Source of the DNA: Pyrobaculum ferrireducens
GTDB lineage: Archaea; Thermoproteota; Thermoprotei; Thermoproteales; Thermoproteaceae
DNA: 64,000 bases
Assembly: GCF_000234805.1 (NCBI RefSeq)
Contig: NC_016645.1
Span: 1,030,391 to 1,094,390, forward strand
Direction: 5' to 3'
In this document: piece after piece, positions 1 through 64,000 of the stretch
Layout: the number at the start of each line of letters is the position of its first letter
Numbering within the stretch: position 1 is the first letter of the stretch
Translations under genes and position numbers: made by a program
The notes under the pieces: model-generated
Seen by the model: only the letters and a program-made list of their open reading frames with translations
Databases searched by the model: none
What the model was told of the DNA's origin: nothing

Positions 1-222
1 ACTGGTTTCGGCCTATTCGGCGTGTCGGCCGCGTGGCTAGGCGGCCTCCACCCCCTGGGCGCCGCCGCCGCGTCTCTCTACATCGCCTGGCTCTACCAAG
101 TCGCCACAAATCTCAAAGTGATGGGGCTACCCGCGCTTGTGGCCAACGCCCTGGTTGGAAGCGCAATGGCGTGGGGGCTCGCCGGATACGTAATGTACAA
201 GTACAGGGTGGTATGGCGGTAG
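1..222 (+). CDS. ABC transporter permease, partial (5' end outside window)
   Basis: This is the C-terminal end of a hydrophobic protein, open from base 1 to the stop at 220-222. The visible 73 or so residues form two likely membrane helices and end in a short basic tail. The following gene overlaps by 10 bp and encodes a second permease of the nucleoside/simple-sugar type (NupP/NupQ, COG4603/COG1079 pair). From that context this is probably the first permease, with the ATPase and binding lipoprotein upstream of the window. The residues alone would not identify the family. Confidence 0.6.
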   Translation, partial: TGFGLFGVSAAWLGGLHPLGAAAASLYIAWLYQVATNLKVMGLPALVANALVGSAMAWGLAGYVMYKYRVVWR

Positions 223-1073
223 ACATAGGCGTTGTACAAGAGGCGCTTAAAGGCGCCGCGCCCATACTCCTCGCCACCCTCGGAGCCGTCATAGGCCAGA
301 GAGCTGGAGTCCTCAACCTAGGCCTCGAAGGCGTGGTGTACCTATCAGCCGCCGTCGCAACCGCCGCAGGCCCCCCCTGGGGGTGTTTACTCGCAGTCGC
401 CGTGGGAACTCTCTACAACCTACTATACTACCTACTGGTCAACGACCTCGCACTCAACCAGATACTGATGGGCTTCGCCTTCACCATGATGGCGTATGGA
501 GTGGGATCACAAATCGCCCGGCCGGCCGTGGGAAAACCCATAGAGAAGCCGTTAGTCCAGGGGGTGGAGATTTACCTAGCCGCGGTGCTCGTCGCCGCGG
601 CTCTACACCTCCTGCTGAGGACCAGGCTAGGCGTGGCAATTAAAGCCTCCGGAGACGATCCCGCCTCCCTCGACTTAATGGGCGTCGACGTGTACAGAAT
701 TAGAAAAATCGCAGGCGCGCTGGAGGGCGCACTGGCCTCATCCGCCGGCGCCTACCTCGTGTTGATCTACTACGGAAGCTGGTCAGACCAGCTGGTAATG
801 GGCTGGGGCACACTCGCAGTAGTCACAGCCATGATATCGCTCTGGAACCCCCTCCTAGCCGCAGGCGCCTCCATAATCCCCTCGCTCTTCATATCACTAG
901 CCTACACTCTACAGAGACTAACAGAGGCATCTCCACACCTCCTCAACACCGTCCCCTACCTAGCCTCGATAGCCGTGCTGGTGCTAGCCCAGCTGGCGGT
1001 TAGAAAGACCCGGCTAAGAGCCCTGGCGCCCAGATGGCTCGCGCGGCCATACATACGCGAAGAGAGAACGTAG
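213..1073 (+). CDS. ABC transporter permease, NupQ/COG1079-like
   Basis: A 286-residue integral membrane protein with about eight hydrophobic segments. Near the N-terminus it carries the stretch GQRAGVLNLGLEG, typical of the permeases of nucleoside and simple-sugar importers (BPD_transp_2 family, related to YufQ/NupQ). The ATG at 213 is chosen because it overlaps the preceding permease by 10 bp, which implies translational coupling, and because the protein then starts just before the conserved region. The substrate cannot be read from sequence; nucleosides or ribose-like sugars are usual for the family. It is followed directly by a tRNA gene, so the transporter operon ends here. Confidence 0.8.
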   Translation: MAVDIGVVQEALKGAAPILLATLGAVIGQRAGVLNLGLEGVVYLSAAVATAAGPPWGCLLAVAVGTLYNLLYYLLVNDLALNQILMGFAFTMMAYGVGSQIARPAVGKPIEKPLVQGVEIYLAAVLVAAALHLLLRTRLGVAIKASGDDPASLDLMGVDVYRIRKIAGALEGALASSAGAYLVLIYYGSWSDQLVMGWGTLAVVTAMISLWNPLLAAGASIIPSLFISLAYTLQRLTEASPHLLNTVPYLASIAVLVLAQLAVRKTRLRALAPRWLARPYIREERT

Positions 1074-1110
1074 AAAGACTTAAAAAGTCGTGGGAGATTT
1101 CTGGGGGGAG

Positions 1111-1205
1111 GCCCCGGTAGCTCAGCCCGGTTGGAGCGCCCAGGGGCAAAGCCCCGTGGAAGCCTCGTAAGCGGGAGGTCCCGGGTTCGAATCCCGGCCG
1201 GGGCT
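1111..1205 (+). tRNA. tRNA-Thr (CGU) with intron at position 29/30
   Basis: The acceptor stem GCCCCGG pairs with CCGGGGC, followed by discriminator T. The D stem is GCTC/GAGC and the T arm has TTCGAAT in its loop. The anticodon stem CCC+GC pairs with GCGGG only if 1142-1161 (20 nt) is removed. That segment contains the hairpin GGGGCAAAGCCCC, so it is a non-canonical archaeal intron between positions 29 and 30. The loop CTCGTAA gives anticodon CGU at 1166-1168. No CCA is encoded. Its 3' portion is repeated exactly at 6024-6064. Confidence 0.9.
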
Positions 1206-1210
1206 CTAGT
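1170..1210 (+). repeat. 41-bp direct repeat, copy 1 (3' part of tRNA-Thr)
   Basis: This block runs from the last base of the anticodon loop through the T arm and acceptor stem and five bases past the discriminator. It is identical to 6024-6064. Archaeal integrative elements commonly use the 3' half of a tRNA gene as attachment site and leave such a direct repeat. The DNA between the two copies is 4.8 kb and includes ribosomal protein genes, which is not normal element cargo. Confidence 0.85.
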
Positions 1211-1331
1211 AGTTTAACTGGTGGCGTCGGGCACGGCGCCGCGCTTCTCCGTTGGGGCGTACGTGCGTAATGGGGTGTCTGGTGGCTGTGGGATGGAAAA
1301 TGTTTTTATAGCTGGTCCTTCGTCGGGGACT

Positions 1332-1724
1332 ATGGTGATGCTGGATATCCTGTCTAACGCCTTGATTGAGATAAAGAACGCCGAGGTGGTTGGCAAGAGG
1401 CAGGTGGTGATTTGGCCTGTAAATAAGCTGACGTACTACACCCTCCGTGTTTTGCAGAGGTACGGCTACGTGGGGGAGATTGAGTACATAGACGACGGCA
1501 GGGGCGGCAAGTACATTGTCCAGTTGCTGGGCAAGATAAACGACATCGGGCCGATCAAGCCGAGGTACCCTGTGAAGTACCGCGAGATTGTGCAGTGGGA
1601 GCAGAAGTTCCTCCCGGCGAGGCAGATAGGTCTGCTGATCCTCTCCACGAGCCAGGGCGTTATGTCACACGTAGAGGCTAAGGAGAGGAAAATCGGGGGT
1701 GTCCTCCTCGCCTACGTCTACTAA
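1332..1724 (+). CDS. rps8: 30S ribosomal protein uS8
   Basis: A 130-residue protein matching archaeal uS8 along its length: the N-terminal [12 protein letters not shown] region, the central [12 protein letters not shown] segment and the C-terminal [17 protein letters not shown] tail. uS8 binds the central domain of 16S rRNA early in small-subunit assembly. The ATG at 1332 is chosen because a TATA box (TTTTTATAG, about 1303-1311) lies 21-29 bp upstream, fitting a leaderless mRNA; a longer reading frame from 1221 exists but lacks family similarity. In most archaea uL6 follows uS8; here eL32 follows, so uL6 is elsewhere. Confidence 0.95.
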
Positions 1725-1755
1725 AGTTTTAATACTCGGGTAGTCCTGCCTCTTC

Positions 1756-2214
1756 GTGTCTAGGCCAAGGAGAGAGCTTCCCCAGCCTCTTAGGAGGTTG
1801 CTTAGGCTGAGGCAGTTGTTGAAGAGGAAGAAGCCTGACTTCGTTAGAATCGACCAGTGGCGGTATAAGAGGATTGAGGACAGCGGCTGGAGGAATCAGC
1901 GCACGCTCGACAACAAGATAAGGAGGAAGTGGAAGGGCTGGCCGAGGCCTGTGGAGGCTGGGTATAGAAAGCCGGCGGCCGTCAGGGGGCTCCACCCCAG
2001 CGGCTTTGTGGAGGTCCTCGTCCACAACGTGGAGGAGCTGTCTAAGCTGGATCCGAAGATACACGCCGTCAGGATCGGGGGGACTGTGGGGTTGCGGAAG
2101 AGGATCGAGATTGTGAAGAAGGCGCGGGAGCTCGGCTTCTACGTGCTTAACCCCGGCAAGAGGGTGGAGGAGGCGCTTAGGAAAGAGTTAAATACCGCAC
2201 AGTCTGGGCAGTAG
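1756..2214 (+). CDS. rpl32e: 50S ribosomal protein eL32
   Basis: A 152-residue basic protein with the eL32 core: FVRIDQWRYKRI near residue 35, then RKWKGWPRPVEAGYRKP, GLHPSGFVEVLVHN and the conserved IGGTVGLRKRIEIVKKA helix toward the C-terminus. Archaeal and eukaryotic large subunits contain it. The start is the GTG at 1756, with a TATA-like GTTTTAATAC at about 1727-1736. The C-terminus is slightly extended relative to the core. It lies between uS8 and eL19, one gene shorter than the usual spc-operon order. Confidence 0.95.
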   Translation: MSRPRRELPQPLRRLLRLRQLLKRKKPDFVRIDQWRYKRIEDSGWRNQRTLDNKIRRKWKGWPRPVEAGYRKPAAVRGLHPSGFVEVLVHNVEELSKLDPKIHAVRIGGTVGLRKRIEIVKKARELGFYVLNPGKRVEEALRKELNTAQSGQ

Positions 2215-2216
2215 GT

Positions 2217-2660
2217 ATGGTCGACGTCAAGAGGCTGGCCGCAGATATCCTGGGCGTGGGCGTCAGCCGGGTGAGGATCTCGCCGGAGGCCGCGGAGAAG
2301 ATAGAGGAGGTGGTCACCAAAGACGACGTGAGGGCTTTGATAGACCAGGGGCTTATCTGGGCGGAGCACGAAAAAGGCGTCTCTAGGGGGAGGTGGCGCG
2401 TTAGGCATCTAAAAAAGAAGAAGGGCAGGCGGAGGGGGCACGGCAGCCGCAAGGGGAGGAGGACTGACGAGGAGGAGGTTTGGAAAAACAAGGTGAGGGC
2501 TATGAGGAGGTTTCTCAATACCCTCAAGCGGAGGGGGAAGCTGGAGCCGGCCGTGTGGCGCCAGCTGTACAAGATGGTGAAGGGCAACTACTTCCGCGAC
2601 CTTGACCACTTGAAGACATACATAAACGAGCACAAGTTGACAAAAGAGCCTGTGAGGTAG
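2217..2660 (+). CDS. rpl19e: 50S ribosomal protein eL19
   Basis: A 147-residue highly basic protein of the eL19 family: N-terminal [17 protein letters not shown], a central glycine/lysine/arginine-rich loop ([17 protein letters not shown]) and a C-terminal helix containing [19 protein letters not shown]. It belongs to the large subunit. A TATA-like GAGTTAAATAC inside the end of the eL32 gene (about 2187-2197) suggests that it also has its own promoter. The ATG at 2217 is two bases past the eL32 stop. uL18 follows after one base, so the two are probably cotranscribed. Confidence 0.95.
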
Positions 2661-2661
2661 T

Positions 2662-3279
2662 ATGGCGCGGGGCGGCAGATACAAAGTACCCTTTAGGCGG
2701 AGGAGGGAGGGCCTCACAAACTACAGGAAAAGAAGGAGGTACCTCCTCTCCAGAAAGCCGAGGCTCGTCGTGAGGAAAACTAATAGACACATAATTGCGC
2801 AGGTGGTGGTGGCGAAGCCCCAGGGCGACGTCACGGTGGCCGGCGCAGATACGAGAGTCCTCGCGAAGTTCGGCTGGAAAGGCGATGAGAACAACACCGC
2901 GGCGGCCTACCTCCTCGGGCTCGTCGTGGGCTACAAGGCGAGGGCCCGCGGAGTGAAGGAGGCTATCCTCGACATAGGTCTCCACAGGCCTACCCCCGGG
3001 GCGAGGGTATTCGCAGTTCTGAAGGGGGCTCTCGACGCAGGTCTTGAAATCCCCCACGGCGAGGACGTGCTACCGGACGAGGAGAGGATAAAGGGAGAAC
3101 ACGTGGCGCAGTACGCAGAGAAGCTAAAGGAGGAGAACCCAGAAGCGTACAAGGCTAGGTTCAGCAGATACCTCCAGAGAGGGCTGGAGCCGGAGAGGCT
3201 CCCGGAGCACTTCGACGAGGTAAAGAAGAAAATAGCAGAACACTACGAGAAGAGGCTCGCCAAGGCCGCCGCACAATAG
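2662..3279 (+). CDS. rpl18: 50S ribosomal protein uL18
   Basis: A 205-residue archaeal uL18, the 5S rRNA-binding protein. Key parts are the N-terminal [19 protein letters not shown], the [20 protein letters not shown] strand, the [26 protein letters not shown] family signature (quoted in part) and a charged helical C-terminal extension typical of archaea. It starts one base after the eL19 stop without a promoter of its own, so translation is likely coupled. In most archaea uS5 and uL30 follow; here the run stops and tRNA-Thr(UGU) is next. Confidence 0.95.
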
Positions 3280-3406
3280 TTTTAACCCCAACACCCTCAT
3301 CCATCTGAGTGCCGCCGGAGAGCCGCTCCCAGCGGCCCCATGAGAGGCGGTTCCCCGGCCTCTTTAAATAGAAAGACTTAAAAACACGGTGTAAACACTA
3401 GGCGAG

Positions 3407-3531
3407 GCCCCGGTAGCTCAGCTCGGTCGGAGCGCCCAGGGGCAAAGCCCCGCGTCTGCCTTGTAAGCGGGAGGTCCCGTCAGGCCCCCGCCAGGGGGGT
3501 CTGGGATAAGGTTCAAATCCCGGCCGGGGCT
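3407..3531 (+). tRNA. tRNA-Thr (UGU) with two introns
   Basis: The acceptor GCCCCGG/CCGGGGC is followed by T and an encoded CCA (3532-3534). The anticodon stem CCC+GC pairs with GCGGG once 3438-3457 (20 nt, hairpin GGGGCAAAGCCCC) is removed; the loop CTTGTAA gives anticodon UGU. The T stem CCG+GG pairs with CCCGG only if 3480-3509 (30 nt) is removed, an intron near position 51/52. A TATA-like AGACTTAAAAAC is about 25 bp upstream. The T-arm intron closely resembles the one in the tRNA at 16312. Confidence 0.9.
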
Positions 3532-3565
3532 CCATCCAATCTTCATGAGGATAACGCTATTAGTG

Positions 3566-4888
3566 TCAAAAAGGGGGGATTTGGGATAACAACTTCTTTG
3601 TTGCTGGCTTGTTTCTACCGGCTAGATATCTCGCAACGGCTTCTCTCAACGTCGGATCTCTCTTAACTAGCTCTTTCAACTCTCTCCACGGTATATATAC
3701 CACATACCAACGCCTATCAACGTACATCTTGGCGTGAGGCTTTAGGGCGTTTAGAGCCTTCTCCGCCTCTTCTCTCTCAGCGAAATACCTCACGGCGTGT
3801 AGTGTCTTAGCCGATAGATGGAGGCGCATCACCACCCCCTTGATAACTACATACGCGGGATCAAAAGACGGCCTATAATCGACCAGAGCCTTTAGATACA
3901 CCCACTTGTGGCTATACAATACCTCTAGGAGGACGCCATAACGTCCAACAGACGTAGTTATCTTTTTAGCTAATTCTTTAGCCCTCCTTCGGCTAAGTTC
4001 AATTTTGCGATAATTATAACTCCCGCCTAATAAACCGTTAATCATCTCTATATTAACGGCTGTAGAAAGCCCTATTTTCTCCCTCCTGCCGTCCACCACT
4101 CCATCGCCGAGATACCACGTCAATAAAGGCCTGTAGTCGCCCCCACGTAGAGCCTCCAACGCCATCCTCTGGGCCTCCTCCTTACTCCATTTCTGCGTCC
4201 AATCCTTAGCCACGGCATATATCGTCAAGGAGAGGCCGTGTGTAGTGATTTGTGACGAACATAGATGTAATCGAACTTCTCCAGGTCTAGTCGCAAGCCA
4301 TGCGAATAATTGCCACGGCTGTGTAGTAATCATCATGGGCCGCTTCTTTTCTACCGTCTCGTCGCTCGCCCTCCAGCCTAGTTGGAAGGCTTCTACTTCC
4401 TCTGGGCCTAGTCCAATACTGGGGAAGTACAGCTTGGCAGATATGTCGTGTAGAGGTAGTTTAAACACCGGGGCTCTGGTTAACTGTGTATGGATGCAGA
4501 CTCCGCCGTCGCATATGTGGCTTACGGCTTCGCTCCTCTCTATCACCTCGACGCGGCCTTCCTCCACGGCTTTGCATATCTTAGCTAACTTTCCTCTCAC
4601 TTGTTGCTCAGCCTCATCCAGCAACTGGATGAGACCGTCTACAAATTGTCTAAACTGCGTGGCTTTGTCGGCTGGTAGCGACAGCGCCTCGGGCACCGCC
4701 TCGCCTACGTACCGCATGTACAGCCTCCACTTCTCGAACGGCGTATCCGCAGTGCCGTACAACACGCCCCGCCTCGCAGACTCCTCCAACACCGCCTCTA
4801 ACGTCGGCCTTGACTCCCCTCCCGACACCGCCCTACACCTCTCCCTCAACTTCGTCAGCACCTCGTCGATGTCCACAAACCTGCCCAT
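3566..4888 (-). CDS. Hypothetical protein with GDG motif, possibly PaREP2-like or LAGLIDADG-derived
   Basis: A 440-residue protein that I cannot assign firmly. The N-terminal 130 residues are helical and charged (LTKLRERCRAVSGG, QFRQFVDGLIQLLDEAEQQ). A middle region carries LLTWYLGDGVVDGRREKIG near residue 260, which resembles the LAGLIDADG box (GDGxxDG). The C-terminal part is rich in aromatic beta strands and basic helices (RRRAKELAKKI, RRWYVVYIPWREL). Similar proteins with a GDG motif occur in the Pyrobaculum PaREP2 repeat families, as at 23674. It lies between tRNA-Thr(UGU) and a nuclease-like gene in a probable mobile island. Confidence 0.5.
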   Translation of the reverse strand: MGRFVDIDEVLTKLRERCRAVSGGESRPTLEAVLEESARRGVLYGTADTPFEKWRLYMRYVGEAVPEALSLPADKATQFRQFVDGLIQLLDEAEQQVRGKLAKICKAVEEGRVEVIERSEAVSHICDGGVCIHTQLTRAPVFKLPLHDISAKLYFPSIGLGPEEVEAFQLGWRASDETVEKKRPMMITTQPWQLFAWLATRPGEVRLHLCSSQITTHGLSLTIYAVAKDWTQKWSKEEAQRMALEALRGGDYRPLLTWYLGDGVVDGRREKIGLSTAVNIEMINGLLGGSYNYRKIELSRRRAKELAKKITTSVGRYGVLLEVLYSHKWVYLKALVDYRPSFDPAYVVIKGVVMRLHLSAKTLHAVRYFAEREEAEKALNALKPHAKMYVDRRWYVVYIPWRELKELVKRDPTLREAVARYLAGRNKPATKKLLSQIPPF

Positions 4889-4900
4889 ACCCCACCTGGC

Positions 4901-5404
4901 TCACCTCTTTATGTGGAATTGACAATCCACCCGCCGCGCCCTCTGGTCAGGTAGAGGTCTGTCTACATACGCCTCCGGGTTTGAGCCGTTTTCTAAACAG
5001 CCGCCGATTGTCTCTGCTAGGCGAGTAGAGACGCCAGCCGGCGAGGCGCCCACAAGCTTGGCGTACTGAGTCATGGACACGGGCTCCTCCACTGGCTTGT
5101 CCCGGCGCCTGGCCCTGGAGAGGAGGGAAGGCTTCCTCGGCTCGGCGGAAGACCTCCTCTTGTTGAATGGGGGCTTGAAAACCTCGTAGAGCCAAGACTC
5201 CCACATCTCCGCCACCCGCCTCCTCCGCGTGTATGCCACCACGACGAACACATCAGCCCTCAGCCCCCTCTTCGCCGCAGAGGAGTGGCCCCTAATGTGC
5301 ATGTCGACGCGGTCGTAGTAGCCGTCCCGCTTCCCCACGCCCACATACGTCGCACGTCCCCGGCAATGGCCAGGTAGACGTAGTGGACAGCCCCACGTAT
5401 ACAT
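4901..5404 (-). CDS. GIY-YIG-like nuclease, N-terminus probably frameshifted
   Basis: A 167-residue basic protein. Residues 20-90 read like the core of a GIY-YIG nuclease: TYVGVGKRDGYYD as the YIG part, RVDMHIRGH as the basic strand, then WESWLYEVFKPPFNKR, with the family's usual Glu and Asn positions. The GIY strand is missing in this frame, but the -1-related frame directly upstream encodes VHYVYLAIAGD, which is exactly what should precede TYVG. A one-base indel near 5350-5365 is therefore likely. A helix-turn-helix-like end (MTQYAKLVGASPAGVSTRLAE) follows. ATG at 5404; a TTG three bases earlier is possible. Confidence 0.5.
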   Translation of the reverse strand: MYTWGCPLRLPGHCRGRATYVGVGKRDGYYDRVDMHIRGHSSAAKRGLRADVFVVVAYTRRRRVAEMWESWLYEVFKPPFNKRRSSAEPRKPSLLSRARRRDKPVEEPVSMTQYAKLVGASPAGVSTRLAETIGGCLENGSNPEAYVDRPLPDQRARRVDCQFHIKR

Positions 5405-5407
5405 CAA

Positions 5408-6023
5408 ACTTTAAAGCCAACTGCGGCATTCAACTACCCCATCTACATTTTTCCTGACCTTGCGCCGTACGTTTTTCCTGATTCAGAAAAAACATCTGAC
5501 GCAAGGCAAGGGAAAATGTATGACGTTTTTCTGCGGCGTCTGAGTAGATTTAAAACTGTCCAAGCGCTGTGACAATTGAAATAAGAAGGCGCCGAGGCCA
5601 TTTCCAAATCTAAAAAACTGGAACTGAAAAAGACGGAATCGACAAAACTTAACCGCCGTTCGTTGGGGATGTGTTTCTACGGTCATGGGCAAGCTGGCGC
5701 CCGCCCCGCCTCCCGCGAGGGCTCCGGGAGGCGAAACTGCGCTTATATTCGCACTCGCCGAAGGGGCGGCGCCGACCCTCCGGGCGGCCCCGCCCCGGGA
5801 GCCGCCGGCGATCCGGGGTCCTGTACCCCCCGCGCGGAGAGCAGAAACGGGGTGTAGACCTGTGCCGGTGGGGCTCTGAGATAGTACGCCACAGTAGCCT
5901 ATGCCAGAAAACAAGTCCAGAACCACAGCCGATTTGAACACATGCGCCGCATCCAACAGAATAAAGACGTTCGCCATGGCCAGCGGCAACGCCGCATCGG
6001 CCACGACTTCAGTAAAGAAAATG
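5408..6023. other. Gap with no intact gene; decayed island DNA
   Basis: About 600 bp between the GIY-YIG-like gene and the tRNA fragment. It contains a 75-bp imperfect inverted repeat (5445-5519), an AT-richer stretch (5520-5660) and a very GC-rich stretch (5690-5860). Reading frames exist on both strands, but none shows a family resemblance, a convincing promoter or normal composition. The minus strand has a short segment LDLFSGIG that recalls motif I of cytosine DNA methyltransferases, but nothing around it supports that reading. Confidence 0.6.
5445..5519. repeat. 75-bp imperfect inverted repeat
   Basis: The left arm begins ACATTTTTCC and includes CCTTGCG and CGTTTTTCCTGA. The right arm is its approximate reverse complement: TTCAGAAAAAAC, CGCAAGG, GGAAAATGT. 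The arms are about 37 bp each with almost no loop. It lies just upstream of the GIY-YIG-like gene. It could be a miniature transposable element, a recombination site or a hairpin transcript. Confidence 0.7.
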
Positions 6024-6064
6024 AGCGGGAGGTCCCGGGTTCGAATCCCGGCCGGGGCTCTAGT
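6024..6064 (+). repeat. 41-bp direct repeat, copy 2: tRNA-Thr 3' fragment (putative att site)
   Basis: An exact copy of 1170-1210: anticodon-stem 3' strand GCGGG, variable loop, T arm with TTCGAAT, acceptor 3' strand and five trailing bases. No 5' half of a tRNA precedes it, so it cannot make a tRNA. It has the form of the displaced 3' end left by an integrative element. Its last bases contain the stop codon of panB on the opposite strand. Confidence 0.85.
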
Positions 6065-6842
6065 CCTTGTAGTGTTCTTTTGATGGGAATTTCCCTGTTT
6101 TTACGTCTTCTACGTACTGCCTTACTGCGTTGCGGACGGCCTCCGCCACGTCTGCATATCTTTTCGCGAATGAGGGCGGCTTTTCTGAGAGCCCCAGGAC
6201 GTCGTGTAGTACTAGTATCTGGCCATCGCAGTGGGGCCCCGCCCCGATGCATATAGTGGGCACGTCTATCTTCTCTGTGATTTCCTTTGCGAGGGAGGCT
6301 GGCACGAATTCAATCACGATGGCGAAGGCCCCGGCGTCTCTGAGTGCTTTTGCGTCTTCGAGCACCTTGCGCCTCTGCTCCTCCGTCTTCCCAATTAGCT
6401 TATAGCCGCCTAGTGCCAGCACCCGCTGTGGGTTGAGGCCAATGTGGCCCATCACCGGTATGCCGGCCTTGACTAGTCTCTCGACGATGTGGGCGTATTC
6501 GGAGCCTCCTTCTAGCTTCACGGCGTCGGCGCCGGCTTTTATGAGCTTAGCCGCGTTTTTCAACGCGTCTCTTCGCCCGGTTTCGTAGGTCATGAAGGGC
6601 ATGTCCGCGACCACCAAGGCCCTCGGCTTCGCCCTGGCGACGGCTTGCGTGTGTCTCACCATGTCGGCGAGGGTGACTCCGAGTGTGTTGGGTAGCCCCA
6701 GCACGACCATGCCGAGGGAGTCCCCTACCAGAATCCCGTCGACGCCGGCCTCGTCCACCAGCTTGGCTGTGGGGTAGTCGTACGCCGTGATCCAGACGTA
6801 GGGCCCTCCCCCCTTTGTGAAGTCGGAGATCCGCCTCCTCAC
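6060..6842 (-). CDS. panB: 3-methyl-2-oxobutanoate hydroxymethyltransferase
   Basis: A 260-residue PanB, the normal length. It makes ketopantoate from alpha-ketoisovalerate and methylenetetrahydrofolate or its archaeal equivalent. Family motifs visible are [18 protein letters not shown] near the N-terminus, [54 protein letters not shown] and [15 protein letters not shown]. The GTG start at 6842 has a TATA (GATATAAAC) about 20 bp upstream; a longer frame runs into panE. It is divergent from panE and begins the coenzyme A gene block. Its stop codon falls inside the tRNA-Thr fragment. Confidence 0.93.
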
Positions 6843-6873
6843 AGTGTAATATACCCCCAGGTTTATATCATTC
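6843..6873. promoter_or_regulatory. Divergent panB/panE promoter region
   Basis: Only 31 bp separate the two GTG start codons. On the plus strand GTAATATACC (about 6846-6855) lies some 24 bp before the panE GTG. On the minus strand GATATAAAC lies some 20 bp before the panB GTG. The two core promoters therefore interlock, and binding at one should affect the other. Confidence 0.6.
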
Positions 6874-7710
6874 GTGTTTCGCGTTGTGGGGCTCGGCGCG
6901 GTGGGGTCGCTGTTTACGTACTTCCTCAACCGCGCCGGCTACGTGCCAGCCGCGGTCCAGAGGCGGCCCTGTGGCGAGTATCTCTTCTGCGCTGGCGGCG
7001 CGTGTGAGAGGCTGAGGTTCGCCGCGGCTGGGGCGGAGGAGGCGAGGTACACCGTGGTGGCGGTCAAGGCCTACGACTCGCCCTCGGCTGTCCCGCATCT
7101 GCGGGGTGTCGCCGTCGTGGCGCAGAACGGCGTGGGGGGCTTCGAGGCGATTAGGGAGGCGTATCCCAACAGCGTCGCCGCCGTGGTGACTTACGGCGTC
7201 TACAGGGAGGGGTGTAGGTCGGAGCTGAGGGGGGTGGGGGAGATATACCTGCCGCGTAGCGTGGCGGAGCTGGGGGATGTGCTGAGGGGCGGCGGGGCTA
7301 GGGTTGTCTTGGTGGATGACGTGGAGCCTTACCGCTGGCTTAAGCTGGCTGTCAACGCTGCTATTAATGCCATAACTGCGATACTGCAGGTTCCAAACGG
7401 CGTGGTGGCCGAGGTGGGGCACGCCCGCGACTTGGCGCGGGCCGTGGTGGCGGAAGTGGTGCGTGTGGCCGATACACTGGGGGTGAAGATGCCCGCCGAC
7501 CCCTTCGAGGAGGTGCTCCGCGTGGCCGCGGCGACTGCGGGGAATATTTCGTCTACCGCGCGGGATCTGGCCAGGTGCGTCAGGACCGAGGTGGATTTTA
7601 TCAACGGCGCTGTTGTTAAGTACGGAGAGGCGCTGGGGGTGGCCACGCCGGTCAACGCCGCGTTGCTCCAGCTGATCAAGACGAGGGAAGCGCTGTGCGG
7701 CCGTGAGTAG
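6874..7710 (+). CDS. panE: 2-dehydropantoate 2-reductase
   Basis: A 278-residue ketopantoate reductase of the PanE/ApbA family, reducing ketopantoate to pantoate with NAD(P)H. The N-terminal Rossmann nucleotide site reads [11 protein letters not shown] (residues 4-14). AVKAYD and [12 protein letters not shown] follow as in the family, and the C-terminal domain carries [14 protein letters not shown] with the expected Lys and Asn. Start GTG at 6874. It overlaps the following pantoate kinase gene by 8 bp and is divergent from panB, so the whole ketoisovalerate-to-pantoate route is here. Confidence 0.9.
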
Positions 7711-8476
7711 GAGGCTCTTCATCCCCCACCACGTGACGGGGTTCTGGGTCCCGGTGTACACGGATAACCCAATTACCACGGGGTCCCTCGGCGTGGGGGT
7801 TCTAGTCGGCGGGGCGGTCGCCAGCTACGTGCCTGGGGGCGTCTGGTACAACGACACTCCGCTTGAGGGGGGCCTGGGCGTGAGGATATCGTCGCAGTTC
7901 CCCCTGGGGTACGGCTACGCCGCCTCGGCGGTGGTCTCCATAGCCAAGGCAGTTGGGGAGCTGGGCCTCTCCCGCGAGGCCTTCGCAAAGGCGCACGTAG
8001 AGGAAGTGTCCAGGAGGACTGGTCTGGGGGATGTTCTGGCAATATACACCGGCGGGTGTCTGGTGGTGAGGGTGAGGCCCGGCGCGCCGGGGGTTGGAGA
8101 GGCCTACTCCCTGCCCTGTCCAGCTGTGTACGTGGTGACTCTGGATCTCGCGAGGGTGGACACCGGGGTGGTGCTCCAGACCCGGCACGAGGCGCTGGTG
8201 AAGGCCGGCGGCGAGGCTTATAGAGCGTTTATGAAGAACCCCTCCTTCCAGACGTTTCTGCACCTCGCCGCCGAGTTCTCTAGGAGGGTTGGATTTCTGG
8301 ACGAGCGGTTGGAGGCTTTGGAGAGGCATAGGGGGGTCTTGGGGCTTTTTGTTAAAAAGGGGGTGGCCGCGGTCTTCGTCGAGAGGGAGTGGGCGCTGGA
8401 CGTGGCCCGGATCGCCGAGAGGCTTGGCCGGGTTCACCTAGAGCCTCTGAGGGAGCTACGCGTTGCGTGGATCTAG
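7703..8476 (+). CDS. Pantoate kinase (archaeal GHMP-family)
   Basis: A 257-residue GHMP-type kinase, the archaeal pantoate kinase (PoK, COG1829), which makes 4-phosphopantoate. The ATP-binding GHMP motif is recognisable as [12 protein letters not shown] (residues 66-77), and [16 protein letters not shown] resembles the substrate-side loop. PoK and phosphopantothenate synthetase replace bacterial PanC and PanK in most archaea. The GTG at 7703 overlaps panE by 8 bp, so the genes are coupled. Its 3' end overlaps the convergent phosphopantothenate synthetase gene by 21 bp. Confidence 0.88.
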
Positions 8477-9229
8477 GCCGCCGGCCAGCTCGTCGAGTCT
8501 TTTTGAAATGTGGCGAAGCGCAGCGGCGAGGGTCTTCCCGTTGTCGTAGCCCCGCACCAGTTCCTCCAAATCCTGGCGTTTGTAGCTCTTCATGGCCTTT
8601 ACTGCCTCTACCAGCTTCGGCATGGCTCTTGTCAAGTTGTCAACTATGGTTATGCTGGCGGCGCGGGCTGTGCGGCTCATTGGGTTTAGGTCTATGGCTA
8701 TGACGGTCTTGCCCATTCTGCGGAGGGCCTCTGACCTGTCGCCGTCTTCCAGCGGCACCAGAACTACGTCGGCTTTGTAAATCCCCTCGCAACTAACCCT
8801 CCTCCTCTCGCTGAACAGCTCCGGTATTGTACAAGAGGCGTCTTCTCCCACTCCCAGCACGCGCCTGGCGCCGTGCCTCTTCAGAACCTCGGCTATTTTC
8901 TCCTCCCTCTCCCTGGTGCGGTAGAAGAGGTTGACCTCGACTAGGGCGGGGACCGCCTCTGCCAGCTCTACGACCTCCCTTGGGGTCAGCGCCGCGACGT
9001 TGCCGTTGACGCTGATCACCGGGTGCTTCGCAAGCAATAAAGCCGCGGCGGCCGCCTTGATGGCCTCCAAGGCGAAGGGTTGCGTCTCCTCTCCTATTAG
9101 GTAGTCGAAGCACTCCCCCCTGCCATGGGCTATCAACCCCTGTGCGGCTACATAACCCTCTCTAAAACCCTCTACTACCCTTTCCCTCTCCAGCAAGCTC
9201 CTGTAGCGGGGGTGCGTGGGCGGAATCAC
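8456..9229 (-). CDS. 4-phosphopantoate--beta-alanine ligase (phosphopantothenate synthetase)
   Basis: A 257-residue archaeal phosphopantothenate synthetase (COG1701, formerly DUF137), joining 4-phosphopantoate and beta-alanine with ATP. Matching features are N-terminal [60 protein letters not shown] and [21 protein letters not shown]. Start is GTG at 9229, 22 bp from a palindromic TATA box shared with the thioesterase gene. It converges with pantoate kinase, giving a compact locus for the pantoate branch of coenzyme A synthesis. The beta-alanine source is not in this window. Confidence 0.92.
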
Positions 9230-9247
9230 ATGTATGGACTTAACACC

Positions 9248-9255
9248 TTATATAA
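9248..9255. promoter_or_regulatory. Palindromic TATA box for two divergent genes
   Basis: TTATATAA is a perfect 8-bp palindrome centred 22 bp from each of the two divergent start codons, GTG at 9229 (minus) and ATG at 9274 (plus). Only one such box is present in the 44-bp gap. It may serve both genes, with direction set by flanking BRE-like bases. Confidence 0.6.
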
Positions 9256-9273
9256 ACATATAGCTGGAGGGGT

Positions 9274-10218
9274 ATGCACGTCTCTGAAACTATGGTCGAG
9301 ACTACGAGGCTGGTGTCTCAGAGACATGTCAACCCCCTGTCGACGCTGTACGGCGGCTACATGTTGCAGTGGGTTGCAGATACCGGCACCATCGCCGCGA
9401 TGAACTTCGCGGAGGGGGACGTGGCGCTGGGGTTTCTCGACAAGATGCACTTCCTCTCTCCGGTGAGGCTGGGCGACTTGGTTGTTTTCAGGGGGTGGGT
9501 GGTGGGGGTCAGGAGAACTAGCATGAGCGTGCTCGTAGAGGCGTATGTCAAGAGGGGAGATGCCCTCAGCCTAGCCACTGTGGGCAGGATGATATTTGTG
9601 CGAATTGACCAGTCGGGTAGGCCCTATCCCGTTGGGAGAGTGGTGGAGTGCGACCCCGGCTGGGAGGGGCTTTGTAGATACTTCAACGAGTGGAGGACAT
9701 CCGCCGACGCTGTATTTGCCCAGGAGGAGCCCACGGCGGGCGCCGGGTGGCACTCCACCAGCCGGTTCCTAGCCATGCCGGAGGACTCCCTCGACGGCAT
9801 GCTTATGTACGGGGGGAGGCTACTGTTCAGACTCGATGAGGCGACCTTTGTCGAGGCTTTTAGCTACTACCCCACTGTTTACGTAACTGCCAGCGTTAAT
9901 AGTATTGTGTTTAGGCGGCCTATATACGTGGGGGACATAGTGGAGGTTAAGACGGGGGTGACCCACGTGGGCTCTACCAGCATAGAGGTGGGGTTCGTGG
10001 TGGAGGCGTATGGATTTAGAGGGAGAAGGAGAGTTGCCGACGGTTACTTCACTTTTGTAAATATGGAGGGGGGCAGGCCCAGCGAGATTAAGGCACCGCC
10101 GATAGGCGACGAGTCCTCCCGGCTTAGGAAAGAGGAGAATGTAAAAGAGGCTAGGAGGCTCAGGTCGCTGAAGCCCCTTCCGGGGAAGGCGCCTTGGTTT
10201 CTGCAGCTATTCGCCTAG
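9274..10218 (+). CDS. Acyl-CoA thioesterase with two hotdog domains
   Basis: A 314-residue protein with tandem hotdog folds. The first (about residues 5-125) has the YciA/BFIT-type signature VNPLSTLYGGYMLQWVADTGTIAA and an FLSPVRLGDLVVFRGWV strand. The second (about 160-275) repeats the pattern as SLDGMLMYGGRLLFRLDEAT and FRRPIYVGDIVEVKT. Enzymes of this type hydrolyse acyl-CoA thioesters; the substrate cannot be told from sequence. The second half has MYGGRLL where the first has LYGGYML, so the acidic and asparagine residues are shared unevenly between halves. Start ATG at 9274, leaderless. Confidence 0.85.
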   Translation: MHVSETMVETTRLVSQRHVNPLSTLYGGYMLQWVADTGTIAAMNFAEGDVALGFLDKMHFLSPVRLGDLVVFRGWVVGVRRTSMSVLVEAYVKRGDALSLATVGRMIFVRIDQSGRPYPVGRVVECDPGWEGLCRYFNEWRTSADAVFAQEEPTAGAGWHSTSRFLAMPEDSLDGMLMYGGRLLFRLDEATFVEAFSYYPTVYVTASVNSIVFRRPIYVGDIVEVKTGVTHVGSTSIEVGFVVEAYGFRGRRRVADGYFTFVNMEGGRPSEIKAPPIGDESSRLRKEENVKEARRLRSLKPLPGKAPWFLQLFA

Positions 10219-10715
10219 AGGTTCTCCACTATTTTGTGTAGCAGATCGGGCGGGTCGTCCCTCAACGCGGAGGTGTAGTACAACGCCTTAGCGTTCAGCA
10301 ACTTAGCCGCGTCGTCGCCCTCAGTGACGTATCCCAGCTCCTCGGCTAAGTCCCGCTTGTTGCCCACCAGTATTACGTTGTGCTGTGGGTACCGCGAGGC
10401 CCACTGATCTATTTCAAATAAAGCCTCCAGGGTCTGGGGCTCTACTAAGCTGTACATGTAGACTATTAAGTCAATACGTGTGCCGAAGATCTTTACCGCC
10501 TCGTAGTACCTCTGCGCCACCTCAATCGCGTACTGGCCCGGCGTGTCGACAAAATAAAGCTCCCAGTCGCCGTACGGCATCTGGTAGACCCCGGGCCTCC
10601 TCGTGACTCTAGGAGTCTTAGCCATACCCAACACTCTGTATATATATGTCGTCTTCCCCACGCCGCCGACGCCGAGAAACACGACGGTCCTCACTACCCT
10701 CTTCCTATGAAACAT
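10213..10715 (-). CDS. Ras-like small GTPase
   Basis: A protein of about 166 residues with a complete set of Ras-superfamily motifs: G1 GVGGVGKT (15-22), G3 DTPGQ (57-61, Gln in the Ras Gln61 position), G4 NKRD (119-122) and G5 TSAL. It belongs with the archaeal Rab/Arf/MglA-like GTPases. ATG at 10715 overlaps the stop of the upstream partner gene by 11 bp, so the two are coupled; a longer frame to 10784 lies inside that gene. No roadblock (MglB-like) partner is adjacent. The bacterial relative MglA sets cell polarity; the role here is unknown. The stop ends at about 10215. Confidence 0.85.
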
Positions 10716-11484
10716 CAGTAATGCAGATATCACCGTCCTTGTACGTGACCTTGCCGCCGCGGCCGCATTCTTCACCCCTCCCAAGCCCCAGAGCCTCTGC
10801 GACTAGGTCGGCAAAAATCCCCAACGCGCCTGTGAAATTAACTCTGTAAATCTTATCTGCCACTTCACGCGCCTTTCTCGTATCGATAGATCTGTGGCAA
10901 ACGACGGCGAAGGAAAATTTCCCGTACTTGTCAACAGGTAGATCCTCCAGATGCCCCACCTCGAAGCTTACAAATACAGAGGGGGCCAGGGACTCCCCAA
11001 CCCGCTCAAGCTCTAGGGGGAGGATCGACACCCTCTCCTCCTCAAGGACAAGGGCCTCCCAGTGCTCGTCTAGTATAACTAAGTCGGCGCCTGTAGCCGC
11101 CGATATTTCAGTAGAGAACCCGCACGGTAGCCACCCAGCGACCAGCGCCAGCGATCCCCTGCCGAATTTATCTGCCACCCTCACTCTATAAGGCTGGAAA
11201 ATAGCGGTGGCGGCGAAGACGGCTTCGTAATTCGGCTTGGCAGACTCGCCTATCAGGTAGGGGATGATTATATCATCGAATACGGAGCCTAAAAGGCGGC
11301 TTGAAGCTGGGGGAGGGATCTTGTTAGTTCTCTTGTATCTATCGCCCCTCTTTGCGAAATAGCCCATTTCGGCCAGTAGGTGGAATATCTTCCCCAGCGT
11401 GTCGTCTGCCTTTACCTCGCTCTGTTTTAATAATATGCGAATAAAACGACTACCGGCGATGCCTGCATCTAACGCTGTAGACAC
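10705..11484 (-). CDS. Unknown protein paired with a Ras-like GTPase (winged helix plus Rossmann-like)
   Basis: A 259-residue protein I do not recognise. The N-terminal 65 residues look like a winged helix (TLGKIFHLLAEMGYFAKRGDRYKR). The rest alternates strands and helices like a SAM-dependent methyltransferase fold, but no clear GxGxG loop is visible; the region VADKFGRGSLALVAGWLPCG could be a degenerate one. GTG at 11484 with TATA ATATATTAAA about 25-34 bp upstream. It is the first gene of a two-gene operon with the GTPase and is divergent from the ATPase gene, suggesting a GTPase effector, regulator or regulated enzyme. Confidence 0.6.
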   Translation of the reverse strand: MSTALDAGIAGSRFIRILLKQSEVKADDTLGKIFHLLAEMGYFAKRGDRYKRTNKIPPPASSRLLGSVFDDIIIPYLIGESAKPNYEAVFAATAIFQPYRVRVADKFGRGSLALVAGWLPCGFSTEISAATGADLVILDEHWEALVLEEERVSILPLELERVGESLAPSVFVSFEVGHLEDLPVDKYGKFSFAVVCHRSIDTRKAREVADKIYRVNFTGALGIFADLVAEALGLGRGEECGRGGKVTYKDGDICITDVS

Positions 11485-11558
11485 AGAAGTTAATGCAAAC
11501 CGTTTTTTAATATATAATTCAAAATCCAGGAGTTAAATAGGGGCGCGCTGTCTAAACC
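11485..11558. promoter_or_regulatory. Divergent promoter region of the GTPase/ATPase island
   Basis: A 74-bp gap. On the minus strand ATATATTAAA lies 25-34 bp before the GTG at 11484. On the plus strand GTTAAATAGG (about 11532-11541) lies about 20 bp before the GTG at 11559. Both operons can thus be controlled from one short AT-rich region, which supports treating them as one locus. Confidence 0.55.
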
Positions 11559-13325
11559 GTGCATATTTTAAGCCGCCGCGGCGGCGTGATGAGCCTTAGG
11601 CTAGGAGAGCAGAGTGTCTCAGTTGTAGAGACCCCACTGATGCGCGAGTTGAAGAAGCGGGTGGAAAACGGAGTCTCGGTGCTGGTAACCGGCCCACATG
11701 GCGTGGGAAAATCCGTACTTGTCTACTCAACGGCATATTTAGCTTTGGAGGGAGGCGCCGTAGTGGTAGACCTAGCCTCGGACACGTCGACATTCGCCGA
11801 GTATATAAGACTTGCGAAAAAGGCAAAGACCGCGCTCGCCGTTTTCGACGCGGTGCCGCCCCAGTTCTACGCCGAGCCTGAGGTGTGGTCCGAGCACGCG
11901 GCCCTTTGGAGAGACAGCTGTAGCAAGATTACAAATAGGGCCGACTACGTGAGGAGAAGCGGCTACCCCGTAATTCTCGTACTGCCCACAGACCTGACGG
12001 TTAGGTGTAGAAAAGAGCTGGCCCAATACGAGAAAATCGTAGTAAGACCCGAGGCCGAGACCGCCCAGGAGATTTTCGTAAAAAACAGCGAGGTCTTCTG
12101 CGGCGAGGACTACGCCAAGGAAGTGGCCAAGCTGGCGGCGAAGTGGGGCGAGGGCACGTACTACATGGCGTACCACGTAGCCAGGTCTCTACAATACTGC
12201 GACGAGGATCCAGTGTCGCTGGTAGAGGAGGCGAGAGCTACGTACGTGGAGAGGCTCTCTACACTAGCCCAGGCTATCTACGCCCCCACCTGCAGAAAAG
12301 CCAGGGCGTTTGTACACACACTTAGTAGTAAAAACCTACCCCCCGTCCTCGCCAGCCAGGCGGTTCACCACGACTTGGTAGAGGCGAAGGTAAGGACTTT
12401 GGAAAGACTAATGGCCTTAATCGATAAGGTATCGGGCCCCCATAGAGAGTACGTGAAGATCCTAGCCCTACAAGCCTCAGAGGATTTAAAGCGGGTCATG
12501 CGCCCACGCTGGTACGTCAAGGCGTTGCTGAGGAAGGCGGATCCCCTATACGGCGATGCTTTGAGAAAGGCGGCGGACGAAGCCGTAAAGAAGTGTGGAT
12601 TAAGGCTGGGGGAGGTTAGACTAAGGACCCTTGTCAAGGCATATGTAATAGCCTACGAGGCCAGCGACGACCTCGCCAAGGCCATAGCCGCCGTCGCCAC
12701 GGGGGGGAGCCCATGTGTAGGGAAGATGAGGGCTTTATGCCGCCGCGGGGCGCTACAAGAGGAGGTGCTAGATGCTATTTTAAACCCACAGCGGCTCAGC
12801 ATAGAGCTACCGCCCTCCGCGGCTGAGGGCTTAGAGCGCTACGCGGGGCTGAGGGCGGAGGAGGCGGGGGAGCGGGGGTGGATAGAGGTGTTAAATTTTC
12901 TCTACGAGTCTTCGGAGCGGGGGAGGGTAGACTTGAGGCCATTTAGAGACTACGTCGATATGGCCCTACGCCTCGGCGGCTCGATTACAAAAAAGCTGGC
13001 CCTCGCCACTGTGCAGAACGCCAGCGTCGTGCCGGGGGAGTTGCTGGCCCAGGCTCTCGTAACCGCCATTGAGATTGGCGAAAGTTATGAATACTTACTG
13101 GATAAGTACGTAGAGGTGGTGGGGGACGCCTCGCTGATCTACGAGAGGTGCGGCGCCGGGTGCGGAGAGGTGGTCGTTACGGCCGCGGTGGCCTCGGCGG
13201 CTAAAGCCGCTGGCGAGGCTCCGTGCCGCGCCATAAGGCAACTGGAAATCGCCCTGGCGGGCGCTGGCTACGGCGACGTGGTTAAGAAATACAGCCCACA
13301 CAAGGCATGTCTCCAACCTATTTAA
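11559..13325 (+). CDS. Large P-loop ATPase (AAA+/STAND-like), unknown function
   Basis: A 588-residue protein with a Walker A motif GPHGVGKS at residues 45-52, a probable Walker B strand ALAVFDAV near 93-100 and a sensor-like strand PVILVLPTDL near 138-147. The architecture fits AAA+ or STAND ATPases: an N-terminal ATPase module of about 230 residues, then about 350 residues of alpha-helical, TPR-like sequence rich in cysteine. No catalytic effector domain is visible. The GTG at 11559 fits the TATA spacing; an ATG at 11589 is an alternative. It heads a run of same-strand genes leading to a ParA-like ATPase. Confidence 0.65.
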   Translation: MHILSRRGGVMSLRLGEQSVSVVETPLMRELKKRVENGVSVLVTGPHGVGKSVLVYSTAYLALEGGAVVVDLASDTSTFAEYIRLAKKAKTALAVFDAVPPQFYAEPEVWSEHAALWRDSCSKITNRADYVRRSGYPVILVLPTDLTVRCRKELAQYEKIVVRPEAETAQEIFVKNSEVFCGEDYAKEVAKLAAKWGEGTYYMAYHVARSLQYCDEDPVSLVEEARATYVERLSTLAQAIYAPTCRKARAFVHTLSSKNLPPVLASQAVHHDLVEAKVRTLERLMALIDKVSGPHREYVKILALQASEDLKRVMRPRWYVKALLRKADPLYGDALRKAADEAVKKCGLRLGEVRLRTLVKAYVIAYEASDDLAKAIAAVATGGSPCVGKMRALCRRGALQEEVLDAILNPQRLSIELPPSAAEGLERYAGLRAEEAGERGWIEVLNFLYESSERGRVDLRPFRDYVDMALRLGGSITKKLALATVQNASVVPGELLAQALVTAIEIGESYEYLLDKYVEVVGDASLIYERCGAGCGEVVVTAAVASAAKAAGEAPCRAIRQLEIALAGAGYGDVVKKYSPHKACLQPI

Positions 13326-13345
13326 ACAAATTGTAACTTGCCTAC

Positions 13346-13807
13346 GTGGAGAGATATATTAGAAAGTACGGCGACGCGGTTTTTATCGAAGAATTGGTAA
13401 AACTCTCAGAACTGCACACATCGTCAAGACAAGAGTTCAGCACAACTGTTTACGAGGCGTTAAGCAAAATAGTGGAGTCAGCCGAGAACTACATAAAGAA
13501 CGAAGGCGAGAGGCTTCTCAACGTAGTGGAGAGGCTGGGGGGGAGGGTCCCCGAGATGGAGCATTTAGGCCTGAACGAGATCAGGGAGAGGCTGTTAACC
13601 ATCTTACGAGAGTCAGAAATCATTATCGAAAAACTCAGAGCCAGGCTGTTGGACATAAAGGAGGGGCGAGACACCTATCTCACCCTGGACGAGGTATTCG
13701 ACGCAGTTCGAGAGTTGAATAATCTGTGGGACACAGCGGCGAAGCTAGTAAAGTTTTACAGACAACTTTATTCAGACTTGTCGCCGTTGTTTCTTATTAC
13801 CGCGTGA
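13346..13807 (+). CDS. Small helical coiled-coil protein, unknown
   Basis: A 153-residue, almost wholly helical and highly charged protein with heptad-like stretches (YEALSKIVESAENYIKNEGE; LLTILRESEIIIEKLRARLLDI). No family recognised. It starts with GTG at 13346; TATA TATTTAAAC (about 13318-13326) sits 20-28 bp upstream, overlapping the end of the ATPase gene, so it has its own promoter but is only 20 bp behind. The position between an AAA-like ATPase and a ParA-like ATPase suggests a scaffold or adaptor. Confidence 0.6.
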   Translation: MERYIRKYGDAVFIEELVKLSELHTSSRQEFSTTVYEALSKIVESAENYIKNEGERLLNVVERLGGRVPEMEHLGLNEIRERLLTILRESEIIIEKLRARLLDIKEGRDTYLTLDEVFDAVRELNNLWDTAAKLVKFYRQLYSDLSPLFLITA

Positions 13808-13846
13808 TCTACACAATGTTTAAAAACTAAGTCAAAACACTAAAGC

Positions 13847-14278
13847 ATGGAGAAGTTTAGGACTATAGTGGGTGAGAAAAAGGAGGAGCCTAGACAGGAA
13901 GTTGCCCAAGCTGTCCAGGAGCCAAGGCCGAAGCCCGAGACAACCGCCATCCAGGAAATCGCGGCTGTGGCCAGGGAGAGTACAGATGTGGGACAGTTCA
14001 TGCGCTACGTGGCGTCGACAATAGCAAAGCTTCCGCCAGAGGAGAGGACCTTCGTGAGGTTCCTAATCGCGCCCAAGGCGACGCCTCTGGTGATAAACGA
14101 CAGGATGATAGACGTGATTTTTAAAAACATAGACCTGCTGGAGGAGCCGCACATAGAGGCTCTAAGCAAGTCCATGTCGCCGGAGGACTTGGTGAAGCTG
14201 GCGGATAGGTTTAATAATAAGCTGGCCGCGCTAGTTGCAATATTCGCGGAGAAGTGCCGCCCGGCTCCACAACCGTGA
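13847..14278 (+). CDS. Unknown protein with disordered N-terminus, possible ParA partner
   Basis: A 143-residue protein. The first 45 residues are Pro/Glu/Lys/Gln-rich and probably disordered (KKEEPRQEVAQAVQEPRPKP). The rest is a compact helical domain (QFMRYVASTIAKLPPEERTF, EALSKSMSPEDLVKLADRF). TATA GTTTAAAAAC lies about 20-29 bp before the ATG at 13847. The stop is 3 bp before the start of the ParA-like gene. Bacterial ParA and MinD partners often have a short flexible N-terminal tail that stimulates the ATPase; the layout here is comparable, but this is inference from order and composition only. Confidence 0.6.
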   Translation: MEKFRTIVGEKKEEPRQEVAQAVQEPRPKPETTAIQEIAAVARESTDVGQFMRYVASTIAKLPPEERTFVRFLIAPKATPLVINDRMIDVIFKNIDLLEEPHIEALSKSMSPEDLVKLADRFNNKLAALVAIFAEKCRPAPQP

Positions 14279-14281
14279 TAA

Positions 14282-14947
14282 ATGATAAAGACTGGGACAG
14301 TCGCCTTTACCAGCTGTAAAGGAGGCGCCGGAAAGACCACTCTCTCTGTCAACGTATCGGCCGCTCTTCCATTAAACGTACTACTTATCGATCTCGGAGG
14401 GGGGGCCTCGAGGTTCTTCCCCGCCCCGCCGATTGACATAGAGAGCGTTAATCCAAACATAGAGGCTTATAGAGATACGAGAGCTAAGAATATCTACGTA
14501 ATTCCAATTGCAATAGACCCAGCCACCGTGTGGAGAGTAGAGAACTGGGAACGCGTATTTCAAGACTTAAGCGAGGCAGTTAGGAAAAATATCATGAAGA
14601 ACTCGATAGACGTCGTCGTGCTTGATATGTACCAGCTGTCGCGCATAACGCCAATCGAGGTTTTCGGACTTGATAAATCCGACATAGTTGTCTTAGTTGT
14701 GGAGGGGTATGAAGACTGCACAAAGCCTGTGTCAATGCTAAAAAAGTTTTTTGACGCAAAGCTCATAACCGTGTTGAACAAACATGAGCGAGGAATCGAG
14801 TATCCTGGAGCCGTCGTGAAGATACCCTTCTCCGCAACTCTAGACTACTACAATAGGAGGGGCCAGTTCTATACCAAACCTGTGACTAAACTCGCCGAAT
14901 TCATACTACAGGAACTAAAGAAAATACCAAGCTCTAAGTGGTTTTGA
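14282..14947 (+). CDS. ParA/MinD-like deviant Walker ATPase
   Basis: A 221-residue SIMIBI ATPase with deviant Walker A KGGAGKTT (13-20, both signature lysines present), switch-like VLLIDLGGG (33-41) and Walker B VVVLD (111-115). It is short for ParA/MinD and has no obvious C-terminal amphipathic membrane helix, which favours a ParA/SegA-like or orphan type. No ParB-like gene with a recognisable DNA-binding domain is adjacent; the gene just upstream (3-bp gap) is the likely partner. Possible roles are chromosome segregation, positioning of a membrane complex, or element maintenance. Confidence 0.8.
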   Translation: MIKTGTVAFTSCKGGAGKTTLSVNVSAALPLNVLLIDLGGGASRFFPAPPIDIESVNPNIEAYRDTRAKNIYVIPIAIDPATVWRVENWERVFQDLSEAVRKNIMKNSIDVVVLDMYQLSRITPIEVFGLDKSDIVVLVVEGYEDCTKPVSMLKKFFDAKLITVLNKHERGIEYPGAVVKIPFSATLDYYNRRGQFYTKPVTKLAEFILQELKKIPSSKWF

Positions 14948-14995
14948 TTTTGTATATCTACCGGAGAGTTTATATAACAGACACATTTAGTCTGT

Positions 14996-15337
14996 GTGGA
15001 TATTAAACAGCTGGTAGCTACCGTCGCCTCCGTCGCCACAAACGCAGACCTTAATACAATATACGCCCTAGTCATGTTAGCCGTCGAAGAGCTAAAGCTT
15101 AAATTAGATGTGTCAATTACATTAGTAGAGGAGGCTCTGCGTCAGCTCGTTGAAGAGGGGTACTTAATAGAATACGAAGAGGCCACACTAGATCTCTCCA
15201 AAAGAACTAGGAAATATATAGCAACTGAAAAATTATCTCAAGTAGCAGGCAAGCCACCTCCTAAAACAGCCCAAGTAGCGAAAATGCGATATGTAACACC
15301 CACATTCTATTATCTTCTAAATCATGCAAAGAAGTAG
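14996..15337 (+). CDS. Small putative winged-helix protein
   Basis: A 113-residue protein. Residues 10-80 have the helix pattern of a winged helix: NADLNTIYALVMLAVEELKL as a first helix, ITLVEEALRQLVEEGYLIEY as a recognition-helix region followed by a beta wing. The C-terminal 30 residues are basic and Pro-rich. GTG start at 14996 with TATA GTTTATATAAC about 20-28 bp upstream. A DNA-binding role would fit a partner of the ParA-like ATPase or autoregulation of the island. The family is not recognised. Confidence 0.6.
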   Translation: MDIKQLVATVASVATNADLNTIYALVMLAVEELKLKLDVSITLVEEALRQLVEEGYLIEYEEATLDLSKRTRKYIATEKLSQVAGKPPPKTAQVAKMRYVTPTFYYLLNHAKK

Positions 15338-15375
15338 ACACCACAAAAAATAAATTAGAACACAATACCTAGTAT

Positions 15376-16047
15376 GTGAACTTCACCATACTCCTATTTC
15401 TAGCTCCACTTTCTATATGGGTATTCACAATTCCGGTGCCCCCCAACGCAACAGTTACTATATACTCGTCGCTACCTCCCCTCTGCAACTCAACAACAAC
15501 TACCCCGGTGCAAGGTCCAGCTACAGTGGACATAGTATGCGTTAACCCATATCTACACGGTGTACGTATAGCTGGGTGGATAAATCTTGAGCCGGCACCT
15601 CCAACACCACCGACCCCGATACAAACCCCCGAGGTGCCTGCGGTGGCGATAGCAACCGGCGTGGCGGCTGTAGCCGGTCTAAGCCACCTAGTGAGCAACA
15701 GGAGAGAGCTACTACTAGTGCCCATTGCACCCATCATTTCGAGAATAAAAACAGCCTCAGCAGACGACCCAGTAAGGAAAGAAATTCTACGTGTAGTTGA
15801 GCAGATGGGCGCGGTAACACTTTCACAAATAGTGAAACTCACCAAGAAGAGCTGGGGAGCCGTGCAGTGGCACGTCTACGTACTAGAAAGAGAGGGAAGG
15901 CTAAAGAGCGTCAAGATAGGACCATTTACCTACTACTTCACAAATCCGAGAACAGCCGCCGAGATAATACTCTCCTCTGTGGACCCTGGGAGCTTAAGTC
16001 TCGAAGACAGAGAGAAACTAGACATAATGGCCAGTGCCGTGTCATGA
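15376..16047 (+). CDS. Membrane-anchored winged-helix regulator with extracellular N-terminus
   Basis: A 223-residue protein in three parts. Residues 1-20 form a signal peptide or first membrane helix (FTILLFLAPLSIWVF). Residues 20-85 form an extracellular Pro/Thr-rich beta-type segment containing three cysteines. A membrane helix near 88-110 (VPAVAIATGVAAVAGL) is followed by a cytoplasmic winged helix at about 130-200 (RKEILRVVEQMGAVTLSQIV, WGAVQWHVYVLEREGRL). This is a one-component membrane sensor-regulator topology. GTG at 15376 with an AT-rich TATA (AAAAATAAATTAG) upstream. It is the last gene of the island and could sense an external or envelope signal. Confidence 0.7.
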   Translation: MNFTILLFLAPLSIWVFTIPVPPNATVTIYSSLPPLCNSTTTTPVQGPATVDIVCVNPYLHGVRIAGWINLEPAPPTPPTPIQTPEVPAVAIATGVAAVAGLSHLVSNRRELLLVPIAPIISRIKTASADDPVRKEILRVVEQMGAVTLSQIVKLTKKSWGAVQWHVYVLEREGRLKSVKIGPFTYYFTNPRTAAEIILSSVDPGSLSLEDREKLDIMASAVS

Positions 16048-16240
16048 CCAGTCCCAGGTCAAGATAAACCCAGCGCTGACGGCGCAATCCGGGATTAAGA
16101 AACACGGCTTCAGGCACGTTCACGTCGACCACACCGCCATAAACTTCGACATCTCTAACAGCAACAAAAAGAGAAAACGTGGCACTAAGGGCGAGCAGGT
16201 GAGAACACAAAAGAAGACAACCAAAACGACTAGACCCCAT
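15938..16240 (-). CDS. Possible truncated secreted protein (doubtful)
   Basis: A 100-residue frame on the minus strand starting with a signal-peptide-like segment (CLLLCSHLLALSATFSLFVA) followed by beta-strand-like sequence similar in style to the extracellular part of the 15376 gene. It overlaps the 3' end of that gene by 110 bp, and no TATA box is visible within 30 bp. It may be a decayed relative of the neighbouring membrane regulator, or chance. The 264 bp between 16048 and the tRNA hold nothing else I can name. Confidence 0.2.
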   Translation of the reverse strand: MGSSRFGCLLLCSHLLALSATFSLFVAVRDVEVYGGVVDVNVPEAVFLNPGLRRQRWVYLDLGLVMTRHWPLCLVSLCLRDLSSQGPQRRVLSRRLFSDL

Positions 16241-16311
16241 CCCCCTCTGTCGTAAGCGCCCCTTAGTGAACAGGCAGGTAAGCTTAAAAATATTACACAG
16301 AATTGGAAATA

Positions 16312-16449
16312 GCCCCGGTAGCTCAGTCCGGTAAAGAGGAAATCTCCGGAGGAGCGGCGGGCTGCAGACCCGTAGGCTAGCAGTAGGCGGACGTCCCGTC
16401 AAGCCCCAGCGAGGGGGCTTGGGGCAAGGTTCAAATCCCGGCCGGGGCT
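16312..16449 (+). tRNA. tRNA with several introns, probably tRNA-Cys (GCA)
   Basis: The acceptor GCCCCGG/CCGGGGC has discriminator T (the cysteine identity base) and an encoded CCA to 16452. The D arm GCTC...GAGC contains about 17-18 extra bases (AAGAGGAAATCTCC region), an intron. The stem GCGGG/CCCGT with loop CTGCAGA gives anticodon GCA. About 15-17 extra bases follow before the variable loop, a probable second intron whose edges I cannot fix. The T stem CCG+GG pairs with CCCGG only after removing about 29 nt (TCAAGCCCC...GGGGCAA), matching the intron in tRNA-Thr(UGU). Confidence 0.7.
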
Positions 16450-16511
16450 CCACGTCCTCGTAGAACCTCTCCTTGTCTGTAACCTGTTGGTGTAACGTGA
16501 ACCAGCTTCGT

Positions 16512-16793
16512 CTATGGCTTTTCGCTTTTTAGTTGCTGTATTAACCGCTCTGCAAATGCTATGGCCTCTAGGGAATTTTTCAGCTCTATCTCGTTTTCTT
16601 TTTTCTGGCCGGAGCCTTTAACTAGGTAGGCTAGGCGTCTCGTTTTTGGGAACCACAAGAGATAGATCTCGTATCTGCCCACACGTCCGTTTATCCACTC
16701 TAAATAGCCGTTGGCCTCGCCTGCGCTGTCTACGGAGTCTAGCATCCTGGCCACCTCCGTGTGGAAGGATCCGATGAAGTGGAGGAGGTTCAC
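16512..16793 (-). CDS. Small hypothetical protein
   Basis: A 93-residue protein with no recognised family. It has a helical N-terminus (LLHFIGSFHTEVARMLDSVD), a central beta hairpin with many aromatics (RYEIYLLWFPKTRRLAYLV) and a helical C-terminus. Composition is normal for the genome. It stands alone between the tRNA and ppdK, reading away from ppdK's 3' end; an AT-rich stretch lies upstream at 16800-16815. The 178 bp between it and the ppdK stop hold no gene I can see. Confidence 0.45.
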   Translation of the reverse strand: MNLLHFIGSFHTEVARMLDSVDSAGEANGYLEWINGRVGRYEIYLLWFPKTRRLAYLVKGSGQKKENEIELKNSLEAIAFAERLIQQLKSEKP

Positions 16794-16971
16794 GGAGATT
16801 CTGAAAAAATTACTTTATTTTTGTACACCTCTCGCTTCTCACTTCGGCTTTCTGGCTTTTCTCCGGCGGGCCGCCGAATCTACAGACGTCTATATACGGC
16901 GCTAGTATCAGACACATGCTGGTTATGAAATTCTTTAGCCTAGTCCACATGTATGTACAGTGTGTATTATT

Positions 16972-19734
16972 TTAAATTGGTTTTTGATAGTGCTTATTTT
17001 GCCGGTTTAACACCGCGGCTTGGGCAGCGGCTAGCCTGGCTAGGGGTACTCTGAACGGGGACGCGCTGACGTAATCCACTTTTGTTTTGTGGAAGAAGTG
17101 TATAGATCTGGGATCGCCGCCGTGTTCCCCACATACGCCGACTTCTATAGATGGGTTTGCCTCTTTAGCTGTCGCTGCTGTTTGCTCCACTAATTTACCT
17201 ACGCCCTTTACGTCGATTGTTTCGAATGGATTGGCGTCTATTATCTTCAGGTCTAGGTACTGCGGTATGAATTTGTTCTCTGCGTCGTCGCGGCTAAAGC
17301 TAAACACGGCTTGCGTCAAGTCGTTTGTCCCGAAGCTTATAAAGTCTACGTGTCTAGCTATTTCGTCTATGGTGAGGCACGCCCTCACCGTCTCAACCAT
17401 GGTGCCAATCTTTACGTTTAACTTGACGCCGAAGCTCTCCTCCACGTCTCTAAGCGCCGGCATAATCGCCTTGTCCTTAACATAAACTATCTCCCGGACC
17501 TCGGAGACTTGCGGTATCATGATCTCCACCACCGGGCTAAGTCCCTCTTTCTTAAGCTCGGCGGCGGCCTCAAGTATAGCTCTGTTTAGGTAGTAGTAGA
17601 AGTCGGGATGAGTAACGCCAACTCTTACTCCCCTGTGGCCTAGCATTGGGTTAGCCTCTTGCAACGCCTTGATGCGTCTATACAACTTCTCGAGCTCCGC
17701 CGTGTCTTCTCCACGCATCTTCTTCTGATATATCTGCTCCAGCACCTCCTCAGGCTTGGGCAGAAATTCGTGTAGCGGCGGGTCGATTAGCCTCACGATG
17801 ACGGGAAGCCCATCCATTATCTTAAACACCTCCTTGAAATCTGCCTTCAACATTTTGTAGAGTCTTTCTAGGTGTGGCCTCCTCTCCTCAGGCGTCTCGG
17901 CGAGTATGATTTTTCTAAGCAACTCCAAACGCTCGGGCTTTCTAAACATCCTCTCAATCCTCAACAGACCAATGCCATGGGCGCCGAATTTCCTGGCAAT
18001 GGCGGCGTCCTCCGGCAGATCTGCGTTTGCCCTCACGCCGAGGCGTCTAAACTCATCAGCCCACCTAAGCAACTCCTCCAGCTCAGGTATTAACTCAGCC
18101 TCTATCGTGGGCACGACGCCGATGTACACACCGCCGGTGTGGCCGTCGATAGTTATCCAGTCGCCTTCGCGCACCACGTGGCTCCCCACTTTGAAGTACT
18201 TCTCCTCTTCGTGAATTTCAATAGCCTCAGCGCCAACCACCGCGGGTTTTCCAATAGCCCTAGCCACCACCGCCGCGTGGCTAGTCATGCCGCCCCTACT
18301 GGTCAAGACGCCTACTGCTGAGTAGAAGCCGTGCACATCGTCGGGCTTTGTCTCAACTCTAACTAATATAACTCTCCTGCCCTGGGCGGCCCACCGCACC
18401 GCGTCGTCTGGGTGGAAAACCACCTGTCCAGACACCGCGCCGGGGCTCGCCGGGAGGCCTTGGGCCACTGGCTGCGCCTTGGCCTTGGGATCGATACGTG
18501 GATACAACAACTGAAGCACGTGCTCTGGGCTTACGTAGAGCAAGGCCTCCTCCCTCGTGATGATGCCCTCCTTCGCCATATCCACAGCTGTCTTTATCCT
18601 GGCAAGAGCAGTCATCTTCGCGTTTCTAGACTGGAGGAAGTAGAGACGGCCCCTCTCAACAGTGAACTCCACGTCTTGGACGTCCTTATTCACCTTCTCA
18701 AGTAGCTTAACGCCGTTGTACAACTCGTCGTAGAGGTGGGGGAACCTCTTTCTAAACTCTTCAATATCCATCGGCGTCCTGATGCCCGCCACCACGTCCT
18801 CTCCCTGCGCCACTGGCAGGAACTCGCCGTAGAGCCTATTCTCACCCGTCGCCACGTCTCGGCTAAATACCACGCCGGTGCCCGAGTCCCAGCCCACGTT
18901 GCCAAAGACCATAGTCACCACGTTCACAGCCGTGCAGTCCGCGATATCTGGGGTAATTTTCTCAATAATGCGGTAAAAAATAGCACGTGGAGACATCCAC
19001 GACCTAAACACGGCCTTAACCGCAAGTTTTAACTGCTCCCAGGGATCCTGCGGGAAGCCTCCCCTCTCCCTCTTTATAATATCCTTGAAACGCTCAACGG
19101 CCTCCCTCAAACCCTCCAGCGGGACATCGGGATCGTCCTTCACCCCGTACTTCTTTTTAATCTCCTCCCAAGCCGCTGAAAACAACTTCTCGTCTATGGA
19201 AAGTACTATTTTGCCAAACATCTGTAAAAACCTTCTATAGGCGTCGTAGGCAAACCACTCGTTACCAGTCTGCTTCGCAAGCCCTTTGACTGTTTCGTCG
19301 TTTAGACCCAGGTTTAGAACTGTATCCATCATCCCGGGCATAGACACAGCGGCGCCGCTTCTCACAGACACAAGGAGGGGGTTGTCCCTATCCCCAAACC
19401 TCTTCCCCGTCTCCATCTCCAACTCCTTCATGTAGCTGACCACCTGATCCCATATCTCGCTTGGGAGATCCAAGCTGTCTATGACCGAGTGTAGCTTCTT
19501 GATAGCCTCGTCCCTCACCTCCGGGGGCGGGTTCTTCAAAAGGATGCCCTCTAGTTCAGAAATCTCGCTCCTCTTGGGCTCATAGAACTTCTTGCATGCC
19601 TCTGTCGTTATTATAAAGCCGGGTGGGACACGGAGGCCTAACTTCGTCATCTGAATAAGGCTGGCGCCCTTCCCCCCAAACAACTTCTTGTTTTTATAAT
19701 CAGCCTCTTTAAAACTGAACACATATTTCTGCAT
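16972..19734 (-). CDS. ppdK: Pyruvate, phosphate dikinase
   Basis: A 920-residue PPDK interconverting pyruvate, ATP and phosphate with PEP, AMP and pyrophosphate. The N-terminal ATP-grasp part has GGKGASLIQMTKLGL and VSVRSGAAVSMPGMMDT; the swivelling histidine domain has LTSRGGMTSHAAVVARAIG with the phosphorylated His; the C-terminal TIM barrel has GLLRIERMF, GHRGVRVG, EIMIPQVSE and FGTNDLTQ, ending with a catalytic-Cys motif GVCGEHGGDP. PPDK rather than PEP synthase follows from the PGMMDTVLNLG segment and overall layout. The role is likely gluconeogenic or reversible glycolytic. Confidence 0.95.
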   Translation of the reverse strand: MQKYVFSFKEADYKNKKLFGGKGASLIQMTKLGLRVPPGFIITTEACKKFYEPKRSEISELEGILLKNPPPEVRDEAIKKLHSVIDSLDLPSEIWDQVVSYMKELEMETGKRFGDRDNPLLVSVRSGAAVSMPGMMDTVLNLGLNDETVKGLAKQTGNEWFAYDAYRRFLQMFGKIVLSIDEKLFSAAWEEIKKKYGVKDDPDVPLEGLREAVERFKDIIKRERGGFPQDPWEQLKLAVKAVFRSWMSPRAIFYRIIEKITPDIADCTAVNVVTMVFGNVGWDSGTGVVFSRDVATGENRLYGEFLPVAQGEDVVAGIRTPMDIEEFRKRFPHLYDELYNGVKLLEKVNKDVQDVEFTVERGRLYFLQSRNAKMTALARIKTAVDMAKEGIITREEALLYVSPEHVLQLLYPRIDPKAKAQPVAQGLPASPGAVSGQVVFHPDDAVRWAAQGRRVILVRVETKPDDVHGFYSAVGVLTSRGGMTSHAAVVARAIGKPAVVGAEAIEIHEEEKYFKVGSHVVREGDWITIDGHTGGVYIGVVPTIEAELIPELEELLRWADEFRRLGVRANADLPEDAAIARKFGAHGIGLLRIERMFRKPERLELLRKIILAETPEERRPHLERLYKMLKADFKEVFKIMDGLPVIVRLIDPPLHEFLPKPEEVLEQIYQKKMRGEDTAELEKLYRRIKALQEANPMLGHRGVRVGVTHPDFYYYLNRAILEAAAELKKEGLSPVVEIMIPQVSEVREIVYVKDKAIMPALRDVEESFGVKLNVKIGTMVETVRACLTIDEIARHVDFISFGTNDLTQAVFSFSRDDAENKFIPQYLDLKIIDANPFETIDVKGVGKLVEQTAATAKEANPSIEVGVCGEHGGDPRSIHFFHKTKVDYVSASPFRVPLARLAAAQAAVLNRQNKHYQKPI

Positions 19735-19850
19735 ATATTACAGTTTTATTCCATTTTTAAATTTTTCTTTGCAATAACTAAATAACTAGTTTTATATTTA
19801 AGCGAGATATAATTTACTTAGATCTGCTGAATTAAGATAATTATCTATAA
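19735..19850. promoter_or_regulatory. AT-rich promoter region upstream of ppdK
   Basis: 116 bp of very AT-rich DNA between the ppdK start and the stop of the metallo-beta-lactamase gene. On the minus strand AATTTAAAAATGG lies about 25 bp before the ppdK ATG and is the likely TATA box. The rest, with repeated TTAT/ATAA runs, may hold regulator sites or the upstream gene's terminator. Confidence 0.5.
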
Positions 19851-20660
19851 TTATATTTTTCTCTCCCACTTACCTTCTTCGTCAATATAGACTAAACCCT
19901 CCCTTGACAACTTGGAGAGAACTGCACGCACCGTGGTCATGGTAAGCAACACGTTCTCCCACCCCCTCTCCCCACCTGTCTCCTTCAAGACCTTCACAGC
20001 CAGCGTGGTCACGTCCCCCGGCAACGCTGATTCCACAAGCCTCACGGCTCTCTCCGCCGCCGACTTGTTGATATCTAGAAGCTCCCCAATGCGTTTTCTA
20101 CTCCCCAAGACGGGGCCGTGCCCCATCACCAACGTCTCTGGGTCTATTTCTCTAATCTTGTCCAGCGACGCTATGAATAAATCCACGTCCATGAGGTACG
20201 GCACGCCGTACTTCTCTAGAACTTTCTCCCCGAAGACGGCGTCGCCGGCGTAAAGCAAGCCCTCTATGTAGTACCCCACGTGGCCAAAGGTGTGGCCCGG
20301 CAGAGGCACCACTTCGAAAGGCCCAACTTTATCGCCAGGCTTAACCACTGCGCTTACCTTTATATCTTCCCCCTTGTAAACTGCCCCCTCTGTATACACG
20401 CCGTGGGTAAAGAACAGCCGCGCCTTGACGCTGGCTACGAAAAGCTCCTCACCCCACGGCGCGTAGACCTCCGCCCCCTCCGGCACGGCAGTTAGGTGAT
20501 CTGCATGGAAGTGCGTCAGCAGGATCCGGGGCGTTCTCCCCACCGCCGAGAGTATCTCCGCGGCCCTCTCCTTCGGCTGACCTGGATCGACCACGTACTC
20601 CCCCACGATTAGAGTATTAGGCGAGCCTCTCAACAGCCTCACCCCCCTCCTAATCTCCAT
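19851..20660 (-). CDS. Metallo-beta-lactamase-fold hydrolase
   Basis: A 269-residue protein with the metal-binding motif THFHADHL (49-56), a second histidine in PLPGHTFGHVGYY (near 130), DAVF (near 150) and VMGHGP (near 200). Residues after 210 form a helical, winged-helix-like C-terminus (TTVRAVLSKLSREGLVYIDEEG). Such proteins include glyoxalase-II-like thioesterases and nucleases; the substrate is not deducible. The start ATG at 20660 has TATA-like ATACATTACTGG upstream. It is divergent from the DUF1028 gene. Confidence 0.8.
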   Translation of the reverse strand: MEIRRGVRLLRGSPNTLIVGEYVVDPGQPKERAAEILSAVGRTPRILLTHFHADHLTAVPEGAEVYAPWGEELFVASVKARLFFTHGVYTEGAVYKGEDIKVSAVVKPGDKVGPFEVVPLPGHTFGHVGYYIEGLLYAGDAVFGEKVLEKYGVPYLMDVDLFIASLDKIREIDPETLVMGHGPVLGSRKRIGELLDINKSAAERAVRLVESALPGDVTTLAVKVLKETGGERGWENVLLTMTTVRAVLSKLSREGLVYIDEEGKWERKI

Positions 20661-20707
20661 ATTTATGGAATCCAGTAATGTATTTATTTATGTGGCTGTA
20701 GCCGCGT

Positions 20708-21562
20708 GTGACATTCTCTATAGTGGCTACAGACGGCGTCGACGTAGGCGTCGCCGTGTCTTCAAAATTTGTCGCCGTAGGCGCGTTTGTACCCCACGTC
20801 GAGGCTTCTGTGGGTGCCGTGGCTACGCAGTGCTACGCTAATCCGCGGCTGGGCAAGCTAATACTGGCACTAATGAGGCAAGGCGTGCACGCTAGAGAGG
20901 CTGTGGAGAGGGCGGTGGCCCAGGACTCTGAGAGGGAGCTTAGACAGATAGGGGCTGTCGACGCCAGAGGCAACGCCTACGGCTTTACCGGCCGGCAGTG
21001 CCCCGAGTACGCTGGTCATGTCGTTGGTAGCGGCTACGTGGCTCTAGGCAACATCTTGGCGGGGCCGCAGGTGGTTGAGGCCATGGCTAAGGCCTTTGAG
21101 ACGCAGAGAGGGGAGCTGGTGGATAAGCTAATAGCCGCCTTAGAAGCCGGGGAGAGGGCGGGCGGAGACAGAAGGGGCAAGCAGTCGGCGGCGGTTGTTG
21201 TGCTAAGACCGGGAGGCGGCTACCTCGGCCTCACAGACGTGTACGTCGACATTAGGGTAGACGATCACCCGGAGCCCGTGGCGGAGCTCAAAAGGATATT
21301 CAAGATATGGGAGCTGACTCTACTCCAGAGAGACGACCCGAGAGACGTAGTGTTGAAAAAAGACGTGGCGCGGGAGGTGCAGGAAGCCTTGAGGCGGCTT
21401 GGGTTCTACAAAAAAGAGCCGACGGGGGTGTGGGATGAGGAGACTGAGAAAGCCTTCAGAGACTGGGCTGGCTACGAAAACTTTGAGAACAAGATAAGAG
21501 GCGACGACAAGATCTGGGGCTCCCTCTACCGATACCTCATAGAGGCGTCAAGAAGGAGTTAA
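20708..21562 (+). CDS. DUF1028 Ntn-hydrolase-like protein with PG-binding-like C-terminus
   Basis: A 284-residue protein of the DUF1028 family, N-terminal nucleophile (Ntn) fold: [20 protein letters not shown] at the start, [39 protein letters not shown], and [14 protein letters not shown]. Residues 215-284 ([20 protein letters not shown] and following) resemble the small helical peptidoglycan-binding module often attached to bacterial DUF1028. The activity of the family is unknown. GTG-type start at 20708 just downstream of an AT-rich gap. It converges with sfsA, overlapping by 15 bp. Confidence 0.85.
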
Positions 21563-22243
21563 AACCACAGGCAACTCGCCCACGTATCTAAGCCCCCACT
21601 TGTACATCTCTAGCTTAACGGCGTGGATCTCCACCCCGGCGCCGCGTGCCCTTACGAGGCTCTCGGCGAACCTCCTATCCATGCGCCAGTTGGGGGACAT
21701 CACCTCAGCCCTCTTTCTAAAGACGAGGAAGACAACGTGCGCCTCGTAACCCTCGGCGGCTGCCCTAGCCAGCTCCTCCATGTGCCTAGCCCCCCTCGCG
21801 GTCGGCGCGTCTGGGAACAAGGCCCTCCCAGACTCCTCCAGCGTCACCCCCTTTACCTCCACCAGCGCGGGCCTGCCGCCGGGCGACCTAAGCAACAGGT
21901 CGAAGCGGCCACCCCCGAAGACCGGCTCCCTCTTCTCCACCACGTAGCCTCTGAAAAGAAGCCCGCCCTCGACTAGCCACGCCGCCACTTTGTTATGTAT
22001 CGAAGAGTCGACAAGCACCAGCTCGTCGTCCAGCTCCACAGCCGTCAGATAGAAGTCGGTCTTCCCCCCGCTCTTCCTCCTCGCCCATATCTTCGCGCCT
22101 GGGAACAGCAACTCCCTCAATCTGCCTGGGTCGTGTATGTGGACAGACGCCTCCCTCCCCTCGATAAGCGCAACGCCGGCGAATCTGTTCAACCTCTTGA
22201 CGAAAATCCCCCACGAGTCGGGCGCCGGGAGGGGAAAATCCAT
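21548..22243 (-). CDS. sfsA: SfsA-family nuclease
   Basis: A 231-residue SfsA (sugar fermentation stimulation protein A), now known as a DNA/RNA nuclease family with a PD-(D/E)XK-like active site. Visible features are the N-terminal OB-like part with [15 protein letters not shown] and [12 protein letters not shown], and the nuclease core with [22 protein letters not shown] (Glu and Lys of the ExK) and [16 protein letters not shown]. The ATG at 22243 gives the family length; a frame beginning further upstream overlaps the divergent gene. Its biological role in archaea is not settled. Confidence 0.9.
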
Positions 22244-22268
22244 AAAAATAGACACATAGCCCATTTTA

Positions 22269-23249
22269 ATGTCATTCACCAGACTGAGGCTCCCCCTGCC
22301 GGGGATGGAGCTCGGCCACGTCAACGTCTACCTCGTCAAATGCAGTGACGGATACGGCTTGGTGGACGTGGGGCTCGCCACCTACGACTCCGCATTGGCT
22401 TTGTTAAGAGGGCTAAAGCAACTCGGCGTAAGGCCTGGGGAGATAACCAAGGTATTCGTCACCCACTTCCACGCCGACCATATAACACTGGCGCAGTTCC
22501 TCGCCGAGGTCTCGTCGCCGGATTTCCACATCGGCGAAGGCGAGATCAGCCGCGTAGCCTCCAGCTTCGACGACTTAGCGAAGATGTACGCAGAGGAGTA
22601 CAAGAGACACGGCGCGCCTGCAGAAGTCGCCGAGGCGTTCCTAAAAGTACACCCAATGTCCCGATTTAGAAAGTCGTTTGAAGACGTGTGGAGACTCCAG
22701 TGGAGATCTGTAAGAGACGACGAAGGCCTCGACTGCGGCCTAAGAGCCATCTCCACGCCGGGCCACACCCCTGGACACACGGTCTACGCCGCAGCGCACG
22801 GAATCTTCACCGGCGACCACGTCCTGCCCAAGATAACGCCAAACATATCGTGGTACCCAATTCCGGGGTTCAACCCGCTGAAAGAGTACCTAAAAAGCCT
22901 GAAGAAAGTAGCTACAAACAAAAGAGGCTACCCAGCCCACGGAGATGAGATAGGCAACCTCGCCTTGCGGACCGAGGAGCTGGTTAGACACCACGAGGAG
23001 AGGCTAAGAGAAGTCATGGCCGTGCTGAGGGAGCCCATGACCACCTACCAAGTAGCTCAGAAAATCAGTTGGGACGCCGGACCATTCGAACAGTTCGACG
23101 TATATAACAAAATCTTCGCAATAGGCGAGGCATACAGCCACCTACTCTACCTAGAAGAGGCGGGTCTTGTGAGGCGCGTTGAGAAAGACAAGGTGTATTG
23201 GCTACCCGCCGAACGGCGGGATAATCTGCAAAACATCCCCCTCCCTTAG
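22269..23249 (+). CDS. Metallo-beta-lactamase-fold protein with C-terminal winged helix
   Basis: A 326-residue hydrolase. The metal motif is THFHADHI (65-72); further ligands lie in [12 protein letters not shown] and IFTGDHVLP, and the late histidine in GYPAHGDE. Residues 245-326 form the winged-helix tail found in LACTB2-like members ([16 protein letters not shown]...[20 protein letters not shown]). Human LACTB2 is an RNA endonuclease, but thioesterase activity is equally possible. ATG at 22269, only 25 bp from the divergent sfsA start. The last 48 bp overlap the convergent ubiquitin-like gene. Confidence 0.82.
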
Positions 23250-23486
23250 AGGAGTTTTTAAACCATTTAAAAAATCTATAGAGCGTCCGTTAATCCATAT
23301 ATCGTGCATCGGAATAACCTCCTCACCCCTCAGCAACCTCCCCTTCAGACCTGGAAATCTCCGCTCCAGCTCGTCAAGCGCCTCCCCCACCGTGGCGCCC
23401 TCGCCCAGCTCAAGCTTCAGCGTAATAACGTCATAACTCTTAAGGCCAAAATACGCAGGTCCAAAAATCTTAACAACAATCCTCAT
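23202..23486 (-). CDS. MoaD/ThiS-type ubiquitin-like protein
   Basis: A 94-residue beta-grasp protein ending in Gly-Gly (LQIIPPFGG), as in MoaD, ThiS and archaeal SAMP proteins, which carry sulfur as a C-terminal thiocarboxylate or are conjugated to lysines. The family pattern is visible: VVKIFGPAYFGL at the start, LGEGATVGEALDELERRFPG in the helix region, VIPMHDIWINGRS and [12 protein letters not shown] at the end. No E1-like or MoaE gene is beside it. Its 3' end overlaps the convergent metallo-beta-lactamase gene by 48 bp, an unusually deep overlap for two conserved genes. Confidence 0.85.
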   Translation of the reverse strand: MRIVVKIFGPAYFGLKSYDVITLKLELGEGATVGEALDELERRFPGLKGRLLRGEEVIPMHDIWINGRSIDFLNGLKTPLREGDVLQIIPPFGG

Positions 23487-23524
23487 AAAGTAAACAAATC
23501 AAGACTCTTAATATCTGTTAACTC

Positions 23525-23673
23525 ATAGTAGAAAGATGTGGAGGGTAGGAACCCCGGAGGGGCTCGGCTGACGACGCGGTTCTGGGCCGTACGCGGGGCT
23601 CAGCCCCAGAGCGCTCTTCCGGCAAGCGAAAGCCGCGCCGCCGGCACCTCCATGCACCAGCCCCGATCGGCGT
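23525..23673 (+). other. GC-rich leader of the PaREP2b-like locus
   Basis: About 150 bp of GC-rich DNA with several short inverted repeats (for example CGGGGCTCAGCCCC), lacking a TATA box close to the following start. An overlapping open frame of 74 codons exists but shows Arg/Pro/Ala-rich composition typical of GC-rich non-coding DNA. My recollection is that similar leaders precede other PaREP2 copies in Pyrobaculum; this needs a genome comparison. Confidence 0.35.
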
Positions 23674-24681
23674 GTGAAAGCTGGCGTAGAGCCAACCCCC
23701 CACATCCAGCCGCTCTCCGGCGAGCCGGACTGGGCCGGGGTGGCGCGGGAGATGGCTTTTGAAAACGCTTCTCTGACGCGGTTCTTCCTCTCGTGGCTGT
23801 CGGCGTATCTATGGGCGGCGGAGGGCGACAAGAGGGCCGTGGCCGACTTCCTCACCGCCGCGGTGATGGGAGACGGGAGTATACAGACGGCTGTTAGGAG
23901 GGAGGAAAGCGGCGTGGAGCTGGCTGGCGATGTGCGGCTGACGGTGGGCAGATTCTCGGCGAAGAGGAAGAAAAAAGAGGAGGCTGGGGCCATAACCCAC
24001 ATACACAAGGCGGCGCTGGCGCTGGCCGTTCTGAAGGCGGCTGGGCACGAGCCGGAGAGGGTGTACGCCAGGGCAAGGGGGGAGAGTCGGTGGTTCGAGC
24101 TGGAGTGGCGCATCGACGCGGCCAGGGGCTTTCTGTCCAACGCGTCTCTCTGGCTGTACGCGCCGGAGCTGGCCGGCGGAAACGACGAGATAAGGGTTAA
24201 GTACTCCAGGGCCCTGGAGGCCGTGGGCGTGGAGGCCCACATAAAGGACTTCACCGCGGAGGGCAAGAGGCCGAGGGCCAGGCTGGTGGTGAGGCTGGGC
24301 GGAGATACAGCTGAGTTCTCAATACGCCTGCAGAAAGGCAACATGGTAGAGCTTCGCTTCGGCACAACCAGCCGCGAGGAGGCCGAGCGTAGGGCGGCGG
24401 TGCTTAGGGCTGTGGGGGTGGGGGCCGATGTGAAGAGGACCTACCACAAATCCCGCAACCGTGACCAGTGGTATATAGTCGTCTCGACAAACGTCCTGGC
24501 CGCAGAGTCTGTGCACGAGGAGGTTAGAAAGGCAGTGGTGGAGTTCCTTCAGCGGTGCAGAGAGGCTGGCGCCCTCGAAGAGAAGACGTGTAGACGCCTA
24601 GCCGCAAAGATCGAGAGGGGCGTGCCGGAGTGGGGAGATATAAGATTCTCCCTATGGCTGAAAAAGACGGCGCCGTGGTAG
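23674..24681 (+). CDS. PaREP2b-like protein, N-terminal part (frame interrupted)
   Basis: A 335-residue fragment of what appears to be a Pyrobaculum PaREP2b repeat protein. Residues 60-75 read DFLTAAVMGDGSIQ, a GDG motif resembling a LAGLIDADG box; later parts alternate Arg-rich helices and strands (EEAERRAAVLRAVGVGADVK). The reading frame ends in KKTAPW. One base earlier in phase, the downstream frame begins KDGAVVVHYKPRD, so the two halves join exactly at the run CTGAAAAAGACGG. The start GTG at 23674 is uncertain. PaREP2b function is unknown. Confidence 0.55.
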   Translation: MKAGVEPTPHIQPLSGEPDWAGVAREMAFENASLTRFFLSWLSAYLWAAEGDKRAVADFLTAAVMGDGSIQTAVRREESGVELAGDVRLTVGRFSAKRKKKEEAGAITHIHKAALALAVLKAAGHEPERVYARARGESRWFELEWRIDAARGFLSNASLWLYAPELAGGNDEIRVKYSRALEAVGVEAHIKDFTAEGKRPRARLVVRLGGDTAEFSIRLQKGNMVELRFGTTSREEAERRAAVLRAVGVGADVKRTYHKSRNRDQWYIVVSTNVLAAESVHEEVRKAVVEFLQRCREAGALEEKTCRRLAAKIERGVPEWGDIRFSLWLKKTAPW

Positions 24682-25418
24682 TACACTACAAACCCAGAGA
24701 CCCGGAGTCCTACAACAAGGCTTTGGAGCTTCTGCGGGGGCTGGGCATGAGGGACACTTGCGAAGGCGGCTGGTGCCTCGTCCACTTCACGGCGAAGGAG
24801 CCGAGAAGAGGCGAGGAGGGCTACGTCTACATCACCGCCGACGGCCTCAGGTACATCGGCTGGCTCGCCCTACACGGAGAGGGAGAGGCGAAGACGAGAG
24901 CACAGTGGTTGAAGGAAATGCTCTTGAAGGAAGCCGAGGCAAAGGGTGTGGAGGTGCGTAGGCGGCTGGAGGAATACTTCCGGGAGGGAGAGCAGTGGGG
25001 CTCCGTGGAGCTACCGATAGAGAAGGAGGTCGAGGTTGAGGGCAGGAGGGTGAAGGTACGCGTCGAGGAAGTCGAGGCATGGAGAGAGAAGGGCGAGAAG
25101 AAGGAGCACCTAGTTGTCAGGATAAGAGCAAAGGTGGTTGAAGGAAACAGCGAAGTAGCGGTAGAGAAGGAGGCCAGGTTCTTCAAAAGCGGCGGCGTGA
25201 TTAAGGGCTATATAATTATACACGCCAGCGCCGAGGGTGGGCCGGATGCGGACTACGCGAGGACGGAGGCGGTGTTAATGGCGCTGGGCGTGGAGTCGTG
25301 GACGAGAGAGGAGAGGCAGATACACCTCACAGGCGGCGCCCTAGACGCCTTCATGCGCCTAGAGCCGGTGTGCGCCGCCCTGGGCATATGCAGAAAACTT
25401 AGAAACACACATCTGTAA
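24630..25418 (+). CDS. PaREP2b-like protein, C-terminal part (frame interrupted)
   Basis: A 262-residue frame overlapping the preceding one by 52 bp. From residue 10 it shows the repeat-family sequence as I remember it: YKPRDPESYNKALELLRGLG, CLVHFTAKEP, YVYITADGLRYIGWLALHGE, then a charged helix AQWLKEMLLKEAEAKG, a beta-rich part and a C-terminus LDAFMRLEPVCAALGICR. It probably has no start of its own (the GTG at 24630 lies inside the first half) and is expressed only after a frameshift, or not at all. The 120 bp between it and tRNA-Leu show no gene. Confidence 0.55.
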   Translation: MGRYKILPMAEKDGAVVVHYKPRDPESYNKALELLRGLGMRDTCEGGWCLVHFTAKEPRRGEEGYVYITADGLRYIGWLALHGEGEAKTRAQWLKEMLLKEAEAKGVEVRRRLEEYFREGEQWGSVELPIEKEVEVEGRRVKVRVEEVEAWREKGEKKEHLVVRIRAKVVEGNSEVAVEKEARFFKSGGVIKGYIIIHASAEGGPDADYARTEAVLMALGVESWTREERQIHLTGGALDAFMRLEPVCAALGICRKLRNTHL

Positions 25419-25535
25419 AATACGGAAGTAGTCTGGCCCGGTTCAAGGCTTGCTCTCCACCCTATCTGAAGCGTCCAGCTCCTACTTCCCTTATCGATCG
25501 CGGCAAACCCGCTTGTTTAATTTCCAATAAAATAG

Positions 25536-25639
25536 TGGTGCGGGGGGTGGGATTTCTGGGCGGCGCCGCCTGAACCCACGCAGGCCTACGCCACAGGGTC
25601 TTAAGCCCTGCCCCTTTGACCTGGCTCGGGCACCCCCGC
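25536..25639 (-). tRNA. tRNA-Leu (UAA) with T-loop intron
   Basis: On the minus strand the 5' acceptor GCGGGGG starts at 25639 and pairs with CCCCCGC, followed by A73 (25539) and an encoded CCA (25538-25536). The anticodon stem encloses the loop CTTAAGA, anticodon UAA, and a long variable arm follows as in leucine tRNAs. The T stem GTGGG/CCCAC encloses 23 bases instead of 7, so a 16-nt intron (GC-rich, containing GGCGGCGCCGCC) sits in the T loop. CTTAAAATT lies about 25 bp upstream as TATA box. Confidence 0.88.
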
Positions 25640-25838
25640 CCAGTGCCAAATGGATACAGAATTTTAAGTTTTTCACTAGTGGGATCGCGGTGGATCTCAT
25701 CGAGACGCCCAGAGCACGCCCCGTCCTAATCTTTAATGGTAAGGGACGTTTCTAATATCCCTAAGTAGAGTTTATTGAGAAGAGGATTGTTAAGTGGAAA
25801 TAGGGAAGACCTCACCGATTTGTTAATACTCTTCTGCC

Positions 25839-26006
25839 CTATCCACATGCACATCCCCCACCTGTGCTACCCATGACGATTTTGTTCTCGGCCATGAGTT
25901 TCGACCAGCATTCTGGACACACCAGAGCGGGGCCTCTGTCTTTTATGTTGGCCTCTAGAAGTGGGGTGTCCTCCCTGCCGCAGATCGCGCATCTATAGAC
26001 GGCCAT
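25839..26006 (-). CDS. Small zinc-ribbon protein
   Basis: A 55-residue protein with two CxxC pairs: CAICGRE at residues 6-9 and CPECWSK near residue 31, plus a C-terminal GGGCACG tail. The spacing fits a treble-clef or rubredoxin-like zinc knuckle. Function unknown. The ATG at 26006 gives a compact protein and has an AT-rich TTTTATTTTC box about 25 bp upstream; a much longer frame through 26387 overlaps the gamma-glutamyltransferase gene and is not real. The 200 bp between it and tRNA-Leu hold only short frames. Confidence 0.65.
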   Translation of the reverse strand: MAVYRCAICGREDTPLLEANIKDRGPALVCPECWSKLMAENKIVMGSTGGGCACG

Positions 26007-26041
26007 GTGTGTATATGGGTGCGAAAATAAAATTTTTCCCG

Positions 26042-27430
26042 CTATAGCCCCAGCGCCAATCCATCTCCTCTTATGTCTGCCACCGCGGCGACGCCGCCGT
26101 GCCTCTTTGCCACAAGCGCCGCGACGCCCAATCTGCTGGGGTATTTCACAACTGTGACCCCGGGGCCCCTTTCCCACCCCTCCTCTGCCTGGGCCTCCCA
26201 CCCTCCTGTCCATATGAAGCGCGGGGCCCAGACGGCGGCGCGGGGGTCCATGCCGTACCAGACGACGTTTTGTATCAGCTGGGCGTATATAGCCGGTCTG
26301 TAGTGGCCCGCGCTTGCTCCAAGTGCGTAGATCTCTCCTCCGCGCTCCATGACCACTGCCGAGAGCGTGTGGGCGGGGCGCCTCCACGGGGCGGCTTTAT
26401 TCAGCCCCTTCGTGAAGTCGCCTGCTCTGTTGTTGAATGTCATGCCCCACTTCGGATCTGTAAAGCCCGACCCAAAGGGGTAGTAGAGGGACTGGATGGC
26501 GGAGACAACGAGCTCCCCGTCCCCCGCGGCTAGGTACGTGGTTCCGGGCGTCGGCTCGGGGGCCTCTGCCTCCCCCAGCTCGAGGCGCCCCGCCAGTATG
26601 TCGCCTAGCGGCACCTCGCCGTCGTGTAGATAGGCGTCTCTCGCCCAGTGGGCCTTTCTCAAAGCCGCGATGGTATTTCTCAGCCTGGCGTAGCTAAAGG
26701 CCCCCTCCGCCCTCTCCGCCAGCTTAACTGTCAGCAGTACGGCGAACCCCAGGGAGGGGGGCGGGGCCTCGTATATAGTCCAGTCGCCGTATGTTATATA
26801 CAGCGGCGGCTTGACCTCCGGCCTATATCTAGCAAAATCCTCAACCTCGAAATACCCGTGTAGCAGATCCTTGGCGATTTCCTCGTAGAAGACGTGGGGG
26901 CCCTCTCTAACTGCCCTCCACAGCTTGAGAAGGGGCTCAATTCTGTAGGGCGCGCCGGGCGCCGCTGGGAGGCTTAGGTAGACGCCTCCGCCCGGGTCGG
27001 CATCCAGCACGTCTCTATACTTCGCCACAGCGGAGGCTAGGGAGGGGTGCAGGGTGGCCTCCTCCATGAAGCTGACCGCGATGTCCACCACCCTCTCCCA
27101 TGACAACACACCATGTCTCCTATGGAGCTCGTGGAGCCCGGCCAGGTAGCCGGGCACAACCGCCGACGGAAGGCCTCTGCGCGGCGGGGCTTCTGGCACC
27201 CGGCGCGGGGCCCAGCCAAGCCCAAGCACGGCCTCTGTCTTCCCCCCGTCGTGCACCAGGGCTAGGAAGTCGCCTCCGACGCCGCCTAGATGGGGCAGTG
27301 TGTATGTCAAAACAGCGGAGGCCGCCGCGGCGGCGTCTGCGGCGTTTCCGCCAGCCTTATAGGCCTCGTAGCCGGCTCTAGTTGCTAGGTAGCTCTCGGT
27401 GGCTATGGCGAAGCGCCTTCCGAGATACAT
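26042..27430 (-). CDS. Gamma-glutamyltransferase family protein
   Basis: A 462-residue Ntn hydrolase of the gamma-glutamyltranspeptidase family. The N-terminal part has AGYEAYKAGGNAADAAAAAS and HLGGVGGDFLALVHD, the family's signature; the autocleavage site with its catalytic Thr is PGTTYLAAGDGELV (near residue 295); then IQSLYYPFGSGF and MTFNNRAGDF follow. It is shorter than secreted bacterial enzymes (about 550) and has no signal peptide, so it is cytosolic. Archaeal members may act on gamma-glutamyl peptides or cephalosporin-like amides; the substrate is open. The start ATG at 27430 is close to a TATA-like TTTTTAAATAG. Confidence 0.85.
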   Translation of the reverse strand: MYLGRRFAIATESYLATRAGYEAYKAGGNAADAAAAASAVLTYTLPHLGGVGGDFLALVHDGGKTEAVLGLGWAPRRVPEAPPRRGLPSAVVPGYLAGLHELHRRHGVLSWERVVDIAVSFMEEATLHPSLASAVAKYRDVLDADPGGGVYLSLPAAPGAPYRIEPLLKLWRAVREGPHVFYEEIAKDLLHGYFEVEDFARYRPEVKPPLYITYGDWTIYEAPPPSLGFAVLLTVKLAERAEGAFSYARLRNTIAALRKAHWARDAYLHDGEVPLGDILAGRLELGEAEAPEPTPGTTYLAAGDGELVVSAIQSLYYPFGSGFTDPKWGMTFNNRAGDFTKGLNKAAPWRRPAHTLSAVVMERGGEIYALGASAGHYRPAIYAQLIQNVVWYGMDPRAAVWAPRFIWTGGWEAQAEEGWERGPGVTVVKYPSRLGVAALVAKRHGGVAAVADIRGDGLALGL

Positions 27431-27468
27431 TATCTATTTAAAAATGTGCCGTATATCAACTTGAACCC

Positions 27469-27528
27469 CCGGTTCCCCGCCCGCCTGACGCACCCGCGTC
27501 ACGGGTGTGGGCGTGAGGGCGGAGCCGG
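27469..27528. other. Long GC-rich hairpin between guaA and the GGT gene
   Basis: CCGG at 27469 pairs with CCGG at 27525, and the intervening arms pair nearly throughout, including CCGCCC with GGGCGG and a closing CACCCG/CGGGTG with loop CGTCA. The stem is about 27 bp with small bulges. It lies in a 116-bp gap between two minus-strand genes. It could be a structured leader of the gamma-glutamyltransferase mRNA, a processing site or a small RNA; an ACA follows on the plus strand at about 27541. Confidence 0.5.
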
Positions 27529-27546
27529 TAGGGCCGACCGCACATC

Positions 27547-29064
27547 TCAACATGGCTCTATTGTCGAGGGGGGTTTGGACGTAATGGCGTAGGTCACCAT
27601 GGTTACCTCGGGGATTTCTGAAGTTATCCTGCTGGATATCTTCTCGAGGACTTCGTAAGGCACTCTCGACCAGTCGGCCGTCATGGCGTCTTCGCTTTCT
27701 ACAATTCTTACCGTCACCACGTACCCCTCGGCACGTCTATCCCCCTTTACCCCCACCCACTTGTCGTCGCCGACTACGGCAAAGGCTTGCCACACCTTTC
27801 TCAAGACGCCGGCCCTCGCCAGCTCCTCCTCTACTATCTTTGTGGCTTTTCTCACAATTGCCAGCTTTTCTCTGGTAAAGGGTCCTACCACCCTCACCGC
27901 GAGGCCGGGGCCGGGGAAGGGCTGTCTGTAAACCACCTCGTCCGGCAACCCGAGGGCCTTCGCAATTTTTCTAACCTCGTCTTTGTAAAAATCCCTAAGC
28001 GGCTCCACCAGCTCAAGTTTAAACCATGGAGGCAGGCCGGCGACGTTGTGGTGGCTTTTTATCTTGTCCGCTCCCTTTACCGCCCCGCTTTCCACAACGT
28101 CGGGGTACAGAGTGCCCTGTGCTAGATACCTGGCGTCTCTGATGCCAGAGACGACTTCGGTAAAGATCTGGGCAAACGTCTCGCCGACGATGCGCCTCTT
28201 TTCTTCACAGTCGGCTACCCCCTCGAGCTTTTCTAGAAAGCGCCCCTTCGCGTCGACGTATATCACGTCTATGCCTATGGATCTCAGCAGAGCCACGGCC
28301 TTCTCAGGCTCCCCCTCTCTAAAGAGACCGTGGTCTACGAAGACCGCCTTGGCCCGACTCCCCACGGCCTTGTGCACCAGCACTGCGGTGACTGTGCTGT
28401 CTACCCCACCGCTGACGGCTACAATCACCTGCCCTTCCCTTACTCTTTCTCTTATCTCCTCGACAATCCGGGTAATGTGGTCCTCGGGCCTCCAGCTCTC
28501 CTTAACTCCGGCTATTCTTCTGGCGAAGTTTTCCAGCAACAAGGCGCCTTTAGCCGTGTGGTTTACCTCTGGGTGGAACTGCACCCCGTATATATGCCCT
28601 TTCCTCATCGCAGCTATGTAGCCGTTTTCGCTTACCGCCAGGATTTCAAAACCAGGCGGCGGCTCCTCTACGTAGTCGCCGTGGCTCATCCAGACAACCT
28701 CCTCGTCGCCCCACCCCTCAAGCAGGGGGTCTCTGGCCACCACCTTCACGAGGGTTCTGCCGTATTCGCCCTTGCCGCGCGCCACCCTCCCCCCCATTTT
28801 CTTGGCTATTAGCTGGTGGCCGTAGCATATGCCAAGGACGGGTTTGCCTAGCTCAAATATCTCCGTGGGGACATCTGGCGACGGCGACTCGTAGACGGAG
28901 CTGGGGCCGCCGGATAGTATCACCGCCTTTACTTCCCCCTCCCTTGCCTTTTCCACCGCGTTTTCCGGCGTTGTTATTTCCGCGTATACCCCGGCGTCCC
29001 TCACCCTCCTTGCGATTAAGTGCGCATACTGGCCGCCGAAGTTAACCACCAGGATCTTCTCCAC
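27547..29064 (-). CDS. guaA: GMP synthase (glutamine-hydrolysing), single chain
   Basis: A 505-residue GMP synthase. The class I glutamine amidotransferase domain comes first (GICYGHQL with the nucleophilic Cys near residue 78, and FHPEVNHT with catalytic His/Glu near 165), then the PP-loop synthetase domain with SGGVDSTV near 220, FVDHGLFREGE, and the C-terminal dimerisation domain (FPGPGLAVRV, ending RITSEIPEV...PSTIEPC). It converts XMP to GMP. Many euryarchaea split the two domains into separate genes; here they are fused as in bacteria. It follows pus10 on the same strand with a 27-bp gap. Confidence 0.96.
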   Translation of the reverse strand: MEKILVVNFGGQYAHLIARRVRDAGVYAEITTPENAVEKAREGEVKAVILSGGPSSVYESPSPDVPTEIFELGKPVLGICYGHQLIAKKMGGRVARGKGEYGRTLVKVVARDPLLEGWGDEEVVWMSHGDYVEEPPPGFEILAVSENGYIAAMRKGHIYGVQFHPEVNHTAKGALLLENFARRIAGVKESWRPEDHITRIVEEIRERVREGQVIVAVSGGVDSTVTAVLVHKAVGSRAKAVFVDHGLFREGEPEKAVALLRSIGIDVIYVDAKGRFLEKLEGVADCEEKRRIVGETFAQIFTEVVSGIRDARYLAQGTLYPDVVESGAVKGADKIKSHHNVAGLPPWFKLELVEPLRDFYKDEVRKIAKALGLPDEVVYRQPFPGPGLAVRVVGPFTREKLAIVRKATKIVEEELARAGVLRKVWQAFAVVGDDKWVGVKGDRRAEGYVVTVRIVESEDAMTADWSRVPYEVLEKISSRITSEIPEVTMVTYAITSKPPSTIEPC

Positions 29065-29091
29065 TGGCTCATGAATGTGGCTGTTAAAAAA

Positions 29092-30336
29092 CTATTCAAC
29101 TGCCAAGACGTCTAGTTCCAGGACTTCTAAGTATGTGTTTAAAATTTCAGAGACGCTGGGTTTCGTCCTGCCGCCGTCTCCGTGGATGAACTCCTTGACG
29201 TAGAGGCCGCCTTGGCACCTGACGTATAGCTCAAACACGTGGGGGGACACGAGTCTCCACGCCAACTCGTAGACCATCCTAACCCTCTTCTTCCTTGGGC
29301 TCAACCTCTTTATTCTCCTGGGCGTGAGCTGGGTTACCGTCTTCCCAGACAGCTCACCAAGCTTGTTGAGCTCCTCGGCGGAGAGCTCCCTCTCTGAGAG
29401 TACAAGCGCCCGGTAAAGCTTTACGTCTGTCTTCGCCTTTTCCTTCAGCCGCCTAACCTCCTCCCTAGTGGTAAAGGTGCTGGGGATGAAGATGACGTCG
29501 TCGTCTTTAAGCGGAGGCACGGAGCCGCGGTACTTTACCGGTTGCTTTACCTCCACCACGAGTTGTCTGCCGGTGCCCAGCATTCTTGCGTCGCTGTCCT
29601 CCCTACCCGAGACGTGGACGACGTGCTCGCCTCCGCCAAATACGTCTTTTACATATGCAAGCTTCTCGGTAAGGGTTGTCTTTACATCTCCAAATTTCTT
29701 TGCCTGCGACACGCGGCGGCTAAGCTTTAGATAGACGCCCCCTATCAACACCGGGTTTCTCTCGACCGAGGCTTTGCCGGTGACGAGGTCGATTCTTACC
29801 ACGACATTTGGCCTAAGTTTATCTACACGCTTACCGGTAAGATGTCTCAAAAGCTCTTTACCAATCCGCCTATTTATCTCGTGCTTAATTGACTCGCCGG
29901 TCGTGATTAGAAACTTCTTAACCACCTGAGACTCCCGGTCAAGCACCTCCCTCGGAATAGTTGTACCAACCGCGAAGCTGTTGAAATCAACTTCCGACAG
30001 TAGGGGGAGCGCCGCGTCTGCATATTTCTCCACCTCCGTGAGGAGGCCGCCGCATATGTAGCAACTCTCCTCCTCCACCTTAATCCCTACGCTTGCCAGA
30101 AACCTTCTTGTCGGCTTGTGTACCTTTGCCAGCGCCGTGAGGTCCCTTACGACGTCTTTTCCCTTTCTGTAATCGTTGACAAGCGTCATGTGGAGTATTG
30201 TCTTAATCGCGATCCCCCTCTCCGCGTTCTCCACGCCGTGGCCAAGCTGGGCGAAGAGCCGGCCTAGGCACGAGTCGCAGAGCGGGTACTCTCTAATAAC
30301 CTCTAGAGCTTTGTCAAGTATCTCCACGGAGGCCAA
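29092..30336 (-). CDS. pus10: tRNA pseudouridine synthase Pus10
   Basis: A 414-residue Pus10, which makes pseudouridine 54 and 55 in archaeal tRNA. The N-terminal THUMP-like part carries two CxxC pairs (YPLCDSCLGRLF near 18-26; ESCYICGGLL near 90-97) that bind zinc. The catalytic C-terminal part contains GREDSDARMLGTGRQLVVEV with the catalytic Asp, PVKYRGS, and the end LYVRCQGGLYVKEFIHGDGGRT. It lies directly downstream of a TrmY-like gene (9-bp gap), whose product would methylate pseudouridine 54, so the two likely form one modification module. Confidence 0.93.
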   Translation of the reverse strand: MASVEILDKALEVIREYPLCDSCLGRLFAQLGHGVENAERGIAIKTILHMTLVNDYRKGKDVVRDLTALAKVHKPTRRFLASVGIKVEEESCYICGGLLTEVEKYADAALPLLSEVDFNSFAVGTTIPREVLDRESQVVKKFLITTGESIKHEINRRIGKELLRHLTGKRVDKLRPNVVVRIDLVTGKASVERNPVLIGGVYLKLSRRVSQAKKFGDVKTTLTEKLAYVKDVFGGGEHVVHVSGREDSDARMLGTGRQLVVEVKQPVKYRGSVPPLKDDDVIFIPSTFTTREEVRRLKEKAKTDVKLYRALVLSERELSAEELNKLGELSGKTVTQLTPRRIKRLSPRKKRVRMVYELAWRLVSPHVFELYVRCQGGLYVKEFIHGDGGRTKPSVSEILNTYLEVLELDVLAVE

Positions 30337-30345
30337 ACCTAGTGG

Positions 30346-30825
30346 CTATATAACTATTTGCATACCTCTTAGCAATCTGTCCGTCGTTATGTTAACAACC
30401 ACGACTTGGTGATGGGGCGGCAGCGCCCCGATATTCAAGCCGCAGTCGGGCTTTATTCCCGCCGCCTCCAGCTCTATTACGTAGGTATAGGGCGGCTTGG
30501 GGAGGCAGCTAGTGACTTGAGATGGGCCCACCACGACGCCAGCTGTAAGGTCTCTACTGCCCTTCTTAACCACGACGCCCTCTTGACGCCCTTGAGAAAA
30601 GGCCTTCTTTAGGAAGCCTATTGCCGACTCTTCGTCTGGGAATAGTCTCTTTACCCTCTCGCCTACTATCTTTACCGCCTTATCAACATCCCTTAGGTAG
30701 AAGACAGCCTCTGCGTCTTTCCTGACGCCGTTTGACACCAGCAACGCGGCAACGAGTATTTTGGCGTGTAGGTGAGGCTCCGCCTGGAACTTCGACGTGG
30801 AGGTGGTGATTAGGAATCTCCTCAC
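30346..30825 (-). CDS. TrmY-like SPOUT methyltransferase (DUF358)
   Basis: A 159-residue protein similar to TrmY, which methylates N1 of pseudouridine 54 in tRNA. The match is clearest in ALLVSNGVRKDAEAVFYL and KRLFPDEESAIGFLKKAF; the late GxxxG-type knot region reads VVGPSQVT and GLNIGALPPHHQVVVVNI. It is shorter than euryarchaeal TrmY (about 200). ATG at 30825 overlaps the ffh stop by 4 bp, and pus10 follows after 9 bp. The adjacency with pus10, which makes the substrate, supports the call. Confidence 0.72.
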   Translation of the reverse strand: MRRFLITTSTSKFQAEPHLHAKILVAALLVSNGVRKDAEAVFYLRDVDKAVKIVGERVKRLFPDEESAIGFLKKAFSQGRQEGVVVKKGSRDLTAGVVVGPSQVTSCLPKPPYTYVIELEAAGIKPDCGLNIGALPPHHQVVVVNITTDRLLRGMQIVI

Positions 30826-32123
30826 CTGGGCATCCTAAGGCGGAGCTGGCGCTTCAGGGTTTTAGACATCTTCCTCAAATTTTCGTATACTGTGAGCATC
30901 TCTTTTACGTCCTTCGGCGTCACGCCGGCGCCCAACGCGATGCGGCGGATGCGGGAGGCGTTTAGAACGTCGGGGTTTTTCAACTCCTCCCTAGTCATTG
31001 AGCTGAGGATGGCGCGCCACTTCTTCAAATTTTTCTGGGATAGCTCTATCTGCTCCTCAGATATCTTGGCCGCTATGCCGCCGGGCAGTAGCTGGAAAAC
31101 TTTACTCAGCGGCCCGAGTTTTAGTAAGCTGTCAATCTGCTTTTTGAAAGTAAGAAGGTCTAGCTTTCCCGACTCTATCTCCTCTAGAACCTCCTCTTCT
31201 TCGAACACCGCCTTTATCTTCTCCACGAGGGCGTCGAGGTCGCCCATACCCAGCACCCTTGCCACGAACTTCCTTGGGTGGAACGGCTCAAACTCGTCTA
31301 CGTCCTCCCCCACGCCTATGAACTTCACCCTGGCCCCGGTCTTGGCCACCGCCGCCAGGGCGCCGCCGCCGCGGGCTGTGCTGTCCATCTTAGTGATGAT
31401 TACGGAGTGTATGGGGAGGTATTTCATAAAGGCCTCTGCCTGGGCCGCCGCCAGTTTGCCCACCGTGGCGTCTATGACTAGCATAACCTCGTCGGGGCCC
31501 ACCGCGTCGTATATAGCCTTGACCTCCTGTAGCAATGCCTCCTCGTTTCTGTGGCGGCCTGCCGTGTCTACAATAACCACGTCCATATTCCTGAAGTTCT
31601 GTACACCTCTCTTTGCTATCTCCACCGCGTCCTTCTCATCCCTCTCGCCGTAGAAAGGCACCCCTATCCTCTCCGCCAGCTGCCTCAGCTGGTCAAACGC
31701 CGCGGGTCTTATGGTGTCCGTCTCCACGAGACCCACCTTGTAGCCCCTCTTGGCGAGGTACTTGGCGAGCTTAGCCGCAGTCGTGGTTTTGCCGCTACCC
31801 TCGACCCCGAGTAGTAAAACCACGTAGGGCCTCTTTACTGGTTTAAACTCCGGCGTCTGCTCGCCGCCGAGTAGCTTTACCAACTCGTCGTAAAGCACGT
31901 ATATGAGGTATTCCCTGGGCGGGATGCCGGCCGGCGGCTTCTCCTCTTTTATTCTCTTTACCGCATTTTCGGTAAAGGACTTTACCAAGTCGAGGGGCAC
32001 GTCGGCTTTTAATAGAGTGCGCTGAATCTCGCGGGAGAGCTCTTGTAGAGTTGCCTCGTCTATATACTCGACGCCTCTTATCTTCTCGATTAGCTTGCTG
32101 AATATCTCTGAGAGGGCCTTCAC
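30822..32123 (-). CDS. ffh: Signal recognition particle protein SRP54
   Basis: A 433-residue SRP54/Ffh GTPase. The N domain is followed by the G domain with LLGVEGSGKTT (near 103-112), DTIRPAAFDQLRQLAE, VDTAGRHRNEEAL and TKMDSTARGGGALA, and then the methionine-poor archaeal M domain with the RNA-binding end SRIRRIALGAGVTPKDVKEML. It pairs with 7S RNA and SRP19 (gene at 51086) in targeting membrane and secreted proteins. GTG start at 32123 with TATA-like ATTATTAATAC upstream. It leads an operon with the TrmY-like gene, pus10 and perhaps guaA. Confidence 0.96.
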   Translation of the reverse strand: MKALSEIFSKLIEKIRGVEYIDEATLQELSREIQRTLLKADVPLDLVKSFTENAVKRIKEEKPPAGIPPREYLIYVLYDELVKLLGGEQTPEFKPVKRPYVVLLLGVEGSGKTTTAAKLAKYLAKRGYKVGLVETDTIRPAAFDQLRQLAERIGVPFYGERDEKDAVEIAKRGVQNFRNMDVVIVDTAGRHRNEEALLQEVKAIYDAVGPDEVMLVIDATVGKLAAAQAEAFMKYLPIHSVIITKMDSTARGGGALAAVAKTGARVKFIGVGEDVDEFEPFHPRKFVARVLGMGDLDALVEKIKAVFEEEEVLEEIESGKLDLLTFKKQIDSLLKLGPLSKVFQLLPGGIAAKISEEQIELSQKNLKKWRAILSSMTREELKNPDVLNASRIRRIALGAGVTPKDVKEMLTVYENLRKMSKTLKRQLRLRMPR

Positions 32124-32159
32124 ACAAGTAGGCGTGTCTGAGTATTAATAATTTCCGTG

Positions 32160-33005
32160 TTATGTAGCCGGCGGGGCTTGTGGCTGCTGGTTAAGCGTGG
32201 CGTACCAGATATCTACCTGTTTCATGAAGTTTTCGAGTCTGTCAAGCACGTAGATGCCGTAGTGCGGATATATTTCAAACACAAGCTTCTGGGGCCTAAC
32301 CGCCGTCCACCTCATCTTTCTAATGAACATCACTCTGAAGACGAAGCCGCGGTACTCCATCAGTTCTAGCTTAATGACGCCGCTTGCGAGGTACTCCTCC
32401 ACGCCGAATCTACTAATTTTGTTCTCCCCCGTCGGTATTTCGGAAGTCATAAGCGTGGTTATGTCCTTCATTTTTCTAAGCTGAAACACCAGTTCTCTCA
32501 TGTACTCCCTCACCCATAGGACGTCTGTGTGGGAGGTTATAATGAGAGGCGCTATCGGGTCTATTACCAGTCTCTTTATGCCGAATTTCTTGACGTACTC
32601 AGTTATTATCTTGGCTATTTCCCTGGGATCCGCGGTTACCTTCTCCTCCTTGGCGTATGTCCGGAAATGCGTTCTGAGGTCTAGGAAGACTAGCTTGTTC
32701 TGGCTCTCCAACGCCTCTAAGTCCCAGCCCAGAGACTCCCTCACACCCCGCTTCACGTCTTCCGACGGCTCGTCTATAGTGATGTATAGCCCCGGCTCGT
32801 CGTAGAGCTCGGCGCCCGTCTTGAGGAACTGGAGGCTGAATATGGTCTTGCCCTGGCCCGCCTCCCCAGCCACTAGGTATATCTCGCCCTTGCGGAAGCC
32901 CCCCTGCAGGAGCTGGTCTACATACCAAACCCCAGTCGGCGCTCTGTTGTCGTAGACAGGGTAATAATCCTGGTAGTCATAGCTATACTGCTCCTGATAA
33001 GCCAT
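32160..33005 (-). CDS. KaiC-like RecA-superfamily ATPase
   Basis: A 281-residue single-domain KaiC/RadA-like ATPase. Walker A is GEAGQGKT (47-54); ITIDEPSEDVKRGV is the usual region with the acidic pair, and Walker B is KRLVIDPIAPLI near 145. The N-terminus is Tyr/Gln-rich and probably flexible (QEQYSYDYQDYYPVYDN), the C-terminus is Gln/Pro-rich. Archaeal KaiC homologues act in signalling, motility control and DNA repair; the specific role cannot be read here. It has its own promoter (TATATATTTG about 25 bp before the ATG) and is 36 bp upstream of ffh. Confidence 0.85.
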   Translation of the reverse strand: MAYQEQYSYDYQDYYPVYDNRAPTGVWYVDQLLQGGFRKGEIYLVAGEAGQGKTIFSLQFLKTGAELYDEPGLYITIDEPSEDVKRGVRESLGWDLEALESQNKLVFLDLRTHFRTYAKEEKVTADPREIAKIITEYVKKFGIKRLVIDPIAPLIITSHTDVLWVREYMRELVFQLRKMKDITTLMTSEIPTGENKISRFGVEEYLASGVIKLELMEYRGFVFRVMFIRKMRWTAVRPQKLVFEIYPHYGIYVLDRLENFMKQVDIWYATLNQQPQAPPAT

Positions 33006-33079
33006 ACGCCTCAGGCGGTGGATACAAATATATATGTTTTGTTCACATATCTATATCTATTGGGGGCCGTGTACTTATC

Positions 33080-33499
33080 TCAGTTACGTTGCTCCACTAT
33101 CCGCCACTGCCCCCTAAACTCTAGGTACACCCTCTCCGCTATCCCCAGCCACAGAGACGCCACTTCGTCGTAAGAGGCGGGCTCCACCGAGGAGAGGAAG
33201 AGAGCTGAGTCAAAGGCGCCGCGGCGGAACGGGGGGAGGCGGTAGTCCGCGAGGACGAGCTCGCCGCGGTCCCCCCTCCTCTCAGCGGCGCGTCTCAACA
33301 TGTCCAGCGATATGTCGAGGCAGACTACGTACCCCTCCAACACGTCGAAGGCGACGCCCACTCCGCACCCGGCGTCGACTACCCTAGAGCCCACCTGAGA
33401 AGCTACTCGCCAATACTTTGCCCTCTGCTCCTCTCCATAAACCTCTTCGTATACGGGGGCTAGGTGTTTATAAAGCTCTAGGATATGACTAATCTCCAT
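33080..33499 (-). CDS. Small SAM-dependent methyltransferase
   Basis: A 139-residue class I methyltransferase. Motif I is RVVDAGCGVGVAFD (near 36-49), the acidic end of strand 2 is VVCLDISLDMLRRA, and LADYRLPPFRRGAFDSAL is motif III/IV-like. It is short, so it covers the SAM-binding core with little substrate domain. ATG at 33499 overlaps the end of the MFS gene by 22 bp; a longer frame exists but is wholly inside that gene. It ends an operon of a secreted protein and two MFS transporters, which may point to methylation of a small exported molecule. Confidence 0.75.
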   Translation of the reverse strand: MEISHILELYKHLAPVYEEVYGEEQRAKYWRVASQVGSRVVDAGCGVGVAFDVLEGYVVCLDISLDMLRRAAERRGDRGELVLADYRLPPFRRGAFDSALFLSSVEPASYDEVASLWLGIAERVYLEFRGQWRIVEQRN

Positions 33500-34572
33500 A
33501 TCAAGACGAGCGAGGCTATTGAGGAGGACGCCGCCGTGAAGACAATCGCCAGGTAGTTGCCCACGTCTGTGAAGTACCCGTAGAGGACGCCGCTTACCAA
33601 GAGCCCCAGTCCCCACATGGCGTTAACCACCCCGAGCGACGTGGCGGCGCCTAGCTTAGCCGCCTCGGCCTTGGCAACCACGTCTGCGTACGAAGTAACT
33701 ACGGCGTACAGCACGGCGCCGGCAAATAGATAGACGCCGCCAGTCATAAACGATATCGCCAGCAGTATCGTGAAGAGGGGGGCTATCAATAGTGTTTTGT
33801 GACTTCTGTCGTATATAAAGCCCAGCGCGAGCGACGCTGGGATTTCGGCCACCATCGCGACTAAGTAGAGAAGCGACGCCAGCCACGGCACCTCGGCTAG
33901 TCTATACATAGAGAGAGATATGTGTATTATCGAAAGCCCGAGGAGGAACTGCGCCGCGCCGAAGAAAAACACGCCTCTCCCAACCGCAACCCCACCACCT
34001 CTCCCAACCGGCTTGACTTTGCCCACTCTATACGCCACGTAGAGGATTAGAAGAGCCACCAGCCCGGGAACGAGGGCGGCTGTGAAGACGGCTTGCGCCG
34101 CGTAGCTCATGTACAGCATCGCGGTGGCCATGGCGACCCCCGCAATCGCCCCCACTTGATCCAGCGCCGCATGTATCCCAAACGCCTTGCCGCCAGATCC
34201 CCTGCCCCCCGCCCCGGAGATAATAGCGTCGCGCGCAGGCGTGCGCAGGGCTTTGCTAAACCTCTCTAGGAACACGAGGCTGGCGACTTGCCACACGTCT
34301 CTGGCGAATGCCAGGCCCGCCACGGCGGCTACCTGCAGTCCGTATCCTAGGAAGGTCTCCAGCCAGTAGCCGCCCCGTCTATCTGCCAGCGGACCTGTGG
34401 CAAACCGGGCTGCGTAGCCCAAGGCGTCTCCCAGGCCGAAGACAAAGCCAACAAACGCCGCCGTCGCACCCAGCTGGTATAGATACTGGGGGACTACGGC
34501 GCGCATGCTTTCATAAAGCCAATCAGCGAAGAGAGATACGAGACCTAGTAGAAGGATTAGCTTGAGATTCAC
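33478..34572 (-). CDS. MFS transporter, 12-TM type
   Basis: A 364-residue major facilitator with about ten to twelve hydrophobic helices. The loop after helix 2 reads GDALGYAARFATGPLADRRGGYW, the MFS motif A position, and SLVFLERFSKALRTPARDAII resembles the motif B/C area of sugar-phosphate or drug carriers. The substrate is unknown. GTG at 34572 overlaps the stop of the preceding MFS gene by 4 bp, so both are translated from one mRNA. A gene for a small methyltransferase overlaps its 3' end. Confidence 0.82.
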   Translation of the reverse strand: MNLKLILLLGLVSLFADWLYESMRAVVPQYLYQLGATAAFVGFVFGLGDALGYAARFATGPLADRRGGYWLETFLGYGLQVAAVAGLAFARDVWQVASLVFLERFSKALRTPARDAIISGAGGRGSGGKAFGIHAALDQVGAIAGVAMATAMLYMSYAAQAVFTAALVPGLVALLILYVAYRVGKVKPVGRGGGVAVGRGVFFFGAAQFLLGLSIIHISLSMYRLAEVPWLASLLYLVAMVAEIPASLALGFIYDRSHKTLLIAPLFTILLAISFMTGGVYLFAGAVLYAVVTSYADVVAKAEAAKLGAATSLGVVNAMWGLGLLVSGVLYGYFTDVGNYLAIVFTAASSSIASLVLIWRLVIS

Positions 34573-36008
34573 GCAGGTTGTTTAATTGGTGTATTAACGT
34601 TTTGCCCCAGCACCTCTCTGGCGACGGCGATGGGGACCAAAGTCGCAAGGAACATTGCGGTGGCGATATCTATGTTTATTACGTACGCCTCTTTCGAAGG
34701 CACTGAAAAGTAAATGGGTCCTAGAGGGGTTTTGTAGTATACATAGGTGCTGAAGTTTGTGAGTACCGTTCCCGCCACCGTGGGGGCTATGGCTGATCCG
34801 AAATTGCGAAACACGGTGTTGATACCAGTGGCGGCGCCCAGTCTCTGCCTAGGTACCGAGAACGTGAGGAGGTTGATGAGCGACACGTTCAGAAAGGTAA
34901 GTCCTATGAAGCCCAGTGTCATGTATGTAATTAGGGTCCACAGACCGCTGTATAGATGCGCGGCGGATAGCTGATAGCCGGCCACTGCGAAGGCGACGCC
35001 CATCGCCGCTATTTTCCTGGCGCCTAGCCTCCACATAAACCTACCGGCTAGGGGGGCAACAATTATCTGCGCCGCGGCTGGCGGCAACATGTACAGACCA
35101 GTCTGCAGTATAGTAAGCCCGTAGCCGTAAGGCGGCGGCATCTGAAAGAGGTACGACATATTTTGCGAATTCATTTGAAATGCATATGCCACGATAAATA
35201 TGGCAAGGGTGGCCGCAATTACATTTCGGTTAAAGACGTCTCGAGGGATGAAGGGATCGTTGGTAGTTAATTCATGTAGAATAAATACAACTGCCGACAC
35301 AGCCGATAGGATAAACAGAGACAGTACCCTAGGGGAGTACCAGCCCCAGTCAGGTCCCTTTGATATTGCTAGGAGAAGAGAAACCGCCATAGATGCGAAT
35401 AGTCCAATCCCCAGGATGTCTATTCTCCGCGGCGTTTTATATCTACTTTCCCTTACGAACATTACTATGGAGAAGGTGAGTAGGGCGGCTATTGGAGTTG
35501 CTGTGTGGTAAGTTGCTCTCCACCCGTAGTTCTGGGCAATATAGCCGCCTACGGGCAACGCTATGATTATCCCAACGCCAAACATAGCACTGACAATCCC
35601 CTGGGCCGTGGGCACCATATTAGGCGGAAACTCCTCCCGGATGAGGGAGAAGGCGAGGGGGAACATCGCCATTCCAAGGCCTTGAATTGCGCGAGCTAGT
35701 AGCAACACCTCGAAACTAGGCGCATATCCCGTGAAGGTAACCGCAAATACGTACGCCACCATAATTATTGACAACATCTTCTTCTTGCCGTACATATCGC
35801 CGAGGCTTCCGAAAACCGCGGCGCTGATTGTACCCGAGATTAGGTAGATAGTTAAAATCCAGGAGGCGTCAGCTGGCGTGATGTTGAACTCCGCCTGTAT
35901 CCTGGGGAGGCTGGGCATCAACATAGCCTCAGTGTACATCACAAGCAATGCTACGGAGCCGAGAAGCGGCGTTATCCTCCAGGCGTATTTAACGTCGTAG
36001 CTATCCAC
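34569..36008 (-). CDS. MFS transporter, DHA2 (EmrB-like) 14-TM type
   Basis: A 479-residue transporter with the DHA2 pattern: EFNITPADASWILTIYLISG after helix 1, FGSLGDMYGKKKML as motif A, RAIQGLGMAMFPLAFSLI as motif B/C, and GVGIIIALPVGGYIAQNYGWR as motif C, typical of drug/proton antiporters. About 14 helices are predicted. The ATG at 36008 overlaps the stop of the large secreted-protein gene by 8 bp, and the next MFS gene overlaps its end by 4 bp. An extracellular partner protein encoded upstream is unusual for MFS pumps. Confidence 0.88.
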   Translation of the reverse strand: MDSYDVKYAWRITPLLGSVALLVMYTEAMLMPSLPRIQAEFNITPADASWILTIYLISGTISAAVFGSLGDMYGKKKMLSIIMVAYVFAVTFTGYAPSFEVLLLARAIQGLGMAMFPLAFSLIREEFPPNMVPTAQGIVSAMFGVGIIIALPVGGYIAQNYGWRATYHTATPIAALLTFSIVMFVRESRYKTPRRIDILGIGLFASMAVSLLLAISKGPDWGWYSPRVLSLFILSAVSAVVFILHELTTNDPFIPRDVFNRNVIAATLAIFIVAYAFQMNSQNMSYLFQMPPPYGYGLTILQTGLYMLPPAAAQIIVAPLAGRFMWRLGARKIAAMGVAFAVAGYQLSAAHLYSGLWTLITYMTLGFIGLTFLNVSLINLLTFSVPRQRLGAATGINTVFRNFGSAIAPTVAGTVLTNFSTYVYYKTPLGPIYFSVPSKEAYVINIDIATAMFLATLVPIAVAREVLGQNVNTPIKQPA

Positions 36009-38376
36009 GGCGCCTTCTGCGCAAAGCCATGGCTATCCCCGCCAAGACTAGCACTATAGTCAGCACCAGTGGTACAACTACGAACATATCCAAGCCGCCT
36101 CGCACTTCGATAGGTATGTTAACATACTGCAGAGCCGGCGCAAAGACTCCAGTTTGGTTCCAAGTCAGCACCAGCGTTAAGGTGTAGATGCCGTTAACCG
36201 CCTTGTCGGAAACATCAAGTAGAAACGCGGTGCTGACGGTGGCGCCGGGAGGCACATCACCTAGTATTCTCACTCCAGCCGTAGCGGCGTCGGCTATGTT
36301 TGATGCATGTAGCTCAAATACCTGCGATGGCGTGAGGGAAATCCTTACGTTCTTCGCCTCCTCTGGGCCCAGGTTTGTGACGTTTATCATTAAAACAGCT
36401 GTGGAGCCGGGGGCGACGTTGTAAACCCTATAAGTTATTCTTAGAGAGTCTTTTCTGCCGATCTCTAACAGTCCCCGCGCCGTGGAGCCGCCTCCCTCCC
36501 AGCTGGCTAGTGCAACAACATTGTAGTTTCCCGGGCTCAACTTGGACGCGTCGATATAGAAGGTGAGAGTTACTGGAGAGCCGGGGGGTAGGTAATCGAG
36601 GGTGTAGCTCTGCCGGCCTATTGTGGAGTTAAGTAGAGTAACCGTGACGTTGCGCGCGACGACCGGTCCTGTGTTAATTACCTGGACGTTTACCTGGGCC
36701 ACCGGTGTCCCCTCTAAAATCTTTGGCGGCGTCACTAAGACGTTTTGAATTACTACATTTGGTTGGCTGACTGTAATGTAGTATGTGTAGCTAATACCGT
36801 TTATCGACACAGCGATGGGGTATCTGCCAGGCGGGTAGCCGTCGGGTATTTGTATTACTAGGTACGTGCTGTAGGGCTGGCCTTGAGGCATATAGGGCAC
36901 GTAGTAGCTTGAGGGGGTTAGGAGGGTTAAAGGCGTTGAGATTGAAATATTGACGTTTCTTGCGTTAAATGGAGACACAACAGTAAGTGTGCCGGAAATC
37001 AAAGCACCGGGGTAGGCCACGGGTGGGTTAAATACCGCCGCAACATTAAACTCAGGTCTTAAAACCTCGTAGTGGAATGTGTAGAGAGTCCCGGCCACAG
37101 ATATGTTGATTGGGTATACACCCGGCTTAGCATCTCTAGGTATTTCAAAAATAATGTTAAACGTGGCGGGTGACTGCGGTGCGATAAATGGAATAGCAGA
37201 TGAGGTGCTTGTGATTGCTTTAAAAGGCGAGTAAACCTCCACGCCTACGTTTGACATAGTGTAGTTAGTGGCAATTACAAATGTGGCTTGTGTAAGCGAT
37301 CCGGGATAGCCCTGCGGTGGGTTAAAAACCGCGTTGATGAACAGCCCACTCCGCGGTATGTACAAGTCTGCGTATTTAATAATACATGTGCCAGAAAAAT
37401 AGCAAATCTCAACTGGAATTCTCACCTCTCCCTGTTTAGTTATCAATAGCTGGACAGGCAACTGAAGTTGTGTAAGTACTGGAACAGCTACCACTCCACC
37501 GGCTAGAACTTTCACACCATCGCCGTCTAGCACTTGTACTGTGACGTTTTGCAACGGCGCAGGGCCACCTTGCGAAATTGCCAGAGTTACTAGAGTAGGA
37601 GATCCCGGGATCGGCTGCTGGCTGGGAGTTGCTAACACGTTGACCTCGGCACCGCTCACTACGGGCAACTGCACTGTTTTTCTAAAAACAACAGAGCCAG
37701 CGTACCCCGATAAGCTACTTAAGGCGATCTCCAGCGTAGCATTATAGAAACCCGGTCTTAAGTCCTTAGATAGTGCAAAGTTTAGGAGACAGGTGGAGTT
37801 CGACTTTGGAGGCACCACGGCGTCGCATGAAAGCGACGAATTAAGGAACCGAGACACGACACTTCCATTTATTGAAACGCGGACCTTTAAGAAATCCGCT
37901 GTTGGGTTGAAAAGCAATACAGGCAACTGCACCGCTTGACCCGCTAAATAAGACGTCGGCCTTGGCACCACGAGGGTGGAAAAATCAAATGGGAGAACTT
38001 CTATGTCTACACTTGACTCCGCTGAGCGGGTAAGTGTGTAGGCCGTAACTCGAATTCTGTAGTAGCCGGGGCGGGCATCTAGAGGTATTTGAACCAAAGA
38101 GATGAAAGTCGCCGGGACGCCGGCAGAGAGTTGCTGTACCTGAATAGTTGACCCCGTCAAGACCTTAAATGGAGAGTCAACATCTACATAGACATTGGAC
38201 AGCGGCTGAGCAGAGACAAGGGTGATGTAGAGCTGGACCACGGAGCCCGGGTAGATATATGGCGGGGAGTATGACAACGCCAGATTAAACTGTGGCTGTT
38301 GTAGAGCGGGATTTGTCTGGGCCAATACGAACGCTGTGAGAAAAACCATCAGCATTATCCGATATATCGGAAGCAT
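36001..38376 (-). CDS. Large secreted membrane-anchored beta-domain protein (COG1361-like)
   Basis: A 791-residue exported protein. It has an N-terminal signal peptide (IYRIMLMVFLTAFVLAQ), many Ig-like beta domains of about 100 residues and a C-terminal membrane helix (MFVVVPLVLTIVLVLAGIAM) with an RRRRR stop-transfer end. Several domains begin alike: SPPYIYPGS, NPPQGYPGS, NPPVAYPGA, showing internal duplication; late domains resemble NEW3/CARDB adhesion domains. ATG at 38376 fits TATA TTTTTATAG about 22 bp upstream. It heads an operon with two MFS transporters, so it may be an exporter accessory or an envelope protein. Confidence 0.75.
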   Translation of the reverse strand: MLPIYRIMLMVFLTAFVLAQTNPALQQPQFNLALSYSPPYIYPGSVVQLYITLVSAQPLSNVYVDVDSPFKVLTGSTIQVQQLSAGVPATFISLVQIPLDARPGYYRIRVTAYTLTRSAESSVDIEVLPFDFSTLVVPRPTSYLAGQAVQLPVLLFNPTADFLKVRVSINGSVVSRFLNSSLSCDAVVPPKSNSTCLLNFALSKDLRPGFYNATLEIALSSLSGYAGSVVFRKTVQLPVVSGAEVNVLATPSQQPIPGSPTLVTLAISQGGPAPLQNVTVQVLDGDGVKVLAGGVVAVPVLTQLQLPVQLLITKQGEVRIPVEICYFSGTCIIKYADLYIPRSGLFINAVFNPPQGYPGSLTQATFVIATNYTMSNVGVEVYSPFKAITSTSSAIPFIAPQSPATFNIIFEIPRDAKPGVYPINISVAGTLYTFHYEVLRPEFNVAAVFNPPVAYPGALISGTLTVVSPFNARNVNISISTPLTLLTPSSYYVPYMPQGQPYSTYLVIQIPDGYPPGRYPIAVSINGISYTYYITVSQPNVVIQNVLVTPPKILEGTPVAQVNVQVINTGPVVARNVTVTLLNSTIGRQSYTLDYLPPGSPVTLTFYIDASKLSPGNYNVVALASWEGGGSTARGLLEIGRKDSLRITYRVYNVAPGSTAVLMINVTNLGPEEAKNVRISLTPSQVFELHASNIADAATAGVRILGDVPPGATVSTAFLLDVSDKAVNGIYTLTLVLTWNQTGVFAPALQYVNIPIEVRGGLDMFVVVPLVLTIVLVLAGIAMALRRRRRG

Positions 38377-38452
38377 AAAGCCAAAACTGATACCGCTATA
38401 AAAATTTGAAAGTGCGCAATACCGCCACAAGCTTTTTCATCGAATAGAAAGG

Positions 38453-38537
38453 CGCCGGGGGTGGGATTTGAACCCACGCCCCCGAACGGGGACGGGCTTA
38501 GCAGGCCCGCGCCTTGGACCAACTCGGCCACCCCGGC
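38453..38537 (-). tRNA. tRNA-Ser (GCU)
   Basis: On the minus strand GCCGGGG pairs with CCCCGGC, followed by G73; no CCA is encoded. The anticodon stem encloses CTGCTAA (anticodon GCU). The variable arm (CCCCG TTCG GGGGC) is long, as in serine tRNAs, and the T arm has TTCAAAT. No intron. It lies just upstream of the secreted protein operon on the same strand. Confidence 0.92.
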
Positions 38538-38623
38538 TGTTGACACCCAACATCACGGTTTTAAATTTTTCCCCCCCACGACAATCCTCGTTATGTATTA
38601 AACCATGTGGTTTGTTTTAGACT

Positions 38624-38671
38624 GTGATGACAATGTTTCCGGATATACGTGTCCGGAGTGGCCAGGGCTGA
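38624..38671 (+). ncRNA. Possible C/D box small RNA
   Basis: GTGATGA (C box, 38624-38630) and CTGA (D box, 38668-38671) are 37 bases apart in the gap between two tRNA-Ser genes. TATTAAACC about 25 bp upstream of the C box could be its promoter. The internal D' and C' boxes are poorly matched (CGGA, TGTCCGG), which lowers confidence. Confidence 0.4.
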
Positions 38672-38739
38672 CATAGGCTTCCTACTCATCAAGACGTAAT
38701 ACAAGGACGTGCGGCTGGCTCGGCTGGTGAGAATCAAGG

Positions 38740-38838
38740 CGCCGGGGCCGGGATTTGAACCCGGGCCCCCTTGACGGGGACGGGATTTCTGGCGCGGTGT
38801 CTCCAGTCCCGCGCCTTGGGCCGCTCGGCCACCCCGGC
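38740..38838 (-). tRNA. tRNA-Ser (GGA) with canonical intron
   Basis: On the minus strand GCCGGGG pairs with CCCCGGC and G73 follows; no CCA is encoded. The stem CGGGA/TCCCG and loop CTGGAG..A give anticodon GGA, with a 14-nt intron at 38787-38800 in the standard position 37/38. The variable arm (CCCCGTCAAGGGGG) is long and the T loop is TTCAAAT. Confidence 0.92.
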
Positions 38839-38868
38839 TGTGCTTCTCTTGCCGTATGTATTTAAGTT

Positions 38869-39639
38869 TTATCCCCCGATATAGACCTCCCTGACCTTGG
38901 GGTCGTTGGCGACTTCTTCTGGCAACCCCTTTGAAATTATGCGGCCACTGGCCATTGCGTATACGTAGTCGACGTATTTGAAGGCTATGTCTATGCGGTG
39001 TTCTATTACTAGGAAGGTGACTGCTTGTTGCTGGTTTATGTCCCTGACGATTTTGAAGACCTCGTGGGCTTGGTCTATAGGGACGCCGGCAATGGGCTCG
39101 TCAAGTATTATTAAATCGGCCCCCGCCATGAGGGCCCTGGCTAGCTCCAGGAGCTTCATCTCGCCAGCCGAGAGGAGGTTGGCGGGCGTATTCCACTTAT
39201 CCACGAGCCTAACAGCCTTCAGTATGCTAAACGCCTTTTTCGCAAGCTCTTCCTCTTCTTTAACCCAGTTTTTTACTAAGGCAGAAATCACGCCTTCGCC
39301 CCTCTGCCCCCTTGCCACTGCAAGGAGGTTTTCTAAAACCGTCAGTTTCTGAAACACCTGCGGTATCTGAAACGTCCTTACGATGCCCACTGCGAAGATT
39401 TTATGCGGGGGCCACCCAGTTATGTCAATAGCCCTGCCGTCCCTCTTCATGTAAAATACCTTGCCAGACTCCGGCTTGTAGACCCCAGTTATTACATTTA
39501 CCAGAGTTGTTTTGCCAGAGCCATTGGGGCCTATTATTAACGTGATTTTTTGCCTCTCGACTGAAATATCGACTCCATCTAGAGCCCTAAAGGCGCCGAA
39601 TTGCTTCACAATACCCTGAGTAGAGAGGATAGAGGCCAT
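38869..39639 (-). CDS. livG: Branched-chain amino-acid-type ABC transporter ATPase
   Basis: A 256-residue ATPase of the LivG type. Walker A is GPNGSGKT (37-44); VRTFQIPQVFQKLTVLENLL holds the Q-loop region; the signature is LLSAGEMKLLELARAL, with SAGEM in place of the usual SGGQ, as common in LivG; Walker B is DLIILDEPIAGV; the switch His is in FLVIEHRIDIAF. It lies 29 bp downstream of the binding protein gene and is on the strand opposite to the permeases. No second ATPase (LivF) is present in this locus. Confidence 0.9.
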   Translation of the reverse strand: MASILSTQGIVKQFGAFRALDGVDISVERQKITLIIGPNGSGKTTLVNVITGVYKPESGKVFYMKRDGRAIDITGWPPHKIFAVGIVRTFQIPQVFQKLTVLENLLAVARGQRGEGVISALVKNWVKEEEELAKKAFSILKAVRLVDKWNTPANLLSAGEMKLLELARALMAGADLIILDEPIAGVPIDQAHEVFKIVRDINQQQAVTFLVIEHRIDIAFKYVDYVYAMASGRIISKGLPEEVANDPKVREVYIGG

Positions 39640-39668
39640 TTTAGAAAAAATTCTAGGTAGTTATAAAG

Positions 39669-41012
39669 TTACTGAAACAGCGGCTTGCCTTGGTCAAATA
39701 TAACTATCTTTCTGTCTGTGCCGTAGTAGTAGGCGGCGTCTATGTATTTTGGTTGCCCGCCTTCGATAACTACGCCCCATACGACGTAGTTGGGGTATGC
39801 TCTGTCGCCGGCGGCGTCGAGATATACCTTGCCGGTGACGCCTTGGTAGGTGCCCTCCTTACCCCACTGCTCAAGAGCGGCCCTCACCTTGTCGGGTTCG
39901 TCTGTGCCTAGCTTACAGACAATCTGCATAAGTATCATAGCCGCGTCGTAGCCATACGGATCGTAGGCAACGGGGTCCTTGCCGTACTTCGACCTGTACC
40001 TCTGCTTAAACTCCTGGAACTTGGGGTCGTTGGGGTCAGGCGCCGCGATCGTGCCCAGCATCCTGGCCGCCGCCATCTCCTTACCCACCTGTTTAATTAA
40101 AGCCTCGCTGTAGGCTATGCCGTCTGTCCCCACCCACCTAACCTTACCCAACACGGAGTCGGAGGCGGCTGACTGGATGGCGATGACGCCGTCGTCCTCA
40201 AAAGTGACAAACACCATGGCGGCGTCGGTGCTGGGCTGGCCCAGGGCGCTTGACAGCTTTCTAACCGCCTCGGGAACCGCAGTGGGGAAGGCCTTGGGAT
40301 CTGGATCATAGCCGGCTGTGGCCACTATGTCTATCCCCAGCTTTCTGCTCTCGTTGGCTATGGCGTTTTTGAGGCCGAGGCCCCAGGCGTCGTTTCTGTA
40401 GAGAATCACCGCCTTCTTGACGCCGAGTTTGTTGAGTAGGTCGGCTATGGCGGCGGCTTGTGCGAAGTCTGTGGGGACTATTCTATATACCCAGTCGTTG
40501 GGTATGGCTAGCAGAGGCGAGGTGGAGGAGGGGCTGAAGATAATTATCTTGTTCTGGTCGGCGAAGGACTTAACTGCGCTGACCTCGCCGCTGGCCATGG
40601 GGCCTACAACTAGCCGAGCCCCCTTGGCGTATAGCGTCTGCACCTTCTGCAAAGCCTGCTGCGGGTTTGTGCCGGTGTCCTCTACCAAAAGCTCAAACTT
40701 CACCCCGGGACACATCTCATTCGCATCTTCGACAGCTAGCTCGACAGCATTCCTCACACCAATACCATAAGACTGCAAACCTCCAGTCAGAGGCAGGGCG
40801 GCCCCGATGTAGACTGTCTTCTTCTGTTGCGTCGGGCTTGGCGAGGTGGTTGTCGGCGTCTGGGTCGGGGTTGTCTGTGTAGTGGTTGGCGTCGGGGTGG
40901 TTGGTTTAGTGGTTGGAGTCTGTTGGCCCCCACCTGTGGCTAAAAGGGCCGCGATTGCCAGTATTACCACTACTCCGACTATTATACCTATATACAGGCT
41001 TTTGGATGCCAT
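39669..41012 (-). CDS. livJ: ABC transporter substrate-binding protein, LivJ-type
   Basis: A 447-residue lipid-free, membrane-anchored binding protein. Residues 5-28 form a membrane helix (LYIGIIVGVVVILAIAALLA), followed by a Thr/Pro stalk of about 40 residues (repeated TPTTT and TTPTQ units) typical of glycosylated archaeal surface proteins, then a Peripla_BP_6 domain: TVYIGAALPLTGGLQSYG, VVGPMASGEVSAVKSFAD, VILYRNDAWGLGLKN and AYDPYGYDAAMI. It should bind branched-chain amino acids, amides or similar ligands outside the cell. It is divergent from the permease genes. Confidence 0.9.
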   Translation of the reverse strand: MASKSLYIGIIVGVVVILAIAALLATGGGQQTPTTKPTTPTPTTTQTTPTQTPTTTSPSPTQQKKTVYIGAALPLTGGLQSYGIGVRNAVELAVEDANEMCPGVKFELLVEDTGTNPQQALQKVQTLYAKGARLVVGPMASGEVSAVKSFADQNKIIIFSPSSTSPLLAIPNDWVYRIVPTDFAQAAAIADLLNKLGVKKAVILYRNDAWGLGLKNAIANESRKLGIDIVATAGYDPDPKAFPTAVPEAVRKLSSALGQPSTDAAMVFVTFEDDGVIAIQSAASDSVLGKVRWVGTDGIAYSEALIKQVGKEMAAARMLGTIAAPDPNDPKFQEFKQRYRSKYGKDPVAYDPYGYDAAMILMQIVCKLGTDEPDKVRAALEQWGKEGTYQGVTGKVYLDAAGDRAYPNYVVWGVVIEGGQPKYIDAAYYYGTDRKIVIFDQGKPLFQ

Positions 41013-41122
41013 ATGAGACTAATGCAACGCATATAAATATTTTGGCTATGTATATATAAATAAATAAAGTATATAGTTCGGTCATGTGATAAAACTTATT
41101 TATAACTCCCTTCCAAGGCTGT
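41013..41122. promoter_or_regulatory. Divergent livJ/livH promoter region
   Basis: A 110-bp AT-rich gap. On the minus strand ATATTTATATGCG is about 20 bp before the livJ ATG; on the plus strand ACTTATTTATAACTCC is about 20-28 bp before the livH ATG. A long run TATGTATATATAAATAAATA lies between. The two halves of one transporter are thus expressed from one region. Confidence 0.6.
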
Positions 41123-42082
41123 ATGGAGTTATTTGTTAACATTGACTACCCAACACTTGCGAGGGCTGTGATATTTTCCAATATCTATGTACTGCTGGCG
41201 CTTGGGCTGAATTTAACCTACATCACAACGAAAATCCCGTCTTTTGCACACGGCGACTTGGCCACAATAGGCGCCTACGTCAGCTACCTCTCTATTGTTT
41301 TTCTATTTACACAACTCGGAATACCAGCTAATGTATACCTAACTATTCCAATTGTTGCTCTAGCTACTGGCGCCGTTGCGGTGCTGTCGTACATAGCTGT
41401 GTTTAGACCTATGATTAGGAGGGGGGCCGGAATCACATCCTTAATGATTGCGTCGTTTGGATTGCACTTTGTGTTATTTGCCTCGGTTGCCATAGTCGCC
41501 GATTATGTACAGAACACGTTTAAAGTGTTGAGTAGAAACGTCCTACTTGCGAGGTGGGAGTTTGTGTGGCCTGGCACAGATTTCCTAACCTCCGTAATGA
41601 TCAACTCAACTATCATGGTTGTCGTGGTTACGGCGTTGCTCTACATACTGCTGTATAAGACTCGCTATGGTATAGTCATGAGGGCCAGTATTGATAATCT
41701 CTACCTAGCTAGGGCTGTTGGGATAAATGTGGAGAGGGTATTCGCTGTGGCTTGGCTCCTAATCGGCGCGGTGACCGGCATCGCCGGTATCTACATGGCT
41801 ATGTTCTTCCCAATGACCGAGGAGCTGGGGTGGCTTAGGCTCGCCGTTATGTTCGTCGCATCGGTGGTGGGAGGCTTGTCTAACATCTACGGGGCAGTGC
41901 TAGGCGGCTATGTCGTCGGTCTAAGTCTCGTCCTCGGCGCGGCGTATATTCTGACTCCCCTGGGGGTGCCCACCGAGTTCCAGCTCGCCATACCGTTCGC
42001 CTTCGTGATAGTAATACTGCTATTCGCGCCTCAAGGCTTGGCTGGAATAGTTTCAAAAATCGTTGAGAGGGGGAGGAGATGA
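41123..42082 (+). CDS. livH: Branched-chain amino-acid-type ABC permease LivH
   Basis: A 319-residue permease with about eight membrane helices. LALGLNLTYITTKIPSFAHGD near the start is the LivH signature area, and RASIDNLYLARAVGINVERVF followed by TGIAGIYMAM is the conserved cytoplasmic loop that contacts the ATPase. The end LLFAPQGLAGIV is typical. ATG at 41123 is leaderless. Its stop overlaps the start of the second permease by 4 bp. Confidence 0.9.
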   Translation: MELFVNIDYPTLARAVIFSNIYVLLALGLNLTYITTKIPSFAHGDLATIGAYVSYLSIVFLFTQLGIPANVYLTIPIVALATGAVAVLSYIAVFRPMIRRGAGITSLMIASFGLHFVLFASVAIVADYVQNTFKVLSRNVLLARWEFVWPGTDFLTSVMINSTIMVVVVTALLYILLYKTRYGIVMRASIDNLYLARAVGINVERVFAVAWLLIGAVTGIAGIYMAMFFPMTEELGWLRLAVMFVASVVGGLSNIYGAVLGGYVVGLSLVLGAAYILTPLGVPTEFQLAIPFAFVIVILLFAPQGLAGIVSKIVERGRR

Positions 42083-43173
42083 TTCTCCAACTGGAGCTGG
42101 GATCTCTTGAAGTGCTTTTTAGAGAGACGATGATATTTATAGCGATTTACGGCATATATGTATTGAGCCTAAATCTAGAGGTTGGATACCTCGGCCTTCC
42201 CCAGTTCGGCAAGGTAATGTTCCTGGCGCTGGGGGCGCTTGCTGTTGGGGGTATTGCGACGAAAATTGCGCTGTTAATCTACGGGGGGACTATATCCGCC
42301 CAGCTTAACATATCTCCCTTATCAGATCTAGACACGTACTGCTCTGCGTATCAGTACCAAACTATAGACATAATCAACAATATATTTACGTCTATGCCGC
42401 TACATGGCGTGGGGTTTTTCTTGTTGTCGCTGATTCTAGCCGCGTTGCTAGGAGGGGTATTCGGGATTTTAATGGCGGGACCTGCCTTGAGGCTACGCGA
42501 GGATTATCTAGGCATTTTGCTTCTAGTAAGCGCGGAGATGATTAGAATAATTGCCACATACACCCCGCAGGTGGCTTGCGGAGTCTTCGGAGCCGTGGTG
42601 CCCGATCCCTTTGCCTGGGTGGGCACCGACCGCCGGCCGTGGGTGTATCTAGCCGTTACACTCCTATTTCTACTGGCTACGGTGTTTATACTTGAGAGGT
42701 TGGCCAACTCGCCGTTTGGCCGCGCTCTGAGGGCAATCCGCGACGCCGAGACCGCGGCTAGGGTGTTCGGAAAGGACGTGGTGAGGTACAGGATAAGAGT
42801 TTTGAGCACCGCCTCTGCGCTGGCCGGAATCGCCGGGGCGCTTTTCGCCTTTTACAACAACGTCATTAACATGAACATGTTTGTGCCGTACTATACGTTT
42901 ACTGCCTGGACTATGCTTATCATAGGGGGGATGGGTAATAACTACGGCGCACTTTCGGGCGTCGTCGTTTACTATATCATTGATAGAGTTCTTAGTATCT
43001 ACAAAGAGGGTATTAGGCAGATTGTCAACGTCGATCCAGTATTCTTCCAGTACATAATACTAGGCGTTATAATAATACTTGTGCTTATGTTTAGGCCTCA
43101 GGGCCTCGTTGGTGAGAAGCCGGCAAAGACATTAAAGAGGCGTGTTTTAGAGAAGTTGCGCGGGGAGGCGTAA
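42079..43173 (+). CDS. livM: Branched-chain amino-acid-type ABC permease LivM
   Basis: A 364-residue permease, longer than LivH owing to an extra extracellular loop (residues 70-110, with two cysteines). Family marks are [24 protein letters not shown] near the start, [16 protein letters not shown], the ATPase-contact loop [29 protein letters not shown] (quoted in part) with [23 protein letters not shown], and [12 protein letters not shown] at the end. It is coupled to livH by a 4-bp overlap. No ATPase follows. Confidence 0.9.
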
Positions 43174-43204
43174 ATATTTATATAGCCGGTTCTTTGTGGC
43201 ACCC

Positions 43205-43666
43205 ATGGCAGTGACGATAGACCCAAAGACGTTCTATGCAAATCCGCCGCCTGGGAAGCCTTTCTATGTGAGATTCGAGGTGCCTGGCGACGTGGCTGAA
43301 AAAGCCCTTGAGATACTGTCTATAGCGAAGCAGACTGGGAAGATTAAGAAGGGCACTAACGAGGCTACGAAGGCCGTCGAGAGGGGGTTGGCGAAGCTGG
43401 TGCTGATAGCTGAGGATGTGGATCCCCCGGAGGTGGTGGCTCACTTACCGCTGTTGTGTGAGGAGAAGAAGGTGCCTTACGTATATGTGCCTTCTAAGGA
43501 GAAGTTGGGGAAGGCCGCTGGCATCAACGTGTCTGCAGCTGCGGCGGTGGTGATAGAGCCCGGTCAAGCCGCGGGAGATTTAGAGGCCTTAGTATCGAAA
43601 ATTAACGAGATTAGAGCCAAACACGGTCTAAACGCGATACCTGTACCGGCTGGCGGTAGGAGGTAA
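43205..43666 (+). CDS. rpl7ae: Ribosomal protein eL8/L7Ae, kink-turn binding protein
   Basis: A 153-residue archaeal L7Ae with the signature [39 protein letters not shown] in pieces: [14 protein letters not shown] binds the kink-turn and VLIAEDVDP is the family core; an N-terminal extension of about 30 residues is present. It is a ribosomal protein and also a core part of C/D and H/ACA RNPs and RNase P. ATG at 43205 is preferred over GTG at 43196 because TATA (TTTATATA) is centred 25 bp upstream. Confidence 0.96.
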
Positions 43667-43676
43667 ATAGGCGTTT

Positions 43677-43862
43677 TTAGGACTGTCTCTTCTGTTGTTT
43701 TCTTACCCAGGCTAGCTTTCTGGGGTTTCTCTTAAACCTCGTTGCGCTTACGAAGCACTTTCTGCTACAGTATCTCACCACTGTGCCGTCTGTCCTAACG
43801 TACATTATGCCGTAGCCGGGCGGTATGTCGGCCCCACAGAAGGCGCATTTGTGGATTTTCAT
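43677..43862 (-). CDS. rpl24e: 50S ribosomal protein eL24
   Basis: A 61-residue zinc-finger ribosomal protein, the archaeal short form of eL24: [21 protein letters not shown] with the first CxxC, RYCSRKCF with the second CxxxC, then [16 protein letters not shown] at 43862 overlaps the eS28 stop by 4 bp, so the two are translationally coupled. It converges with L7Ae 10 bp away. Confidence 0.95.
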
Positions 43863-44092
43863 CTTGCCGTTATTCTACGGGCTTCTCTTTCAGTCTCCCT
43901 AAGCATTACAATATCGCCGAGCCTCACGGGCCCCTTTACGTTTCTGGTCAACACCCGCCCCTTGTCGCGCCCTTCGAGGACTTTTATCTTGACTTGCGTA
44001 ACCTCTCCTGCCACCCCCGTCCTCCCGAGTATCTGCACCACCAGCCCAGCGACCGCGTCTTCATACGGCGAGAACTTTACCTCCTCCGTCAT
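43859..44092 (-). CDS. rps28e: 30S ribosomal protein eS28
   Basis: A 77-residue OB-fold protein matching eS28: [24 protein letters not shown], then [20 protein letters not shown] and the C-terminal [12 protein letters not shown] at 44092 with TATA CTTTAAATAAGG about 27 bp upstream. It is the first gene of a two-gene operon with eL24. In many archaea L7Ae, eS28 and eL24 are neighbours on one strand; here L7Ae is turned around. Confidence 0.95.
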
Positions 44093-44158
44093 GGCTTTGT
44101 TGTGTAGGTGCCTTATTTAAAGTTTTCTAAGTATTTATAGCTTGGAATTAATTAGCCC

Positions 44159-46051
44159 GTGGATCCTCTTAAGCCACCTAAAGAGGAGTTCACGAGGGTA
44201 CTCAGCGAATTAGCGCGTGAACTCGGCCTTGGGGAGGTGCCGGAGGTGGAGAGGACTAGGCGTTTCGGCTTCTTCTCGGCTAGGTTTCACAAATATAGAG
44301 TAGACCCACGCCGCCTTGCAGAGGCCGTCGAGGTCTTCAAGAGCCGCCGCTTTGACTACCTCACGGGGCTCTCAGTGGAGGGGCTCTACGTCAACGTCGA
44401 TGTCGATGTGAGTAAAGTCGGCGAGCTTGTTTTCGACGCCGTGGCGAAGATGGGGAGGAAGTACGGCTTTTCTGAGGAGTGCTCCGGGGGCTCCTTCCTT
44501 GTGGAGCACACATCTGCAAACCCCATACATCCACTGCACATTGGACATGGAAGAAATGCCATACTCGGAGACTCTCTTGCACGTCTATTGAAGTTCTGCG
44601 GCAACAAGGTGGAGACTCATTTCTATGTAGATGACTGCGGCGTGCAGGTCATGTACGCCGCGATTGGCTACGAGGCCGTCAGAGAGGAGGTTGGGAAGTT
44701 GGCGGAGAGGGCGAAGCCCGACTTAGTAGTTGGGCAGATATACTCAGCCACAAACGCCGTCGCCGAGGTGGGGAGGCTTAGGAGAGAGCTGGAAAAAGCC
44801 AGCGATGACGAGAAGAAGAGGGAGATCTTGGCGCAGATAGATGAGTGGATGGCTGTGCTGAGGCGGTTGCTTGACGGCGAGAGGGAGATTATTTCAAAAA
44901 TCGTAGAGCGGCTGGGGCAGAGGGATGTGGCTGGGGAGGCAGTGGAGCTGAATAGGCGTTACGAGCTGGGCGAGCCCGACGCGAGGAGGGTCGTGAGGGA
45001 GGTGGTTGACTTGGTCCTCAAGGGACAGAGGGAGACCCTAGCCCGGCTGGGCATCGAGATTGACAAGTGGGATTACGAGAGCGAGATAGCTGTGTGGTCC
45101 GGCGAGGCGGCTAGGGTGGTTTCGGAGCTCCAGAGGAGGTGGCCTCAGTACGTGGAGAATAAGGGAGGCGCCGTGGTCTTCCGCGCCGATAAGTTCGTCG
45201 AAGACTTCCAACTGTGGGACGTGTTGGATCTGCCTAAGTTTATCCCGCCTGTTACGTTGACTAGATCTGACGGGACCACGTTGTACGTGACGAGGGACGT
45301 GGCCTACGCCTTGTGGCAGACTAGACAGGGCTTTGACAAAGTTATAAGAGTGGTGTCTACGGAGCAGACACATGAACAGGCACATGTGCGCATCATCCTC
45401 TACGCCCTCGGCCACGAAGACGCCGCCAGGAGGGTGATCCACTACGCGTATGAGATGGTGAATCTACCAGGTGCAAAAATGTCGGCACGTAGGGGGCAGT
45501 ACATATCCCTCGACGAGATTCTTGACGAAGCTGCGGAGCGGTCGGCGAGTCTCGTAAAGGAGAGGAATCCAGAGGTCAGCGGAATAATCGCCGAGAGAGT
45601 GGGCGTCGGCTCTGTGAGATACGCATTCCTCTCCACCGGGCCGCGTAAGCCTATTGAGTTTAGGTGGGACGCGGTGCTGAACCTCAGGCAGAACTCCGGA
45701 ACCTTCCTCCAGTATACATACGTCAGAGCCTACTCCATACTTGAAAAAGCCCAGGTGATCGGCAGAACCCCCGTGCCTGGGGGTATATTACCCGAAGAGC
45801 GCGACTTAATTCTAAAAGTCGCCGAGTGGCCCAGCGTAGTTAGAGAGTCAGCCCGGTCGCTGAGGCCGGACTACGTAGCGGAGTTTCTCGACGGCCTAGC
45901 CCTCGTGTTTAACAGCTACTACGAGAAAGCTCCCGTGCTCAAGGCGGAGGAGCCTGTGAGGAGTTTTAGACTAGCTTTGGTAAACGCCGTGAAGACTGTG
46001 CTGGAGGCCGGCTTCTACATCTTAGGCATCCCAATACTCACAAAGATGTGA
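44159..46051 (+). CDS. argS: Arginyl-tRNA synthetase
   Basis: A 630-residue class I synthetase. The HIGH box is HPLHIGHGRNAILGD near residue 125, KMSKS is represented by GAKMSARRGQYISLDE near 440, and YVDDCGVQV and TLYVTRDVAYALWQ are ArgRS-specific. The C-terminal DALR anticodon-binding domain begins with YVRAYSILEKAQ and ends in LGIPILTKM. GTG at 44159 with TATA GTATTTATAGC about 20-28 bp upstream. The next gene overlaps the stop by 4 bp. Confidence 0.96.
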   Translation: MDPLKPPKEEFTRVLSELARELGLGEVPEVERTRRFGFFSARFHKYRVDPRRLAEAVEVFKSRRFDYLTGLSVEGLYVNVDVDVSKVGELVFDAVAKMGRKYGFSEECSGGSFLVEHTSANPIHPLHIGHGRNAILGDSLARLLKFCGNKVETHFYVDDCGVQVMYAAIGYEAVREEVGKLAERAKPDLVVGQIYSATNAVAEVGRLRRELEKASDDEKKREILAQIDEWMAVLRRLLDGEREIISKIVERLGQRDVAGEAVELNRRYELGEPDARRVVREVVDLVLKGQRETLARLGIEIDKWDYESEIAVWSGEAARVVSELQRRWPQYVENKGGAVVFRADKFVEDFQLWDVLDLPKFIPPVTLTRSDGTTLYVTRDVAYALWQTRQGFDKVIRVVSTEQTHEQAHVRIILYALGHEDAARRVIHYAYEMVNLPGAKMSARRGQYISLDEILDEAAERSASLVKERNPEVSGIIAERVGVGSVRYAFLSTGPRKPIEFRWDAVLNLRQNSGTFLQYTYVRAYSILEKAQVIGRTPVPGGILPEERDLILKVAEWPSVVRESARSLRPDYVAEFLDGLALVFNSYYEKAPVLKAEEPVRSFRLALVNAVKTVLEAGFYILGIPILTKM

Positions 46052-46602
46052 ACAGCGTAATAGGGAGGGCTGGGGAGTGCATAGCTGAGGAATACCTCAA
46101 GACAAGGGGGTTCCTCGTCTGGAGGCCGGGGGATTTCATACGCCTTTTGGAGGTGGTTCTGGCGTACAGCGTAGTCTCCGGCGAGTGTAAAGAAGAGCCT
46201 AAAGAGCCGATTACGTTGGCTATACCCACGCCTGTTGGCTACGTGTCTGTCACCTACTGGAGGGGTAGGTGTCTTTCAGAAGACGCTAGGACAGCCACGC
46301 CGCTGGAGGCCAGCCTCTACGCGCCCTGTCTAAAGAAATGCGTCGAGGAGACAGTTGACAAGCCTCTTCTCCACGCCTTGTCCAGCGTTGCTACTGAGTT
46401 GTTGCAGTACAGAGCCGCCCTGAGAACCGTAGATCTCTTCGCATTTAGAGACGGCGCTCTGTACGCGGTGGAGGTGAAGACGAACTCCGGCAAACTCACA
46501 GAGAGCCAGTTGGAAAAAGCCTCTGTTTTGAGGAGGTGGCTTAAGCCGCTGGTCGTCCGCGTATATCTCCAAAATCCTCTTGTTGAGATAAGGCCCCAAT
46601 AA
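46048..46602 (+). CDS. PD-(D/E)XK-type nuclease-like protein
   Basis: A 184-residue protein. N-terminal GRAGECIAEEYLKTRGFLVW resembles the first helix of the archaeal Holliday junction resolvase and related restriction-type nucleases. The catalytic core appears late: TVDLFAFRDGALYAVEVKTNSGKL (quoted in part: VDLFAF supplies Asp, VEVK supplies Glu and Lys), then LTESQLEKASVLRRW. Between them lies an insert of about 80 residues with several cysteines, absent from Hjc. Substrate unknown. GTG at 46048 overlaps argS by 4 bp. Its 3' end overlaps the convergent gene by 62 bp. Confidence 0.65.
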   Translation: MNSVIGRAGECIAEEYLKTRGFLVWRPGDFIRLLEVVLAYSVVSGECKEEPKEPITLAIPTPVGYVSVTYWRGRCLSEDARTATPLEASLYAPCLKKCVEETVDKPLLHALSSVATELLQYRAALRTVDLFAFRDGALYAVEVKTNSGKLTESQLEKASVLRRWLKPLVVRVYLQNPLVEIRPQ

Positions 46603-46882
46603 CCTGCGCCGTCTTTTCTAGACAGACGACGACGTCCCGCGCCATGAATTCCCGGGTGGCGCTTGACAGCGCGCTGTATATCTCGTCGCGGGATAGGGCG
46701 TAGGCCAAGGCTAGAAACTTCGCAAGCACGTACTCCCCGCTCCTCTCCACAATCTCCTCCATCTTTCTCCACCCCTCCGCCCAGCTGTCAACGCCTAGGA
46801 GCTCTAGGCAGAGCTGCGCCAGGGCTTGGTAGTCCTCTTGCTCTAGTGCCCGCTTGATTTTATGTCTCGGTAACTCCTTCAT
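46541..46882 (-). CDS. Hypothetical helical protein
   Basis: A 113-residue all-helical protein with no recognised family ([47 protein letters not shown]). ATG at 46882 overlaps the end of the eIF1 gene by 23 bp, so it is probably cotranslated with it. The C-terminal 20 residues lie in the 62-bp overlap with the convergent nuclease gene. The conserved-looking hydrophobic pattern and coupling to eIF1 support a real gene. Confidence 0.6.
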
Positions 46883-47222
46883 CTATGAGTATGTTCTCTT
46901 CCTTAAAGCCCATTTCTATTAAAAGCTTCTTAATCTTCTGCCGGTGATCTCCCTGTATTTCAATCCAGCTATCTCTAATAGTGCCCCCAGCGGCGAGTCT
47001 TTTCTTAAGCTCCCTAGCCATATCCTTTATGCCTAGTTGCTTCGCGTCTTCTGAATTCCCGAAGTCTACAATTGTTACGTAGTGCCCCCTTCTATTTTCA
47101 AGCCTAATCCTCACCAGAGCCTTCTCCTTGGTTATTGTCTGCATCAGCGCATCCTCATCAGAGCCACCTAACAGTTGGTCGATAATGTCTTCCGCATCTT
47201 GACCTGGGAGTTTTATCTCCAT
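46860..47222 (-). CDS. Translation initiation factor eIF1 (SUI1)
   Basis: A 120-residue aIF1 with the SUI1 core: [47 protein letters not shown] (in parts: KKRLAAGGT and IEIQGDH) and [12 protein letters not shown]. It acts in start codon selection on the small subunit. An acidic N-terminal extension of about 30 residues precedes the core. ATG at 47222 is chosen over longer frames because the family starts shortly after and an AT-rich box (GTATTTAAACG) lies about 25 bp upstream. Confidence 0.93.
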
Positions 47223-47248
47223 TCCGCCTCTACTCTTCTCACTGGTAT

Positions 47249-47740
47249 TTAAACGTTTTCCTTGACTAAGGGGCTTAGCTCCACATGTACCCTCCTCACC
47301 ACGGCCACGGGAGCGTTTATAAAGACCGCCAGGTACCGGGCTCTGAATGGCTTGTCCACACACTCTACTACATTTTCCCGATCTGTCAACTGCAACTCCA
47401 CCGGTTTAATCAGCACGTAGGGAGCCAGCTGTGTGTCTATCGGCTTGGCATAGTTCTTGTATATACACGAAAACATCCGGCGGCGTCTAGCCACCACGAA
47501 GCCAGCGCCGAAGTCACCGCTTGCCTCCACTAGAGCCACGTAGGCCTCCCAGGGAGGCGTCAGGCCCTCTATCTTGACCCCCTCTATAATATACCTAGAG
47601 CCGGGGGCAACCGCCAAGTCGATCTCACGTTTTACGACCCAGGGGGCGTTTATGGCTTGTATCTCGTATTTATCGTCTGGAGTTTTCCTGGCCCCGTATT
47701 TTTTGACGAGTTCGGCCGGCGTTGGGGCGAAGACTTCCAC
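47249..47740 (-). CDS. Hypothetical beta-rich protein
   Basis: A 163-residue protein of mixed strands without a family I recognise ([44 protein letters not shown]). The start is uncertain. GTG at 47740 is chosen because GGTAAATAAG lies about 25 bp upstream on this strand. A GTG at 47788 would give 179 residues but would overlap the divergent mtnP start. It ends 26 bp before the eIF1 start. Confidence 0.55.
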
Positions 47741-47771
47741 AACTGTTAAAATTCTCGGCTTATTTACCTTT

Positions 47772-48611
47772 ATGGTTAAGCTAACCACCCCGCCGAAGAG
47801 CCCCAAGGAACTTGGATTTGACGAATTTCCCGCTATTGGCATAATCGGCGGGAGCGGCTTGTACGACCCTGGCATTTTTGAAAACGCTGTGGAGGTGCAG
47901 ATACACACCCCCTACGGCCTCCCCTCAGACAACGTCGTTGTGGGCCGCGTATCGGGGCGTGTTGTGGCGTTTCTCCCGAGACACGGCAGGGGGCATAAAT
48001 ACCCGCCTCATAAAATACCGTACAGGGCAAACATATATGCGCTACACGCCCTGGGCGTTAAGTCGATCATCGCCGTCAGCGCAGTAGGCTCGCTGAGGCC
48101 GGACTACGCCCCCGGCGACTTCGTAGTGCCGGACCAGTTCGTGGACATGACTAAGGGGAGGGAGTACACCTTCTACGACGGGCCTAGGACTTGCCACGTG
48201 CAGATAGGGCTGGAGCCCTTTACGCAAGAAATTAGACAGGTACTGATAGAGACGGCGCGTAAGTACAACAAGACGCACGACGGGGGGTGCTATGTCTGTA
48301 TAGAGGGGCCTAGGTTCAGTACAAAAGCCGAGTCGAGGATTTGGAGAGAGGTGTTTGGCTGCGACATCATCGGCATGACGCTGGTGCCTGAGATTAACCT
48401 AGCCCGCGAGCTTGGGATGTGCTACGGCTTAATCGCCCTAGTCACCGACTACGACATATGGGTGCCGCACCAGCCGGTGACCGCAGAGGCTGTGGAGAAA
48501 ATGATGATAGAGAAGCTCGGCATCATTAAGAAAGTGGTTGCAGAGGCTGTTCCAAGGCTACCCGCCGAGATGCCTAAATGCGGCGAGGTGCTGAAATACG
48601 CCTGTGTCTAA
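47772..48611 (+). CDS. mtnP: S-methyl-5'-thioadenosine phosphorylase
   Basis: A 279-residue MTA/purine phosphorylase: [14 protein letters not shown] for the phosphate loop, [24 protein letters not shown], the substrate site TYEGPRF-like as [35 protein letters not shown] with the ribose-binding Met-Thr, and VTDYDIW. It cleaves methylthioadenosine released in polyamine synthesis. Two cysteines at the C-terminus ([11 protein letters not shown]) recall the hyperstable disulfide form of Sulfolobus and Pyrococcus enzymes. ATG at 47772 with TATA GTTAAAATTC about 25 bp upstream. Confidence 0.93.
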
Positions 48612-48641
48612 AATTTATATATCTCAGCCTTAGAGTGCCCT

Positions 48642-49040
48642 ATGTCGACTAAATACGTCGAGGCAGGCGAGCTTAAAGAGGGGTCCTACGTCGTTATTGA
48701 CGGCGAGCCTTGCCGCGTCGTGGAGATCGAAAAGTCGAAGACCGGGAAGCACGGTAGCGCCAAGGCGCGTATAGTGGCTGTGGGGGTGTTCGACGGAGGG
48801 AAGAGGACCTTGAGCCTTCCAGTTGATGCACAGGTGGAAGTCCCCATCATCGAAAAATTCACCGCACAGGTCTTATCAATGTCCGGCGACGTAATTCAGC
48901 TGATGGATATGCGCGACTACAAGACTATTGAAGTACCTATGAAGTACATCGAGGAGGAGGCCAAGGGGAGGCTTGCCCCCGGCGCGGAAGTAGAGGTCTG
49001 GCAGATACTAGACCGCTACAAGATAACTAGAGTTAAGTAG
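48642..49040 (+). CDS. Translation factor aIF5A
   Basis: A 132-residue aIF5A. The hypusine loop reads [13 protein letters not shown], with the modified Lys being the one in TGKHG near residue 36. The N-terminal SH3-like and C-terminal OB-like domains are both present ([37 protein letters not shown]). It stimulates peptide bond formation at difficult sequences. ATG at 48642 with TATA AAAATTTATATATC about 25 bp upstream. It converges with the DUF655 gene 3 bp away. Confidence 0.95.
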
Positions 49041-49043
49041 TTT

Positions 49044-49634
49044 TTACTGCTCGGCGTGTTGCGGTGGGGGCAGGGCAAAGAGGTAGTAGCTATCTTCACC
49101 GGTTATTTCTCTCAATATCCTCTCAGTGATGAGCTCCACTATGTCAATTCCGGCTCTCTGCTTCACGTCTTCGTAAGACGTGAATGGGCGCTTCTTCCGC
49201 TCCTCTAGTATCTCCTGTACCTTCTTCTTTCCTATGCCTTTCAACAGCTCTAGGCTGTGAAGTTTGAGTGTTATTGGACCCGCCTCGTTTAGCCACTTCA
49301 CAAATCTGCTTTCCTGTTGCTCCACTATTTTCCTCACCACGGCGTTGAGGTTCTCCCGGCCCTGCGGCTGGAGGTCGTCGTACCTAATCCTCCTAACAAT
49401 TTTATCTACTTTGTCTCTCTGGCCCTGCCCCACGTATACCCTCTCGCCTATCTCAACCACGGTTCCCTTCTTAAGCGTCACTTCTAACAACGTGAAGTGA
49501 TCCTCGCCGACGAGGTGGGCGTAGGATACGTCGTGTGGAAACTCTCTCCTAATTTTAGGAGGTAGTTTATACACCGCCACCTCCGGCGGCAGTATGTCAA
49601 CTACATATGCGTACTCTTCTCTCCGGCCTCTCAT
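49044..49634 (-). CDS. DUF655 RNA-binding-like protein
   Basis: A 196-residue archaeal DUF655 protein: an N-terminal OB/KOW-like part (EEYAYVVDILPPE, FTLLEVTLKKGTVVEIGERVYVG) and a C-terminal helix-hairpin-helix (LELLKGIGKKKVQEILEERK, FTSYEDVKQRAGI). The combination suggests nucleic-acid binding linked with transcription or translation. ATG at 49634 overlaps the rpoF stop by 4 bp, and in archaea this gene commonly sits with eL21, rpoF and the dimethyladenosine transferase gene. The activity is unknown. Confidence 0.85.
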   Translation of the reverse strand: MRGRREEYAYVVDILPPEVAVYKLPPKIRREFPHDVSYAHLVGEDHFTLLEVTLKKGTVVEIGERVYVGQGQRDKVDKIVRRIRYDDLQPQGRENLNAVVRKIVEQQESRFVKWLNEAGPITLKLHSLELLKGIGKKKVQEILEERKKRPFTSYEDVKQRAGIDIVELITERILREITGEDSYYLFALPPPQHAEQ

Positions 49635-49966
49635 TGCCCAGTTAGTAACTTGAAGATTTCTCTCAACTCGCTGTCTGAGTACTCCCTCCTTTCGAGATGC
49701 GATAACACTGTCCTCAACTCCTCTACGCTGTCTATTGAGAGATTTACCAGCTGTATCGCTGTGATCTTGGCGAATCCGAACTTCTCTACTAACTGCTTCA
49801 CCAAGCTTTCCGCGTTCTCCCGCGTCCTCTTTGTCACTTTTTCTAGGTAGTCAAGCGTCTTTCTCTGCTCGTCCGACAGCTGAGTTGTGGCGGCTACCTC
49901 CCTCAGTATGGCGAGGGCGCTGGCATGCGGCACCTCTTCAGACTTGCGGATTTTTTTAACGCTCAC
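49631..49966 (-). CDS. rpoF: RNA polymerase subunit Rpo4/RpoF
   Basis: A 111-residue Rpb4-like subunit, partner of Rpo7 in the polymerase stalk. Family features are VPHASALAILREV at the start, a long helix TLDYLEKVTKRTRENAESLVKQLVEKF (partly quoted) and the HRDC-like end LVNLSIDSVEELRTVLSHLE. It is divergent from eL21 and coupled to the DUF655 gene. TATA-like AGTTATAAAGTGG is about 25 bp upstream of the ATG at 49966. Confidence 0.9.
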   Translation of the reverse strand: MSVKKIRKSEEVPHASALAILREVAATTQLSDEQRKTLDYLEKVTKRTRENAESLVKQLVEKFGFAKITAIQLVNLSIDSVEELRTVLSHLERREYSDSELREIFKLLTGQ

Positions 49967-50049
49967 TGCCTAGTGTGTACACCACTTTATAACTTATACG
50001 CCCCTTACCACGGTGTTAAAGTTTAATAACCGGTGCCTATCCCGGGGGC

Positions 50050-50352
50050 ATGGTTAAGAGGACACACGGCTACCGCTATAAATCTAGGAAACTGCTTAGA
50101 AAAAAGCCTAGAGAGAGGGGGGCCCCCGGCCTTTCGAGGCTGTTGTACGAGTACAAGCCAGGGGATCAAGTCGTAATAGATATAGACCCCACCTACATAT
50201 CCAACGCCCCCCACAGACGCTACCAGGGCAAAGTCGGCGTAGTCGTCGGCGTCAGGGGCAGGGCGTATGTAGTAGAAACCTACCTAGGTGACAAGAAGAA
50301 GGTTATTATAACGACGCCGGAGCACCTAAGGCCGTATCAAGGGGGTAGCTGA
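50050..50352 (+). CDS. rpl21e: 50S ribosomal protein eL21
   Basis: A 100-residue eL21: VKRTHGYRYKSRKLLRKK, then YKPGDQVVIDIDPTYISNAPHRRYQGKVGVVVG in pieces (YKPGDQVVID, PHRRYQGKVG) and a C-terminal strand [14 protein letters not shown]. It is divergent from rpoF across an 83-bp gap that holds GTTAAAGTTTAATAACC about 25 bp upstream of the ATG. It converges with the GPN GTPase gene, overlapping by 16 bp. Confidence 0.95.
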   Translation: MVKRTHGYRYKSRKLLRKKPRERGAPGLSRLLYEYKPGDQVVIDIDPTYISNAPHRRYQGKVGVVVGVRGRAYVVETYLGDKKKVIITTPEHLRPYQGGS

Positions 50353-51089
50353 GCGTCCTCCCCACCTGTGTAGTGTATCTGTAACTGGTAGTAGAGCTTG
50401 TCTAGGCCATCCCCCGTTTTAGCCGAGACAAATATCGGCTCCACGAAGCCGCCCATGTTGGCGACTGATCTCAGAATCTCCTTCTCGTAGCTTGGCAGAT
50501 CTATAGACTCTAGCAGAGTCTCGGGATCCTCAGACCAGTTGGTGATGTTGACAATTGCCTCTTCCGTGAGGAGATCTGCCTTATTCACAGCCAGGATCTG
50601 CGGCTTCTTGAACCTTATCCGGCTTGAGAGCGCCAGCAACATGGTTGTGGCGAAGCCGTCGATAGTCTGTATATACACGGCGTCTGCCACATACACCACT
50701 AGAGAATGCGTGTCTGAAAGCTTCTGTACTAGGTAGGCGCCGCTTTGTCTAAAGGCGAAGAGCTCCATTTGGCCGGGAGTATCTATTAAGTATATCGGAG
50801 CCCCAACTACCTCCATCTCCTCTTTTATCCTCTCAGCCTCAGTTACCACCATGTCAACCGCCGCTATTATAGAGGCGTTGGGGCCCAGCTTGTACTGCTT
50901 CATTACTTTCCTCGCGCTTACCCTATCTCTAATATCTATATCGGGAACGTAGGGCAGGTACTCCGCCGCCGGATCTAAGTTCACAACCCCTACGTCGAAT
51001 CCTTGTTCCTCCATCCATGTAGATAGGGCCGCGACTAGGGTGGACTTCCCCGACCCCGCCGTCCCGATAAAAAATACCGTGTACATCAA
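50337..51089 (-). CDS. GPN-loop GTPase
   Basis: A 250-residue GPN GTPase. Walker A is [10 protein letters not shown] near residue 8, the defining Gly-Pro-Asn is in YKLGPNASI near residue 72, [11 protein letters not shown] is the switch II motif and NKADLL the base motif. Eukaryotic GPN proteins assemble RNA polymerases; the archaeal function is unproved. The frame has two adjacent ATG starts at 51089 and 51086. The gene is coupled to SRP19 by a 4-bp overlap. Confidence 0.92.
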
Positions 51090-51376
51090 CTACGTGCCTC
51101 TCTAATCACAGCGGCGACCTTGGCGGCTAAGACATGTATCTTCTCGCTACTCTCAACCACCACGTAGCCCTGTAGCCTCTCTTCGTACCACAGGGGGGGA
51201 TATCTCTTTCCTGGATAAACCTGGAATTTGTAGCCAAGCTTCTCAAGGGCCTGGGCCACCTCTTGCAACGTTGGCCTATTCACAGCTAGGCTTTTAGGTA
51301 GTAGCCTCCCCTTGGAGCGGGGGGTGGCTGAGTCTAGGTATGCGAGCCAGAGGATTCTTCCGCCTTTTTTCTTCAT
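51086..51376 (-). CDS. Signal recognition particle protein SRP19
   Basis: A 96-residue SRP19, which binds 7S RNA and prepares the site for SRP54 (gene at 30822). Core features are [25 protein letters not shown], the helix [15 protein letters not shown] and [20 protein letters not shown]. It overlaps eS8 upstream and the GPN GTPase downstream by 4 bp each, forming one operon. Confidence 0.92.
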
Positions 51377-51768
51377 TCTACAAGTACTGCGTTTACGACG
51401 CCGTCTTGGCCGGGGCGGGAGGTGACCACTGCCCTGCCCACCTCCGTCTGGATAACCGCGCCCTTGACTATGTAGTTACGTCGTGCAAAATCTGGATTCG
51501 CCGGAGTTGAGACGATGGACACAATTTTAGCTTTTGCACTCCGCCTCTCCTTAGGCAGATAGACGTTGGCGTACCTCACCTCTCTCAGCCTCACCTTGAG
51601 ATTGCCGCCTCTCACCCTCTCCACCACTCTTACGTCGGCCTCGCTGAGTTTTGGAATCTGAGGCGGGCCGCCGCCTAAGGCCTTTTTCTTAGTTTTTCTA
51701 ACTTTTCTCTTCTTGCCGCCAGAGGGCTTTTTCAGATCTCCTCCTTTGTAATAGGCGCCTAGTTTCAC
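51373..51768 (-). CDS. rps8e: 30S ribosomal protein eS8
   Basis: A 131-residue eS8: basic N-terminus [24 protein letters not shown], then [18 protein letters not shown] and the C-terminal [33 protein letters not shown] in pieces ([19 protein letters not shown]). It leads the eS8, SRP19 and GPN GTPase operon and is divergent from gar1. The 109-bp gap contains TATTTAAATTC for this gene. Confidence 0.95.
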
Positions 51769-51877
51769 GGCTTTTGTTAACGTTGGGGTATTTAAATTCT
51801 AGCCCACATGTGCCGTTAGGTAATATTCCAGTATTGGAGGGGCGAACCTTATTAAATAGGGGTCAACAATTGCTTTA

Positions 51878-52126
51878 ATGAGACGTATTGGTCATGCTCT
51901 TCACTACTCCCGTCTGGGGAACCTCGTGGTGAAACTCTCGGAGGTTCCCCCCCTCTACGTAAACATATACACATACACGATGAAAAAAGTCGGAGTCTTG
52001 TACGACGTTATTGGAAATGTGAAAAATCCCTATGGTTTAGTGAAGCCGGCGACACGCGACGACTCGGTAGTAGGTCAAGCTCTCTATGTGAGGCCGCAAG
52101 ATATTGAGAAGAGGCGGAGGAAATGA
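51878..52126 (+). CDS. gar1: H/ACA RNP protein Gar1
   Basis: An 82-residue Gar1, a component of H/ACA RNPs that guide pseudouridylation. The six-strand barrel core is visible: VPPLYVNIYTYTMKKVGVLYDVIGNVKNPYGLVKP in pieces (KKVGVLYDVIGNVKNPY), then VVGQALYV and a basic end EKRRRK. ATG at 51878; GTCAACAATTGCTTTAATG lies just before it. It overlaps tfb by 4 bp, an arrangement typical of crenarchaea. Confidence 0.88.
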   Translation: MRRIGHALHYSRLGNLVVKLSEVPPLYVNIYTYTMKKVGVLYDVIGNVKNPYGLVKPATRDDSVVGQALYVRPQDIEKRRRK

Positions 52127-53019
52127 CGCGGAGGTTAATATTCGAAGTGGAGGAGTATAGCTGCTCTGTATGCGGCTCTGTTAACGAGGTAGTTGTAGAC
52201 TACGAGCGGGGTCAGGTCATCTGTAAGAACTGCGGCACAGTACTGAGAGACGGCATAGCTGATCTAGGACCTGAGTGGAGGAAGCCAGAGTCGTCAAGAG
52301 CGTATTCAGGCCCCATGGGCTCTTCTCTCGGCGATATTGAGTACGGCAATGTTAAAGTTATTGACAAAATCAAGGCTATTAGCTTGAAGAAGTTTTCACG
52401 ACCCATCTCCACGCCTCTAGAAAGAGTTGAGGCGGATATAAGGGAATTCCTGGAATCAGCCAGAGAAAAGCTGGGGATTCCTAGGAATATAATAGAGGAT
52501 TCTGTAATGCTGTACAAAAAGCTCTACGAGGCAGGGTATAGAGCCCCCAGGCTGGAGAGCTATGCAGCTACTCTGTACTTTTCTTTAAAGAGACACGGCG
52601 TCGCCGCAATTACCTTAAAGAAAGTCATAGAGGGGCTCGGCGTTGACCGCTCTAGCTTCGTATCGGCATATATGGAATTGATGAACATAGCGAGTAAACT
52701 CGGCATCAAGCCCCCGCGGGTAGATCCCAAGATCTACATCCCCAAGATCGTCTCGGCGCTGGGGATCGGCGACGAGAAGTCCGCGGAGGTGCAACGCATA
52801 GCTGTGGATATTCTCCGCTACATAATATCCATCCCCCGCGTTAGAAACGGCAGGAAGCCCCAGGTCCTAGCCGCAGCGGCTGTCTACTATGCTTGTTACA
52901 TAGCTGGCGTCGAGGTTACGCAGAAGGAGGTTGCAAAGGCCGCGGACTCCACCGAGGGGCCTGTGAGGGAGTTGTTAAAAGACCTCTCCGATGTTTTATT
53001 CGTCGAGGTGTCTGTGTAG
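52123..53019 (+). CDS. tfb: Transcription initiation factor TFB
   Basis: A 298-residue TFB. The N-terminal zinc ribbon has CSVCGSVNEV (first CxxC) and CKNCGTVLRDG (second CxxC); the B-reader/linker contains GPEWR and SSLGD; two cyclin repeats follow (about residues 100-195 and 200-298: ARPISTPLERVEADIREF-like start, LESYAATLYFSLKRHG; PRVRNGRKPQVLAAAAVYYA). It recruits RNA polymerase to TBP-bound TATA boxes. ATG at 52123 overlaps gar1 by 4 bp. Confidence 0.95.
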   Translation: MTRRLIFEVEEYSCSVCGSVNEVVVDYERGQVICKNCGTVLRDGIADLGPEWRKPESSRAYSGPMGSSLGDIEYGNVKVIDKIKAISLKKFSRPISTPLERVEADIREFLESAREKLGIPRNIIEDSVMLYKKLYEAGYRAPRLESYAATLYFSLKRHGVAAITLKKVIEGLGVDRSSFVSAYMELMNIASKLGIKPPRVDPKIYIPKIVSALGIGDEKSAEVQRIAVDILRYIISIPRVRNGRKPQVLAAAAVYYACYIAGVEVTQKEVAKAADSTEGPVRELLKDLSDVLFVEVSV

Positions 53020-53049
53020 TAATTTATAAACTGGCCCCGGTGTCACTAC

Positions 53050-53490
53050 GTGGCTACGCAGGAATATAACGAGGAATCTGACGTACTCACAGAGGTGGAG
53101 ATCCAGATCTTGCAGGGCCTGGAGAGGCTTGGGGGTAGTTACCAACAGCGAAATCTCTGGAAGTACATCGGCATAGACAGCAAGACAGGTCTTCCAATCC
53201 TCGCCAGGCTTGAAAAGAGGGGCTTAATAGTAAGGGAGAGAGTTGGGGGGAACAAGAGGGGTATGTACGTGATTAGGCTGACGGACAAAGCGTATAAGCT
53301 CCTTAGTAAAATTCACGAGGAGGCGGTTGAACATCTTGTCATAAGTGTAGAGACCCTCCCAGAGGAGTATAGACTTCTCCTCTCCATCCCGTGTACGTAC
53401 TGCCCCTATTCCGATAGATGCGGCGTCAGCTTCATAGCGCCTCAAAGTTGTGAGTTGCTGGCGAGGTGGTTTTACCGACTTAAGCCATGA
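53050..53490 (+). CDS. TFE-beta-like factor (RPC39 homologue)
   Basis: A 146-residue protein: a winged helix (TEVEIQILQGLERLGGSYQQ, KTGLPILARLEKRGLIVRER) followed by a C-terminal region with four cysteines, CTYCPYSDRCG and a later QSCELL. This is the layout of crenarchaeal TFE-beta, where a winged helix and an Fe-S cluster domain pair with TFE-alpha to open promoters. GTG at 53050 with TATA AATTTATAAAC about 25 bp upstream. It follows tfb and overlaps thpR by 4 bp, a fitting neighbourhood. Confidence 0.82.
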   Translation: MATQEYNEESDVLTEVEIQILQGLERLGGSYQQRNLWKYIGIDSKTGLPILARLEKRGLIVRERVGGNKRGMYVIRLTDKAYKLLSKIHEEAVEHLVISVETLPEEYRLLLSIPCTYCPYSDRCGVSFIAPQSCELLARWFYRLKP

Positions 53491-54050
53491 GCCTCGTCAG
53501 ATCCTTCGTGGCTGTGGACATCGAGGCGCAGGACGTAGTTAGGAGAGTTGAAGAGGTGCAGAGAGAGGTTTTGAGGCTCGGGCTAGACGTAAAGCTCGTA
53601 GAGCGGGAAAATTTACATCTGACTCTCCGCTTCCTCGGCGAGATTCCACAGAGCAATGTAGACGCCGCGATCCGCGCCTTGGCGCAGTTGAGGTTTAGCA
53701 AATTCCAGATTAAGTTGGCCGACGTGGGCGTCTTTCCAGATCTTTCAAGACCGCGGGTGTTGTGGATCGGCGTCTCACAGGGTGTTGAGAAGCTTACAGA
53801 GCTCGCGGATGTGGTGCGAAGGGCTGTTGATAGATATGCCGAACACCGCGAGGATAGGGAGTTCACCCCCCATTTGACAATAGGGCGTGTGAAGAGCGGG
53901 CGCAATATCGACAAGCTGAGGGAGTTGCTGGGGCGCTACCGGGGAGTTGAGTTTGGAGTAGTCACTGTAGACAAGGTCAAGCTGAAGAAGTCCACGCTTA
54001 CGCCGAGAGGTCCTATTTATAGTGACTTATTTGTGTTAACACTTACGTGA
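53487..54050 (+). CDS. thpR: RNA 2',3'-cyclic phosphodiesterase
   Basis: A 187-residue LigT/ThpR member of the 2H family. The two HxTx motifs are HLTLRFLGE (near residue 43) and HLTIGRV (near 131). It opens 2',3'-cyclic phosphates, for example after tRNA intron cleavage. The ATG at 53487 overlaps the TFE-beta gene, and the stop overlaps cca by 4 bp. Its link with CCA-adding enzyme and the many tRNA introns of this genome fits a tRNA maturation role. Confidence 0.92.
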   Translation: MSLVRSFVAVDIEAQDVVRRVEEVQREVLRLGLDVKLVERENLHLTLRFLGEIPQSNVDAAIRALAQLRFSKFQIKLADVGVFPDLSRPRVLWIGVSQGVEKLTELADVVRRAVDRYAEHREDREFTPHLTIGRVKSGRNIDKLRELLGRYRGVEFGVVTVDKVKLKKSTLTPRGPIYSDLFVLTLT

Positions 54051-55306
54051 GTAGCTTAGAGGAGGTCCTCCTAGAGGCTTATAAACTGGTGACGCCGGCA
54101 CCTGCGGAGGAGGCGAAGATTAGAGAAGTTTCTCAACATGTTAAGTCTCTGGTGTCCCGGCTCGTGGAGGAGGGGGGCATAGACGCCGAGGTAGATGTCT
54201 ACGGGTCAAGCGCCCGCGGGACGTGGCTACCTGGCCAACGCGATATAGACATCTTTGTGGTTCTTAAAGATAGGTCGGTTAAGCCGGAGGCCGTGGTTCA
54301 AATCCTTACTAAACGCTTCACGGAGCTGGGGCTTAGGTGGACGCTGCGCTATGCGCAACATCCATACGTCTCGCTCCAGGTGGAGAGCTACGAGGTTGAC
54401 GTGGTTCCGTGTTATAAAATACAGCCAGGAGAGAGGCCCATAACCGCCGCCGACAGATCCCCACTACACCACAGATTCCTAGTGGAGAAACTAGACAAGC
54501 CACGTGTCTTAGATGTGAGGTTGCTAAAGCTTTTTCTAAAAACAATTGGGATATACGGGGCCGAGATAAGGTCAGAGGGGTTCTCGGGTTATTTAACAGA
54601 ACTACTCATAGCTTACTACGGCTCTTTTGTAGAGACCCTAGAAGCGGCGTCTCGCTGGAGGCCGTACCGCACATACATAGCGTTTACAGACACTGGTACA
54701 AAATTCAAGGCTCCTCTCGTCGTAGTAGATCCCGTGGATCCGAATAGAAATGCCGCGGCGGCCGTGTCTCTGACCTCGATGTCTACATTTATTCTGGCGG
54801 CTAAGCGGTTTCTCAAAAAGCCTTCACTCAGCTATTTCCAAGCTACACATGGGGAATTAGTGAGTCAGTTAGAGACTGTTGAGGTGGTGTTTCCATACCC
54901 CGACGAGCCTCCTGATATTGTATGGGGTAGGTACAAGAGGCTGGGACGGGGCCTCTATAAGTGGCTTAGGGAGTGCGGGTTTAGAATACTCCGCTGGGGT
55001 GTTGAAAGCGACGAGGCTACGCACGTCTCTCTGGTGTACGTAGTTGAGCATGTGAAGCTGACCCCCTATGTGCTACACAAGGGGCCGCCTGTATACGACG
55101 AGGCAGTAGACGCATTTATTGAAAAATATGTAGGCGAGGAGGTGGTGGGGCCCTTTGTGCAGGGCTCCAGAGTTTATGTAATTAAGAAAAGGCGCTATGT
55201 AGATATCTCGGAATGCATTTCCAAGAGGTTGGGCGTGGGTAGGTACGACATTAGGATCAACGCATACAGCGGCGATTTAGTGAGAAAAAACCCGTGGATT
55301 ACTTAA
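54047..55306 (+). CDS. cca: CCA-adding enzyme, class I
   Basis: A 419-residue archaeal tRNA nucleotidyltransferase. The catalytic signature is VYGSSARGTWLPGQRDIDIF with GS and DxD near residues 50-68, the third acidic residue lies in YEVDVVPCYKI, and RSPLHHRFL, RLLKLFLKTIGIYGAEI and SEGFSGYLTELLIAYYGSF (in parts) match the class I neck and body. It builds or repairs CCA ends; several tRNA genes in this window lack an encoded CCA. GTG at 54047 overlaps thpR by 4 bp. Confidence 0.95.
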   Translation: MSSLEEVLLEAYKLVTPAPAEEAKIREVSQHVKSLVSRLVEEGGIDAEVDVYGSSARGTWLPGQRDIDIFVVLKDRSVKPEAVVQILTKRFTELGLRWTLRYAQHPYVSLQVESYEVDVVPCYKIQPGERPITAADRSPLHHRFLVEKLDKPRVLDVRLLKLFLKTIGIYGAEIRSEGFSGYLTELLIAYYGSFVETLEAASRWRPYRTYIAFTDTGTKFKAPLVVVDPVDPNRNAAAAVSLTSMSTFILAAKRFLKKPSLSYFQATHGELVSQLETVEVVFPYPDEPPDIVWGRYKRLGRGLYKWLRECGFRILRWGVESDEATHVSLVYVVEHVKLTPYVLHKGPPVYDEAVDAFIEKYVGEEVVGPFVQGSRVYVIKKRRYVDISECISKRLGVGRYDIRINAYSGDLVRKNPWIT

Positions 55307-55343
55307 GCGATGACCTTATAAATCACCTCAGCATGGTGAATAC

Positions 55344-55763
55344 ATGGATGTACTCACTGTGAAGACGTATGAAGATGCTAGCCAATTCCTCTCAGAGCTG
55401 GATAAACAGATAAAGGATCTTGAAAGCTTAGTCAAGGCCGTGGGAGACGAATTGGAGAGGCTGAGGCCGTCTCTTGAGCGTTATAGAAGACTCCAGGACT
55501 TGTTAAAGAAGTTCAGCAGTGAAGGCTCTGAGAGAAGTGCTCCTATTGAGATAACTGGGTTGCAGTTGTATATCGACCCCAATCCCATGGTTAGGCACGA
55601 GATACTTGAGGAGTCGTATAGACACATGGTGGATCTTCTCAGCGTCTTGAAGAAAGTAAAGGAAGTGGCGCAGTCGGTGATACAGGAAGGTGGGCTAGAA
55701 ACTCTTAGAGTTTCTGTGCAGTTCAAAAACGGGGTGCCTGTGAAGCTTATTGTGACAGGCTAA
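55344..55763 (+). CDS. Hypothetical coiled-coil protein
   Basis: A 139-residue protein: residues 10-58 form a coiled coil (ELDKQIKDLESLVKAVGDELERL in part), then a short beta segment ITGLQLYIDP, a second helix VDLLSVLKKVKEVAQSVIQE and a C-terminal beta hairpin. It recalls prefoldin-like layouts but I do not recognise a family. ATG at 55344 with TATA CTTATAAATC about 20-28 bp upstream. It overlaps the convergent DUF89 gene by 17 bp. Confidence 0.6.
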   Translation: MDVLTVKTYEDASQFLSELDKQIKDLESLVKAVGDELERLRPSLERYRRLQDLLKKFSSEGSERSAPIEITGLQLYIDPNPMVRHEILEESYRHMVDLLSVLKKVKEVAQSVIQEGGLETLRVSVQFKNGVPVKLIVTG

Positions 55764-56544
55764 TAATCGCCTTTGCCTTCTCGCCGCTGATTATAATAGG
55801 GGCGTTTCTCTGGACGCCGAAGACTCTGGCCAAGACGTCGCATTTAGCTCTGAACAGCAAAAGCGCAGGCGTCTGCCCCCACTCTAGATACGCTTCGAAA
55901 TTGGCAATTCCCTTGGCTAGTAGAAAGCCATCTCTTATCCATCTCACAGGCGATATGTTTTCAGGCGTTACGACCACTCTGTATGTCGAGAGATCTCTCT
56001 CCAATACATCTATTTCATATGGCTGGGAGCGGACTACGAATGTTGGCGTAATTCCATTTCTTTCAAGCGCCTCGGCCACCACCAGATCTATCTGCGCCTC
56101 GCCGGAGTTGTCCAATACATAGTAGACGCTGTTAGGCAACGCCACATACTCCTCGATTGCTGGCAGATCCCACACAGCCTCCTCTAATTTCTTCGGCCTA
56201 TATCCCAAGACGCTTGTATCGACTATGTTGGCCGCCGCCGCTATTCTCAAAGCCGTTGTTAAATCCCACGAGGCTTGCTCTAGCCTCAGCCTGACAGCCT
56301 CCGCCACTTTCTTGCCTATTGCGGCTAGTCTCGCCTTGTACTCCCTGTAGGGATCCTCATCGCCCACAAGCTTTGCCACGACTTGGAAGCTTTTGGAAAA
56401 AGCCTCGCTTCTGCTACTCAGCCGCAGTAACTGCGAAAGTTCGTTAAGTATCTCCGGCAGTCTGTCGGGTCTCCGTAGCCTAATTAAGTCCCCCGTCCTA
56501 GACGTGATTATGCAAAGCTTGCAGTTAGCCTCGTCTAGCCACAT
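55747..56544 (-). CDS. DUF89/ARMT1-like damage-control phosphatase
   Basis: A 265-residue DUF89 protein. The metal site reads VYYVLDNSGEAQIDLVVAEAL (quoted in part: LDNSGEAQID) near residue 143, the family hallmark, and an N-terminal CxxC-like pair is seen in NCKLCIITS. Archaeal DUF89 proteins hydrolyse phosphate from damaged or overflow sugar phosphates. ATG at 56544 overlaps the aminotransferase gene by 20 bp, making it the third gene of the serA operon. Confidence 0.85.
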   Translation of the reverse strand: MWLDEANCKLCIITSRTGDLIRLRRPDRLPEILNELSQLLRLSSRSEAFSKSFQVVAKLVGDEDPYREYKARLAAIGKKVAEAVRLRLEQASWDLTTALRIAAAANIVDTSVLGYRPKKLEEAVWDLPAIEEYVALPNSVYYVLDNSGEAQIDLVVAEALERNGITPTFVVRSQPYEIDVLERDLSTYRVVVTPENISPVRWIRDGFLLAKGIANFEAYLEWGQTPALLLFRAKCDVLARVFGVQRNAPIIISGEKAKAIISLSQ

Positions 56545-57544
56545 TATTGACTACCTCGGCTACTCTCTTAAGATCGTCAAGACTCACATCCCCCATTACG
56601 CCTATGCGTATTGATCGCTCCCGATACTTGTACATGCCGCCAGCGACAACGTAGCCAGCGTCCCGCAACTTAGCCATTACCTCCTTTGGATTCTCACATA
56701 TAAATGTCGTAACTGTGAAGCTCCTCACATCCGCCGGAGGCACTGGTTGTAGCTTTACAGAGGCGTAGAGGTAGTCAACCCTCTCCTTGTGTATATACGT
56801 GTACCTCTCGCCGAGTTCTAGAATATAGCTAAGCGAGGCATCTAGCGCGAATAGGATTGGGATAGGCGGCGTGTACGGCGTCTCTAGGTGCTCAAGCATT
56901 TTGATAAACTTCTTTAAGTCCATCGTCGGCGGCACTCCCGTGGTGTATCTCGGCGGGGTGGTTGTGTATATTATTGCGGCGCCGGGAGGCGCCAGGAGGG
57001 CTTTGTGAGACGCCGTGGCAACCACATCCACCCCAGGCGGAAGAGGCTCAGCGGGAAAGCCCGATACGCTGTCCACAAGCAACAGGGCGCCGTGCGCCTT
57101 AACTATGTCAATTAGCTCTTTGAGTTTTTTATATGCAATACCCGTGCTAGTCTCGTTGTGTATGAGGAGCACCGCCTTCACGTCTCTATTTCGGCGTAAT
57201 AAGTCGTCTACCTCATCAGGCGCAGGCGGCAAATCGCGCTCCACCTCCACCACCTCAGCGCCCCTAATTTTGGCACTCTCCACAGCCCTCTTGCCAAACT
57301 CGCCATATACCAGCGCTAGAACTTTCTCACCTGGATTTATATAATTGTAAATCATTGTATCAACAGCCAGCGTTCCCGTACCAGGTAACACCAGGGGTCT
57401 TGCTTGGTATAACGCCTCCAGCTTCTCCAGCACCGACTTGAAAAGTTTTTTGAACTCCTCACCTCTGTGAAATGGCGGTTGCTTTGCCATAGCCTCTACG
57501 ACAAATTTAGGTAACTGGACGGGGCCAGGGGTTAGGTACTTCAT
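56525..57544 (-). CDS. Class V aminotransferase (serine-pyruvate/alanine-glyoxylate type)
   Basis: A 339-residue PLP enzyme of fold type I: LTPGPVQLPKFVVEAM at the start, LVLPGTGTLAVDT, VLLIHNETSTGIAYKKLKEL, LLVDSVSGFPAEPLP with the Asp that binds the PLP nitrogen, and VATASHKALLAPPG with the Schiff-base Lys. Enzymes of this group convert serine, alanine or glyoxylate. ATG at 57544 overlaps the serA stop by 4 bp. With serA it would interconvert hydroxypyruvate or glyoxylate and serine or glycine. Confidence 0.9.
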   Translation of the reverse strand: MKYLTPGPVQLPKFVVEAMAKQPPFHRGEEFKKLFKSVLEKLEALYQARPLVLPGTGTLAVDTMIYNYINPGEKVLALVYGEFGKRAVESAKIRGAEVVEVERDLPPAPDEVDDLLRRNRDVKAVLLIHNETSTGIAYKKLKELIDIVKAHGALLLVDSVSGFPAEPLPPGVDVVATASHKALLAPPGAAIIYTTTPPRYTTGVPPTMDLKKFIKMLEHLETPYTPPIPILFALDASLSYILELGERYTYIHKERVDYLYASVKLQPVPPADVRSFTVTTFICENPKEVMAKLRDAGYVVAGGMYKYRERSIRIGVMGDVSLDDLKRVAEVVNNVARRG

Positions 57545-58464
57545 AGCTTAATTCTCGACACAACCTCTTCTATATTATTGGCGAGCTCCTCGGCGAGTCT
57601 CCTCATCGCCTCGTACGTCTCAGACCCTACATGAGGCGTGACCACGACTTTTTCGTGGCTGATTAGCTGTTTTAGGTACTGGCTCCTGGGGGGCTCCTCC
57701 GGCAAGACGTCTAGACCTACCCCCCAAAGCCTGTCTAGATGTTTGAGAAGAGCCTCGTGATCTATCACCTCGCCTCTACTTGTGTTGATCAATATGGCGC
57801 CGTCCTTTAACAGTGATAACCTCTCGGCGTTGAGTAGCCGATAGGTCTCGGGAGTTAGAGGGACGTGGATCGTCACGACGTCGCTTAATTTAAGCAACTC
57901 CTCGAGAGGCACCTGCCTACCGCCGAGTTTCTCCACGTCTCTCGAAACGTCTATCACATCGCTGGCTAATACGCTCATGCCGAGGCCTCTGGCCAGCTGC
58001 GCAACGGCTTTGCCTATTCTGCCGAATCCAACCACGCCGATGGTCCTTCCAGCCACCTCAACCCCGATGTATCTCCCCTTGGGCCACTCGCCAGCCTTTA
58101 CCTTGGAACTTAGGAGGGGTATACGCCGGGCGACTGAGAGAATCAGGCCTATGGTGAGCTCTGCGACGCTCTGAGAGGGGGCGTTGGGCGCGCTGACTAC
58201 AGAAATCCCCCTTTTCACAGCGTATTCCACGTCGACGTTGTCGAGGCCGACGCCGTATCTCGCGAGCACCTTTAATTTGCTACCAGCGTCAATCACCTCT
58301 CTATCTATCTTGACCCGGCCTCTGAAGATAAGTATGTTATAACTGCCTACCTGCTTGATCACCTCCTCTCTCGAAATCCCTGGCCTGTAGTCTACTCTAA
58401 TGCCTGTCTTCTCAAGTCTCTCCACCAGCGCCGCGTCTACCGCATCTATTATAAGGGCAGACAT
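57541..58464 (-). CDS. serA: D-3-phosphoglycerate dehydrogenase-type 2-hydroxyacid dehydrogenase
   Basis: A 307-residue D-2-hydroxyacid dehydrogenase. The NAD site is TIGVVGFGRIGKAVAQLARG near 143-162; catalytic Arg is in LINTSRGEVID, Glu in GLDVLPEEPP and His in VTPHVGSET. It lacks the C-terminal ACT domain, as in short archaeal SerA. ATG at 58464 is preferred to one 12 bp upstream because TATA (TTTTTAAAT) then lies 20-28 bp away. It heads the operon with the aminotransferase and DUF89 genes. Glyoxylate/hydroxypyruvate reductase is the alternative. Confidence 0.88.
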   Translation of the reverse strand: MSALIIDAVDAALVERLEKTGIRVDYRPGISREEVIKQVGSYNILIFRGRVKIDREVIDAGSKLKVLARYGVGLDNVDVEYAVKRGISVVSAPNAPSQSVAELTIGLILSVARRIPLLSSKVKAGEWPKGRYIGVEVAGRTIGVVGFGRIGKAVAQLARGLGMSVLASDVIDVSRDVEKLGGRQVPLEELLKLSDVVTIHVPLTPETYRLLNAERLSLLKDGAILINTSRGEVIDHEALLKHLDRLWGVGLDVLPEEPPRSQYLKQLISHEKVVVTPHVGSETYEAMRRLAEELANNIEEVVSRIKL

Positions 58465-58518
58465 TAGGGCGGTCATTTAACTGATTTAAAAATATTCGGC
58501 AGACTATTTTTCACATAT

Positions 58519-58567
58519 GTGATGACTAAACGGTCTGGCGATACGTGACCGGGAGACCGATCGCTGA
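58519..58567 (+). ncRNA. Candidate C/D box small RNA
   Basis: C box GTGATGA (58519-58525), D'-like CTGG about 10 bases on, C'-like TGACC, and D box CTGA (58564-58567), total 49 bases, the size of Pyrobaculum C/D guides. TTTAAAAATAT about 25 bp upstream could act as its TATA box. It lies in the 144-bp gap between serA and the HTH-CBS gene. The would-be guide before the D box is GAGACCGATCG. Confidence 0.5.
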
Positions 58568-58608
58568 ATTAGAAGCAAAGTTTATATCTTGCTACATATA
58601 CTTGCCCA

Positions 58609-59469
58609 ATGTCTAGCCTTTCAGACTCTGTATACAATGTGCTAAAGGCATTAGTAGAGTTGTACAACAAAGAGGGAGGACCCGTTAAGTCTAGAGATAT
58701 TGCAAATTCTTTGAAGATACACGAGGGGTATGTACGTAACATGTTATCTATCTTAAAGTCTATGGGGCTGGTTATTAGCAAAGCAGGTCCACACGGGGGT
58801 TACATACCAACGTCAAAAGCGGCTGATGTGCTGTCGCGCCAGACGTTCTCAGTGCCGATTGTTTCAGTTGGCAATGTAATAGGCTACGCTCTTGATATAA
58901 CTGTGATAGGCCTACTCTCTGAGAAGCCCCACGCGTCGATGAGGGTCGTGGGCGATCTCAGCAACTACCTAGAGAGAGAGGTGCGGGTAGGCCCCCTCCC
59001 AAGCGGCGTCGTTCTCATAGGCAAGATCATCAAGGCTGATATCGAGGCGTTGGTTGAAATCACCTCAATAGTGTCGGTGCCGAGGACCACGGTTAGGAAC
59101 ATAATGACGCCTAACCCCGTAGTGGCTAAGGTCGACGACCAAGTGGAGACATACATAAAGTACTTTGTCGAGAAGAGGTTTAGAGGGATACCGGTGATTG
59201 ACGACAATAGGAGGCCTATTGGCCTCTTAATGGCTTCAAAGGTCATGGAGTTGCTATCCCGTTGCGAGTTGAAGGCGAGGGTTGGAGACGTAATGATGCG
59301 CGACCCTCCTACAATACAGGAGGATGAGGACGTGCATGAGGCTATTAGGTTAATGGTCTCCAGCGGAATCGGCAGGTTACTGGTTGTGGATTCGGAGGAT
59401 CGGTTGGTGGGGATAATCACTAGGACCGATGTCTTGACTAGAATCGCAACCATTGAACAACTCGTTTGA
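58609..59469 (+). CDS. Transcriptional regulator with winged helix and CBS pair
   Basis: A 286-residue protein. Residues 1-75 form an Rrf2-like winged helix (SDSVYNVLKALVELYNKEGG, ARDIANSLKIHEGYVRNML-like, HGGYIPTSKAADVL). The middle (80-160) is an alpha/beta region of unknown type, and residues 165-286 are two CBS domains (VRNIMTPNPVVAKVDDQV, FRGIPVIDDNRRPIGLL; VGDVMMRDPPTIQEDEDV, GRLLVVDSEDRLVGII). CBS pairs bind adenine nucleotides or SAM, so DNA binding is probably set by an energy or metabolite signal. ATG at 58609; its 3' end overlaps the convergent PfkB gene by 32 bp. Confidence 0.88.
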   Translation: MSSLSDSVYNVLKALVELYNKEGGPVKSRDIANSLKIHEGYVRNMLSILKSMGLVISKAGPHGGYIPTSKAADVLSRQTFSVPIVSVGNVIGYALDITVIGLLSEKPHASMRVVGDLSNYLEREVRVGPLPSGVVLIGKIIKADIEALVEITSIVSVPRTTVRNIMTPNPVVAKVDDQVETYIKYFVEKRFRGIPVIDDNRRPIGLLMASKVMELLSRCELKARVGDVMMRDPPTIQEDEDVHEAIRLMVSSGIGRLLVVDSEDRLVGIITRTDVLTRIATIEQLV

Positions 59470-60217
59470 CGCATTCAAAATTGTATTTCACTATTTTTCT
59501 AGTTGCTAGAAAGCCTGCCACTATTTTACTCGCCTCACATGCCGCCTCTACCACGCCGAGGTTTTTAACATAGTGGTAGTACGTCAACGCCGCGAGGAAT
59601 ACGTCGCCACTTCCAGTGACGTCGCTTATTTCCAACCTCGCGCTGTTGATGTAGTACAGCACGCCTCTCTCCACTATGTATGCCCCCTCCTCGCCCAACG
59701 TGTACACTACGACAGGCCACCTCTCCCCCATTTTAACAAGCTCTTCGGTAGCTATCTGCATATCGTCGTGAGAGAGGTGGACTAGATCGGCCCTAGGCGG
59801 AGGCGTACTTGAGCGTATGTACCCCTGGAGATCCACAACAACCTTTCCCCCCTTGACTTCTGTGCCGGTTAGCTCGTCGTAAACTGGGGATAGAATTACC
59901 ACGTCGCCAGAGACTCTGGCTATACCTCTAGAGGGCTTCGCCACTAGTCTCACCTTCCTCGGCTTTGTCCTGTAATCAAGTTCAAATGTGGTGGTGACGT
60001 CTGCCACTTCTAATTGCGGCTCTACGCCGAGACTTCTTAAGAGTCGCTCTATCTCTCCCAATAAGTCGCTGGAGGCTACGCCGACCGCCCGGGCCTTCGC
60101 CCCCAGTGCGCCGAATACCAGCGAGGCGTAGTATATGGGGCCTCCAAGGCGTTTGGTGACTCCCCTATCTGTGACAATGATGTCCACTGTGGGATTGCCA
60201 GCCACCGTGATTTCCAT
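59438..60217 (-). CDS. PfkB-family sugar/nucleoside kinase
   Basis: A 259-residue PfkB kinase. The N-terminus AGNPTVDIIVTDRG and GGPIYYASLVFGALGA hold the substrate site, and SDVTGSGDVFLAAL near 215 is the PfkB signature 2 with the catalytic Asp. Substrate unknown; crenarchaeal members phosphorylate nucleosides, KDG or inositol. ATG at 60217 with TATA ATATATATTTACC about 25 bp upstream. It ends inside the convergent regulator gene (32-bp overlap). Confidence 0.85.
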   Translation of the reverse strand: MEITVAGNPTVDIIVTDRGVTKRLGGPIYYASLVFGALGAKARAVGVASSDLLGEIERLLRSLGVEPQLEVADVTTTFELDYRTKPRKVRLVAKPSRGIARVSGDVVILSPVYDELTGTEVKGGKVVVDLQGYIRSSTPPPRADLVHLSHDDMQIATEELVKMGERWPVVVYTLGEEGAYIVERGVLYYINSARLEISDVTGSGDVFLAALTYYHYVKNLGVVEAACEASKIVAGFLATRKIVKYNFECVKRVVQWLRF

Positions 60218-60264
60218 GGGCGTATTGAAGCGGTAAATATATATAGCATTATTTAGAGGGTTGT

Positions 60265-61233
60265 ATGCCTCCTCTTCTAGAGATGCGTAATGTTAAGATG
60301 TATTACGGCACGTCTAGAGGCACGGTTAAGGCGGTGGACGGTATTTCCTTTAGGTTAGAGCGAGGTGAGGCTGTGGCGCTGGTGGGGGAGAGCGGGAGTG
60401 GAAAGAGTTCTCTCGCCTTTACAATTATTAGACTTCTACCACGGAATGTTGCTGAGGTAGGCGGCGAGATATTGTTTTACGACGATGAGCTGGGGGTGGT
60501 GGATTTGATGAAAATGCCAGAGGACGAAATAAGGAGGAAGATTCGTTGGAAGAAAATTTCCATGGTGTTCCAGGCATCTATGAATGCTCTAAATCCTATT
60601 TTGAGAGTTCAGGATCAGATGATAGAGCCACTTGTCCTACACCTAGGGCTTTCTAAACAGGAGGCGGTTAAGATCGCTGAGGAGGCTTTGAGATCTGTGG
60701 GGCTGGCGAGAGACGTCTTAATGAGATACCCCTTTGAGCTTTCCGGAGGCATGAAGCAGAGAGTAGTTATTGCCATGGCGATAATGATGAGGCCCAGGCT
60801 AGTGATACTAGACGAGCCCACCTCGGCGCTCGACGTCATCACACAAGCAAATATTATGAATTTGCTAAAGGAGCTAAAGACAAAATTTGACTTGTCATAC
60901 ATCCTCATCACCCATGACATAGCCCTAGCTTCTGAAATTGCCGACAAAATAGGCGTTATGTACGCAGGCAAGCTTGTAGAAGTGGCGCCGGCCGACGTGT
61001 TCTTCCGCAAGCCCAAACACCCCTACTCGCAGAAGCTCCTTGCCGCCATGCCTACCCTACGCGAGGAGAAGACAATAGAGCACATTCCTGGGGATGTGCC
61101 AAGCCTCATAAACCCCCCCAGCGGTTGCCGCTTCCACCCAAGATGCCCCTATGTAATAAAAGGAAAATGCGAAAAAGAGGAGCCGGCGACAAAGGAAGTG
61201 GAGGGAAGCCTAGTTGCTTGTTGGCTGTATTAA
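60265..61233 (+). CDS. oppD: Oligopeptide/dipeptide ABC transporter ATPase, OppD/DppD type
   Basis: A 322-residue ATPase. Walker A is GESGSGKSS near residue 42, the signature ELSGGMKQRVVIA, Walker B LVILDEPTSALD, and the C-terminal oligopeptide-type extension GCRFHPRCPYVIKGKCEKEEP with its four cysteines, which in this group bind an Fe-S cluster. ATG at 60265 with TATA ATTATTTAGAGG upstream. oppF follows after one base. The permease and binding protein genes are not here, so these ATPases must work with components encoded elsewhere. Confidence 0.93.
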   Translation: MPPLLEMRNVKMYYGTSRGTVKAVDGISFRLERGEAVALVGESGSGKSSLAFTIIRLLPRNVAEVGGEILFYDDELGVVDLMKMPEDEIRRKIRWKKISMVFQASMNALNPILRVQDQMIEPLVLHLGLSKQEAVKIAEEALRSVGLARDVLMRYPFELSGGMKQRVVIAMAIMMRPRLVILDEPTSALDVITQANIMNLLKELKTKFDLSYILITHDIALASEIADKIGVMYAGKLVEVAPADVFFRKPKHPYSQKLLAAMPTLREEKTIEHIPGDVPSLINPPSGCRFHPRCPYVIKGKCEKEEPATKEVEGSLVACWLY

Positions 61234-61234
61234 C

Positions 61235-62200
61235 ATGCCTCTGCTAGAGGTTAAGGACCTCAAAACCTGGTTCCCGGTGAAGAAGGGGCTTTTCAGCCCA
61301 GTTAAATATGTCAAGGCCGTAGACGGGGTGAGCTTCGCCTTAGAAAACGGGGAGGTGCTCGCCGTAATTGGCGAATCGGGGTCTGGGAAGACTACGCTTG
61401 GGAGGACTATTCTAAGGCTTATAGAGCCCACTGGCGGAAAGATAATTTTCGAAGGGAAAGACATCACTCACCTCCCGGAGAGCCAGCTTAGGTGGTACAG
61501 GTTTTCAACAGCCATGGTGTTTCAAGACCCCTTCAGCTCCCTGAACCCGTACCACACGATTGAGTACATCCTCGAGGAGCCCCTGATATTAAGAGGGGTG
61601 CCCCCCAAGGAGAGGTACGAGGCTGTGGTGAAGGCTTTGGAGGAGGTGAGGCTAACCCCGCCCGACGACTTTCTTAAGAAATATCCCCACATGCTGAGCG
61701 GCGGCCAGAGACAGCGCGTGGGCATCGCCCGGGCTTTAATAACGAGGCCTAAATTCGTCGTGGCCGACGAGCCTGTTTCCATGCTCGACGTCTCTATCAG
61801 AGCGGAGATCTTGTCGCTAATGAGATCCCTCCAGTCTAAATACGGCATAACGATGATCTACATCACGCACGACATAGCCACTGCGAAGTACTTAGCGGAT
61901 AAGATCTTGGTAATGTACGCAGGCAAAATGGTGGAGTACGGGCCTTTTAGAGATGTAATAAAGGAGCCGCTCCACCCATACACACAAGCTTTAATAGAGG
62001 CGTTGCCCGACCCAGACCCCACGAACAGGTTTAAGATTAGGAAAGTCCCGCCCGGCGAGCCGCCTAGCCTCGTCAACCCCCCCGGCGGCTGCCGCTTCCA
62101 CCCAAGATGCCCCCTTGTGATTAAGGGGAAGTGCGAGAGGGAGGAGCCTAGGCTCGTTGAGAAGAAGCCAGGACACTTAGTCTCCTGCTGGTTGTATTAG
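61235..62200 (+). CDS. oppF: Oligopeptide/dipeptide ABC transporter ATPase, OppF/DppF type
   Basis: A 321-residue ATPase and partner of OppD. Walker A is GESGSGKTT, the Q loop TAMVFQDPFSSLNPYHT, the signature MLSGGQRQRVGIA, Walker B FVVADEPVSMLD, and the same cysteine-rich end GCRFHPRCPLVIKGKCEREEP. The ATG at 61235 lies one base after the oppD stop; a TTG at 61214 inside oppD is less likely. Its stop shares a base with the next gene's GTG. Confidence 0.93.
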   Translation: MPLLEVKDLKTWFPVKKGLFSPVKYVKAVDGVSFALENGEVLAVIGESGSGKTTLGRTILRLIEPTGGKIIFEGKDITHLPESQLRWYRFSTAMVFQDPFSSLNPYHTIEYILEEPLILRGVPPKERYEAVVKALEEVRLTPPDDFLKKYPHMLSGGQRQRVGIARALITRPKFVVADEPVSMLDVSIRAEILSLMRSLQSKYGITMIYITHDIATAKYLADKILVMYAGKMVEYGPFRDVIKEPLHPYTQALIEALPDPDPTNRFKIRKVPPGEPPSLVNPPGGCRFHPRCPLVIKGKCEREEPRLVEKKPGHLVSCWLY

Positions 62201-62664
62201 TGTTGACATTTAAAAAGGGGGGAGTGGTAGAGTCCATGCGTATTGAGAGAACGGGCCAACCTGTTTCAAAACTCCTCCAACTTCTTGAGGAGGACTTGAA
62301 ACGCGATGATATTATATACGCCGAGAGAGTCCCAGCCCCAAAGCCAGGTGAAAAGTATAGGGAGGTTGTCTCTAGATTTCTTAAAGAGTTCGGCATAGCC
62401 ACCGTCTACATCAAGGTTAGGAGCCCTGTCTTTGAGAGGCGTTATGTAGTGAGTGCGAAATACGACTGGGCGGTGGGTGGGGTCGTGGAGGGCTGGGTTG
62501 TCGAGGGTGGCGTTGTGAAAATATACGAGCCGATAGCAATAAGTATTTCAGATATGGAGAAGGCGCTGGATTACTACGGCGATGCCTTCTGGAAGGCTGA
62601 GGAGAGGTTGCTGTCTAAGAAGATGGCTGAGGCTTATACCGAGGAGAAGCCGCCTGCCGACTAG
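62200..62664 (+). CDS. Hypothetical protein downstream of oppDF
   Basis: A 154-residue protein without recognised family. It has a helical N-terminal half (VSKLLQLLEEDLKRDDIIYA, KYREVVSRFLKEFGI), a beta-rich middle (TVYIKVRSPVFERRYVVSAKYD) and an acidic C-terminal helix. The GTG start overlaps the oppF stop by one base, so it is cotranscribed. The 3' end overlaps eS4 by 4 bp in convergent orientation. A role with the transporter is possible only by position. Confidence 0.6.
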   Translation: MLTFKKGGVVESMRIERTGQPVSKLLQLLEEDLKRDDIIYAERVPAPKPGEKYREVVSRFLKEFGIATVYIKVRSPVFERRYVVSAKYDWAVGGVVEGWVVEGGVVKIYEPIAISISDMEKALDYYGDAFWKAEERLLSKKMAEAYTEEKPPAD

Positions 62665-63377
62665 GGAGATATTTTCACTACCGGCGACTCCGCACCTACC
62701 GCCATTACGTATCCGAGAATTGTCCTCCTAACCTCGTCGCCTCTCTTTATGGCAACTACCGACTGCCTCCGTTTTAGTGTCCAGACGATTTCATGTAGTA
62801 CGCCGGCGAAGCCTACGTTGCTGCCGTGGATTGCAAGCACATTAACGCCGAGTTTCAGCGGTATATGCATCTTTATACTTTTGTTCTGTAAATCGTACAG
62901 CACAGAGTCAAAGGTCTTTATCTGTCTCCCCAGCTCCGGAGTAGTGATGAGGTTTCTCCCGTCGTGGAAGTGTAGCTGTAGCTTGCCGCCTTTTACGGCT
63001 GTTTTGCCCTCTACTCTCAACAATTTCATCGAGGACTCTTCAGAGGGAATGGGGAGGAGGTTGTAGTATTTCTCTGAATCTGGCACCACTCTGTACACCT
63101 CGCCAGTCGGCACAATCTCCACCACGTCCATGAGGCCCACCGGGAATTTGTAGTCTCTCCTCACCACCCCGTCAACTTTTACATAGCCCCGAGATATTAT
63201 ATACCTCGCCTCGCGCATAGTCTTGGCATATTTCAACACGTCTCTAATAACCATCGCCAGGGGCAGTGAATAGGCTAGGCTGTGGGGCCCCGGCGACGGC
63301 CTTATAGCCCACACGCCGCCAGCTTTTCTCGGTATAGGCCACCAGTACGGAGCCAGCGACTTTCTTAGATGTACCAT
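62661..63377 (-). CDS. rps4e: 30S ribosomal protein eS4
   Basis: A 238-residue eS4: HLRKSLAPYWWPIPRKAG at the start, PHSLAYSLPLAMVIRDVLKYA, the S4-like RNA-binding domain with ISRGYVKVDGVVRRDYKFPVGLMDVVEI in pieces (SRGYVKVDGVVRRDYKFPVG), and the KOW-like C-terminus (LQLHFHDGRNLI, GSNVGFAGVLHEI). It follows uL24 with a 4-bp gap, as in the archaeal spc operon; uL5, the usual next gene, is absent. Confidence 0.95.
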   Translation of the reverse strand: MVHLRKSLAPYWWPIPRKAGGVWAIRPSPGPHSLAYSLPLAMVIRDVLKYAKTMREARYIISRGYVKVDGVVRRDYKFPVGLMDVVEIVPTGEVYRVVPDSEKYYNLLPIPSEESSMKLLRVEGKTAVKGGKLQLHFHDGRNLITTPELGRQIKTFDSVLYDLQNKSIKMHIPLKLGVNVLAIHGSNVGFAGVLHEIVWTLKRRQSVVAIKRGDEVRRTILGYVMAVGAESPVVKISP

Positions 63378-63381
63378 AGCC

Positions 63382-63750
63382 CTACTTCTTTCTCCTCTCT
63401 ATTATTTTTTGCCTAGCCTTGTCGGATGTGTCGACCTCCACTATCATCACCTTGCTTGGGTGTATGGGGTAGTACACAGTCTGCCCCTTGCTGTTGGTTC
63501 TAGTGGCGCCCTCTACATATATACGGATCTTCTTGGTGTCGACTCTGACAACTTTACCTCTCACGCCTTTGAAGTCGCCTCTTAAAATCAACACAGTGTC
63601 CCCGCGCCTCACCGGCAGTCTCTTTACACCTAGCTTCTTAGCCAGCTCGGGCGACAGCTTTGCGTTGAATAACTTACGCCGCAGGTGGGGCGGAGCCTCG
63701 TATAGACTAAGCCGTTGTTTTCTAGGCTGCGCAGATGTGGTGAATGGCAT
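63382..63750 (-). CDS. rpl24: 50S ribosomal protein uL24
   Basis: A 122-residue uL24. Features are the archaeal N-terminus [20 protein letters not shown], the KOW motif [21 protein letters not shown] in part ([14 protein letters not shown]), and [14 protein letters not shown]. It is an early assembly protein near the 23S rRNA 5' end. ATG at 63750, TATA-like AAATTTATATACC about 20-28 bp upstream. Confidence 0.95.
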
Positions 63751-63793
63751 GGGCCGCTGTAGGCGCTTGGTATATAAATTTTACCCGTGCCCG

Positions 63794-63916
63794 CTACTTC
63801 TTCTGCCTCTCCGAGAGCAGGCGGTTGATCTCCTCCAGGTGGGTAAGTAGCCGCCGGTTTATTTCAAGCAACCTATTGAGGCGCTTCTCCACCTCCTCCA
63901 TATACTCCTCTTTCAT
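63794..63916 (-). CDS. 40-residue coiled-coil miniprotein
   Basis: A tiny frame of 40 residues, entirely helical with strict heptads: starts MKEEYMEEVEKRLNRLLEIN and ends in RLLSERQKK. ATG at 63916 has an AATAAAAACC box about 20 bp upstream. It sits alone between uL24 and the divergent beta-CASP gene. Regular leucine spacing and a promoter support a real gene; function unknown. Confidence 0.55.
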   Translation of the reverse strand: MKEEYMEEVEKRLNRLLEINRRLLTHLEEINRLLSERQKK

Positions 63917-63961
63917 CTTGATATTAAGGTTTTTATTTGAAAATTATGGCGTCTGCCGGTT

Positions 63962-64000
63962 ATGAAGATGCGGTTTCTTGGCGGGGCTGGTGAGGTTGGA
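63962..64000 (+). CDS. Metallo-beta-lactamase/beta-CASP nuclease, partial (start only)
   Basis: Thirteen codons are visible, reading MKMRFLGGAGEVG up to the window edge. The stretch RFLGGAGEVG is the conserved start of archaeal beta-CASP ribonucleases related to CPSF73 (aCPSF2 type), in which it forms the first strand and loop of the metallo-beta-lactamase fold. ATG at 63962 is divergent from the 40-residue gene. The call rests on this short motif only. Confidence 0.55.
   Translation, partial: MKMRFLGGAGEVG

Follow-up and report, generated by a model that had tools for sequence, protein, structure and literature searches.

A split PaREP2b gene of Pyrobaculum ferrireducens in a tRNA-Leu-associated insert, probably broken by contraction of an A-run

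The one proven case of archaeal -1 frameshifting is the fucA1 gene of Saccharolobus solfataricus, with an overlap of 40 bases in the account given in PMC8211752. The PaREP2b gene reported here resembles fucA1 as described there in having overlapping ORFs offset by -1 across an A-run and full-length relatives in which the run differs by one base. However, fucA1 carries the heptamer A-AAA-AAT, rare codons and a stem-loop in that account, whereas the gene in the window (the whole 64,000-nt stretch analyzed, G000:C1:1030391-1094390, from a genome of 2,467,972 bases) has G-AAA-AAG and no unusual fold. The P. oguniense genome paper (PMC3558965) refers to PaREP2b genes as putative transposons. Like this Pyrobaculum repeat family, the gene is multi-copy and both of its halves score above the PF07775 cut-off, but this copy is split by one base. 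To the family as presented in that paper, the data reported here add a putative link to LAGLIDADG-like folds and to tRNA genes; in the PaREP2b/PF07775 literature, PMC3558965 was the only match and no paper on a PaREP2b-tRNA link was found.

The surroundings of the gene have their own precedents. For the tRNA-Thr of Caldiarchaeum, the gain of an intron together with a mobile element is described in PMC3293823, and the locus resembles this 1.8-kb element, as presented there, in combining a small insert, a displaced tRNA fragment and the (here putative) gain of a tRNA intron. However, the Caldiarchaeum element is reported to encode a predicted recombinase and none was recognized in the window insert; also, unlike the situation described there, two tRNA-Leu genes of the window genome have one putative intron in common. 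A role of tRNA introns in guarding tRNA genes against integrating elements has been proposed by Randau and Soell (work cited in both PMC4390854 and PMC3218864).

Both halves of the split gene match the Pfam family PaRep2b (PF07775), with 28.5 and 26.7 bits versus a curated cut-off of 20.4 (Table 1). The two ORFs overlap by 52 nt, and the initial annotation was right in placing them in frames offset by -1 across the A-run; its 250-residue continuation after the -1 step also holds, being counted from the GAC at 24666, the codon that opens a 250-codon run in the second frame. However, it had taken the run for a slippery site of the A-AAA-AAG type, and the codons in the zero frame are CTG AAA AAG, which makes the heptamer of the window G-AAA-AAG instead. 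Moreover, the short second A-run alters the C-terminal end from RKT-stop to RKLRNTHL-stop.

Table 1 Coordinates of the split PaREP2b gene, the insert that holds it and the adjoining tRNA-Leu(TAA), as positions in the window
Feature	Position	Strand	Remarks
Left boundary, attL-like	23534..23550	.	Decayed copy of the tRNA-Leu 3' end; 12/17 bases as in the right copy (by eye)
tRNA-Met-like relic, intron-bearing type	23551..23640 (approximate limits)	-	Joined to the tRNA-Leu 3' end
PaREP2b upstream ORF	23674..24681	+	335 aa, terminus ...SLWLKKTAPW-stop
PaREP2b downstream ORF	24630..25418	+	262 aa; candidate starts GTG 24630, ATG 24654
Break point G-AAA-AAG	24660..24666	+	Five A at 24661-24665; in-frame relatives one base longer
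Second A-run	25393..25396	+	4 A versus 5 in eight related copies
Insert, right part	25419..25535	.	Common to the 8-kb insert of G003
Right boundary	25536..25552	.	17-nt direct-repeat core TGGTGCGGGGGGTGGGA = tRNA-Leu 3' end
tRNA-Leu(TAA) with T-loop insert	25537..25639	-	ARAGORN calls the gene in G003, which lacks the insert, but not in the window
16-nt T-loop insert, putative intron	25556..25571	-	Register +/-1

In a search of 41 genomes, relatives of the upstream half were found in 8 and of the downstream half in 9, chiefly in the window's own genome (G000) and in the close genome G003. Twenty-eight stretches were fetched, the window copy included, and 26 rows were printed for the junction, L104 and L105 being dropped as non-aligning there; 24 copies were readable in both halves at the junction, and copies from the distant genomes G006, G008 and G018 were excluded from the base-by-base reading. 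A single frame passes through the junction in 22 of the 24 readable copies, and because of this the frame break is more than a matter of chance; the two broken copies are that of the window and L084. The relatives follow a pattern of a CTG-like codon, six bases and a GAC-like codon. In L094, L097 and L101 the six bases are all A (CTG-AAA-AAA-GAC; CTGAAAAAAGAC), the window reading CTGAAAAAGAC, so that the window copy is one base short. The comparison of the A-run across PaREP2b copies, suggested by the initial annotation, thus favors a simple deletion.

The second broken copy, L084, belongs to the same genome (G000:C1:435900-438400) and is interrupted at the same A-run; it too lacks one base there and is open elsewhere, and its junction reads TTG AGA AAA AAG, a classical A-AAA-AAG in the zero frame. 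A programmed signal shared by both copies would be a rival reading of this common break. However, the upstream halves of the two copies differ strongly (48% identity), and because of this we regard the breaks as separate events, in which an A-rich codon pair contracted twice independently.

Constraint in both halves is similar to that of intact copies, so the claim that the gene shows no long-term decay, made earlier from its clean frames, stands. For the downstream half, dN/dS between the window and 14 intact copies ranges from 0.14 to 0.23, the median of the 91 intact pairs being 0.22. The upstream half gives 0.34-0.57 versus an intact-pair median of 0.375, which suggests that it would be, if anything, slightly relaxed. 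Also, residues invariant among the intact copies are changed in the window at 3/66 and 4/81 positions, where the corresponding leave-one-out counts for the remaining copies are 0-6 and 0-5. With both halves constrained in this way, either the break would be young relative to the divergence of the copies or the halves would still be in use, and the data fit both. G003 has no ortholog of the window insertion against which to date the break. Regarding assembly quality, about 59 kb of the window aligned with the syntenic 100 kb of G003, with 22 indels; six of the frame-shifting kind fall in ORFs of at least 100 aa (greedy set), and three are shorter in the window and lie at ORF ends. Six frame-shifting indels in such an alignment suggest that the assembly is not generally error-prone; a general homopolymer error is not evident, although an undercall could still have occurred locally.

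The split is most probably a recent one-base contraction of the A-run in one PaREP2b copy within a tRNA-inserted element. In this case, polymerase slippage on the run would have left the gene one base shorter, and because many other PaREP2b copies exist, there would be little or no selection against the break; the expected product would be a truncated protein of 335 aa, with translation of the downstream ORF weak at most, through re-initiation or rare slippage. Of the "mutation or programmed -1 shift" proposed by the initial annotation, the first part is thereby upheld by the copies that read through in one frame, the three with six A among them. Nonetheless, some findings count against a mutation: the layout is like that of fucA1, with its overlap and its A-run, L084 is broken at the same run with a classical heptamer, and the downstream half shows no measurable relaxation, which would be expected under continued translation as well. 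These same points, namely the second break at A-AAA-AAG and halves that are both open and constrained, together with a zero-frame stop soon after the A-run and the proof of -1 frameshifting in one crenarchaeal gene in the account of PMC8211752, would favor a programmed -1 shift at G-AAA-AAG that yields full-length PaREP2b beside the truncated form. However, this second part of the proposal is very improbable. The first base of the heptamer breaks the XXX of X-XXY-YYZ, and full re-pairing would be possible for just one of the two tRNAs; moreover, G at the last position is excluded by the rule as quoted in the review PMC8211752. Also, the downstream RNA has a z-score of -0.06, with 95/200 shuffles equally good (nested folds only), no in-frame relative requires a shift, the split layout is not conserved beyond L084 as the sole other copy sharing the break, and a second A-run of the gene (25393) is one A short as well.

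Homopolymer undercalls are a known artefact on some platforms, and two A-runs of the window gene, and that of L084, are each one A short, as would be seen if the runs had been undercalled in sequencing or assembly and the real gene were intact. However, runs of four and five A are short, and very few such differences from G003 appear in the conserved genes of the window, which makes this explanation unlikely. Finally, the downstream half could be a separate gene product, made by re-initiation at one of the candidate starts and cooperating with the upstream chain; the start codons within the overlap and the retained constraint would agree with such a functional fission. Nonetheless, the break lies inside a stretch (~RFSVxLxKDGAVxVxY) conserved in 14/14 aligned intact copies and not between domains, and the two-gene organization occurs in no relative except the equally broken L084, so that a fission seems hardly credible.

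The split gene is part of a 2.0-kb insert that adjoins the tRNA-Leu(TAA) 3' end and is flanked by copies of that end. In G003, the counterparts of window positions 16056-23550 (97.3%) and 25571-30586 (96.7%) lie side by side, so that this genome represents the empty site; its tRNA-Leu(TAA) is intact and has no T-loop insert (L114 7969-8055). The direct repeats, of which the left one is decayed, and the empty site qualify the window insert as tRNA-integrated. We infer that it would be a reduced version of an integrative element that entered the tRNA 3' end through site-specific recombination. Pfam showed no integrase among the two ORFs of this insert and the five of a related insert in G003, and Rfam gave no match near the gathering score in 22500-26500. 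By eye, the first ~50 nt of the right part of the insert weakly resemble a tRNA 5' half, and a decayed tRNA after the PaREP2b stop is likewise suggested by eye only.

The ends of the window insert recur in contig C3 of G003 at 58490-58625 (85%) and 66314-66561 (85%), where they flank an insert of ~8 kb at tRNA-Leu(CAA) with a 17-nt repeat on either side. This site is empty in G000, the G003 segments 55537-58503 and 66466-70547 being adjacent there. Since the TAA gene is filled in G000 and the CAA gene in G003, each being empty in the other genome, the element family has used two distinct tRNA-Leu genes as sites. The 8-kb insert (L178 3490-11470, G003 C3:58490-66470) contains a PaREP2b with an internal deletion and encodes a protein of 1141 aa that matches N6-methylase and Eco57I and resembles type IIG restriction-modification. 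Elsewhere in the window, at 38446-38509, G003 is ~8 kb longer at tRNA-Ser(GCT); here 64 bases of the tRNA region align on each flank, a pattern that a further tRNA-integrated element would be expected to leave. Also, ~2.5 kb of the window (3480-6019) is unmatched in the syntenic region of G003, which has ~1.2 kb of other sequence there.

Regarding the encoded proteins, a GDG motif (aa 66-68 of the upstream protein) is invariant in 15/15 aligned sequences, and residues 216-272 match LAGLIDADG_3 with 25 bits versus 22.5; this match is found at E ≤ 0.01 in 7 of 15 PaREP2b copies. Because related-locus searches of genome contigs and viral contigs gave no relatives, the structure of the upstream protein was modeled from the single sequence, with a mean pLDDT of 51.8, better at 185-315 and poor elsewhere. 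The best 17 structural matches of this model are LAGLIDADG proteins, at modest Z values of 5.2-4.4. PaREP2b proteins thus look LAGLIDADG-like, resembling homing endonucleases such as I-DmoI and I-Tsp061I in the profile match and in the top structural matches (best Z 5.2). However, the Z values are modest, the model is of low quality beyond 185-315, and a nuclease role would be a prediction. A PDB profile search returned three weak matches (E 0.024-0.035), no homing endonuclease among them; Foldseek against the PDB gave no match at E ≤ 0.001, PHROGs none for six proteins and NCBIfam nothing credible. As a separate observation, PaREP2b is also found as a C-terminal module in giant proteins; one of these (L156 1886-15811, G000:C1:2336886-2350811) has 4,642 aa and an N-terminus that looks membrane-like, other giant open frames having 4,633 and 4,677 aa. 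Pfam gave no match at E ≤ 0.01 on the 4,642-aa protein, although its PaREP2b end does score in the genome search.

Several PaREP2b genes end just upstream of tRNA genes. In G000 and G003, 6 of 34 such ends (L150, L155, L165, L167, L168 and L176) have a same-strand ARAGORN tRNA 22-26 bp past the stop, a frequency whose p-value assumes 46 tRNA genes and independent copies, which the copies are not. Three more ends are followed by tRNA-like sequence as judged by eye (at 288 and 447 kb of G000 and at 915 kb of G003), and 25/34 have no such intact tRNA. Several of the tRNA-adjacent ends have a common tail, CTTAAAAACAC...GTAAAGGGG, which could hold the tRNA promoter. At L168 (G003 C1:912.5-915.3 kb), two tRNA-Thr(GGT)-like genes are seen, each after a PaREP2b end, the second with an altered 5' end.

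In G000, the identical 16-nt T-loop insert occurs in tRNA-Leu(TAA) and tRNA-Leu(CAA) (G000:C1:2354006-2354026), beside the attachment core, and is absent from the other three tRNA-Leu genes. Among 30 tRNA loci read, these two carry it and 27 do not, L128 ending too early for the T-loop to be read; moreover, a pattern search of 13 genomes with up to 2 mismatches returned the same two inserts only. The five tRNA-Leu genes of G000 have a common 3' half, and because of this the target sequence alone fails to explain the two carriers. The insert folds into a short GGCG/CGCC hairpin and is probably an intron. A link between it and the element would be a hypothesis drawn from a small number of events. 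That the putative intron was gained through the element or kept because of it, PaREP2b being part of a tRNA-seeking mobile system, is a tentative and rather doubtful extension of this idea.

The frame break would then be an ordinary event, and its setting at a tRNA-Leu attachment site is the more interesting aspect of the locus. For PaREP2b, a large family without known function, a fold and a genomic habit are suggested. Moreover, the locus offers an occupied and an empty site, with and without the putative intron, in two close genomes, which makes the guard proposal directly testable. If the link with the element holds, the putative intron would keep the element from re-integrating, or from being excised and exchanged, whereas splicing would keep the tRNA working.
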